Below are positions 1 to 40,254 of a DNA stretch of 40,254 bases, one piece after another (the stretch's first letter is position 1; the number at the start of each line of letters is the position of its first letter). Below the pieces are notes generated by a model, which worked only from the letters and a program-made list of their open reading frames with translations, did not search any database and was not told the DNA's origin. Origin of the DNA: Phycisphaerales bacterium (GTDB lineage Bacteria; Planctomycetota; Phycisphaerae; UBA1845; PWPN01); contig JAAYCU010000374.1 of the NCBI GenBank assembly GCA_012729595.1, positions 1-40,254 of the forward strand, read 5' to 3'. The position numbers and the translations under genes were made by a program.

Positions 1-283
1 AAATGATCCACGGCGTTCTCCTTTCCACGGCTGCGTAGATAACAACCATGGTCAGGCCAGAACGCCACTTTTGCTAGAGGCACTGTTCAAAAACTATTTG
101 GTTGCGGCCGAAGGCCGCTTTGGGAAATTATCGCCCATCTCGTACACCCCATGACGACCAGCAGGCCCTTTCGGCTGTTTTGCACCCGTAGTGCAAATCA
201 GCCGCCCGCCCAAATCATATAATATTGCAAGCACGACTTGATAAGTCCGTATCGACTGGCATTGCGCTGCCAAAACGTGGATA
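1..283. other. Upstream region of the pfa cluster, no gene seen
   Basis: No reading frame here looks like a real protein. It holds a GC-rich hairpin at 104-118 (GCGGCC, loop GAA, GGCCGC) followed by only three T, a longer imperfect inverted repeat at 174-202, and a TATAAT at 218-223 without a convincing -35. It is probably the 5' control region of the pfaD-pfaA-pfaC operon, but the promoter is not proven by sequence. Confidence 0.5.
174..202. promoter_or_regulatory. Inverted repeat upstream of pfaD, possible operator or leader hairpin
   Basis: GCTGTTTTGCAC (174-185), loop CCGTA, GTGCAAATCAGC (191-202) form a 12-bp inverted repeat with one mismatch. It ends 15 nt before a TATAAT hexamer (218-223) and about 80 nt before the first possible pfaD start. 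The symmetry and position suit a dimeric-repressor operator for the lipid cluster, but a leader hairpin is equally possible. No regulator gene lies beside it. Confidence 0.35.
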
Positions 284-2008
284 ATGTCGGGTTCTACATT
301 GACCGGCCCGCCGGTTGCTTCGAAGGAAAGGATTATCGTTTTGTTGACGCAAAGCCCGACGATTTCGCGAACCTCGCACGGCCAGACGGCTATTGGATGG
401 TGGATGCCGGATGGCACGCCTCCGGTAACCGATGCGGCCGCCCTGGCGGAGGCTTTACGGCATGTCGGGCGCCCGCTGGCGGTGGTGGATCTGGACGGCC
501 GGACGGCGATCGGATACGGCGGCGCGGCGCGGATTGGGACCGACCCGTCGGCCGAACGAACGGGCCACCCCCTGATGGCCTACGTACCGGCTATCCTACC
601 CGAGCATCTGGGCGATTCAGGCTTTCGTAAGGCGCATGGATTGCGTTATGCCTACGTGGCCGGAGCCATGGCCAATGGAATTACCTCCGAGCGCATGGTC
701 GAGGCCATGGGTCGGGCGGGCATGCTGGGATTTTTCGGCAGCGCGGGCCTGGACCCTCAGCGGGTCACGGCCGCCATCGTGCATATTCAGGAAAACCTCG
801 GCGAGCTCCCCTACGGATTCAACCTGATCCACAGCCCGAGCGATCCGCAACTCGAATCGACCATCGCTGATCTGTATCTTCAGCACGGAGTGCGGCTCAT
901 CGAGGCGTCGGCCTATCTGGATTTGACCTTGCCGTTGGTTCGCTATCGTCTGGCGGGCATTCACGCGACACCTTCCGGCGAAATCGTGGCACCGAACAAG
1001 ATTGTCGCCAAGGTTTCGCGAATCGAGGTCGCCCGCAAGTTTCTCAACCCGCCGCCGACGGCCATGCTCAACGCCCTGGTGCAGAGCGGTTTTATCACCA
1101 CCCAGCAGGCCGGCTGGGCCGAGCGGATTCCGATGGCCGACGATCTCACCGCCGAAGCCGACAGCGGCGGGCATACGGACAATCGCCCCGCGCTGGCCTT
1201 ATTGCCGACGATGTTGGCGCTGCGCGATGAAATCCAGCGCACCCGCAACTATGCCGTTCCGCCACGGATCGGAGCGGCCGGCGGCGTGGCTACGCCCGCT
1301 TCGGTGGCCGCCGCGTTCGCGATGGGGGCGGCCTACGTGCTGACCGGAACGGTCAACCAGGCCTGCCTAGAATCCGGCACCTCGCCGACGGTTCGCGAAA
1401 TGCTCGCTCAGGCCGGTCAGGCCGACGTGATCATGGCCCCGGCCGCGGATATGTTCGAGATGGGCGTAAAGGTGCAGGTGCTTAAATGGGGCACGATGTT
1501 CGCCATCCGGGCTCGGAAACTTTACGACCTGTATCGCGCCTTCGCCGGCCTGGAACAGATTCCCGTCGATCAGCGGACGATTCTGGAGCGCGACTTTTAT
1601 CGATGCACGCTCGAGCAGGTCTGGGAACAGACCGCCCGGTATTTCACGGAGCGCGATCCCGGTCAGATCGCACGAGCCCAGCGCGACCCGAAGCACAAGA
1701 TGGCTCTGGTGTTCCGGGCTTATCTGGGTCAGTCGTCACGCTGGGCGATCAACAACGAACCCAGCCGTAAAGCGGATTATCAGGTATGGTGCGGCCCGGC
1801 CATGGGCGCGTTCAACGAGTGGACGGCCGGTTCGTTTCTGGCGGACGTAAATCGGCGCGACGTGGTAACGGTGGCCATGAATCTGCTGGTCGGAGCGGCG
1901 GCCTTGAGCCGGAGTCATTGGCTGCGGGCCCAGGGTGTTCGGCTGCCGGCCGAGACCCAGACTTTCCGGCCTCGGGAACTGGCCGAACTGGATACCTTGT
2001 TACAATAA
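284..2008 (+). CDS. pfaD: PfaD/Pfa1-like enoyl reductase of a PUFA-type synthase
   Basis: A 574-residue flavin-dependent trans-acting enoyl reductase of the nitropropane-dioxygenase/FabK-like PfaD family. In Pfa systems it reduces the enoyl-ACP made by the megasynthases, presumably in the cytoplasm. Visible marks are GFNLIHSP near residue 178, a Gly-His core A-E-A-D-S-G-G-H-T-D-N-R-P at 291-302, the TIM-barrel phosphate-binding GAAGGVATP at 330-338 and EMGVKVQVLKWGTMF at 392-406. Length fits the family (about 540). The homologous N-terminus (AIGWW...) starts near residue 36, so the true start is upstream of that. ATG 284 has no clear ribosome site, whereas TTG 341 has AAGGAAAGGA 8 nt before it and may be the real start. 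The stop is 23 nt before pfaA; the gene leads the operon as in myxobacterial pfa1. Family assignment is secure; substrate is inferred. Confidence 0.93.
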   Translation: MSGSTLTGPPVASKERIIVLLTQSPTISRTSHGQTAIGWWMPDGTPPVTDAAALAEALRHVGRPLAVVDLDGRTAIGYGGAARIGTDPSAERTGHPLMAYVPAILPEHLGDSGFRKAHGLRYAYVAGAMANGITSERMVEAMGRAGMLGFFGSAGLDPQRVTAAIVHIQENLGELPYGFNLIHSPSDPQLESTIADLYLQHGVRLIEASAYLDLTLPLVRYRLAGIHATPSGEIVAPNKIVAKVSRIEVARKFLNPPPTAMLNALVQSGFITTQQAGWAERIPMADDLTAEADSGGHTDNRPALALLPTMLALRDEIQRTRNYAVPPRIGAAGGVATPASVAAAFAMGAAYVLTGTVNQACLESGTSPTVREMLAQAGQADVIMAPAADMFEMGVKVQVLKWGTMFAIRARKLYDLYRAFAGLEQIPVDQRTILERDFYRCTLEQVWEQTARYFTERDPGQIARAQRDPKHKMALVFRAYLGQSSRWAINNEPSRKADYQVWCGPAMGAFNEWTAGSFLADVNRRDVVTVAMNLLVGAAALSRSHWLRAQGVRLPAETQTFRPRELAELDTLLQ

Positions 2009-2031
2009 ACTGCAAACTGCGGGAGTGACGT

Positions 2032-5000
2032 TTGAGCCGATCGGAAAAGGATTCCGTTGCCTTATCGACCCCCATCGCCGTCGTGGGGATGGGTTGCCTG
2101 TTTCCCAATGCGCAGGGTCTGCACGATTACTGGCGGCTGATCCGCTGGTCGGAGGACGGGGTGCGCGAGGTTCCGTCGACGCACTGGTTGCTCGACGATT
2201 ATTACGACGCCGACCGCGCGGCCGCCGATCGCGTCTACTGCCGGCGAGGCGGATTCTTGTCGCCGACGATATTTGACCCGCTGGAATACGGCATTCCGCC
2301 GGCGGTTCTGGAGGCGACGGACACCGCGCAACTGCTCGGCCTCGTCGTGGCCAAAATGGCCCTGGAAGATGCCGGCTACGGGATGGGCCGGGAATTCGAC
2401 CGTCATCGCACCGGCGTCGTTTTGGGCGTTACCGGTACGCAGGAACTGGTCATCCCGCTGGGCGCACGGCTGGGGCACCCAGTCTGGCGGCGGGCTTTGG
2501 AACGAGCAGGAGTCGACGCCCGTGTGGCCGACGAAGTCGTCCGCGAGATCGGGGATTCCTACGTTCAGTGGAAGGAAAGCTCGTTCCCCGGCCTGCTGGG
2601 CAACGTGGTCGCCGGCCGCATCGCCAATCGGCTCGATCTGCGGGGCACCAACTGCGTGGTGGATGCGGCCTGCGCCAGCTCGCTGAGCGCTTTACATCTG
2701 GCCATGATGGAACTCAGCACCGGCCGGGCGGATATGCTCCTGGCCGGCGGGGTGGATACCCTCAACGACATTTTCATGTTCATGTGTTTCAGCAAGACGC
2801 AGGCCCTTTCGCCGACGGGCGATGCCCGGCCGTTCTCGGACGAGGCCGACGGCACGGTGATTGGCGAGGGCGTGGGCATGCTGGCCCTCAAACGTCTGGA
2901 CGACGCCGAACGCGACAGCGACCGGATCTACGCCGTAATCCGCGGGCTGGGCACGTCCAGCGACGGCCGCTCCGAAAGCATTTACGCCCCGCGGGCCGAG
3001 GGCCAGGCCGAAGCCCTGCGTAACGCGTATCGCTACGGCGGCGTCGAGCCGCGCACCATCGAGCTGCTCGAAGCTCACGGCACCGGCACTATCGTCGGCG
3101 ACGTGGTGGAGTTCGAGGGCTTGCGCAGCGTGTTCCGCGAGAATCAACCAGAGGGGGCCTGGTGCGCGCTCGGGTCGGTCAAATCGCAGATCGGGCATAC
3201 CAAGGCCGCTGCCGGGGTGGCCAGCATGATTAAGGCGGCCCTCGCCCTGCATCACAAGGTCTTGCCCGCCACCATCAAAGTCAAGAAGCCCAACACAAAG
3301 CTTCAGATCGACGGCAGCCCCTTTTATCTGAGTACGCAAACTCGGCCGTGGATAAGCAAAGGCCGACACCCGCGCCGCGCCGGCGTGAGCGCGTTCGGGT
3401 TTGGAGGCAGCAATTTTCACGTGGTCCTCGAGGAATATACGCCCACCAAGCGCGAGCCGGCCTGGGACGGCTCGGTACAGATCGTGCCGTTCGCGGCCGC
3501 CACCCGCGAGGAGCTGATCGCGAAGCTGGAACCATGGATTCAATCGCTGGACAAGGGCTGGAGCGAGCAGGAGTGGGCCTATCATGCGTCGCTCAGCCGT
3601 AATGAGTTTTCCAGCGAACAGACCTGTCGGTTGGTTTTGGTTTTTGAGCGGGACACGGATCGCAAGCAGTTGCTCGTTACCGCCCGGGACACATTGAAGA
3701 GTAAGGGCGATCTGTCTTCGTGGTCGCAGCCGAACATCTTTTTTGGCTCCGGCTCACCGACTGGTGAAATCGCTTTCATCTTCCCCGGCCAGGGCGGCCA
3801 GTATCTACACATGGGCCGCGATCTGGTCTGTATGTTCCCGGAAGCGCATGCGGCCGTCGCCGAGGCCGACGCTCTCGGCAAAAGCGGTGAACGCCTCAGC
3901 GATCTGCTGTATCCGCAACCGGCCTTTGACGCGCAATTGGCCGAACAACAGAAAATCCGTCTGACCGGTACGGACGTAGCCCAACCCGCCATCGGGGCGA
4001 TCAGTCTGGCCATGCTGCGGGTGCTGGAAACCTTCGACGTGCGTCCGGCGATGGTCGGCGGGCACAGCTTCGGTGAGCTGGTCGCGCTGCATGCCGCCGG
4101 CCGGTACGACGACGCCACCCTGCACCGGCTGGCCCAATTACGCGGCCGCCTGATGGCCAAGGGCGACGGCGGGCGCGGGGCCATGCTGGCCGTCCATGCG
4201 CCGCTCAACGCATTGGATCAACTGCTGGCCGATGCCAAGCTGGATGTCGTACTCGCCAATCGAAACACGCCGAATCAGGGCGTGCTCTCCGGCGACACCC
4301 AGGCCATCGAACAGGCTGCCGAGCTTTGTACGCGACAAGGCTGGAAATGCACCCGGCTGCGGGTCTCGGGCGCTTTTCATAGCGCGTTCATGGCCGACGC
4401 CGGCCGGGAATTTCGTCAGACCCTTGAGAAAACCTCCATCGCCGCCGGCGAACGGCCGGTCTACGCCAACCGCTCGGCCGAACCGTATCCCGAAAACGCC
4501 GAAAAGGTGCGCGATCTGCTGGCCGACCAATTGACCGGCCCGGTACGCTTCGTCGAGCAGATCGAGAACATGTACGCCGCCGGGGCCCGCGTTTTCGTGG
4601 AAGCAGGACCGGGCAGAGTCCTGACCGGTCTGGTTAAAGCGATCCTTGGCGATCGGCCGCACCGGGTTATCGCCCTCGACGCCTCGGCGGGAAGGAGTTC
4701 CGGCATCGCCGATCTTGCGAAAGTTCTCGCCCAACTGGCCGCCGACGGCCATGCGGTACAACTGAATCGTTGGGAACGGCCGGTTAAGGCGCCGGTCAAG
4801 GCCAAAATGGCCATTCCACTGTTGGGTACAAATTACCGGGCGGACAAACCGAAGACCCCGGTCGGCAAGCCCGTGGAGAACAAACCAAAATCTGAACGAA
4901 CCACCCCGCCGAGCAGCGCGCGGGCATCAAATGGGAACCCAATAATGAACGAACAACCGAAGAACGATCGGTCCGCACCGGGCGGCAGTCAACCATCGAC

Positions 5001-8000
5001 CAACAGCGATCCCTTGCTCGGTATCTATCAGGTCGTGCAGGAGGGTCTGCGGGCCATGCAGGCTTTGCAACAGCAGACGGCCTCGGCCCATCAACGTTTT
5101 CTGGAAACGCAGGAAACCGCCCACAAGACCTTCCAGATGGTCATGGAACAGCAGCATCGATTGATGGAGCGCGTCCTGGGCCTGCCCGCCACGACCCCCT
5201 CGGTGCAAGCGCCGCCCTCGGTGATGCCGCAACCCAGCAGACCTATCGAAACACCGTCGAACCTGTTCAGTGATATGAATGTGCCGGTGCCGGCACCGAC
5301 ACCCATCACACCGCCCCCGCCGCAGACCGTCAGTCCGGTGGTCGAACTCGCGAGCGCACCTTCGCCGAGTCCGAGCGCCCCGGCCGAACCCACGGCAACG
5401 GACAGCGGGATTTTCGAGCAGACTCTGCTATCGGTCGTGGCGGAACTGACCGGCTATCCGGCGGAGATGTTGAACGCGGATATGGACCTCGAAGCCGATC
5501 TGGGCATCGATTCGATCAAGCGGGTGGAAATCCTGGCGGCCGTGCAGTCGCGATTGCCGACGGCCAAGACGGTGGACTCCGCCTATATGGGCAGCCTGCG
5601 CACCCTGCAGAACATCATCGAATACATGAACGGCACGCCGACGGCCGCGCCGGCACAAGTCAATGAGCCCGTCGCCGCTCCAGCGGTAACATCCGCGGAA
5701 CCGAAGGTGTCGCAAAAAATCGAGCGACGAGTATTGCGAACCGTCGAACTGCCCGCGACGACGGAGGGCAAATGGTTCATCCCCGCCGACCATGAAATCC
5801 TGATAACCGACGACGGCACCGATCTGGCTCGCGAACTGGTCAAAGCCCTGAAGGACCGTGACGTAAGGGCACGCGTGATTCAACCGGATGAGCGTATCAA
5901 CGGCAAGGTCAAGCCGCCGGTTGGCGGGTTGATCCACCTGGGGCGGACGACGGCGGACGAAAACGCCGTCTGGTCGCCGGAAGCCGAGGCACGGCTGAAA
6001 CAGGCTTTTGTCCTGACAAAAAAACTGGCCCCTCGTTTGCGTGCCGCCGGCGGTAAGGGCGGCGCGTTACTGGCGACGGTCTCGCGAATGGATGGCCGCT
6101 TCGGTTTAAGTGGTGGAGGTTTTGACGCCGTTCAGGGCGGTCTGGCCGGTCTGCTTAAAACCGCCGCCCACGAATGGCCCGAAGTCCGCTGCAAGACGTT
6201 GGACGTGGACGGCGACTGGCAGGATGCGCGAACCGTGGCCGAAGCCATCGTCCGCGAATTGACCGCCGACGGCCCGATCGAGATCGGTCTCAGTGAAGCC
6301 GGTCGATTCGGCCTGGAACTCCTCGACGAACCCGCCCCGGCAGGCGAATTGCAGGTGCAAAACGGCGACGTGGTCATCGTGACCGGCGGAGCGCGTGGCG
6401 TAACCGCCGACGCGGCGGCGCTGCTGGCCGAAGCCGGCCAAGCGACATTGATTCTGCTCGGCCGATCGCCGTGTCCGACCGACGAGCCGGCCTGGCTGGC
6501 CGGGATCACCGACGAGGCGGCCATCAAACGCGCCTTGCTCGAAAACGTATTCGCCGGCAGCAAGCCTAATCCCGCGGCCCTAGAGGCCGAATATCGCAAG
6601 CATCAGGCCAATCGCCAGATTCGTGAAACATTGGCCCGGATCACCGCCGCCGGCGGCCAGGCCGTCTATCGCAGCGTGGATGTTCGCGATACGGAAGCCC
6701 TCGCCGCGACCCTCGACGAAGTGCGCCGCGGCGTCGGCCCGATCCGCGGGCTGATCCACGGCGCCGGCGTGCTCGAGGATCACCTCATCGAGGACAAGAC
6801 CGTCGAGCAGTTCGAAAAAGTTTTCGATACCAAGGTTCAGGGCCTGCGCGGGTTGTTGGCCGCCCTGGCGAACGATGATCTGGAGTTCATGGTTTTCTTC
6901 TCCTCGGTAAGCGGGCGGTTCGGCCGGGTCGGGCAGATCGACTACGCCATGGCCAACGAAGTGCTCAACAAAATCGCCCAGCGTCAACGAACCTTGCGCC
7001 CCGGCTGCCGCGTGGTGTCCATCAACTGGGGGCCGTGGGACGGCGGCATGGTCACGCCCGCGTTGAAACGCGAGTTCGAGCGGCTGGGTATCGGCCTGAT
7101 CCCCCTCGACGTCGGCGCGAAATGTCTGCTGGATGAACTCCGTGTCGGCGAACACGCATCGGCCGAAGTCATCATCGGCGGATCGTTCCCGCAAGCGATG
7201 CCTTCGGGGCATTCCGCTCGGCCGGCTTCGGCATCAACCTCAACGTCCTCCGGGAACGGGCAACTGACGACCGTAATGGAACGAACGCTCGACCTCGACA
7301 GTCATCCGTTCCTCGCCTCGCACGTAATCGGCGGCCATCCGGTGTTGCCGGTGGCCATGATGATCGAATGGTTCGCTCATGCCGCGATGCACGGCAACCC
7401 CGGCCTTATGTTCAACGGCCTGGATGATCTGCGGGTGTTCCGCGGCGTGATTTTGAACAACGGGCCGCGTCAGGTGCGTATCGCCGCGTCCCCCGCTCGG
7501 CGGGAGAACGACCTGTACGCCGTGGATATCGAATTGCACGGCCACGGCGACAACGGGCCGGAAGTGCTCCATGCCCGGGCCCGGGTCTGGCTGGCCGACC
7601 AACTGCCCAAGCCGCCGGCGTATGCTTTCGATGCCGCATCGTATGCCCAGACGTATCCGCGAACGGTCGAGGCCATCTATGACGACGTATTGTTTCACGG
7701 CCCGCATTTTCACGCCGTGGAGAAAATCCTCGGCCACTCGCCGGCGGGCATGGCCGCCGAAATGAAACCGGCCGCCACGCCCGGCGAATGGATGAACGTC
7801 CCGCCGCGTACGTCCTGGATCGCCGACCCGCGCATCCTGGATGGCGCTTTACAGCTAGGCGTATTGTGGGGCTTCGAGCATCTCGGCTGCGTCTCCCTGC
7901 CCAGCTTCGGCGGGCGGTATCGCCAATACTGCCGCTCTTTCCCAAGCGGGAACGTGCGTCTGGCCATGGAAGTACGCGAGGCAGGCGAGCACCGCATCAG

Positions 8001-8121
8001 CGCGGATATCGCCGTTCTGGACGACGGCGGACGGCTGCTCGCCCGCCTGGAAAATTATCAATGGACCGCGGATTCCTCCCTGGGCGTCGCGTTCGGACAT
8101 GACGCCGTGGTCAATACCTGA
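2032..8121 (+). CDS. pfaA: PfaA/Pfa2-like polyketide/PUFA synthase, KS-AT-ACP-KR-DH
   Basis: A 2029-residue multidomain lipid synthase. KS (about 8-450) has Cys214, His349 and His389, the complete condensing triad. The malonyl-type AT (about 575-880) has GHSFGE with Ser679. A predicted coiled coil near 1000-1055, rich in Gln and Glu, precedes one ACP (LGIDSIKRVE, Ser1161) between Pro/Ala-rich linkers. The KR (about 1240-1730) shows TGGARGV near 1451 and Tyr1638 of the SDR triad. A C-terminal PS-DH double hot dog (about 1745-2020) keeps His1764 in HxxxGxxxxP and Asp1937 in DxxxQ. The TTG start at 2032 is supported by GGGAG at 2021-2025. Domain order equals PfaA/Pfa2, but known PUFA synthases usually carry several tandem ACPs and here there is one. 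It should act with the flanking pfaD and pfaC products. No phosphopantetheinyl transferase to activate the ACP is present in the window. Confidence 0.93.
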   Translation: MSRSEKDSVALSTPIAVVGMGCLFPNAQGLHDYWRLIRWSEDGVREVPSTHWLLDDYYDADRAAADRVYCRRGGFLSPTIFDPLEYGIPPAVLEATDTAQLLGLVVAKMALEDAGYGMGREFDRHRTGVVLGVTGTQELVIPLGARLGHPVWRRALERAGVDARVADEVVREIGDSYVQWKESSFPGLLGNVVAGRIANRLDLRGTNCVVDAACASSLSALHLAMMELSTGRADMLLAGGVDTLNDIFMFMCFSKTQALSPTGDARPFSDEADGTVIGEGVGMLALKRLDDAERDSDRIYAVIRGLGTSSDGRSESIYAPRAEGQAEALRNAYRYGGVEPRTIELLEAHGTGTIVGDVVEFEGLRSVFRENQPEGAWCALGSVKSQIGHTKAAAGVASMIKAALALHHKVLPATIKVKKPNTKLQIDGSPFYLSTQTRPWISKGRHPRRAGVSAFGFGGSNFHVVLEEYTPTKREPAWDGSVQIVPFAAATREELIAKLEPWIQSLDKGWSEQEWAYHASLSRNEFSSEQTCRLVLVFERDTDRKQLLVTARDTLKSKGDLSSWSQPNIFFGSGSPTGEIAFIFPGQGGQYLHMGRDLVCMFPEAHAAVAEADALGKSGERLSDLLYPQPAFDAQLAEQQKIRLTGTDVAQPAIGAISLAMLRVLETFDVRPAMVGGHSFGELVALHAAGRYDDATLHRLAQLRGRLMAKGDGGRGAMLAVHAPLNALDQLLADAKLDVVLANRNTPNQGVLSGDTQAIEQAAELCTRQGWKCTRLRVSGAFHSAFMADAGREFRQTLEKTSIAAGERPVYANRSAEPYPENAEKVRDLLADQLTGPVRFVEQIENMYAAGARVFVEAGPGRVLTGLVKAILGDRPHRVIALDASAGRSSGIADLAKVLAQLAADGHAVQLNRWERPVKAPVKAKMAIPLLGTNYRADKPKTPVGKPVENKPKSERTTPPSSARASNGNPIMNEQPKNDRSAPGGSQPSTNSDPLLGIYQVVQEGLRAMQALQQQTASAHQRFLETQETAHKTFQMVMEQQHRLMERVLGLPATTPSVQAPPSVMPQPSRPIETPSNLFSDMNVPVPAPTPITPPPPQTVSPVVELASAPSPSPSAPAEPTATDSGIFEQTLLSVVAELTGYPAEMLNADMDLEADLGIDSIKRVEILAAVQSRLPTAKTVDSAYMGSLRTLQNIIEYMNGTPTAAPAQVNEPVAAPAVTSAEPKVSQKIERRVLRTVELPATTEGKWFIPADHEILITDDGTDLARELVKALKDRDVRARVIQPDERINGKVKPPVGGLIHLGRTTADENAVWSPEAEARLKQAFVLTKKLAPRLRAAGGKGGALLATVSRMDGRFGLSGGGFDAVQGGLAGLLKTAAHEWPEVRCKTLDVDGDWQDARTVAEAIVRELTADGPIEIGLSEAGRFGLELLDEPAPAGELQVQNGDVVIVTGGARGVTADAAALLAEAGQATLILLGRSPCPTDEPAWLAGITDEAAIKRALLENVFAGSKPNPAALEAEYRKHQANRQIRETLARITAAGGQAVYRSVDVRDTEALAATLDEVRRGVGPIRGLIHGAGVLEDHLIEDKTVEQFEKVFDTKVQGLRGLLAALANDDLEFMVFFSSVSGRFGRVGQIDYAMANEVLNKIAQRQRTLRPGCRVVSINWGPWDGGMVTPALKREFERLGIGLIPLDVGAKCLLDELRVGEHASAEVIIGGSFPQAMPSGHSARPASASTSTSSGNGQLTTVMERTLDLDSHPFLASHVIGGHPVLPVAMMIEWFAHAAMHGNPGLMFNGLDDLRVFRGVILNNGPRQVRIAASPARRENDLYAVDIELHGHGDNGPEVLHARARVWLADQLPKPPAYAFDAASYAQTYPRTVEAIYDDVLFHGPHFHAVEKILGHSPAGMAAEMKPAATPGEWMNVPPRTSWIADPRILDGALQLGVLWGFEHLGCVSLPSFGGRYRQYCRSFPSGNVRLAMEVREAGEHRISADIAVLDDGGRLLARLENYQWTADSSLGVAFGHDAVVNT

Positions 8122-8135
8122 TCCTTGGTACCCTG

Positions 8136-11100
8136 ATGCGAGATTCTTGTCCCATAGCGATTGTCGGCCTGGGCGGGCTTTTCCCCGGCGCGCCCGATCC
8201 GGCCGCCTTTGCCCGCAACAACCGGGAGAAAATCGACGCCACCCGCGAGGTGCCGCCCGGCCGCTGGATTCTCGACCCGTCCGAGGTTTTCCAGAGTACG
8301 TATACGCCCGACAAGCTGTATTCGTTGCGCGGTTGCTTCGTCGAGGATTTCGTTTTCGACCCGGCGGGCCTGAAACTCGATCCGGCCTTTCTACAGGGGC
8401 TTGATCCGCTGTATCCCATGACCTTGCACGTCGGCCGACAGGCTTTCCACGACGCGGTGACCGGCAATCTCGACCTCCGGAGGGTGGGCGTAATTCTGGC
8501 GGCCATCGCCTTGCCCACCGATGCATCCTCTACTATCACGCGGCGCATCCTGGGCCGGGCGTTCGAGGAAAAGATTCTCGGCCGCGCCGATGATTCGCCT
8601 TTATTCGACGCCGAATGCTCACCGCTGAACAGTCAGGTCACCTCGCTTCCGGCGGCGCTGCTGGCCGACGCTCTCGGCCTCGGCGGCGGGAGTTACACGT
8701 TGGACGCGGCCTGCGCGTCGAGCCTCTACGCGATCAAACTGGCTTGCGAGGAACTACGCGCGGGGCGGGCCGACGCCATGTTGACCGGCGGCGTGTCCCG
8801 ACCGGAATGTTTGTACACGCAGATGGGCTTCAGCCAGTTACGGGCCTTGTCGCCGTCAGGCTGTTGCCGGCCTTTCGAGGCCCGAGGCGATGGTCTGGTG
8901 GTCGGCGAAGGGGCCGGCATGATGCTGCTCAAGCGGTTGGACGACGCCTTGCGCGACGGAGACCGCGTCTACGCGGTGATCCGCGGGATCGGATGGTCCA
9001 ACGATACGGCCGGCAGCCTGCTGGCCGCCGATTCCGAAGGTCAGTTACGGGCCATGCGCCTGGCCTACGCCGAGGCCGGCTGGCAACCGCACGAAATCGA
9101 CTACATCGAAGGCCACGGCACGGGCACGCCGGTCGGCGACGCCGCGGAACTCGAGAGCCTGCATTTATTATGGAAAGATGCGCCCTGGCAGCCGGGACAA
9201 TGCGCCCTCGGATCGGTCAAGTCGATGGTCGGCCATCTGCTGACCGCGGCCGGGGCGGCCGGGCTGATCCGTACCGTACTGGCGATGAACGGAGGCTGGC
9301 TTCCGCCGACGGCGAATTTCGAGCAACCGGCCGACGCCCTTGCCCGTAGCAAGAATCCATTCCGCGTATTGACCACGGCTGAACCGTGGAACCGCCGCGA
9401 CGATCAAACCCCCCGCCGGGCGGCGATCAGCGCTTTCGGGTTCGGTGGAATCAATGCCCATGTGCTGGTGGAGGAATGGGATCCGGCGCTCGTGCGGTTT
9501 TCCGCTTCGCACCGGCGAGACGCCGGGGAGGTGTTTAGCGATACACAAAGCCCGTCGGCGACGCTCATCGGAACCCCAAGCGCAAGCGCGGGGCCGACGC
9601 GGGCGAAATCTTCCGTACTCGGCGAGGCGCACGACACCGACCCACTCGCTTGCGCTCGGGGTTCCGATTCCAGACACCGGCCCACAAACTTGCGCACGGA
9701 ATTTCGATCACATAGGTCGCTCAATACACACGATGCCGATACCACACCCCTTTCCGGAAATGCTCTCGGCATCGAGGAATGCAAGGATGCGCCTGTGCCC
9801 ATCGCCATCGTCGGCATGGAGACGCGCTTCGGGCGGCTCGAATCGTTACGCGAATTTCAGGAAACGACCCTGGCCGGCGATTCGATCGTGGAAAGCCGGC
9901 CCGCACAGCGCTGGCGGGGTGGCGACGAGCCGGCCCGACGCTGGTTGGGCGTCGATACGCCCGGAGCATTTATCAACGACGTTTCCATTCCCATCGGCCG
10001 CTACCGTTTGCCGCCCAACGAAATCCCCGAGGCCCTGCCTCAACAACTGCTGATGCTCCAGACCGTGGATCAGGCCCTGGCCGACGCGGGTTTGACTGAA
10101 CGGCAACGCCGCGAGCGGGCCGGTGTGATCGTGGGTATGGCTTTGGACCTGAATACCTCCAACTTTCATTTCCGGTGGGTACTCGAACGGCAGGCCCGGA
10201 CGTGGGCCGCCCGCCTCGGCCTGAATCTGACTGAGGCACAATTCCAGAGCTGGGTCGATCAGCTCCGCGCCCAAGCCAGCGAGCCGCTCAACGCCGGGCG
10301 CGTGCAGGGTTCGCTTGGCGGGTTGATCGCCAGTCGCATCGCTCGCGAATTCGGTTTCGGCGGGCCGAGTTTCACCGTTTCGGCGGCCGAGGCTTCGGGG
10401 TTGCGGGCCTTGGAGATCGGCGTCCGGTCCTTGCAGCGAGGCGAACTGGACCTGGTCGTGGTCGGCGCGGTGGACCTGTGCGGCGATGTCCGCTCGATCT
10501 GTTGCACGCACGCCTTGCGCGCGTACTCGCGAACGGGGCAGGCCCGGCCGTTCGACATGCGGGGCGGCGGCGGTACGATCGGCGAAGGAGCGGTAGCTCT
10601 GGTCTTGAAACGACTGCCCGACGCCCAGCGCGACGGGAATCGCGTATACGCCGTCGTCCGCGGTCTCGGGTTCGCCGGCGGATCGAAACAGGGATACCCA
10701 AGCGAACAGGCTTACCGCGCGGCCATCGAGCGAGCCTGCGCCGACGCGAAGGTCGATCCGCGAACCATTCACTACCTCGAAACCCACGGCAGCGGCGAAC
10801 CGACGGAGGACCGCATCGAAGGCCGCGCGTTGCTCGATTATTTCACGTCGGCCGGGACGCGGCTATGTGCGTTAGGTTCGGTGAAAGCCCATATCGGGCA
10901 TACCGGCTCGGCCGCCGGGTTGGCCTCGGTCGCCCGGGCCGCGCTGTGTCTCTATCAGGAAATGATTCCACCGCTGCCCGATTTCATGGCCGGGCCGAGC
11001 GATCTGGACTGGGGCGAGACGTTTCACCTGCCGCGTTTCCCGCAAAGCTGGCTGCGCGATCGGGCCGACGGCCCCCGCCGCGCGGGAGTCAGCGCCCTCA

Positions 11101-14100
11101 CCATCGATGGACTTTGCGGCCACGTAGTTCTCGAAGCTGCCGAGCAGACGGCCGATACCTTCACCGTCGAACGCCGCCAACCGCTGGGAGCCCGCCGACC
11201 GGCGATCTTCGCGGTGGAAGGCGACGACGTAGCCGCCCTGCTGGCCGGGTTGGACGCGTTGCAAGCGTTTCTGAATCAACATGACGGCCCTATCGAGCCT
11301 CTCACCCGCGCGTGGCATGGCCAGTATCACGGCAAACGTAAACACCGCCGCGCGATAGCGTTATTATCCGGCGACGCCGAACACCTTCGTTCCGCGACGG
11401 CCGCCGCCCGCTATGCCCTGCGCAACGATCCCGACACGGCCATCGAAGGTCGCGACGGCATCTACTATTCGCCCGAACCGCTGGCCGATCAGGGCGAACT
11501 GGCCTTCGTATTTCCCGGATCGGGCAACCATTACCTCGGCATGGGCCGGGGGATCAGCACGCACTGGCCGGAAGTACTACGCAACCTCGACCATGAATCG
11601 CAACGCCTTGCCAGTCAGATGATGCCGCGCTGGTATATGCCCTGGCGGTCCACATGGGAACCGGGCTGGGAAGCCGAAGCCGCCGCCGCGATCAACGCCG
11701 AATACCTGCGAATGATCATGGGCCAGGTCGCACACGGCGTGGCCATGAGCGATTTGCTGCGCATGTTGGGCTTGCGGCCGAAAGCGGTGATCGGTTACAG
11801 CCTCGGCGAGACGACCAGCCTGTTCGCCTTGCGCGCTTGGCGCGATCGGGATGAAATGCTGCGGCGGATGAGTGAATCGCCTCTGTTCCAGACCGATCTG
11901 GCCGGGGCCTGTTTGGCCGCCCGCAAGGCCTGGGGCCTGTCCACGGACGAATCGGTCGATTGGCGAGTGGCGGTGGTGAATCGGCCGGCCGACAAGGTCC
12001 GCCGCGCCGTCGCCCGGGTCAAGCATGCTTATTTACTGATTACCAACGCACCGGACGAATGCGTCGTCGGCGGCCACTGGCAGGCCGTCGAAAAGGTCGT
12101 CCGTAAACTCAAATGCGACGCCTTCAATCTCAACGGGGCGGCCACCGTGCATTGCGACGTGTTCCGCGAGGCCGAGAGCGCCTACCGTCACCTGCACCTG
12201 TTGGAAACCACCCCGCCGCCGGGCGTACGTTTCTACAGTTGCGCGTGGGCCCGGGCTTACGACCTGGACAGCGACAGCGCGGCCGCCTCGATCGTGGCCC
12301 AGGCCCTGCGTGGTTTCGACTTCCCCGCCACCATCGAGCAGGCCTATGCCGACGGCGTGCGCCTTTTCGTCGAGCCGGGCCCGCAGGCCTCGTGCAGCCG
12401 CATGATCGATAAGATTCTCGGCCCGCGGCCACACCTGGCCCGCTCCGCCAGCCTCTTCGGCCAGGATGAAGTCACCACTGTCCTCAAATTGCTCGCCGCG
12501 CTCGTTACCGAACGGGCGATCACCGACCTTACTCCGCTATACGGACAAGAAACCCGCGTGGTGGCCCATCGTTTGCCGGACACGAAAGATTCATCACGGC
12601 CCAGTATTATTGTTGCCACCGGCAGAGCCGCCCTTGATACCAAGATTGCCATCGATTTCCGGAATGCGTTCGATGCTGGCGTGACTGGGACAACGCCCGG
12701 CGAGTTGGGATTGAAGGTGCCGCCCTATCACGCACCCCAACCGCCATCCGGCCGAGTGCGTCAACCGCTATCGCTTTCCACGCCGACGCCCAGAGCTGAT
12801 GTCGAAGCGGCGTACACCGCCGATACTCTGGCCGCCGATGTCGTCCGCACCGGCCGGGTGGATGCGCAAGCCCACGAATCTTTTCTACGATTCAGCCAGA
12901 CTGCGACGGAAGGCACCGGCTACGCCCTGGCCCTTCAGGCCCGGTTGCTGGAAGTCATGGGCGGCCGTCTCGATCAGCTTCCGCGACCCGCAAGCCATGG
13001 GCCCACGGTATCGCCGACCAGACCCACGGCGCCACCCCCGGCGTATCCTCGCGAGCTATGCATGGAATTCGCCATCGGCTCGCTGGCGAAAGTGCTCGGT
13101 CCGGAGTTTGCTATTGTCGATAGTTATCCCGTGCGCGTTCGTCTGCCCGACGAACCGCTGATGCTCGTGGACCGTATCGTCAGCGTCGCCGGCGAAAAAG
13201 GCGCGCTCACCTCCGGCCAGGTGGTCACTGAACACGACGTGCTACCCGGCGCGTGGTATCTCGATAACGACCGCTGCCCGACGTCGATCACCATCGAGGC
13301 CGGCCAGGCCGATCTGTTCCTCTGCTCGTATCTCGGCATCGATCTGGCCGTCAAGGGTAAACGGGCCTATCGCCTGCTCGACGCGACGGTCACTTTCCAC
13401 CAGGGCCTGCCCCGTCCCGGCCAGGTCATCCACTACGATATCGCCATCGAGCGTTTCATCCGCCAGGGCGACGTGTATCTGTTCTTCTTCCGCTTCCAGG
13501 GTTCCATCGACGGCCGTCCGGTCGTGACCATGCGCGACGGCTGCGCAGGATTTTTCACGCCCGAGGAAATCCGCGATTCCGGCGGGATCGTGCTGACCGC
13601 CGAGGAACGCAAGCCCGCCGCCGGCCGTCGCCCCGACGACTGGTCCGAACTGGTGCCCATGGCCGTCGAGTCCTACGACGAAAAACAGATCGACGCCCTG
13701 CGCAACGGCGATCTGGCCGGCTGCTTCGGTTCGGCCTTCGCCGGCTTGGATCTGCAAAACCCGCCACGCTTGCCCGGCGGGCGGATGCGCCTCGTGCATC
13801 GCGTCGCCCGCATCGATCCGCGTGGTGGACGTTATGGCATGGGCCTGATTCGCGCCGAGGCCGATATCCACCCTGACGACTGGTTCCTCACCTGTCATTT
13901 CGTCGACGACATGGTCATGCCCGGCACGCTGATGTACGAATGTTGCCTGCACACCTTGCGGATTTACCTTCTGCGCATGGGCTGGATCGGCGAGCACGAT
14001 CAGATCGCTTACGAGCCGCTGCCCGGCATCTGGTCGGAACTGCGCTGCCGCGGCCCGGTCACGCCGCAAACCCGCATGGTCACTTACGAGGTGCAGATCA

Positions 14101-15536
14101 AGGAATTCGGCTACAACCCCGAGCCGTACGTCATCGCCGACGCCTTCATGTACTCCGACGACAAGATGACCGTGTATTTCAAGGATATGGCCTTGCGGAT
14201 CGCCGGCCTGAGCCGGGAGCAGATCGAAAACCTTTGGCGTGAACGGCCGTCGCCGGTCACGCCGATCGGCGAAACAGTCCCCGATCTTTCCCGAAAGCCG
14301 GCCGTCTTTGATACCGATCGCATTCTGGCTTTTGCCGTCGGTAATCCTTCCGAGGCTTTCGGTGAACCCTATAAGATGTTTGATCGTGACCGGCGCATGG
14401 CCCGGCTGCCCGGTCCGCCGTACAGCTTCATCACCCGGATCACCGAAACGAACGCCCGACCCTGGCAGCTTGAAAGCGGCGGCTGGGTCGAGGCCCAATA
14501 CGACGTGCCGCCGGACGCCTGGTATTTCCGGGCCAACCGTCAAAGCTCGATGCCCTTCAGCATCCTGCTGGAGATCGGCCTGCAAACCTGCGGGTTCCAG
14601 GCCGCCTTCATGGGCTCCGCTTTGCATAGCGATAGCGATCTGTTCTTCCGCAATCTCGGCGGCACCGGCACGCAATACGCGGAAGTCTTTCCCGACGCGG
14701 GCACCCTGACCACCCGGGCCCGGGCAACCGGCGTATCCAAGGCCGGCGGCATGATTATCGAGGAATTCGACCTGCAGGTCTGGCGCGGGTCGCAACTCGT
14801 CTACAACGGACATACCAACTTCGGCTTTTTCACCGAATCGGCCCTGGCCCAACAGGTCGGCATCCGCAACGCCGCGGAACGGGCCTATGTGCCATCCGAA
14901 TCCGAGCGCCAACGCGGCCGCCGGATCGTTCTCGAACAGATTCCGCCACTGACTCCCGATGACGGCCCCATAGAGCCTGATTTTGCGGAAAACTGTGGCA
15001 ACGACGCCTCGCCGGTGCGGACACAGGCGAGACGCCTGTGCCACACCGAGCCGGATCAGCTTGTACCTCCCGACCCGGCCGCCGCCCTGCCCGCCCGCGC
15101 CCTGTTGATGATCGATGAGGTTGACCTGTTCATCCCCGACGGCGGGCCTCACGGGTTGGGATACATTCACGGCATCAAAAAGGTCGATCCCGACGAATGG
15201 TTCTTCAAGGCCCATTTCTATCAGGATCCCGTCTGCCCCGGCTCGCTGGGCCTGGAATCGTTTCTGCAACTGCTCAAGGTCGTCGCCCTCGAGAAATGGG
15301 GCCGCACGCTGGGCAACACGCATCGCTTCACGCCGATCCTGATTGGCGCCGCCCACCGCTGGCAGTATCGCGGCCAGATCCTTCCCACCGGCCAGCTCGT
15401 GGAAGTCGAGGCTGTCGTTGCCGAAATCCGCGAATACCCCACCCCCCTCGTCAAAGCCGACGGCTTCCTCAAAATCGACGGAACCGTAATTTACGAAATG
15501 CTCGATTTCGGTGTTATAATGGTTCCCGTGGATTAG
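8136..15536 (+). CDS. pfaC: PfaC/Pfa3-like synthase, KS-CLF-AT and four hot dog domains
   Basis: A 2466-residue synthase. KS1 (about 6-450) has Cys193, His327 and His367. A CLF/KS2 domain (about 553-1000) has Glu752 where the Cys should be, but keeps His884 and His922. An acyltransferase (about 1120-1440) has GYSLGE with Ser1222. Four FabA-like hot dog units follow: HD1 (about 1665-1810, EAGQADLFLCSYLG), HD2 (His1921 in CHF, MPG), HD3 (about 2070-2250) and HD4 (His2360 in AHFYQDPVCPGSLGLE). By analogy with PfaC these form two double-hot-dog dehydratases, with HD2 and HD4 catalytic. Carrying the AT here instead of in a separate PfaB is the myxobacterial Pfa3 plan; the C-terminal AGPAT seen there is missing. 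The start is 14 nt after pfaA stops, with no strong ribosome site, suggesting translational coupling. Linkers at about 478-511 and 2287-2304 are made of palindromic repeat DNA. Confidence 0.92.
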   Translation: MRDSCPIAIVGLGGLFPGAPDPAAFARNNREKIDATREVPPGRWILDPSEVFQSTYTPDKLYSLRGCFVEDFVFDPAGLKLDPAFLQGLDPLYPMTLHVGRQAFHDAVTGNLDLRRVGVILAAIALPTDASSTITRRILGRAFEEKILGRADDSPLFDAECSPLNSQVTSLPAALLADALGLGGGSYTLDAACASSLYAIKLACEELRAGRADAMLTGGVSRPECLYTQMGFSQLRALSPSGCCRPFEARGDGLVVGEGAGMMLLKRLDDALRDGDRVYAVIRGIGWSNDTAGSLLAADSEGQLRAMRLAYAEAGWQPHEIDYIEGHGTGTPVGDAAELESLHLLWKDAPWQPGQCALGSVKSMVGHLLTAAGAAGLIRTVLAMNGGWLPPTANFEQPADALARSKNPFRVLTTAEPWNRRDDQTPRRAAISAFGFGGINAHVLVEEWDPALVRFSASHRRDAGEVFSDTQSPSATLIGTPSASAGPTRAKSSVLGEAHDTDPLACARGSDSRHRPTNLRTEFRSHRSLNTHDADTTPLSGNALGIEECKDAPVPIAIVGMETRFGRLESLREFQETTLAGDSIVESRPAQRWRGGDEPARRWLGVDTPGAFINDVSIPIGRYRLPPNEIPEALPQQLLMLQTVDQALADAGLTERQRRERAGVIVGMALDLNTSNFHFRWVLERQARTWAARLGLNLTEAQFQSWVDQLRAQASEPLNAGRVQGSLGGLIASRIAREFGFGGPSFTVSAAEASGLRALEIGVRSLQRGELDLVVVGAVDLCGDVRSICCTHALRAYSRTGQARPFDMRGGGGTIGEGAVALVLKRLPDAQRDGNRVYAVVRGLGFAGGSKQGYPSEQAYRAAIERACADAKVDPRTIHYLETHGSGEPTEDRIEGRALLDYFTSAGTRLCALGSVKAHIGHTGSAAGLASVARAALCLYQEMIPPLPDFMAGPSDLDWGETFHLPRFPQSWLRDRADGPRRAGVSALTIDGLCGHVVLEAAEQTADTFTVERRQPLGARRPAIFAVEGDDVAALLAGLDALQAFLNQHDGPIEPLTRAWHGQYHGKRKHRRAIALLSGDAEHLRSATAAARYALRNDPDTAIEGRDGIYYSPEPLADQGELAFVFPGSGNHYLGMGRGISTHWPEVLRNLDHESQRLASQMMPRWYMPWRSTWEPGWEAEAAAAINAEYLRMIMGQVAHGVAMSDLLRMLGLRPKAVIGYSLGETTSLFALRAWRDRDEMLRRMSESPLFQTDLAGACLAARKAWGLSTDESVDWRVAVVNRPADKVRRAVARVKHAYLLITNAPDECVVGGHWQAVEKVVRKLKCDAFNLNGAATVHCDVFREAESAYRHLHLLETTPPPGVRFYSCAWARAYDLDSDSAAASIVAQALRGFDFPATIEQAYADGVRLFVEPGPQASCSRMIDKILGPRPHLARSASLFGQDEVTTVLKLLAALVTERAITDLTPLYGQETRVVAHRLPDTKDSSRPSIIVATGRAALDTKIAIDFRNAFDAGVTGTTPGELGLKVPPYHAPQPPSGRVRQPLSLSTPTPRADVEAAYTADTLAADVVRTGRVDAQAHESFLRFSQTATEGTGYALALQARLLEVMGGRLDQLPRPASHGPTVSPTRPTAPPPAYPRELCMEFAIGSLAKVLGPEFAIVDSYPVRVRLPDEPLMLVDRIVSVAGEKGALTSGQVVTEHDVLPGAWYLDNDRCPTSITIEAGQADLFLCSYLGIDLAVKGKRAYRLLDATVTFHQGLPRPGQVIHYDIAIERFIRQGDVYLFFFRFQGSIDGRPVVTMRDGCAGFFTPEEIRDSGGIVLTAEERKPAAGRRPDDWSELVPMAVESYDEKQIDALRNGDLAGCFGSAFAGLDLQNPPRLPGGRMRLVHRVARIDPRGGRYGMGLIRAEADIHPDDWFLTCHFVDDMVMPGTLMYECCLHTLRIYLLRMGWIGEHDQIAYEPLPGIWSELRCRGPVTPQTRMVTYEVQIKEFGYNPEPYVIADAFMYSDDKMTVYFKDMALRIAGLSREQIENLWRERPSPVTPIGETVPDLSRKPAVFDTDRILAFAVGNPSEAFGEPYKMFDRDRRMARLPGPPYSFITRITETNARPWQLESGGWVEAQYDVPPDAWYFRANRQSSMPFSILLEIGLQTCGFQAAFMGSALHSDSDLFFRNLGGTGTQYAEVFPDAGTLTTRARATGVSKAGGMIIEEFDLQVWRGSQLVYNGHTNFGFFTESALAQQVGIRNAAERAYVPSESERQRGRRIVLEQIPPLTPDDGPIEPDFAENCGNDASPVRTQARRLCHTEPDQLVPPDPAAALPARALLMIDEVDLFIPDGGPHGLGYIHGIKKVDPDEWFFKAHFYQDPVCPGSLGLESFLQLLKVVALEKWGRTLGNTHRFTPILIGAAHRWQYRGQILPTGQLVEVEAVVAEIREYPTPLVKADGFLKIDGTVIYEMLDFGVIMVPVD
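9567..9668. repeat. Palindromic repeat element 1 read in frame inside pfaC
   Basis: Arms at 9567-9588 and 9647-9668 are 22-nt inverted repeats with a single mismatch; the core is CCCCAAGCGCAAGCG against CGCTTGCGCTCGGGG, and the arms enclose 58 nt. The 102-nt span is a whole number of codons and encodes an odd linker (LIGTPSASAG ... DPLACARGSDS) between the KS and CLF domains. The low-complexity, Ser/Arg-rich translation is unlike the domains on either side. It resembles REP-like or MITE-like mobile palindromes that can enter genes without breaking the frame; that family assignment is inference. Confidence 0.75.
14994..15045. repeat. Palindromic repeat element 2 read in frame inside pfaC
   Basis: The core hairpin at 15022-15040 is CACAGGCG, loop AGA, CGCCTGTG, a perfect 8-bp stem. 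An outer TGTGGC (14994-14999) is complementary to GCCACA (15040-15045), and the left half (CGCCTCGCC near 15005) echoes the core imperfectly. It is translated as a linker (NDASPVRTQARRLCHTE) between HD3 and HD4. Its sequence differs from element 1, so two unrelated palindrome types sit in linkers of one gene. I recall similar ACAGGCGAGACGCCTGT-type palindromes dispersed in planctomycete genomes, but could not check this. Confidence 0.68.
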
Positions 15537-15787
15537 CTACTGAAGTGCGATAGCCGGTCCACGAGTAGATGGATGGGGAGAGCGCAACCTGATAAATTGA
15601 CCTAATCCTTAAGGGTGGATAAGTTGACTTTCCAGCACGGTCGTTACGAATCGAGAAGGAGGACGGGCAGTATCACGTGGCCTCGCGGGGTAATGCCCGC
15701 CAAGCAATCTTTCGTGACGACAGGCAATTCCGGCTTCGGAAAGGGGGTCCAGAACCCCGTGGACGATCGTCCAAGAGGAGGCAGTGC
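15537..15787. other. Intergenic region between pfaC and the DUF853 ATPase gene
   Basis: No credible gene. A TTGACT at 15624-15629 with TACGAA 15 nt further on is a weak promoter candidate for the ATPase gene. A perfect 12-bp palindrome GGACGATCGTCC (15761-15772) lies directly before the ribosome site. No U-tract hairpin ends the pfa transcript, so readthrough cannot be excluded. Confidence 0.5.
15761..15772. promoter_or_regulatory. 12-bp perfect palindrome before the ATPase start
   Basis: GGACGATCGTCC is identical to its reverse complement and ends 3 nt before the ribosome-binding sequence AGAGGAGG (15775-15782) of the ATPase gene. This position could let a bound protein or an RNA hairpin block translation or transcription. 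A palindrome of this length may also be chance in GC-rich DNA. Confidence 0.3.
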
Positions 15788-17278
15788 ATGAGCCAGATCC
15801 TTATCGGCAAGGGCGAACAGCCGGTTCACTTGCTTGCCAGGTACGGCAACCGTCACGGCCTGGTCGCGGGAGCCACCGGTACCGGCAAGACGGTTTCTCT
15901 CCTGGTGTTGGCCGAGGGGTTCTCCCGCATGGGCGTGCCGGTCTTCATGGCCGACGTCAAGGGCGATGTCGCCGGTCTGGCGATGGCCGGGATGCCCAAC
16001 GAAAAGATCCAACAGCGGGTTGCCCAGATCGGTATGGAAGGTTACTCGAATGAGGCCAGCCCGGTGCTGTTCTGGGACGTATTCGGCAAGTCCGGTCATC
16101 CCGTACGAACCACGATCAGCGAGATCGGCCCGAGCCTGCTGGGCCGAATTCTCGAGCTTAACGATACTCAGACCGGAGTGCTGGAGATCGTCTTCAAGCT
16201 GGCGGACGATCAGGGCTTGCTTCTTCTGGATATGGACGACCTGCGCGCTCTGCTCGGTTTTGTCGCCGAAAATCGTCAGGAAGTCTCCAAGCAATATGGC
16301 CTGGTCAACACTCAATCGGTGGCGGCCATCCAAAGAGCCTTGTTATCGCTGGAGAGGGAGGGCGGAACAGCCTTTTTCGGCGAGCCCGCCCTGGAACTTA
16401 TCGATCTGCTGCGTACCGACCTGAGCGGCCGGGGCATCATCAACATCCTCGCCGCGGACCAACTCATCCTGAAGCCGCGGCTGTACACCAGTTTTCTCCT
16501 CTGGCTGCTGTCCGAGCTATTCGAAAACCTACCCGAGGTGGGCGACCTCGATAAGCCCAAGCTGGTGTTCTTCTTTGATGAGGCCCACCTGCTATTTGAC
16601 GATGCCCCGACCCTGTTACGCCAACGGGTGGAGCAGGTCGTACGCATCATTCGCTCCAAGGGCGTGGGGGTGTATTTCTGCTCCCAATTCCCCGACGACG
16701 TGCCGAACGACATTCTCGGTCAGCTCGGCAACCGCATTCAACATGCTCTCCGGGCGTACACGCCGCGAGACCAGAAGGCCGTAAGAACCGCCGCGGAAAC
16801 TTTCGTGGCGAATCCGAAACTAGACGTCGCCCAAGTCATATCCCAGCTCGGTGTCGGTGAAGCTCTGGTTTCCACGCTTCAGGAGAAAGGCGTACCGATG
16901 CCGGTGGAACACACGCTGATCTGTCCACCGCGCTGTCGAATGGGGGCCATTACCCCGGAAGAACGCGCTGCCGTACGGTCCCGCAGCCCGGTTGGCAGTA
17001 AATACGATGCACTCGTCAACCGCGAGTCGGCGCACGAGATCCTCAGTCGACGCGCGGTCGAAAAGCAAGCCACCGAATCGGCCTCGAAACCCATGGAGTC
17101 CCCCAAGCCGTCCGGAAGCGGCGGGCGGATGGGCGAGTTGCTCTGGGGAACCAAACGCCGCCAGGGCATGGTGGAAACACTGGCCAAACAGACGGTCCGC
17201 ACGGTCGGGAGCCAGATCGGGCGGCAGATCTTCCGCGGCTTGCTGGGCGGCATATTAGGTGGATCACGCCGGCGTTAG
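15788..17278 (+). CDS. HerA/DUF853-family P-loop ATPase (YjgR-like)
   Basis: A 496-residue P-loop ATPase of the DUF853 (E. coli YjgR) branch of HerA/FtsK-like enzymes. Walker A is GATGTGKT at 28-35; Walker B is KLVFFFDEAHLLF with Asp264 and Glu265. GKGEQPVHLLARYGNRHGLVAG at the N-terminus and SKGVGVYFCSQFPDDVPNDILGQLGNR later are typical family stretches, and length matches the roughly 500-residue norm. A Gly/Arg-rich tail (LLGGILGGSRRR) ends it. ATG 15788 was chosen over the longer frame from 15677 because AGAGGAGG lies 5 nt upstream and homology begins at MSQILIGKG. The cellular role of this family is poorly known, and the proximity to the pfa genes does not show a link. Confidence 0.9.
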   Translation: MSQILIGKGEQPVHLLARYGNRHGLVAGATGTGKTVSLLVLAEGFSRMGVPVFMADVKGDVAGLAMAGMPNEKIQQRVAQIGMEGYSNEASPVLFWDVFGKSGHPVRTTISEIGPSLLGRILELNDTQTGVLEIVFKLADDQGLLLLDMDDLRALLGFVAENRQEVSKQYGLVNTQSVAAIQRALLSLEREGGTAFFGEPALELIDLLRTDLSGRGIINILAADQLILKPRLYTSFLLWLLSELFENLPEVGDLDKPKLVFFFDEAHLLFDDAPTLLRQRVEQVVRIIRSKGVGVYFCSQFPDDVPNDILGQLGNRIQHALRAYTPRDQKAVRTAAETFVANPKLDVAQVISQLGVGEALVSTLQEKGVPMPVEHTLICPPRCRMGAITPEERAAVRSRSPVGSKYDALVNRESAHEILSRRAVEKQATESASKPMESPKPSGSGGRMGELLWGTKRRQGMVETLAKQTVRTVGSQIGRQIFRGLLGGILGGSRRR

Positions 17279-17316
17279 AATCCGAAATAAAACGGGGACG
17301 AAAAGGAAGGATATTT

Positions 17317-18716
17317 ATGTCACAAGCGAAGATGTCACGACGCGGTTTCCTGAAAAAGACGACGGCCACCCTGGCCGGTACTGCTGCAGCACCTTACCTC
17401 ATTCCCTCCTCAGCCCTGGGCCTTGCAAGCACGGTAGCTCCGAGCAATCGGATCACTCTCGGACTCATCGGGTGCGGCATACACGGGGCGGGCTAGAACC
17501 TGACCCAGATATTCCGCCACGCCGATGCCCAGGTCATCGTGGTCTGCGATGTTGACGATAAACATATGCAGAGAGCCAAGGACCGTGTCGAGACTCACTA
17601 TGCCAAGGCCTTAGGGAAAGATAACTACCAGGGCTGCATCACCCCGGCGATTTTCGGGAACTGATCAACCGCACGGATATCGATGCGGTGATTATTGCCA
17701 CGCCCGACCACTGGCACGTCACCCCAGCCATCATGGCCGCCCGGGCCGGCAAGGACGTGATCTGCGAAAAGCCGCTCACCTTGACCGTGGACGAGGGGAA
17801 AATCCTCTGCAAGGTAATCAAGCAGACCGGTCGTATCTTCCAGACTGCTTCCGAGAACCGATCGATCGACACCTACATCCGTCTGTGCGAACTGGTTCGC
17901 AACGGACGGGTCGGCCAGTTGAATAACATCATCGTCTCCCTGCCCTCCGGCAACGAGACGCGCGGCGACAATTTCGAGGATCGCCAACCCCAACCCGTTC
18001 CTGAGGGCTTCAACTATGAAATGTGGCTGGGCCAGGCCCCGCTGGCTCCCTACTGCCCGGCTCGTTGTCATGGCAGTTTCCGTTGGAACCTCGATTACTC
18101 CGGAGGCCGCCTGACCGACTGGGGCGCCCATATGATTGACCTGGCCCAATGGGGCAACGATACTGAACACACCGGCCCGGTTGAAGTCGAAGGTCAGGGC
18201 GTATTTCCTCCGCGCGAAGAATTATTCAACACCGCCGGGGAATTCAATCTGCACTATCGTTATGCCAACGGCGTAACCATGAACGTCGTCAGCCGCGGCC
18301 CGGGTATCCGTTTCGAGGGAACGGATGGCTGGATCGGGTTCACCGATTGGCGCGGTCCCTTGGAGGCGAGCAACCCCGACATCCTTGAATCCAAGATCGG
18401 CGATGATGAAATCCATTTATACCGGCCTGGCGAGATCGTGGACCGTACCGACACGCAAAAGGGCGGCGAGCACCGCAACTTCCTAGACTGCGTGAAGTCG
18501 CGGAAACCCTGTTACGCACCGGTGGAAGTAGGACATCGCACAATCACCATCGCCCATATTGGCAACATCGCCATGCTGTTAGGGCGCAAACTTAAGTGGG
18601 ATCCCCAGGCCGAGAGTTTTACCGGAGATGACCAGGCCAACCAAATGCTCAGCCGCCCGCAACGTGAGCCCTGGACCGTCGCGAATATCGACGCATGGGT
18701 AAGTGACAAGGCATAA
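17317..18716 (+). pseudogene. Gfo/Idh/MocA oxidoreductase with Tat signal, broken by amber codon and frameshift
   Basis: The frame opens at ATG 17317 behind GGAAGGA and encodes a twin-arginine signal (SRRGFLKK at residues 7-14) and the start of an NAD(P)-binding fold (RITLGLIGCGIHG). TAG at 17494-17496 interrupts the dinucleotide-binding loop. Reading on, VIVVCDVDD follows, then the frame must shift near 17642-17648: one extra C in the CCCC run would restore T-P-G-D-F-R-E-L. From there to 18716 the protein is normal, with ATPDHWHVT, the catalytic-type CEKPLTL, a WDP segment and a C-terminus ending RPQREPW. Intact relatives are about 450-residue periplasmic sugar or cyclitol oxidoreductases, abundant in planctomycetes. 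Two lesions suggest a recent pseudogene; sequencing error is possible for the C-run. A shortened start at 17688 would lack most of the nucleotide-binding half. Confidence 0.8.
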
Positions 18717-18959
18717 ACTCGCGATCCAACGGCGGGCGTTATCAAGGTGCGAATGCGACTCTCACGAGTTGGGCAGGCGCTCTGTACCGGGAGAAACCAA
18801 GGATAAGACTTGGCTCCTGATTACGCTCAAGCCCCCGGGAACCTTGTTTAAATGGTCTTGCACAACTGCGCCGGTTTTGTCCCCGTTTCCAGTGTAATAC
18901 CCCGGACTACCAGCGCATCGTATAAACAAAGTAAATCTATCTCGACCATAGCCCCTGGT
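18717..18959. other. Convergent intergenic region
   Basis: The rightward and leftward gene blocks meet here. A stem-loop at 18790-18817 pairs GGAG with CTCC and CCAAG (18797-18801) with CTTGG (18809-18813), with an AAA bulge. No U-tract follows on either strand, so it is at best a weak terminator or a transcript-end structure. Nothing else is recognisable. Confidence 0.4.
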
Positions 18960-19607
18960 TCATGCCTTAATCTTTTTCCAATCGGCCAGGAAGCGCTCGA
19001 GGCCGATATCGGTCAGGGGATGGTTAAGCAGCTTGTCGAGCACGTTCGGCGGGATCGTGGCCACGTCCGCTCCGATCGTGGCGGCCTGCACGACATGCAG
19101 GGGGTGGCGGAGGCTGGCAGCCAGGATCTGCGTGGCAAAATCGTAGTTGTCGTAGATCTGGCGTATAGCCGCAAGCACCTCCATCGAGTCTTGGCCGATA
19201 TCGTCGAGCCGACCGAGAAACGGACTGACATAGGTAGCCCCGATACGGCCGACAATCAGAGCCTGGACGGGCTGAAAGACCAGGGTCATATTGGTCTTGA
19301 TCCCCGCTTCCACGCAGCGAACCAGCGCCTTGATGCCCTCGGGAATAGTCGGCAATTTAATCACTACGTGCTCGGAAATGGCCGAGAGCTCCTCGGCTTC
19401 GGCAAACATTTGGTCAGCTTCGGTGGAGATAACTTCGGCCGACACCGGCCCCTGCACGACAGCACAGATATCCGCGATCAGCTTGCGGAAATCGATCTTG
19501 CCCTCCTTGGCAGCCAGTGACGGGTTGGTAGTCACCCCATCGAGCAGGCCCATGGCCTTGAACTTGCGAATCTCATCCAGATTGGCGGTATCTATAAAGA
19601 ATTTCAC
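18960..19607 (-). CDS. fsa: Fructose-6-phosphate aldolase / transaldolase (TalC-FSA family)
   Basis: A 215-residue class I aldolase of the short transaldolase group, which makes or splits sugar phosphates in the cytoplasm (pentose phosphate or dihydroxyacetone chemistry). MKFFIDTANLDEI opens the barrel, GVTTNPSLAAKEG follows, the Schiff-base lysine is Lys84 in HVVIKLPT, and GATYVSPFLGRLDDIG lies near residue 128. Length is normal. The start is GTG at 19607 with GGAGG at 19617-19621 placed 9 nt upstream. It is the last gene of the leftward block. Transaldolase and fructose-6-phosphate aldolase activities cannot be told apart from what is visible, so the symbol is a family label. Confidence 0.93.
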   Translation of the reverse strand: MKFFIDTANLDEIRKFKAMGLLDGVTTNPSLAAKEGKIDFRKLIADICAVVQGPVSAEVISTEADQMFAEAEELSAISEHVVIKLPTIPEGIKALVRCVEAGIKTNMTLVFQPVQALIVGRIGATYVSPFLGRLDDIGQDSMEVLAAIRQIYDNYDFATQILAASLRHPLHVVQAATIGADVATIPPNVLDKLLNHPLTDIGLERFLADWKKIKA

Positions 19608-19746
19608 GATCCGGCACCTCCGAAAGAATGGCCCGCGAGCGAATAGCCAATAGACGCCTGTTAATATGTCACATCATCTGATTCTACGGACCGGGAACGC
19701 ATCCGGCCACCTTCGCGTGAGCCACGCCGGCACGGGGCCATCCGCC

Positions 19747-20118
19747 TCAATAGCCCAGCTCGCGAAGCTGCCTTTCGCCAAGTCCGAAATGATGGCCTAC
19801 TTCGTGAAGAACGGTCTTGCGGATTTGCTCAACCATCCGGGCCCTGGACCGACACATATTTTCAATGTTAGCCTTGTATAATACGATTCGTTCCGGATAA
19901 CGAAAAGGGGCCTCGACATGCCGTTTGGTCAGGGGGGTACCATGATACAGACCGAGCAGCGTACGCGGATCACGGATTTTCAAGTCGCGGCATACAGCCG
20001 CATCCGGCATATCCTCTACATCCACCGCTACTTCCTGGAGATACTTATGAAACCCTTCCGGAATGGAATCAAGGGCTTCCTCGACCAGCAACTCGAATTC
20101 TTCATCCGTTACGCGCAT
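19747..20118 (-). CDS. Small zincin-like metallopeptidase-family protein
   Basis: A 123-residue protein of the bacterial minimal zincin family (PF06262, former DUF1025). The zinc motif HEVGH is at residues 105-109 in KTVLHEVGHHFGLGERQLRELGY, which ends the protein as in relatives. The N-terminal EEFELLVEEALDSIPEGF and the RIVLYKANIE segment are also typical. There is no signal peptide, so it should be cytoplasmic. Substrate is unknown for the family and proteolytic activity is rarely shown. It stands between hisI and the aldolase gene with 139-nt gaps on both sides, so an operon is not obvious. A GGGG run just before the ATG is a poor ribosome site. Confidence 0.85.
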   Translation of the reverse strand: MRVTDEEFELLVEEALDSIPEGFHKYLQEVAVDVEDMPDAAVCRDLKIRDPRTLLGLYHGTPLTKRHVEAPFRYPERIVLYKANIENMCRSRARMVEQIRKTVLHEVGHHFGLGERQLRELGY

Positions 20119-20257
20119 ACCCCGAACTCGATAATAGTGCCCTTGGCATCAAGTGCCATATCGGCCGCTGTGGGATAAGCATGGTTTGGGCAGGTCTCCA
20201 CCATATTATTCAGCCCCTGCGACCGGAAAGCCTGTCACTAGTCGGCGGATAGGCGAA

Positions 20258-20647
20258 TCAGCTTTTTTTTCCGTAAATCTGTTCCGGATCGAGCATGCGC
20301 TCGGCGCAGACTTTCCATTCACCGTCGGTTTCGTACCGACGGAAGAAGCAGTTCCGATACCCCTCGTGACAGGCCGCCCCGTGTTGCCGGGCCTTGATCA
20401 GCAGCGTATCGGCATCGCAGTCGATGAAAATGGCCTCGATCTCCTGGGTGTGCCCGCTGGACTCCCCCTTCATCCAGTATTTCCGGCGCGAACGCGACCA
20501 GAAATGGGTCTTTCCCGTGCGGATTGAATCCGCCAGGCTCTGCTGGTTCATGTAGGCCATCATCAGCACCTCACCGGTCTGGGCGTCCTGGACGATGGCC
20601 GGGATCAGGCCGTTGGCATCATACTTCAGATCATCGAGTCCCTGCAT
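20258..20647 (-). CDS. hisI: Phosphoribosyl-AMP cyclohydrolase
   Basis: A 129-residue monofunctional HisI, third step of histidine synthesis: zinc-dependent opening of the adenine ring of phosphoribosyl-AMP. It lacks the HisE half fused in enterobacteria. Metal ligands are visible as D-C-D-A-D at 76-80 (Asp76, Asp78, Asp80 for magnesium, Cys77 for zinc), Cys93 in CHEGYRNC and Cys100. LMMAYMNQQSL and THFWSRSRRKYWMKGESSGH are diagnostic. ATG 20647 follows AAAGGAG with 5-nt spacing; the frame stays open further upstream but that part has no homology. No other his gene is in the window, so the pathway is scattered. Confidence 0.96.
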   Translation of the reverse strand: MQGLDDLKYDANGLIPAIVQDAQTGEVLMMAYMNQQSLADSIRTGKTHFWSRSRRKYWMKGESSGHTQEIEAIFIDCDADTLLIKARQHGAACHEGYRNCFFRRYETDGEWKVCAERMLDPEQIYGKKS

Positions 20648-20774
20648 GTTCACTCCTTTTTCATTATTCCATCCGCCCCGGAAAAGCCAGATTGACCGCC
20701 GGAACAAAAAATACAATCTTTCAGGATCGGCCGTACCACGATGATGTCTTTCCCCCTCTCCCGGATGAAGCCGC

Positions 20775-21761
20775 CTAGGCCAGCAACCATTGACTGATAT
20801 TGAAATAGAAAAGCAAGGTGGCGATATCCGCCGAGGCCAGGACAATCGGGCCGGCGGCGACCTTCGGATCTATTCGCAATTTGTGAATCGTCGTGGGGAT
20901 GACCACACCAAGCAAACAGGCAATGATGATGGATAAACAGATGCTACCGCCGATCGCCAGGGCCACCAGATAAAGCCCGCGCCATATCCAGGCAGTTAAT
21001 CCGATAAGACCGCCGCAACCCATCCCCAGCAAGGCGGAAGTGGTAAATTCCTTTCGGACAGATGCAAGTATTTGCTTCCAGTCGGTTTGCCCCCCCATCA
21101 GGCTTTGCAAGGTGATTGTCATGGATTGCATGCTGACGCTCTCGCCCAAGGCCAGCACCACGGTGATGAACATGGCCAGAAGCACCCACTCGCTGAGCAA
21201 CAGCTCGAACGGGCTGGCAATGAAGGCACAGGTGACCCCACTGGCCATGTTGCAGAGCAGCCAGGGAAAACGGTCCCGAAAACTCCTCCATGACGAAACT
21301 CGCCGTCCGAGGGCAACGTGAACGCCGATCAACTGGAACGCGCTATCCATCTGCTTTTGAGCATGAGTGAGTACTTCATCGGTGAACTGATTAAGATCGA
21401 TGACCCCATGCAACTTATTGTCGGCATCCAAGACCGGCAGGGCCAGGAAGCGGTGGTTCAGGAGCACTTCACACGCCTCCAATAACGAACTGGATAAGGG
21501 TACGGAGATCACGGGGGAGATCATGACGGATTTCAGCGTCGTACTGGGCTCACTGCCAAGGAGCCGACGTACCGGTATGACTCCGATGAGACGTTCGTTC
21601 TTGTCCAGTACGTACAGGTAAAAAATCCTGTCCGTGGTATCCATCTGGCGCAATTTGGCCAACGCCTCGGCTGCGGTCTGATCTTCTCGCAACGTAACCA
21701 TGTCGGTATGGAGGCAATTGCTGACCGCGTCGCCCATATTTTCAGCGCCAATCGTACGCAT
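20775..21761 (-). CDS. CBS-domain MgtE-like divalent cation transporter, short form
   Basis: A 328-residue membrane protein. Two CBS repeats (about 15-70 and 75-130) resemble the cytosolic magnesium/nucleotide sensor of MgtE, followed by a linker helix and about five membrane spans (about 168-325). Classical MgtE is near 450 residues and begins with a superhelical N domain that is missing here. The usual GGNAGxQ pore motif reads GESVSMQ (206-212), and the last-helix DPxxASGP...D motif reads DPKVAAGP...ADIATLLFYF (298-320, Asp312). This makes it a divergent branch, and magnesium transport is an inference. AAAGGGG precedes ATG 21761. hisI lies 127 nt downstream. Confidence 0.8.
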   Translation of the reverse strand: MRTIGAENMGDAVSNCLHTDMVTLREDQTAAEALAKLRQMDTTDRIFYLYVLDKNERLIGVIPVRRLLGSEPSTTLKSVMISPVISVPLSSSLLEACEVLLNHRFLALPVLDADNKLHGVIDLNQFTDEVLTHAQKQMDSAFQLIGVHVALGRRVSSWRSFRDRFPWLLCNMASGVTCAFIASPFELLLSEWVLLAMFITVVLALGESVSMQSMTITLQSLMGGQTDWKQILASVRKEFTTSALLGMGCGGLIGLTAWIWRGLYLVALAIGGSICLSIIIACLLGVVIPTTIHKLRIDPKVAAGPIVLASADIATLLFYFNISQWLLA

Positions 21762-22177
21762 CGCTGACCCCTTTCTGGTGGCGGTTTTGAACCTATGCCT
21801 GAGTTTCCGGATGGTTTTTCAGGCAAATGAGGTACGCCGTGCCGTAATATTTTTAAATGGGTTCAATAACACCAGCATCGGAGTACGCCTGCAAGCCCTT
21901 TTATAACAGAAGGTTATGACTGACAGCCTCGCCATTGCCGAGTCCGAATCTACCTTGCCGTCCAGTTTGGTGTGTTTCTGCGGTTATGATCCAGTTTCCT
22001 GCTACCCAGCGTAATCGTGAGCCGGTCGTTCGCCTCGTAGTGATGCTACAGGCTCTCTCGATGCCAGCATTATCCGGATATTACTAACCTTCGCAAGTGA
22101 CAACACCTGAACATGCACCGTATGGATCCATGGCGCCAAAGACGAGTCCTATCACCGCGTCAGCATGTCGCCGGCAG
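21762..22177. other. Intergenic region between recG and the MgtE-like gene
   Basis: This 416-nt stretch has no convincing gene in any frame. It is more AT-rich than its flanks and holds a small inverted repeat (ATAAC/GTTAT near 21903-21917) and GAGCC/GGCTC arms near 22019-22055. As leader DNA of a putative magnesium transporter it could hold a metal-responsive element, but I recognise no known riboswitch. Confidence 0.4.
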
Positions 22178-24358
22178 TCACCCCACGTCGAGGAACGCCA
22201 CCTTGTCGCGGAACCAGCGCCGCAGCTCCGCAAGCAATGGGACATGTTCCGGCCGCCGCAAGCCCGGATCCTCCCGCACGATCCGGGCGGCCTCGTCGCG
22301 GGCCTGCATCAACAGGTCCACGTCCTCGACCGGATTGGCCACGCGAAATTCGGGCCAGCCATGCTGCCGCGTACCCAATAGCTCCCCCGGCCCGCGCAGA
22401 CGCAAATCCTCCTCGGCGATCCGAAACCCGTCGTTACTCTGGCAGAGAATCTGCAAACGCTTATTGGCCGTCTCGCCCCGGCTGTCGGTCATCAGCAGAC
22501 AGATCGAGCTTTCGCGCCCCCGCCCGACCCGGCCGCGAAGCTGATGCAGAGCGGACAGCCCGTACCGCTCGGCGTGCTGCACGATCATCACCGTCGCGTT
22601 GGGCACGTCCACGCCGACTTCGATCACCGTAGTGGACACCAGCACGTCGAGTCGGCCGGCGGTGAACGCAGCCATGACCTGCTGTTTTTCCTCTTTTTTC
22701 ATCCGCCCGTGGAGCAGGCCGACACGGGCGCCGGGCAGCAATTCGTGATCCACCCGCTGGACCTCGACCGTCGCCGCCCGCAGATTCAGCGCGTCCGATT
22801 CCTCGACCAGTGGATAAACGACGTATACCTGCTGACCGGCGGCCACCCGCCGGCGGGCCTCGGCCCACGCCCGCCCCTCCTCCGCCGGCCGCACAATCCG
22901 CGTTTCCACCGGCCGACGCCCCGGCGGCAACTCGTCGATGATCGAAACATCCAGATCGCCAAACACGGTCATCGACAGCGTCCGCGGGATGGGCGTAGCC
23001 GTCATCACCAGGTAATGCGGAATGACCACCTGTTGCGGCTGGGGGCCACGGCGGCGCGAAGCCCGCAACGCCGCCCGCTGGGCCACGCCGAATTTATGTT
23101 GCTCATCGACAACCAGGAGCCCAAGTGAATGGAAACGCACCTTGCTCTCCAACAACGCCTGTGTGCCGACAACCAGATGCATCGATCCGCCGGCGATATC
23201 CGCGAGGAGCCGGTCGCGCCGGGCCTTGGGCGTCTGCCCGGTCAGCAGGCAACGGTTTACCCGGCTGCCCACCAGGTAACGCTCGATCCCCGCGAAATGC
23301 TGGGCGGCCAGAACCTCCGTCGGGGCCAGGATCGCGCACTGCGTGCGACAGACGACGGCCACAAGGGCGGCATACAAGGCCACCACCGTTTTGCCGCTGC
23401 CCACGTCGCCCTGCAACAACCGGTTCATCGACCGCTCGCGGGCCAGGTCGGCCGTGATCTGCTTGATAACCCGATCCTGGGCGGCGGTCAGCTTGAACGG
23501 AAACCGGCGGCGAATCCGCCGATCGATCTCCACGCTGCTCGGCAAAGCGACGCTGCGGGCATGGGCCGCCGCCCACCGCCGCTGCAAGGCCACCGCCAAC
23601 TGCATGAGTAACAATTCCTCGAACGCCAGCCGCTCGCGGGCCGCCTGCCATTGTTGTTCATCGCGCGGCCGATGCATACCCTCCACCGCCGCTCGCCGGC
23701 CGGGAAGCTTGCGTCGATCCAGAAGCGCCTTCGGCAGCGTCCCCTGAACTGCCGGCAGGGCCTCGGCCAAGGCCGCTTCCGCCAGCCGGGCGATTTGTAG
23801 CGAGGTCAGGCCGGCCGTGGCTCGATACACCGGCGTCAGCCGCTCATAGTCCCAGGTTGCCGGGTCCGCCTCCGCGTCCAGCCATTCCAGGCGGGGATTA
23901 ATCATCTGCCCCTGGTCGCGGTAGCTACTGACCGAACCGTATAAACGTAACACCTGTCCACGCTCCAGCCGTTCGCGCAGATAAGGCATGTTGAACCAGG
24001 TAACGTATACGCTGCCCGTTCCGTCGCTGACCACGGCCTTAATCCGGCTGCTTTGAAATTGACCCTGGCAGCGTACCGATTCGACCATGCCCACGATCGT
24101 GGCCGGCTCGTCCAGAATAAGTGTATCAATGGCCTGCGGACGGGTTTGATGCTCGAAACGGAAAGGAAAATACTCGATCAGATCGCCGACGGTCCGCACC
24201 CCCAGACCTTCCAGCAAACGGGCCCGCCGCGGACCGACCCCGCGAAGATATTGTATCGGTTTGTCCAGAGGGCTACGCGACGGCGGAGGGGAAGGCCCTG
24301 GGGACCGGGTACGGCCGTCGCCAACCGGTCGATTCACCGATGCAGAATTCACGCGCAT
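22178..24358 (-). CDS. recG: ATP-dependent DNA helicase RecG
   Basis: A 726-residue RecG, the fork-reversal and branch-migration helicase of recombination repair. A wedge/OB-fold region lies at about 80-165. Walker A is GDVGSGKT at 317-324, motif II is DEQHKFG at 418-424 (Lys where E. coli has Arg), motif III is TATPIPRT at 453-460, then VSTTVIEVGVDVPNA and QLRGRVGRG of the second helicase lobe, and a C-terminal LRGPGELLGTRQHG hook. Length is slightly above the E. coli 693, from a Pro-rich N-terminal stretch (about 1-30) that may be untranslated if a later start is used. ATG 24358 has no clear ribosome site. It lies 82 nt downstream of the LysM gene. Confidence 0.97.
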   Translation of the reverse strand: MRVNSASVNRPVGDGRTRSPGPSPPPSRSPLDKPIQYLRGVGPRRARLLEGLGVRTVGDLIEYFPFRFEHQTRPQAIDTLILDEPATIVGMVESVRCQGQFQSSRIKAVVSDGTGSVYVTWFNMPYLRERLERGQVLRLYGSVSSYRDQGQMINPRLEWLDAEADPATWDYERLTPVYRATAGLTSLQIARLAEAALAEALPAVQGTLPKALLDRRKLPGRRAAVEGMHRPRDEQQWQAARERLAFEELLLMQLAVALQRRWAAAHARSVALPSSVEIDRRIRRRFPFKLTAAQDRVIKQITADLARERSMNRLLQGDVGSGKTVVALYAALVAVVCRTQCAILAPTEVLAAQHFAGIERYLVGSRVNRCLLTGQTPKARRDRLLADIAGGSMHLVVGTQALLESKVRFHSLGLLVVDEQHKFGVAQRAALRASRRRGPQPQQVVIPHYLVMTATPIPRTLSMTVFGDLDVSIIDELPPGRRPVETRIVRPAEEGRAWAEARRRVAAGQQVYVVYPLVEESDALNLRAATVEVQRVDHELLPGARVGLLHGRMKKEEKQQVMAAFTAGRLDVLVSTTVIEVGVDVPNATVMIVQHAERYGLSALHQLRGRVGRGRESSICLLMTDSRGETANKRLQILCQSNDGFRIAEEDLRLRGPGELLGTRQHGWPEFRVANPVEDVDLLMQARDEAARIVREDPGLRRPEHVPLLAELRRWFRDKVAFLDVG

Positions 24359-24440
24359 GCTCGAATTTAGGTTTCTGTTCCGTAACTCGCGACCGACCCT
24401 GCCGCGCCACGTTTCCGGATCCGATTACGCACAGTTATGG

Positions 24441-24893
24441 TTACGGAATGACCAGCTTCATACCCGGATGGATCGTGTTCGGATCGTCCTTCAACACGTC
24501 CCGATTGGCCTGATAAATCCGCTGCCAGTTCTTGCTGGTTTTATAATACTTGATAGAGATTTTCTGCAACGTATCTCCCTTGCGCACAACGTGGATGCGC
24601 TGAGCGGTTTTCGGCGGAGCGTAGCTTTCCTTGGGTTGCGGCTTCGGTTTCGCTTTCGCCTGGGGTGCCGGATCCACCCGCACCGAGGTATCCACCGGCG
24701 GAGCGGTCAGCCGAGGTGGGGCCTCGTCCAACGGCTGCGGATCGGGCGGCGGTACCTGGTCCTCGGGAAAGAATGGTAACGGTTCCTGCTCCGGAGCCAC
24801 AACCATCGTATCCCCGTTCTGTTTCTCGGCGCAACCAACCACGAAACCGACCAGCGCGCCGGCAATCAGCATCCATGTTCCCAACCTTTTCAT
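24441..24893 (-). CDS. LysM-domain lipoprotein
   Basis: A 150-residue lipoprotein. From ATG 24893, behind AGAGGAG, it starts MKRLGTWMLIAGALVG and reaches a lipobox FVVGC with Cys21, so it should be anchored in a membrane. A Pro-, Ala- and Lys-rich disordered linker (about 30-95) leads to one C-terminal LysM repeat (about 100-150: HVVRKGDTLQKIS ... NTIHPGMKLVIP), a peptidoglycan-binding fold. The frame extends 14 codons upstream to 24935, but only the later start gives a proper signal peptide. A cell-wall tether or scaffold is likely; no catalytic domain is present. It lies between the large lipoprotein gene and recG. Confidence 0.88.
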   Translation of the reverse strand: MKRLGTWMLIAGALVGFVVGCAEKQNGDTMVVAPEQEPLPFFPEDQVPPPDPQPLDEAPPRLTAPPVDTSVRVDPAPQAKAKPKPQPKESYAPPKTAQRIHVVRKGDTLQKISIKYYKTSKNWQRIYQANRDVLKDDPNTIHPGMKLVIP

Positions 24894-24966
24894 GGCCTGT
24901 CTCCTCTTTGACCTTTCTGCACACACGTGGGACAACTAGAAAATCATACCCGGCCTCTTGCCGGCG

Positions 24967-27855
24967 TCAACGTCCCGAATCGGGACCAACCGTGGCCGCT
25001 GTTTGCAGTTCGTCCAGGGCCTGTCGCAACGCCGCCCGCTGCTCGGCCGGCGCAACGATATAGCGTACTATCTCGTTGATCTCCACAATTCGCCGATCGC
25101 CCTCGTAAACCACCGGCTCGATCCCCCCCAGGAAATCCATGACCTGTACCGCCTCGCCCAGGTCGGCCAGCGGCAACCGCTCGGGAGCCATCCCGAAAGG
25201 ACGCCATGCGGCGACCACTGCCCGCCCATCGTCCTTTTCGTAATATAACAGCCGCCCCGTCCCGGGAAGATCGATCCACCGGCGCAAGGTCGCATCGTTC
25301 AACAGGCTACTCATCCGCTCAAACGCGACCAACGCCGGCCGTGGCGAATAATCCAGCTCATGCAAACGGCGATGATTATCATCATACAACGAACGAGGAG
25401 GCGACAATGCCGCCGCATCGCATCCAACGAACCGAACGGCCGCCACCGATTGAATCAGAACAGACCGCACCATTCGCGATGCCGAACGTAACGGATCCGC
25501 CGCATCAGCCAGACGCTGGGCAACCGGGACCGCCAATTCTACCGACTGAGCCGGCCGTGGAGACGAGCTGCCCAGCCGGACGGGAACCGCCAGGTTCGCC
25601 AGCATCATCTTCTCCCCAGCCTCCGAACGTAACGATTCCAGCAACGATTCGTTTTGCTCCGGTATGACCCGCTCGTAGGATGTGACCGCGACTACATCCT
25701 TAACAGAACTCTCGGGCACAGTCACTCCGTCTCCCACGGATTGATAGCGGATCAACAGCGCGTCCGGAAACCTGTCTTCCAGCAGACCCCGTACCCAGAC
25801 GAGCTGTTCGCTGAATTCCGCTTCCGGCTGGGTGGAAATAGCCGGCGGAGCCAAGGCCACCGCCAACAGAGGGGCATCGTAATTCACCAACATCTGCCGG
25901 GCATACCATTCCCAAACCGGCCGGGTTAGGGGCAACGCCAAACCGGCAACCAGTTGTACCTGAGCCATTCGACTCAGGGCGCCGATCTCTTGCCAAATCG
26001 CGAAGTCGTATTCGTTCGCCGTCGCCCGTAAACGACCGGCAGGTATTTCCACGTATACCCACCCCGCTCCTAACTGCGTTGTACGCAGGGAAATATTGGA
26101 CTGATCCGCCGTCAGGCCGAAAACGTTATTCAAGGGCACGGGAGCATTCTGAGCAATTACCGCCATGCCAAGCGAACTCTGCGAAAGAATGCTCGACAGA
26201 CCCGGCTCTCCGTCCCAGAGGGTAGCCCATATCCGATAAAAGCCACGCGGAAGAGACAGGCTGATGTTCTCGTCATAGGGAACGCCCGCCGGAACCTGCG
26301 GAGAGCTGGTGCGCGTCCAGACCACCCGGTCCCAGGCATCGAGAATATCCAAGGCCAACTGCCCCACCGGGAAGGTAGACACCGCTTGTTGCGAAGGATC
26401 ATCCTTTTCCGTGGATTCCGGTTGGCTGGTCGTCACCGGTCGGTCGACGACATCTTTCGGGTCATGATCCTTGACTATACGGATTCCGAACGTTACCGCC
26501 GCATCCTCGTCGATGAGATTGATCAGGTCCGCGACATCGGCACTTGGGCCGATTAAGCCCAGTTCGATCGGTGACGGGCGGACATACGCGGCCTCAATCG
26601 GAACATTTGTCAGACAAACCGCGTCCAGACGACATAGCTCCGACTCGTAGGCACCCTCGCCCAAAAAATCGAAACTCAGCTCGGCAAAGGACAACTCGCG
26701 AATTTGTTCGAACGATTGCGCCGTAGCGAAAAAACGCCCCGCATACCGCCGCCAACCGGGTGAAATCTCAAAATTCAATCGCCCCAGAATGCGCCCGCGG
26801 GTACGTAGCGTAACCGTCAGATTCACCGGCCGCTCGCTCTGGGACCAGAAACTCAGGTGGTACCAGTTGCCGGCCTCTCCTGTCGCCATCGCCAGATTGT
26901 TCAGGTCCAGCGGACCGAAAGCCACGCGTGCAATCTCGTCCTGCAGATAAATCAGTAGCGACTTGTCGCCGGAGACACTCCCCCCGTCAAACGCCCAACG
27001 AAGCGGAGCAACTCGCTCGTCGCCGTTGGGCCAACGCCCCAGGCGGCAACCGTAAAAACTATCCGAACCGACTTCGAAATCCCCGCCCCGAACCGCATTC
27101 ACTACCGACGTGGATGCCTGACGACGAATCAGCTCGGCCGGCCCCAGCGTGCCAAGGGCCGCCAGATTCGTTTCCGTGATTGCAATCCGATCCACGGTCA
27201 GCATCGCCCCGGGCCGCTCGGCATATATACAAATGGTTAGCGAACTGAGTTCCGGCTCGAAACGCAACCACCAGCTCTGGGTTTCCCAGCCAGGAGTCAC
27301 GTCGGCCGTTAGCGGCAGTGGTATTTCAAATTCCCGCCCGTCCCGGTCCCGGACCCGTATCGCGAAAACAATCTTGCCCAAAGCTTCCGCCCGGCGTTCC
27401 GAGCGGCAGGTAAACCGCAAATCCAGCCTTACCTCCCGACCAGCCAAGGGCGTGGTATCGAGGTTTTTCTCCAGACCACACCGCCCCCCGGCCGCCTCCG
27501 GTACGGTCAATTCCAGACCCTTAGCACCGTCAATGTGTACGGGGCTGACCATGGCCGACCCAATCACCCGCCAGCCTATGATCTGCTGCTCCGAAACATC
27601 CTCGAACTCATCAACGAATAACTCGCTGGGGGAAAAATCGGGGGGTACATGCCGCTTACGGGCGTAGGCACTCATGCGCCCTACCACTGGGATCCAATTA
27701 CTCTGACGAAGATCGCGTATCTCGGCCGGGGCATCGGGATACATCAGCCCGCCAGCCAAAGAGGGCACGGCCGCCGGAGGCGCCTCGCAACCGGCGAACA
27801 TTACCCCCGCTACCGCGAGCAGCCCCATGGTCCTCTTCAATCCGCGAATCCTCAT
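24967..27855 (-). CDS. Large secreted lipoprotein, unknown function
   Basis: A 962-residue protein I do not recognise as a named family. It opens with a lipoprotein signal (LLAVAGVMFAGC, Cys23). An N-terminal part (about 75-240) and a second (about 255-430, with GNWYHLSFWSQS and an SPGWRRYAGRF strand) have the beta-rich look of galactose-binding or CenC-like carbohydrate-binding modules. The region from about 590 (AGWVYVEIPAGRLRATANEYDF...) with repeated beta/alpha units resembles a TIM-barrel glycoside hydrolase fold, with no catalytic acid identified. Its start codon overlaps the stop of the glycosyltransferase gene (ATGA, 27852-27855), so the two are translationally coupled, hinting at a shared role in surface or exported polysaccharide. 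These fold guesses are low confidence. Confidence 0.75.
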   Translation of the reverse strand: MRIRGLKRTMGLLAVAGVMFAGCEAPPAAVPSLAGGLMYPDAPAEIRDLRQSNWIPVVGRMSAYARKRHVPPDFSPSELFVDEFEDVSEQQIIGWRVIGSAMVSPVHIDGAKGLELTVPEAAGGRCGLEKNLDTTPLAGREVRLDLRFTCRSERRAEALGKIVFAIRVRDRDGREFEIPLPLTADVTPGWETQSWWLRFEPELSSLTICIYAERPGAMLTVDRIAITETNLAALGTLGPAELIRRQASTSVVNAVRGGDFEVGSDSFYGCRLGRWPNGDERVAPLRWAFDGGSVSGDKSLLIYLQDEIARVAFGPLDLNNLAMATGEAGNWYHLSFWSQSERPVNLTVTLRTRGRILGRLNFEISPGWRRYAGRFFATAQSFEQIRELSFAELSFDFLGEGAYESELCRLDAVCLTNVPIEAAYVRPSPIELGLIGPSADVADLINLIDEDAAVTFGIRIVKDHDPKDVVDRPVTTSQPESTEKDDPSQQAVSTFPVGQLALDILDAWDRVVWTRTSSPQVPAGVPYDENISLSLPRGFYRIWATLWDGEPGLSSILSQSSLGMAVIAQNAPVPLNNVFGLTADQSNISLRTTQLGAGWVYVEIPAGRLRATANEYDFAIWQEIGALSRMAQVQLVAGLALPLTRPVWEWYARQMLVNYDAPLLAVALAPPAISTQPEAEFSEQLVWVRGLLEDRFPDALLIRYQSVGDGVTVPESSVKDVVAVTSYERVIPEQNESLLESLRSEAGEKMMLANLAVPVRLGSSSPRPAQSVELAVPVAQRLADAADPLRSASRMVRSVLIQSVAAVRFVGCDAAALSPPRSLYDDNHRRLHELDYSPRPALVAFERMSSLLNDATLRRWIDLPGTGRLLYYEKDDGRAVVAAWRPFGMAPERLPLADLGEAVQVMDFLGGIEPVVYEGDRRIVEINEIVRYIVAPAEQRAALRQALDELQTAATVGPDSGR

Positions 27856-28553
27856 CGCCCGTTCACGATCTCTTTCCGTAGTTTGAACAACTCTCTGAAA
27901 GCCCGGACAATCACCTTGAATTGCGCTCCGGTCTGCGTTCCGGCCACCCGCGGGTAATGGTGAACCCCGACCTGGCCGATGCGATAGCCGTTGCGCGTCG
28001 CCTTGGCCAACACCTCCGCGTCAATCAGGGCCCCTTCGCTACACATGGTTATTTCGTCGAACAACCGGCGGGGATAAACCTTAAAAGCGCAATCAATATC
28101 CCGTAAGCGTGTCCCCAGCAGTAAATTACACAGTGTCGTCCAGGCCAGGGCGTTCAGCTTGCGGATCAATGGATCGCGCCGGTCCATCCGGTAAGCGCTG
28201 ATGATATCGTAGCGATCCAAAAGCTTAAGCAGCTTGGGAATCTCCCGAAAATCGAACTGACCATCGCCGTCGGTGTAGAATACCCATTCCTTGCCGGCCG
28301 CCAAAAAACCCGCCTGCAGAGCGCCGCCGTATCCGCGGTTAGGGTTGTTATGCACCACCCGAACCTCGGGATGCTCCGTGGCCAGCCGATCGGCGATCGC
28401 GCCCGTACGATCCCGGCTGCCATCGTTAACGATAATCACCTCGAAATTGTCGGTAATCGCTCGGCAGGCGTCCAGCGCCGCCCGGGTGGTCCGCTCAACG
28501 TTGGCTTCCTCGTTATAGCATGGGAAAAAAACCGAAAGATTAATCTTGTCCAT
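27852..28553 (-). CDS. GT2-family glycosyltransferase (dolichol-phosphate-mannose synthase-like)
   Basis: A cytoplasmic family 2 glycosyltransferase of about 233 residues. It uses a nucleotide sugar and probably a polyprenyl-phosphate acceptor. Motifs, numbered from the GTG at 28559, are FFPCYNEEANV at 11-21, VNDGSRDRT near 44-52, the metal-binding D-G-D at 97-99 (FYTDGDGQFD) and IDCAFKVYPRRLF further on. There are no membrane spans at the C-terminus, unlike GtrB-type enzymes. Start choice: ATG 28553 is 10 nt from GGAG, while GTG 28559 is 4 nt from it; both are possible. The stop overlaps the next lipoprotein gene by 4 nt. Donor and acceptor cannot be told. Confidence 0.92.
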   Translation of the reverse strand: MDKINLSVFFPCYNEEANVERTTRAALDACRAITDNFEVIIVNDGSRDRTGAIADRLATEHPEVRVVHNNPNRGYGGALQAGFLAAGKEWVFYTDGDGQFDFREIPKLLKLLDRYDIISAYRMDRRDPLIRKLNALAWTTLCNLLLGTRLRDIDCAFKVYPRRLFDEITMCSEGALIDAEVLAKATRNGYRIGQVGVHHYPRVAGTQTGAQFKVIVRAFRELFKLRKEIVNGR

Positions 28554-28559
28554 AACCAC

Positions 28560-28759
28560 CCTGCTCCGTTACCCGCGTACCGCCGTGTGCCGGCACATCA
28601 GGATCGGGTATTTTAACAACATTCTACTTGGGGGGTTAATCCTTAACCCAATTCGGAATGTGCCCTACCGCCGGCGAATACTCCAGTCGCCGCACCCCAA
28701 CGACTCCGGAACTACCGACCAGCTTATCTAGGGCCGAGCGGGGAATAGACATCGTGCAA
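28560..28759. other. Intergenic region between dapA and the glycosyltransferase gene
   Basis: It holds a perfect 7-bp inverted repeat at 28633-28649 (GGGTTAA, TCC, TTAACCC). On the minus strand a TTAACC inside it is followed 18 nt later by TAAAAT, which could be a weak promoter for the glycosyltransferase-lipoprotein pair with the palindrome as operator. No gene or U-tract terminator is visible. Confidence 0.35.
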
Positions 28760-29629
28760 TTACAGGCCGTAGTCCTTGAGTGCCGCGACCAGCTTGTCGC
28801 GATTCGCCTGCTGCATCGGACAGAGTGGAAGCCTAAATTCCTCCGCCACCATACCAGCGAGGGCCATAGCCGTCTTGATCGGGATTGGATTTACTTCCAG
28901 GGTCAGCAACCCCTTGGCCAAGGCGAACATCTTGAGGTGCCAGCGGCGGGCCGTCTCCCAGTCGCCGGCTAATGCGGCGTCGGTCATCGCCTTGACATCT
29001 TTCGGGACTATGTTGGCCAACACACTGATTACACCCACCCCGCCAATAGCCATCAAGGGGAGGGTCATCGAATCGTCGCCGCTGAGGATGGCAATATCGC
29101 TTCGAACGCGTAACTCGCTGGCTCCATCCATGCTGCCGGTCGCATGTTTGACAGCTATGATGTTCGGGCAGCTCTCGCGCAACCGAACGATCGTATCCAC
29201 ACTGATCTCCACCCCGCAGCGTCCCGGAATATTGTATAACACCTGCGGAAAATCGACCTCGCGGGCGATCGTGCTGAAATGCTGGAACAACCCCTCCTGG
29301 GTCGGTCGGTTGTAGTACGGGGCCACCAGCAGGGCCCCATCCGCTCCGCACTGGCGGGCCTTGCGGGTCATGGCCAAGGCCTCGGATGTGCTGTTGGAAC
29401 CCGTACCCGCCAACACCGCGATCCGGCCTTTGGCCCGCCGAACCACCGCCGCGATTACCTCGTTGTTTTCCTCATGCGAAAGCGTCGGGCTTTCCCCCGT
29501 CGTGCCGCAAGGTACCAATACGTCGGTCCCGGCCGCGAGGTGAAAATCCACCAGCGCGTCCAACCGCGGATAGTCCACCGCCCCGTCTTTAAAAGGCGTG
29601 ACCAGAGCAACCATACTACCTGTGAACAT
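28760..29629 (-). CDS. dapA: 4-hydroxy-tetrahydrodipicolinate synthase
   Basis: A 289-residue DapA, condensing pyruvate with aspartate semialdehyde in the lysine and diaminopimelate pathway. The pyruvate-binding lysine is Lys161 in AVKHATG (His replaces the usual Glu after it). The triad tyrosines and threonine are visible as Tyr132 in YNIPGR, GTTGES at 42-47 and YYNRP at 105-109. Length is typical (about 290-300). ATG 29629 begins directly after the TAA of the SGNH-like gene (29630-29632), so the two are coupled. Other dap genes are absent. Related NAL-family aldolases share the fold, but the GTTGESPTL and YNIPGRCGV signatures favour DapA. Confidence 0.95.
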   Translation of the reverse strand: MFTGSMVALVTPFKDGAVDYPRLDALVDFHLAAGTDVLVPCGTTGESPTLSHEENNEVIAAVVRRAKGRIAVLAGTGSNSTSEALAMTRKARQCGADGALLVAPYYNRPTQEGLFQHFSTIAREVDFPQVLYNIPGRCGVEISVDTIVRLRESCPNIIAVKHATGSMDGASELRVRSDIAILSGDDSMTLPLMAIGGVGVISVLANIVPKDVKAMTDAALAGDWETARRWHLKMFALAKGLLTLEVNPIPIKTAMALAGMVAEEFRLPLCPMQQANRDKLVAALKDYGL

Positions 29630-31162
29630 TTATTTGCCCTCTTCTTCCTCTTCGCTCGGCGATGTGGCCAACGGTTCATCCGCATCATGGTCGTCAATCG
29701 CCGGCGGCACAACCTGGATCTTCGGCTGTGCCGGCCGCGTTGCCGGGCGTGTCGCCGGCTGGCTCTCGGCCGCCGAAGGCTCGACCAGTTCCAAGATTAC
29801 ATCGATGAATTTCGAACGATTACGTACTATTTCTCCGTAACCATCCGCAAACGCTTTCCAAGCTTGTAACAACTGTGCATGGGCAGCGGCCAGTTCCGGC
29901 TCCATGGGGCCTTCCAGCTCCAGTTTTCGCCAGGTGGCATACCGATACGTATTCTTCAGGGATATCATACCGGACAGGCTGATCACCTCGGCCGCATGGC
30001 GCAGCGGGCCGGTACTCAACAAGTTAACACCCGCGATTGCCGCCTCGGTCGTAAACACTTGCTTCTGCTTTGATTCGCCACCATCCTCGACTAACACACC
30101 GCCTGCCGGTGGATCGGATATTCTCAATATGTATTGACAAAGCCCGGCGGCCTCCCAGTTTGACCGAAGAAAATCCTGCGGGCTTGCCATCGGCCAGGGC
30201 ATCGGCAGATTTTCTAGCTTCAGGATACGTCTACCACCCTCGCCCACCTCGACCTGCGCCTGCACTGGCTCAGTGGCCGCGTGCGTCCACACCAAGGCCT
30301 TCCCCTGGGCCCAATCCATTTCAATCGTTACGGTGATAGGTTGCGCTCCCCAAGCCCGCAGTAACTCCACCGCAGCCAGCGCCTGACTGCGGGGTATCGG
30401 GATTCTCCCATCATAAGTGAAAAAAGTCTTAGGAACTCGACTACGAGCCGCGGTCCGAGCCGTGGCTATCTGACCATACCAATCGATATAACCGCTACCC
30501 GTAGCCTGCGCTACTTCACCCACCGCCGCGGCATACTGGCCCAGGGTTTCGCTATATTGAATTTCCGCGAGGTTCACTGTTTGACGTTGACCATCTTTCA
30601 AGATCGCCGCATTTCCCGCCCGCTGATGGTCATCCTCGGACGAAGGTGGGGAGATCAGCCACACTTTGGCCCCCGCCGCCTGGCAGCGCTTAACCAGTTC
30701 GGCCATCTCCTGCTTAAACTGTTCCAATCGGGCCGCCTCGAAAGGCTGATACCCGGAGTCGTTCATCCCCAGGCAGATCACCACAATCGTCGGCTTATGG
30801 ACAAGAACATCGCGGTCCAACCGGGCCAGGGCCCCGGTCGCCGTATCCCCCATCCAACCCATATGAAAATATGAAGGATGCAAATCCGGATAACGCACGG
30901 TCAGAAAGCTCTCGGTCAAGACAGCAAAATTAGTAGAAGGCCGCTGACCCTGACGCTGCGGCATGTCGATCAACTCATCGCCAAGAAAAACGATCCGGTC
31001 ATCGGAGTCGATCCGCAACACCGTCGACTCCGCCGGGGCGCTGGCTGGGGCACTGGCCGGCCTGCTATCCGTAACGTCCGCCGGGGCAGTATCAGTCTGG
31101 CCGAAGGCCACGAGCCCCAAGACGGCCACCAAGCCTATCGACCACAGAATCGTCAAACGCAT
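29630..31162 (-). CDS. Exported SGNH/GDSL-like protein lacking catalytic Ser and His
   Basis: A 510-residue protein with a signal peptide (about 1-21, cleavage near AFG-QTD), an Ala/Pro/Ser linker and an SGNH-hydrolase-like domain (about 50-275). Block I reads FLGDELID, so the nucleophile position of GDS is Glu63. Block II is GWMGDT (Gly105), block III is LGMND (Asn134), and block V reads YDGRIPIP at 250-257 where DxxHP is expected, so the His is Ile254. Oxyanion-hole residues are kept but the catalytic pair is gone, implying binding or a different chemistry. The C-terminus ends in a repeat-like ATRPATRPAQ segment and a Glu-rich tail. AAAGGAG precedes ATG 31162. It starts 36 nt after pdxJ and abuts dapA. 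Confidence 0.83.
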   Translation of the reverse strand: MRLTILWSIGLVAVLGLVAFGQTDTAPADVTDSRPASAPASAPAESTVLRIDSDDRIVFLGDELIDMPQRQGQRPSTNFAVLTESFLTVRYPDLHPSYFHMGWMGDTATGALARLDRDVLVHKPTIVVICLGMNDSGYQPFEAARLEQFKQEMAELVKRCQAAGAKVWLISPPSSEDDHQRAGNAAILKDGQRQTVNLAEIQYSETLGQYAAAVGEVAQATGSGYIDWYGQIATARTAARSRVPKTFFTYDGRIPIPRSQALAAVELLRAWGAQPITVTIEMDWAQGKALVWTHAATEPVQAQVEVGEGGRRILKLENLPMPWPMASPQDFLRSNWEAAGLCQYILRISDPPAGGVLVEDGGESKQKQVFTTEAAIAGVNLLSTGPLRHAAEVISLSGMISLKNTYRYATWRKLELEGPMEPELAAAHAQLLQAWKAFADGYGEIVRNRSKFIDVILELVEPSAAESQPATRPATRPAQPKIQVVPPAIDDHDADEPLATSPSEEEEEGK

Positions 31163-31198
31163 ACGAAGATACTCCTTTACGCCACCCCGAACCTGGAC

Positions 31199-31912
31199 TT
31201 AGGTCAACAATAGAGCCTTCATCTGCCGCACAGCATCGCGCAACCCAACGAAAATCGCTCGCGATATGATGGAATGACCGATATTGAACTCTACGAAAGG
31301 CATCGCCGCGACCGGAGCGATGTTATCGTATGTTAAACCATGTCCGCCATGAACGAGTAAACCATTACGGCCGCCGGTTTCGAGGGCCTCGGATAACTGC
31401 CGAAGAGCCCGGCATACCGCTTTCTCGCCCTTAGCGTGGGCATAGCCACCGGTCCATAGTTCCACGGCATGACAACCAACATCAGCAGCGGCCTGTACCT
31501 GATCGGGGATCGGCTCGATAAACGCGCTGATTTCGATACCCCGGCGGCGCAGATTCTCCACTACTGGGGCGATCCGTCGGCGCAAACGGACTACGTCCAA
31601 TCCGCCTTCGGTGGTCAACTCCTCTCTCCGCTCCGGCACCAGCGTGCACTGATCAGGGCAGAGGTTCCCGGCAATGGCCACAATCCGCCGATCAATAGCC
31701 ATCTCCATATTGAGCTTGACGTGGACCGTTTCCTTAAGTAAAGCCGCGTCCCGATCATTGATGTGACGCCGGTCCTCGCGGAGATGAAAGGTTACCCCGT
31801 CCGCACCGCCCAATTGAGCCTCCACCGCTGCCCAGATCGGGTCCGGTTCAAACGTCCGCCGAGCCTGACGTACCGTGGCTACGTGATCGATATTGACTCC
31901 CAGTTGTGCCAT
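31199..31912 (-). CDS. pdxJ: Pyridoxine 5'-phosphate synthase
   Basis: A 237-residue PdxJ, last ring-closing step of deoxyxylulose-5-phosphate-dependent vitamin B6 synthesis, cytoplasmic. LGVNIDHVATVRQARR, DGVTFHLREDRRHINDRD, EMAIDRRIVAIAG, CTLVPERREELTTEGGLD and ELWTGGYA are all diagnostic, and the C-terminal EFNIGHSIISRAIFVGL closes the phosphate site. ATG 31912 was chosen over the longer frame (31954) because homology starts at MAQLGVNIDH and AGGA lies about 10 nt upstream. It is followed after 36 nt by the SGNH-like gene and dapA, a likely operon. A 12-bp palindrome lies about 50 nt upstream. Confidence 0.97.
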   Translation of the reverse strand: MAQLGVNIDHVATVRQARRTFEPDPIWAAVEAQLGGADGVTFHLREDRRHINDRDAALLKETVHVKLNMEMAIDRRIVAIAGNLCPDQCTLVPERREELTTEGGLDVVRLRRRIAPVVENLRRRGIEISAFIEPIPDQVQAAADVGCHAVELWTGGYAHAKGEKAVCRALRQLSEALETGGRNGLLVHGGHGLTYDNIAPVAAMPFVEFNIGHSIISRAIFVGLRDAVRQMKALLLT

Positions 31913-31960
31913 TCGATTATCCTGTTCTTGCGAATCTGCCATGCACCGGGGCACGGAATC

Positions 31961-31972
31961 CGATAGCTATCG
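31961..31972. promoter_or_regulatory. 12-bp palindrome upstream of pdxJ
   Basis: CGATAGCTATCG is its own reverse complement and lies 49 nt upstream of the pdxJ start, nested within ATGCAC/GTGCAT arms. That is a suitable place for an operator of the pdxJ-SGNH-dapA group, but no regulator is known and no promoter hexamers are clear. Confidence 0.3.
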
Positions 31973-32054
31973 TGCATACCCCGCACCGTCAGGGTCTAGA
32001 ATAGGGACGATTTGGTCCTCCCTATCCTTGTTGCGACCACTCGATTTTGGAACA

Positions 32055-32080
32055 CAACCCCGCCACATGCGACGGGGTTG
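32055..32080. other. Stem-loop downstream of the OmpA-like gene
   Basis: CAACCCCG (32055-32062) pairs perfectly with CGGGGTTG (32073-32080) across a 10-nt loop. On the minus strand a TTTTTT run comes before, not after, the stem, so it is not a textbook terminator. It may protect the 3' end of the ompA-like transcript or be bound by protein. Confidence 0.45.
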
Positions 32081-32208
32081 CGCGAAAAAAGACACACCAT
32101 ATTGCCTGACCTCGGATCGATACTTCAGAAGGCCAAGCGGATCTCCTCGCGATACCCGGTCAACCGGCTCATTTCGCAAAGAGCATGTACTTACGCAAGC
32201 TCACGCGA

Positions 32209-33018
32209 TCAGGAGCCCATATCCTGTACCGTGCCGGACTGGACCAGGAAGATTTCCACCCGTCTATTCTTGCCCTTGTCCGAACTGATCGGTCGCCATT
32301 CACCGTAGCCCATCACGCCCATGCGCTTCTCGGACACTTGCTCGCTGGCCAACATGTTCATCACCGCGATCGACCGATGGGTGGACAAATGCCAGTTGGT
32401 CTTGTGCTCAGCCAGCGTTTCCGGCCGACGAATCGGCGTCGTGCAGGTATGCCCGACGATAATCACGTCAAAACCCGCGGCATCGGCGGAATTGACAATA
32501 GCGGCAAACTGTTTAAGGGCCTCCAATACTTCGCCGGAGGTGGCCAGTTGGTTGCTGCCCAACGGGAACAGCAGGTCCGCCTTCCAACGCACCGCACCTT
32601 GGGCCGCGTCATATTCGAGCAGATCAGGATGCTTCGCGACGAAGTCTTCAAGAGCCCTGTGCAATCTTTCGGGCAACGCCTGGGTGATAATTTTTACGTC
32701 GCCAATCTGCCGGCCCATCGATTCCATCAACTCCTGCGCTTTCGCCAGAGCGTTACGCAGATTGGCATTCTCCGCGGTCAAACTGGCAATCGTTTCGTCC
32801 TTGGCTGCCAGTTGTTTCTGCAATCCGTCAATGATCGTGTTCTTCTGCTGGATTTCCATTTCCCGGTCGGCCAGATCCTGGGCCAAGCGAGCATTCTGCT
32901 CCTGCAACGTACGATGGGCTCGTTCGAGAGCCTGGTGCTTATCCAGACCAACGCAACCGAAACTGCCGGCTACCAATAATGTCATCGCCATCCATGCTAT
33001 CGCGCCATACCTGTTCAT
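32209..33018 (-). CDS. OmpA-family lipoprotein with coiled coil
   Basis: A 269-residue lipoprotein: signal MNRYGAIAWMAMTLLVAGSFGC with lipidated Cys22, then a long predicted coiled coil (about 28-105, rich in Ala, Gln, Glu and Leu), then a C-terminal OmpA-like peptidoglycan-binding domain (about 140-262; VGHTCTTPI in the first strand, GYGEWRPI...KGKNRRVEIFLV at the end). It should tether a membrane to the wall; coiled coils of this kind suggest a rod-like trimer or dimer spacer. AAAGGAGA lies just before ATG 33018. The upstream gene ends behind a terminator near 33182-33220, so it probably has its own promoter. Confidence 0.9.
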   Translation of the reverse strand: MNRYGAIAWMAMTLLVAGSFGCVGLDKHQALERAHRTLQEQNARLAQDLADREMEIQQKNTIIDGLQKQLAAKDETIASLTAENANLRNALAKAQELMESMGRQIGDVKIITQALPERLHRALEDFVAKHPDLLEYDAAQGAVRWKADLLFPLGSNQLATSGEVLEALKQFAAIVNSADAAGFDVIIVGHTCTTPIRRPETLAEHKTNWHLSTHRSIAVMNMLASEQVSEKRMGVMGYGEWRPISSDKGKNRRVEIFLVQSGTVQDMGS

Positions 33019-33309
33019 CGAGGTCTCCTTTACCGTCAGAGAAAAAGCAGATCAGGTCGTCATCCACCCTCGCCTGATTTGAGTTATCCCGGCGACGGAA
33101 CATCCGCACAGAGCCCGTCGGCGGGCCGATTCCATGCTGCGAGTATCCCCGCAAATGATCCAAATTTCAAGAGCAAAAGGTAAAACCCCGCCCGACCGGC
33201 CCCATGCTATCGGGGTGGGGAAAGGTGACCGCAAAATTCGACGGGGACTCCGCCAATAACGGGCGGCACGGACAATGCGCTACCAAGACACCAAAAAGAA
33301 CCCGAAAAC
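33019..33309. other. Intergenic region upstream of the OmpA-like gene
   Basis: This 291-nt gap carries the terminator of the HTH/acidic-repeat gene (33182-33220) and, between it and 33018, presumably the promoter of the OmpA-like gene. I see no strong -35/-10 pair and no coding frame with credible sequence. Confidence 0.4.
33182..33220 (-). terminator. Rho-independent terminator of the HTH/acidic-repeat gene
   Basis: On the minus strand CCCCACCCCG (33220-33211) pairs with CGGGCGGGG (33194-33186) with one mismatch and a one-base bulge, and TTTT (33185-33182) follows at once, with a second TTTT shortly after. It lies about 90 nt beyond the stop of the HTH/acidic-repeat gene and separates it from the OmpA-like gene. 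Confidence 0.65.
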
Positions 33310-34581
33310 TTAGCTGGAGCCCTTCTTGCCCTTTTTCTCTTTCTTAGGCTTGGCTTTCTTTTCGGCCTTGGGTGGCTTGGGCATCTTGACCGCCGACATC
33401 TGTTTGCCGATTCCCCAGCCGATCAGGGCACACAGCCCGCCACCAATCACGGTTGAGCCGAGCACAATCCAGAATTGCTGGGCCAGAACGGCCAGGTGTG
33501 CCGGCCAGACATCGACGGTCGTTGCCATGGTTAACGCCAGCATGAGAACCAAACACAGCGTGGCGGCAACCAACAACCCTGTATAGGCCGGCGATACCTC
33601 CGGAGGCATACCGGCGACCGGTACGACCATCGTCGCGGCAGCGGCCAGCGGAGCCTCCGTTTCGGCCACCCCCACAGTAGGCCCCTCCCCACCAGCCGAC
33701 TCCTCATCATCCGCCGGAGTAAACGTCTCCTGGGTATCGCCCATGTCGATACCCTCCAACAGCTCAGCCCCCAACGAGGTGTCGTCGCTCTCCCTCGTTA
33801 AATCCAGCAACCCGCTGCCGGCCGCGCTGCCGTCCATGGCTAAGTCCTCGCCGGAAGTCAACAAAGTCTTGGCCATTGGATCCGCCGCCGCGATCTCCAG
33901 ATCATCCTCATCGAATACGCTGATACCTATATTGGTGATGACCGTATCGTCTTTCTTAAGCCCACCGGCGGCGTCCTTGTCCACCTCATCCAGACTGAGG
34001 ACATCTGCCCCGGCCCCACTTCCACCTGAACTATCCTCCAAGGTCAGTCCCGAACCGGTTCCCGAGTCCTCCAGCTTGACCTCCCCCGCCGAGGTTCCGG
34101 TGTCCTCCAAGGTCAACTCGCCGGAACCCGACCCCGAATCATCGAGAGACAACCCGCCGGAGCCGGCCCTGGAATCACTTACTTTCAGCGCACCGCTGCC
34201 CGAATCCTCAAGATCCAACCCACCACCAGCAACCCCAGTATCCTCCAAGGACAAAATACCGGAATCCGATGCTCCCGGGTCGGAATGTCCCGCGGCACCC
34301 AACCCGCTGTCCTCCAACTTAGGGGCATCCGCGGCGGCGGAATCCTCGGAACTGAAAGCCAGCTCCCCGCTGTCCTCCAAGGACAACTCTCCACTACCCA
34401 TCAACGAGGTATCGCTGGATCCAACCAAGGAATCAACTTCCTCCTGTCGGTATTTCAGCGTACCCGCATCGCGAAATTCACGAAGCCTGCCCGAGCGTAC
34501 CATTTCCCGTAATTTTTCCTCGGAACAGCCCAGCTTGCTCAGCGATTCTTGCAGGGTGTAAAATTTCTCCGCCATCGACAT
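33310..34581 (-). CDS. Membrane protein with N-terminal MerR/excisionase-like HTH and acidic LEDSG repeats
   Basis: About 423 residues with an unusual layout. The N-terminus (about 4-58; FYTLQESLSKLGCSEEKLREMVRSGRLREFRD...KYRQEEVDSL is spread over it) is a MerR/excisionase-type winged helix. Next comes about 120 residues of imperfect L-x-L-E-D-[ST]-G-[ST]-G repeats, then ISVFDEDDLEIAAADPMAKTLL, an acidic stretch, two membrane helices (about 335-358 and 368-392) and a basic tail PKPPKAEKKAKPKKEKKGKKGSS. The family occurs in planctomycetes as far as I recall; role unknown. A membrane-tied DNA-binding or scaffold protein is one reading. AGGAG lies 4 nt before ATG 34581 and 10 nt before ATG 34575, so either may be used. 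A terminator follows. Confidence 0.82.
   Translation of the reverse strand: MSMAEKFYTLQESLSKLGCSEEKLREMVRSGRLREFRDAGTLKYRQEEVDSLVGSSDTSLMGSGELSLEDSGELAFSSEDSAAADAPKLEDSGLGAAGHSDPGASDSGILSLEDTGVAGGGLDLEDSGSGALKVSDSRAGSGGLSLDDSGSGSGELTLEDTGTSAGEVKLEDSGTGSGLTLEDSSGGSGAGADVLSLDEVDKDAAGGLKKDDTVITNIGISVFDEDDLEIAAADPMAKTLLTSGEDLAMDGSAAGSGLLDLTRESDDTSLGAELLEGIDMGDTQETFTPADDEESAGGEGPTVGVAETEAPLAAAATMVVPVAGMPPEVSPAYTGLLVAATLCLVLMLALTMATTVDVWPAHLAVLAQQFWIVLGSTVIGGGLCALIGWGIGKQMSAVKMPKPPKAEKKAKPKKEKKGKKGSS
34005..34405 (-). repeat. Degenerate repeats coding for LEDSG-type motifs
   Basis: Within the HTH/membrane gene, about a dozen imperfect units of 30-40 nt encode variants of S-G-x-L-x-L-E-D-S-G (for example GELSLEDSGELAF, GLSLDDSGSGSG, GEVKLEDSGTGSG). 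The units share TCCTCCAAG-like DNA on the plus strand but are diverged, so slippage expansion was followed by drift. Copy number is likely to vary between strains. Confidence 0.7.
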
Positions 34582-34629
34582 CACTCTCCTCACGGTAACG
34601 GCAAACCGGACACAAACCGCATTAGTCGC

Positions 34630-35217
34630 TCACTTCGATGCGTCTTCATTGTCATTATCCGTCATAGTCTCCGGCAACTTCAAGGTGCCGTCCTGCCTTC
34701 CAGACGCACCCGGCCCACGCATCGCCGACATCTGACGAACCATCTCACCCACCGCCCCTGGTGTCGGGTCCAAGACGTTATACTCCTCCAGTTGACTGTC
34801 ATGCAACCAACTGCGGGCGGCCACCAGTTTCATCTTAAACTGCCCATCGTAAGCATTCCGCTCCAAAGCGTAACACCAGATCGTCGCGGCATCCACATCC
34901 ACCATATAAATCCCGTAAGTAGTACGGTCCAGTTGCCCGCTGAATGCATGAATACCCGTAGCCCCCAGACGACCTCGCTCCGTAACCCCGGCACGGCTCA
35001 GCAATCCCGTCGCTTCCTGGGCCAGTACGGAAGACGTATAAAGCCCTTCATCTACACGCATCACCAGAGCCGTCGCAATTACCGCCAGTAATACAACCAT
35101 AACCCACCACACCGTTTGCCGGGCAGGTGCGGACGCAGCCGTCACGCTGGCCGACACCGCGGCCGGCAAAGTTGACGATACCTCGATCGGCTCTGGATGT
35201 CCCGGGCGACTGTCCAT
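34630..35217 (-). CDS. Single-span membrane protein, unknown function
   Basis: A 195-residue protein not matched to a named family. An Ala/Ser/Pro-rich N-terminus (1-33) precedes one membrane helix (about 37-53, VWWVMVVLLAVIATALVM). The outside domain (about 55-150) contains TTYGIYMVDVDAATIWCYALERN, a beta-rich stretch repeatedly seen in planctomycete hypotheticals as I recall, then an acidic tail. GGGAGC precedes ATG 35217. It starts 36 nt upstream of the HTH/acidic-repeat gene and is probably cotranscribed with it. Topology is N-in, C-out by the positive-inside rule, since Arg residues lie on the N-terminal side. Confidence 0.75.
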   Translation of the reverse strand: MDSRPGHPEPIEVSSTLPAAVSASVTAASAPARQTVWWVMVVLLAVIATALVMRVDEGLYTSSVLAQEATGLLSRAGVTERGRLGATGIHAFSGQLDRTTYGIYMVDVDAATIWCYALERNAYDGQFKMKLVAARSWLHDSQLEEYNVLDPTPGAVGEMVRQMSAMRGPGASGRQDGTLKLPETMTDNDNEDASK

Positions 35218-35380
35218 GGCTAGCTCCCGAAAGTCGAATACGTTCGGCGTGTACCAAGCGCAGGTATTGATGAGGCAAAACCTTACAGGCCTTTACCTCC
35301 CGCTCCATTATATCGGTGACGGATACTGTTTCAAGACGGGGAAACGCGATGACCGCGGCAAATCGGCGGGCAAGAGCCTC

Positions 35381-36073
35381 TCATGCCAGAAAAATACGTC
35401 GGACTACCTCGACGACCGCTTCAACATGGTGCGCCAGATATCCCATGGGCACCGCCAGCAAAATCGACCCGACCATCACCAAACCGGCCCCCGTCGGTGA
35501 GGGCAACAAAGCCTCGGCGTCCAGTTCCCTGGCCAGAGCCTCTCCCAGCCGATCTACCTCGCCGGGTAGTTCATGGCCATCGCTGATGGTCACATTTAAT
35601 GTAACGTTCCGCAAAATCGAAAAAGTGCTGATCTGTATTTCTAGCTTGGGCGAAGTAACAACGATACGCTCCCCGACCTCCGTCGTCTCCCAGCCGAGCC
35701 GCCGGCAAGCCCGGCCTACCGCATCCAGGCAATGCCGACCATCGATGTTATAAATCACCCACCCCGAACCGAGACCGGATTGGATGGCCCACCACAGCAC
35801 GAGCGCCATGGCCGCCACCCCGCCAAACCAAGACCCCAGCCAACCGCGCGCTGCCAAGGCGGCTAATGGCACCACCATAAGAGGGAAAAAGGCTATCGAA
35901 AGAAGGAGAAAATCCGCTCGTAATCCTATTAGATACGGATGGGGGCGACTATTGAGCAACCCCAATGCGAGAAAATAAACCGCAAGTGGCCCGATAGCCA
36001 CGATCAGCTCTAAAACGAAGACTACCTTTTGATCCGCGCCCACGGCATACCCATCCCTGCTCGACTTGCCCAC
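35381..36073 (-). CDS. Multi-span membrane protein, unknown function
   Basis: A roughly 230-residue protein with about three N-terminal membrane helices (about 18-40, 50-75, 80-97), a soluble domain (about 105-185; GWVIYNIDGRHCLDAVGRACRRLGW...) and one C-terminal helix (about 193-212). The soluble part has alternating beta/alpha character and no catalytic motif. GTG 36073 lacks a ribosome site, while GTG 36043 (codon 11) has GGGATGGG upstream and may be the real start. The 163-nt gap to the next gene holds nothing recognisable. Function unknown. Confidence 0.7.
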   Translation of the reverse strand: MGKSSRDGYAVGADQKVVFVLELIVAIGPLAVYFLALGLLNSRPHPYLIGLRADFLLLSIAFFPLMVVPLAALAARGWLGSWFGGVAAMALVLWWAIQSGLGSGWVIYNIDGRHCLDAVGRACRRLGWETTEVGERIVVTSPKLEIQISTFSILRNVTLNVTISDGHELPGEVDRLGEALARELDAEALLPSPTGAGLVMVGSILLAVPMGYLAHHVEAVVEVVRRIFLA

Positions 36074-36115
36074 GGCCGCATCCGATGGGAAACCGCGAGG
36101 AGTGCCGATAGGCCA

Positions 36116-36433
36116 TTAGGTCACATCCGAAGGCATATCCGCAGGGCGATCTATATGCTCGCCCTGATCGGCCACCTTGCGATATCCCAAGTAACGTATC
36201 ACTTCGAAAACCTCGCTCCAAGTCGGGAATGGCCGGCTGTTAACCCTTTTGTACTCGTCGATCGCCAGGACAAACTCGAGGAGGTCGTCAGTCATCTCCC
36301 CCTCTTCCGCCTCCCGGCGCAGATCACTACGACGTCTACCCGGTCCGCGTCGGCGCTCCAGTCCGCTACGCCGATCCACCGGTTGACGCCGATCCGTCTG
36401 CCGTCGCTCCTCGCCTGTATACTCGCCAGTCAA
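36116..36433 (-). CDS. Small Arg-rich conserved planctomycete-type protein
   Basis: A 105-residue protein in two parts: a very basic, Arg-rich N-terminus ([17 protein letters not shown] and on to about 42), and an ordered C-terminal segment [14 protein letters not shown] ... [20 protein letters not shown] (about 50-88). The second part I recall as a small conserved domain of planctomycetes, with no known role; this is recall, not a search. The start is TTG 36433, supported by AAGAGGA 5 nt before it. The basic half could bind nucleic acid. It lies between the Asp-rich small protein gene and the multi-span membrane protein gene. Confidence 0.75.
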
Positions 36434-36481
36434 GAGAATCCTCTTTCGTGGGGTCTAGATAACTATCTATACAACGATCGA

Positions 36482-36709
36482 TTACATATCGTCGTCTTCA
36501 AACGCCTCATCCTCGTCATCGTCGTCGAGATCGTCATCCAGGTCGTCGTCGAGGTCGTCATCCAGATCCTCATCGTCATCGTAGAGGTAATCCATGTCGT
36601 CCTCGTCTTCTTCGTCCGCATCCGCGTCCCGAGCGCATAGCGCCGTAGACCCGTATCCGCCAAATAACGCATCCCACCGCGAATCATCGCTCTCGCTGAG
36701 CCCGTTCAT
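36482..36709 (-). CDS. Small Asp-repeat acidic protein
   Basis: A 75-residue protein from ATG 36709 (GAGGGAG 5 nt upstream). The first 30 residues, with SRWDALFGGYGSTA, are ordinary; the rest is almost all Asp and Glu, including four units of D-D-D-L-like repeat. It could be an acidic chaperone-like, metal-buffering or nucleic-acid-mimic protein; none is proven. An in-frame ATG at 36754 is also preceded by AGGAG (10 nt), and the same AGGAG sits 5 nt from a three-codon frame (ATG TCA TGT TAG), so a leader effect is possible. A sigma-70-type promoter lies at 36809-36836. Confidence 0.72.
   Translation of the reverse strand: MNGLSESDDSRWDALFGGYGSTALCARDADADEEDEDDMDYLYDDDEDLDDDLDDDLDDDLDDDDEDEAFEDDDM
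36485..36620 (-). repeat. 12-bp Asp-coding tandem repeats
   Basis: On the minus strand units of the type GACGACCTGGAT/GACGACCTCGAC follow one another, coding for D-D-L-D, flanked by further GAT/GAC runs. The codon mix of GAC and GAT, with one C/G variation per unit, suggests slippage-driven growth. Confidence 0.7.
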
Positions 36710-36808
36710 CGATACTCCCTCTTTCGTTGAGTCCATTTGCTCGAAGGCTAACATGACATATTTACTCCTGCTAATGAGTACGAAGCTCAAATACCGTTCG
36801 GCGAGGAA

Positions 36809-36836
36809 AGTGTATAGCCACACCGGGCTTCGTCAA
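36809..36836 (-). promoter_or_regulatory. Sigma-70-like promoter of the acidic small protein gene
   Basis: On the minus strand TTGACG (36836-36831), a 16-nt spacer and TACACT (36814-36809) make a good -35/-10 pair. Transcription should begin near 36802, about 93 nt before ATG 36709. The best promoter I found in the window. Confidence 0.55.
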
Positions 36837-36879
36837 GAGTTTTTTCGGGATTCCGGCCCACGAAATTCCACAAAAAAAG

Positions 36880-37842
36880 CTAATCATCCGCGCAAATCGT
36901 CATATCTATTATACCCCCCGTACCAGAACTCTGTGCCGAATACCGCCAATCCAGCAATTTTAGCAAGCGCAACCCCTCCAACACATCGACCAAAGCACCC
37001 GACGCTTGAATCGCAGGGTAAGATACCCCCGCCCCATGGTCCATTCGGATGCTCAACCCATCCAGTTGATCCAAAAACTCCGAGAAATCCCGCCAGGAAC
37101 GAATCCCGCTATCCAGTTGTATACTCTGTTCAAGATAAGTCGGCCGTGATGGCGCGACGACTGGAACAGCGATGGATTCAAGATTGACACTAGAGGCTTG
37201 GCTAAACGCGATTTGCTCGCGAAACATGGCTCCCGAACAAGCCCACAAGGCACCATTATTAAACGTAACATCCGCTTTTAGCTGATCTTGCAAGCAGTAT
37301 ACAACATCTTTCACGGAGGCTTTATCCTGGTTAAAGAAAACCAAGGGGTGCCGCTCCTGAATATCCGTGTGAACGATCAGATCCAGTCGAAATTGTGCGG
37401 CAATATCCTCGATAACTCGGCTCAGAGGGGCATCGATCCATTCAAACGAGGCCTGAACGGCTTGGGCCGTAACCCAGCGCGGATCATCTTTCGACGCTAC
37501 GGCAGAATGACCTGAATCCTGCCCGCGATCCAGTGCGCCGGCCTCAATCAGAAAATACCCCCCCTCCTTAATCGTCGCCTCCAGCCCTCCCAAGCGGGCT
37601 AGCCATATTACCACTTCCCGACCGGTCAGAAACTTGGAGGACATCCTTATCGGGGTTTCCAATGCCTCGGCCTTGACCGAATCGTCCAGTAAATAGGACA
37701 CCCCCCACTGGTTGGCCAACTCCCCCAGAACCTCCCCCAGTCGCCGCCCACGAAACTCAACCGGATAGGCCACGTCAAGATCCACCGCAGCCAGCGGTAA
37801 CCAGCTCATACCCCAGATAATCGTCCATAAGGCAATGCGCAT
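36880..37842 (-). CDS. Periplasmic protein with secretin/STN-like domains, no secretin pore
   Basis: A 320-residue exported protein: signal peptide (about 1-20, MRIALWTIIWGMSWLPLAAV), then two copies of a beta-alpha-beta fold of the STN/secretin N-domain kind (about 22-100, VEFRGRRLGEVLGELANQWGVSYLLDD...; about 135-205, IDAPLSRVIEDIAAQFRLDLIVH...). Each opens with a hydrophobic strand and an L-x-x-V-L/I-x-x-[IL]A helix. The C-terminal third (about 240-315) looks like a third, weaker copy. There is no secretin barrel, so it is not an outer-membrane pore on its own. GGAG lies 9 nt before ATG 37842. A T-rich run directly after the stop (36879 down) may help termination. Function unknown. Confidence 0.78.
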   Translation of the reverse strand: MRIALWTIIWGMSWLPLAAVDLDVAYPVEFRGRRLGEVLGELANQWGVSYLLDDSVKAEALETPIRMSSKFLTGREVVIWLARLGGLEATIKEGGYFLIEAGALDRGQDSGHSAVASKDDPRWVTAQAVQASFEWIDAPLSRVIEDIAAQFRLDLIVHTDIQERHPLVFFNQDKASVKDVVYCLQDQLKADVTFNNGALWACSGAMFREQIAFSQASSVNLESIAVPVVAPSRPTYLEQSIQLDSGIRSWRDFSEFLDQLDGLSIRMDHGAGVSYPAIQASGALVDVLEGLRLLKLLDWRYSAQSSGTGGIIDMTICADD

Positions 37843-38151
37843 CGGCCGGCACTCCAGCTCGCCTGTTCGCGAAGGTAAGGTTCACCGTCGCCCTTCGCGA
37901 CTGCCCCTGCGCATTCTATACCGGCAAACCCCGACGGCAAGGGACCAGTCCCGACGATCCGAGCGTGCCAACTCAGACTATCATAGGCTCAGGAGTTTCG
38001 CTGGCCGGAAGCCGAGGGGCGTATCGCCGCAATCGAAGCGACATTACGGGATTAATGACGGAAGATCGGCAGCGACTTCAGATAGAACTCGAAAACCAAC
38101 CTTGGGAAACAGCAACACGAACACCGCGGCAGGCCGGTAACCTTGAGTACC
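37843..38151. other. Intergenic region between the STN-like gene and the dockerin-type gene
   Basis: This 309-nt gap holds only short frames without protein-like sequence. TTCGCGAAGG (37865-37874) and CCTTCGCGA (37892-37900) form an inverted repeat of about 9 bp that could be a small terminator or operator; no U-tract follows. A promoter for the STN-like gene is expected here but not clearly seen. Confidence 0.4.
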
Positions 38152-40224
38152 TCACTCGTACGCATCGTCACATGCCTTGTCCGCAAGAACACCAGCTCCG
38201 GAATAACATCCCAAGAATACAGCGAAGTCAAGTTGATTGATCGCCTTGTCGCCGTTGAAGTCGGCCTTCTCGCAACCTGGCCGTACCTGCGTACCATAGC
38301 ATAGCTGGAATAACCCGAAATCCTCCTGGTCAACATCGCCGTCTAGATCAAGATCGGGCAAGACCGTGCGCACCCGTACCGTTACCTCGATTGTCTGGGG
38401 GTTGTTGACGGCGGGTGGTGTACTGCCGGCGTCACTGACCGTGATCGTCGCCTGGTGCGTATCGATGCTAAGTGCGTCAAGCGAGTAACTGATGGTGTGG
38501 TTGCTGGTTTGCCCCGCCTCTAGCGCACCGTTTGAAGTACCAACACTAAGCCAGGATTGATCGGTGCTGACCGAATACACCAACATTCCGGATCCATAAT
38601 TAGCCACGACTACTTCGTCCTGGGCGAGCATATCCGCATAGTCCACTACATGATTGATAGCGCTCGTGCATAATTGTATGAATGGTTCATCTAACGGCTC
38701 ATCGGCAATATACAATACCAATTCGCCGTCGATACCCGATGGTTTGACAAACCGCTGCGGCCCGGCCTGTACCGCCTGTCTCCCGGCATCCACCCACTGA
38801 CCGTTGATCGGGTTATACCAACGAATCGCGTATATGCCCTCCTCCATAAGCAACGACAGACCGTCCACATCCAAGCCGTAGGCCAAGTAAACGTTCCCGG
38901 GATCGGCCAGGACATACATAGTGCCCGCACGCTTGAGGTCGTTTCGCGGAGACGTTTCGTTAAACCGCGTGGCCTCCATAAAACCTACAAGGCGGCCGCA
39001 GGCCTTAAGATCCTCGATGGTAGTCGAGGCAATATCCATTCCAAGTACCATGGAATAACCGCCACCCAGCGCGATCGACCAGATACTATGTCGCAGCTGG
39101 GCCCCTGTCCCCCCATTGAATTCGGCCAGGTTAATATTGACTGAACCATTTACGTCGTTCCAAGCCGAAACCACGCCGGCATAGAGTTCCGCAATCGTAC
39201 GTTTGTTCCACGACAAAGAGAATTGGTCGAAATAGGGAATACCGTTGAAGTCGAAAGGCAACGGGTATAGGGGATTACCTAACGAAGTGTCCTGATGGAT
39301 GGCGATAGGATGCCCATGGTTGTCCTGCTCACGAATCCGCTGGGCCACCTTGATAGACCGCTCCGTGGATAAACCCTCGGCACACTCCTCCGCGACACAC
39401 CAGATAAGGTGCTTGTGGTGCTTGAACCGGCTGACCATTGTATCAAGGAAAACAACTTCTTCCGGCTTAAGTTCTCCGCTTTCCGGAAGTTCACGACCAA
39501 AAGGCAGGGCACGATCATCATAAAATATAAAATATATTGTTATACCGTTGGCATCCGTAGCCGCAAACCAAGTTTCCCATTGGTTCAGAATGGGATCGCT
39601 CAGCCCCTGACTCGGATCGCTGTTGATATAGGGATTTTCGGTAGAGCCGCCGTCCCCTCCATGACTGCGAATGGCCATGAGGTATATACAATTCGCGCCG
39701 GTACCGATCAGTTTGTTGATCAAAGTCATCTGGTCCCCGTTTCGGGTACCGTCCGCATTACGGGTTCCCCGGTAGAGGAAGTCCTCCGGATCACCCGGCC
39801 CGCACATGAAAAAGGGGCCGCCATCGTGGTATTTAAACCATGCTCGATGATTCGGATCCACCACGATTTGACCTGGAAGGGGTTGGGCGAAAACTGCAGG
39901 AGTCATAACTAACAGCAGGGCCGGCAGTAAAGCGCTGAAAAGTCGTCCAAGGACAGCCCTGAGGCAGGTAATACTATTAAGACGAACCGCAGGACCGCGA
40001 TTGGAAGGCACGTCAGTGGGCACAGGAGCACCGGGCAATACCCGGCCATTACTGCCTGATATACCATGCACCACGCCAATCGGAATCGTGGCTAACGTCC
40101 ACCCAATTCCTCCCATGCGTTCACGGCACACAGGATCCATCCGAGAGTTCGCTAAGCTATCGTAACCAGTCGCAACCAGCCGAGCCAGCCATGATCGTAT
40201 ACACAAGACTGTGTTTTTCTGCAT
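38152..40224 (-). CDS. Secreted putative glycoside hydrolase with dockerin-type C-terminus
   Basis: A 690-residue exported protein. A signal-like helix (about 92-113, SALLPALLLVMTPAVFA) comes after about 90 residues of odd N-terminal sequence, so the real start may be later; ATG 40224 does have AAAGG 9 nt upstream. The mature protein starts near QPLPGQIVVDPNHRAWFKYHDGGPFFMCG and has a DUF4038/apiosidase-like TIM-barrel look: LIWCVAEECAEG and VNINLAEFNGG supply two candidate catalytic Glu. A BACON/Ig-like module (about 530-620) precedes two EF-hand-like loops, DLDLDGDVDQEDF and DFNGDKAINQLDF, of dockerin type I. No cohesin gene is in the window. Substrate is unknown; a plant or algal polysaccharide is plausible. 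Confidence 0.8.
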   Translation of the reverse strand: MQKNTVLCIRSWLARLVATGYDSLANSRMDPVCRERMGGIGWTLATIPIGVVHGISGSNGRVLPGAPVPTDVPSNRGPAVRLNSITCLRAVLGRLFSALLPALLLVMTPAVFAQPLPGQIVVDPNHRAWFKYHDGGPFFMCGPGDPEDFLYRGTRNADGTRNGDQMTLINKLIGTGANCIYLMAIRSHGGDGGSTENPYINSDPSQGLSDPILNQWETWFAATDANGITIYFIFYDDRALPFGRELPESGELKPEEVVFLDTMVSRFKHHKHLIWCVAEECAEGLSTERSIKVAQRIREQDNHGHPIAIHQDTSLGNPLYPLPFDFNGIPYFDQFSLSWNKRTIAELYAGVVSAWNDVNGSVNINLAEFNGGTGAQLRHSIWSIALGGGYSMVLGMDIASTTIEDLKACGRLVGFMEATRFNETSPRNDLKRAGTMYVLADPGNVYLAYGLDVDGLSLLMEEGIYAIRWYNPINGQWVDAGRQAVQAGPQRFVKPSGIDGELVLYIADEPLDEPFIQLCTSAINHVVDYADMLAQDEVVVANYGSGMLVYSVSTDQSWLSVGTSNGALEAGQTSNHTISYSLDALSIDTHQATITVSDAGSTPPAVNNPQTIEVTVRVRTVLPDLDLDGDVDQEDFGLFQLCYGTQVRPGCEKADFNGDKAINQLDFAVFLGCYSGAGVLADKACDDAYE

Positions 40225-40254
40225 ACCAATGACCTTTGAATATGAGCCATAATT

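Follow-up and report, generated by a model that had tools for sequence, protein, structure and literature searches.

Described Pfa-type systems

In Shewanella, acyl chains pass from the acyl carrier proteins (ACPs) of the Pfa synthase to OleA, which condenses them in pairs, and OleBCD complete the 31:9 hydrocarbon (PMC6463001). Geobacter bemidjiensis makes hentriacontanonaene, the same compound as that of Shewanella, and Type I clusters, including that of Gemmata, were proposed by Shulse and Allen in 2011 to feed ole genes (PMC3098273). In gammaproteobacteria, PfaB is a terminal acyltransferase (PMC12895367), and in myxobacteria an AGPAT domain marks the Pfa3 protein (PMC8436480).

The window analysed here, meaning the whole stretch of 40,254 bp, is one entire contig (C363) of a planctomycete MAG (G000; 4.12 Mb in 406 contigs, 97.3% complete). 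Three intact open reading frames at 284-2008, 2032-8121 (TTG start) and 8136-15536 run in one direction on the plus strand with 23 and 14 bases between them, and encode an FMN enoyl reductase (ER; pfaD), a PfaA-type protein and a PfaBC fusion. The contig starts 283 bp upstream of the ER, within a dispersed repeat (1-125, unstranded) that occurs about 27 times in the genome in almost identical form, mostly at contig starts. This repeat of ~125 bp carries the palindrome GCGGCCGAAGGCCGC near its end and interrupts the assembly of many contigs. No PPTase, thioesterase or AGPAT was found on C363, as the first-pass annotation had stated for the surroundings of the cluster; this absence holds for the contig only, because its upstream side ends so close to the ER in the repeat. 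Most other genes on the contig are ordinary ones (HerA helicase, RecG, MgtE, DHDPS, PdxJ, OmpA). Also encoded there, both on the minus strand, are a 962-aa protein with zero Pfam matches (24967-27855) and one of 690 aa in which a BACON-type domain is weakly recognisable (38152-40224).

Domain organisation of the Pfa proteins

The ER (574 aa) matched NCBIfam TIGR02814 with 616 bits against a cut-off of 449, and its nearest solved structures were PfaD 6lkc and 4yx6. The PfaA-type protein (2029 aa) reached 1466 bits with TIGR02813 (cut-off 1010). Pfam revealed in it the order KS-MAT-ACP-KR-PSDH, comprising a KS at 2068-3441 with intact DAACASS, EAHGTGT and GHTKAAAG motifs, a malonyl acyltransferase (MAT) at 3757-4671 (GHSFGE), a single ACP domain at 5407-5646 (LGIDS, Ser1161), a ketoreductase (KR) at 6373-7131 (YAMAN) and a PKS-type dehydratase (DH) at 7261-8070 (HxxxGxxxxP, DxxxQ).

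The PfaBC fusion (2466 aa; KS-CLF-AT-DH-DH according to Pfam and NCBIfam) begins with a KS at 8145-9485 (DAACASS, EGHGTGT), whose region matched the PfaA model of NCBIfam and whose best solved relative was 6riw. The chain length factor (CLF) at 9816-11255 reads VSAAEASG in the region of the catalytic Cys and is thus devoid of this residue, as expected of a CLF. It is followed by a PfaB-like acyltransferase (AT) at 11436-12545 with a GYSLGE motif (active-site Ser1222), a candidate terminal acyltransferase that scored 85 bits with TIGR02816, under the cut-off of 144. Four FabA hot-dog domains complete the protein, two of which carry the FabA His motif; the "DHs" of PfaBC are two double hot-dogs, each made of a pseudo and an active unit, namely DH1 at 13056-14255 (HFVDDMVMPG) and DH2 at 14286-15533 (HFYQDPVCPG). 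No Pfam match to AGPAT was obtained in PfaBC, where the last FabA domain coincides with the end of the protein.

Catalytic motifs were found intact across every expected domain of the three proteins; both the PfaD-family ER and PfaA scored over the curated cut-offs, and a KS-CLF pair is combined with FabA-type DH/isomerase domains. We conclude that positions 284-15536 encode a complete PUFA-synthase-type (Pfa-type) enzyme, which belongs to a real, widespread kind and is no new kind of system. The first-pass identification of a Pfa-type synthase in a planctomycete, with the domain order ER, KS-AT-ACP-KR-DH and KS-CLF-AT-DHs, was thereby confirmed.

Tandem ACPs are usual in Pfa-type synthases; their number varies and is not strictly defining. 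In the window PfaA, Pfam and a motif check yielded one ACP and no tandem repeats of it. Since the relatives G058, L087, G015 and G034 also possess a single ACP, this is considered a trait of some members and no bar to membership. As a rule, a dedicated PfaE-type (Sfp-type) enzyme activates the ACPs of Pfa synthases. The myxobacterial systems have theirs, pfaE, at a separate locus (PMC8436480). In the host MAG, at 97.3% completeness, no Sfp-type PPTase was found, and the sole PF01648 match was an AcpS of 127 aa (C99:7279-7662). The combination of a single ACP with an AcpS-type enzyme as the only PPTase found is odd.

Gene order and phylogeny of the enoyl reductase

A PfaD alignment run against 84,980 species genomes revealed at least 547 relatives, the best 80 of which were kept. 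Among these best 80, the loci long enough to be judged nearly always showed the order ER, PfaA, PfaBC; the matches listed with this order came from Geomonas, Geobacter, Limnoglobus (Gemmataceae), Phycisphaerae, Acidobacteria, Eremiobacterota, betaproteobacteria and Verrucomicrobia. In the Desulfobacterales listed, the ER was followed by PfaA, often with a small gene in between. The ER-first arrangement prevails in a large clade that includes Desulfobacterota, Geobacter, Gemmataceae, Phycisphaerae and others, and that is near the Type I of Shulse and Allen. What had been described in the first-pass annotation as a myxobacterial-style order does match pfa1-pfa2-pfa3, but it is no myxobacterial signature, because the order is common among the listed relatives of many phyla; in addition, AGPAT is absent.

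In the ER tree, built without sequences from Aetherobacter or Sorangium, the window ER grouped with genomes of its own order (SH-aLRT 90; inner order weak) and shared a single large branch with those of Geomonas, Geobacter and Gemmataceae, the inner branches of which were weak. Outside this planctomycete/desulfobacterial/Geobacter branch lie the gammaproteobacterial PfaDs of solved structure and the thraustochytrid ER, and the window ER does not fall within the gammaproteobacterial one.

Directly upstream of pfaD, ispH (LytB) was present in 14 relatives, including G018, G019, G042 and L087, and the ispH of the host was located on a separate contig (G000:C278:11982-12920). Joining C278 to the start of C363 was considered and rejected, as the two have no common ends and another gene follows ispH on C278. 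In family f8 and the host family, pfaD-positive genomes have a higher-scoring ispH type than pfaD-negative ones, which looks as though ispH had travelled together with pfa.

The oleABCD operon and its pairing with pfaD

On contig C151 of the host genome, oleA, oleB, oleC and oleD form a single operon. Host OleA scored 477 bits with its NCBIfam model (cut-off 285), has 64% identity to the OleA of a relative and is related to X. campestris OleA (3fk5). It carries the active-site Glu and Cys and fits the published OleA signature EPxx[AS]x(14,18)DxxNACL (PMC7158056). On the minus strand of C151, oleB was found at 7417-8331, oleC at 5768-7423 (olefin beta-lactone synthetase match) and oleD at 4737-5771 (2-alkyl-3-oxoalkanoate reductase match), the latter two under their equivalog cut-offs. 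The starts of C151 and C363 have 124 bp in common; because this sequence is the dispersed repeat with its ~27 copies in the genome, adjacency of the two contigs is not demonstrated.

In eight relatives, an OleA-family gene lies directly after pfaBC, with oleABCD in this order in G058, G034 and G042. The PfaC of G058 (contig G058:C195; L031 8265-13913) has an open frame without an AT domain, and oleABCD lie directly downstream of it. Judged from this arrangement, the loss of the AT next to an adjoining oleABCD speaks for OleA as a sufficient outlet in that organism. In G246, G344, G282, G302, G249, G323, G197 and the Gemmataceae G362, G367 and G383, the OleA match was split into two parts of a single open frame, mostly of ~390-430 aa, with an insert near residue 220-235. 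G383 is the genome of Limnoglobus roseus PX52, a cultured planctomycete whose locus L140 has an ER of this kind; the two parts of its OleA match showed 51-56% identity.

Among the 61 genomes of the host's order, the 22 with pfaD were exactly the 22 with an OleA of 57-66% identity, and none of the other 39 had one (Fisher test, 4.5e-17, ignoring shared ancestry); OleD was present in 21 of the 22. Across the 292 genomes of the phylum, a close OleA, taken as about 49% identity or more, was found in 40/44 genomes with pfaD versus 1/248 without, shared ancestry again being ignored; the remaining four pfaD-positive genomes have no close OleA. OleA was also found in 47 of the 50 genomes, from many phyla, behind the scanned loci (from the best 80 of at least 547 relatives). 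In a tree of 63 OleAs, the 37 from pfaD-positive genomes, including Geomonas and Geobacter, and that of the exception G185 formed one clade with a support of 100/100, and X. campestris OleA and the OleAs of the remaining pfaD-negative genomes were placed outside. OleA and ER distances were correlated (Mantel r = 0.87, p = 1e-4). This tight pairing of Pfa with a Pfa-specific OleA clade is new here, and, being near-perfect, points to polyunsaturated hydrocarbons, and not to PUFAs, as a main output of this branch.

Proposed pathway and alternative readings

In the proposed pathway, the MAT would load malonyl onto the one ACP of PfaA, and the chain would be extended by the KS and the KS-CLF, while the KR, the PKS-type DH and the two FabA-type DH/isomerase units would reduce it and place the double bonds, and the stand-alone ER would saturate selected cycles. 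OleA, encoded on C151, would take a finished or intermediate polyunsaturated acyl chain off the ACP and condense two such chains head to head. The beta-keto acid would be reduced by OleD, the beta-lactone closed by OleC and the decarboxylation carried out by OleB, yielding a hentriacontanonaene-type olefin, long and polyunsaturated. We assign this route, from Pfa acyl chain through OleA and OleBCD to olefin, a probability of roughly 75%; the product is thus likely to be a long-chain polyunsaturated hydrocarbon, not a lipid of a new kind. The transfer of the acyl chain to OleA, the size of the chain, its number of double bonds and an extra exit to phospholipids via the internal AT are inferred. 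Owing to its resemblance to PfaB, this AT is another candidate for chain release and may provide such an outlet.

Several observations count against the hydrocarbon product. In the host, pfa and ole are on separate contigs; AcpS is the only PPTase found, against the Sfp-type enzyme usually needed by Pfa ACPs; the internal AT could release chains to membrane lipids; and the four pfaD-positive genomes without a close OleA stand beside counts that ignore shared ancestry. The locus could also be read as a PUFA synthase proper, whose PfaB-like AT would release EPA/DHA-like chains to membrane phospholipids, with Ole as a side branch or acting on fatty acids of type II FAS. The function of the gammaproteobacterial PfaB, the intact GYSLGE motif and the retention of the AT in most relatives are in line with this. 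However, OleA accompanies pfaD almost without exception, the partner OleA clade is separate from the OleAs of pfaD-negative genomes, and G058 has kept pfa and oleABCD without the AT, so that we consider this reading rather unlikely.

The first-pass annotation had left release step and product open and had considered a distinct secondary-lipid system, which would imply an unknown head group or release route encoded upstream, past the contig end. The break of the contig in the repeat just before the ER and the AcpS-type enzyme as the only PPTase found would leave room for it. This reading was weakened because oleABCD is present in the genome and a close OleA tracks pfaD in the order and the phylum. 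Moreover, the neighbourhood in relatives, with ispH upstream in 14 of them (on another contig in the host) and oleA or housekeeping genes downstream, suggested no tailoring pathway, which makes a distinct system highly improbable. That the cluster is decayed or mis-binned and has no product in this host is hardly credible, even though pfaD and partner-type OleA, and likewise pfa together with this ole set, are missing from the other 12 genomes of the host family, and the pfa region has 64% GC versus 58% in the rest of the contig. Against this, the reading frames and motifs are all intact, and GC3 equals that of the neighbouring genes; as a sign of recent transfer, this composition does not decide. 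RecG on C363 had its closest counterparts in the host family (mostly 64-68% versus ≤55% elsewhere), as did AspS on C151 (mostly 75-81% versus ≤63% elsewhere); therefore, both contigs are regarded as truly the host's own and mis-binning was rejected. The absence from the 12 family members means gain in the host or loss elsewhere.

Extended beyond this host, the hydrocarbon reading would make the Pfa enzymes of Planctomycetota and of the wider ER-first clade, spanning several phyla, dedicated hydrocarbon synthases. Their normal release would proceed via the Pfa-specific OleA subfamily and not via a phospholipid acyltransferase, the AT having been lost in at least one single-ACP relative; we regard the chances of this generalisation as evenly balanced. 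Through the OleA pairing, many Pfa clusters long listed as "product unknown" now have a candidate product that can be tested, and polyunsaturated hydrocarbons may be widespread among planctomycetes and desulfobacteria.

Comparison with known systems

The heterocyst glycolipid synthase of Type F (hgl; PMC3098273) likewise has KS, CLF and AT fused on one protein, but is without DH/isomerase domains, whereas the window has two DH units. The myxobacterial Pfa1-Pfa2-Pfa3 of Aetherobacter and Minicystis (PMC8436480) agrees with the window in the succession ER, KS-MAT-ACP-KR-DH and KS-CLF-AT-DH; unlike it, the window has no AGPAT domain and no Sfp-type PPTase was found with it. With the Shewanella Pfa-OleABCD system (PMC6463001), the host has in common a Pfa synthase and a full OleABCD set in one genome. 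It differs in that PfaB is fused into PfaC, that pfaD stands first and not last as in Shewanella, that the ER lies outside the gammaproteobacterial branch, and that its olefin product is a predicted one.

Type I (Geobacter, Desulfuromonas, Gemmata; PMC3098273) displays the same pfaBC fusion, and the loci of Geomonas, Geobacter and Gemmataceae, over the stretches covered, have the same order of ER, PfaA and PfaBC. The window differs in having one ACP, as opposed to 2-5 in these loci, and its ole genes on another contig. As in Type I, ole genes are present in the same genome, and the host OleA is in one clade with that of Geobacter; the window cluster fits the proposal that Type I clusters feed Ole.
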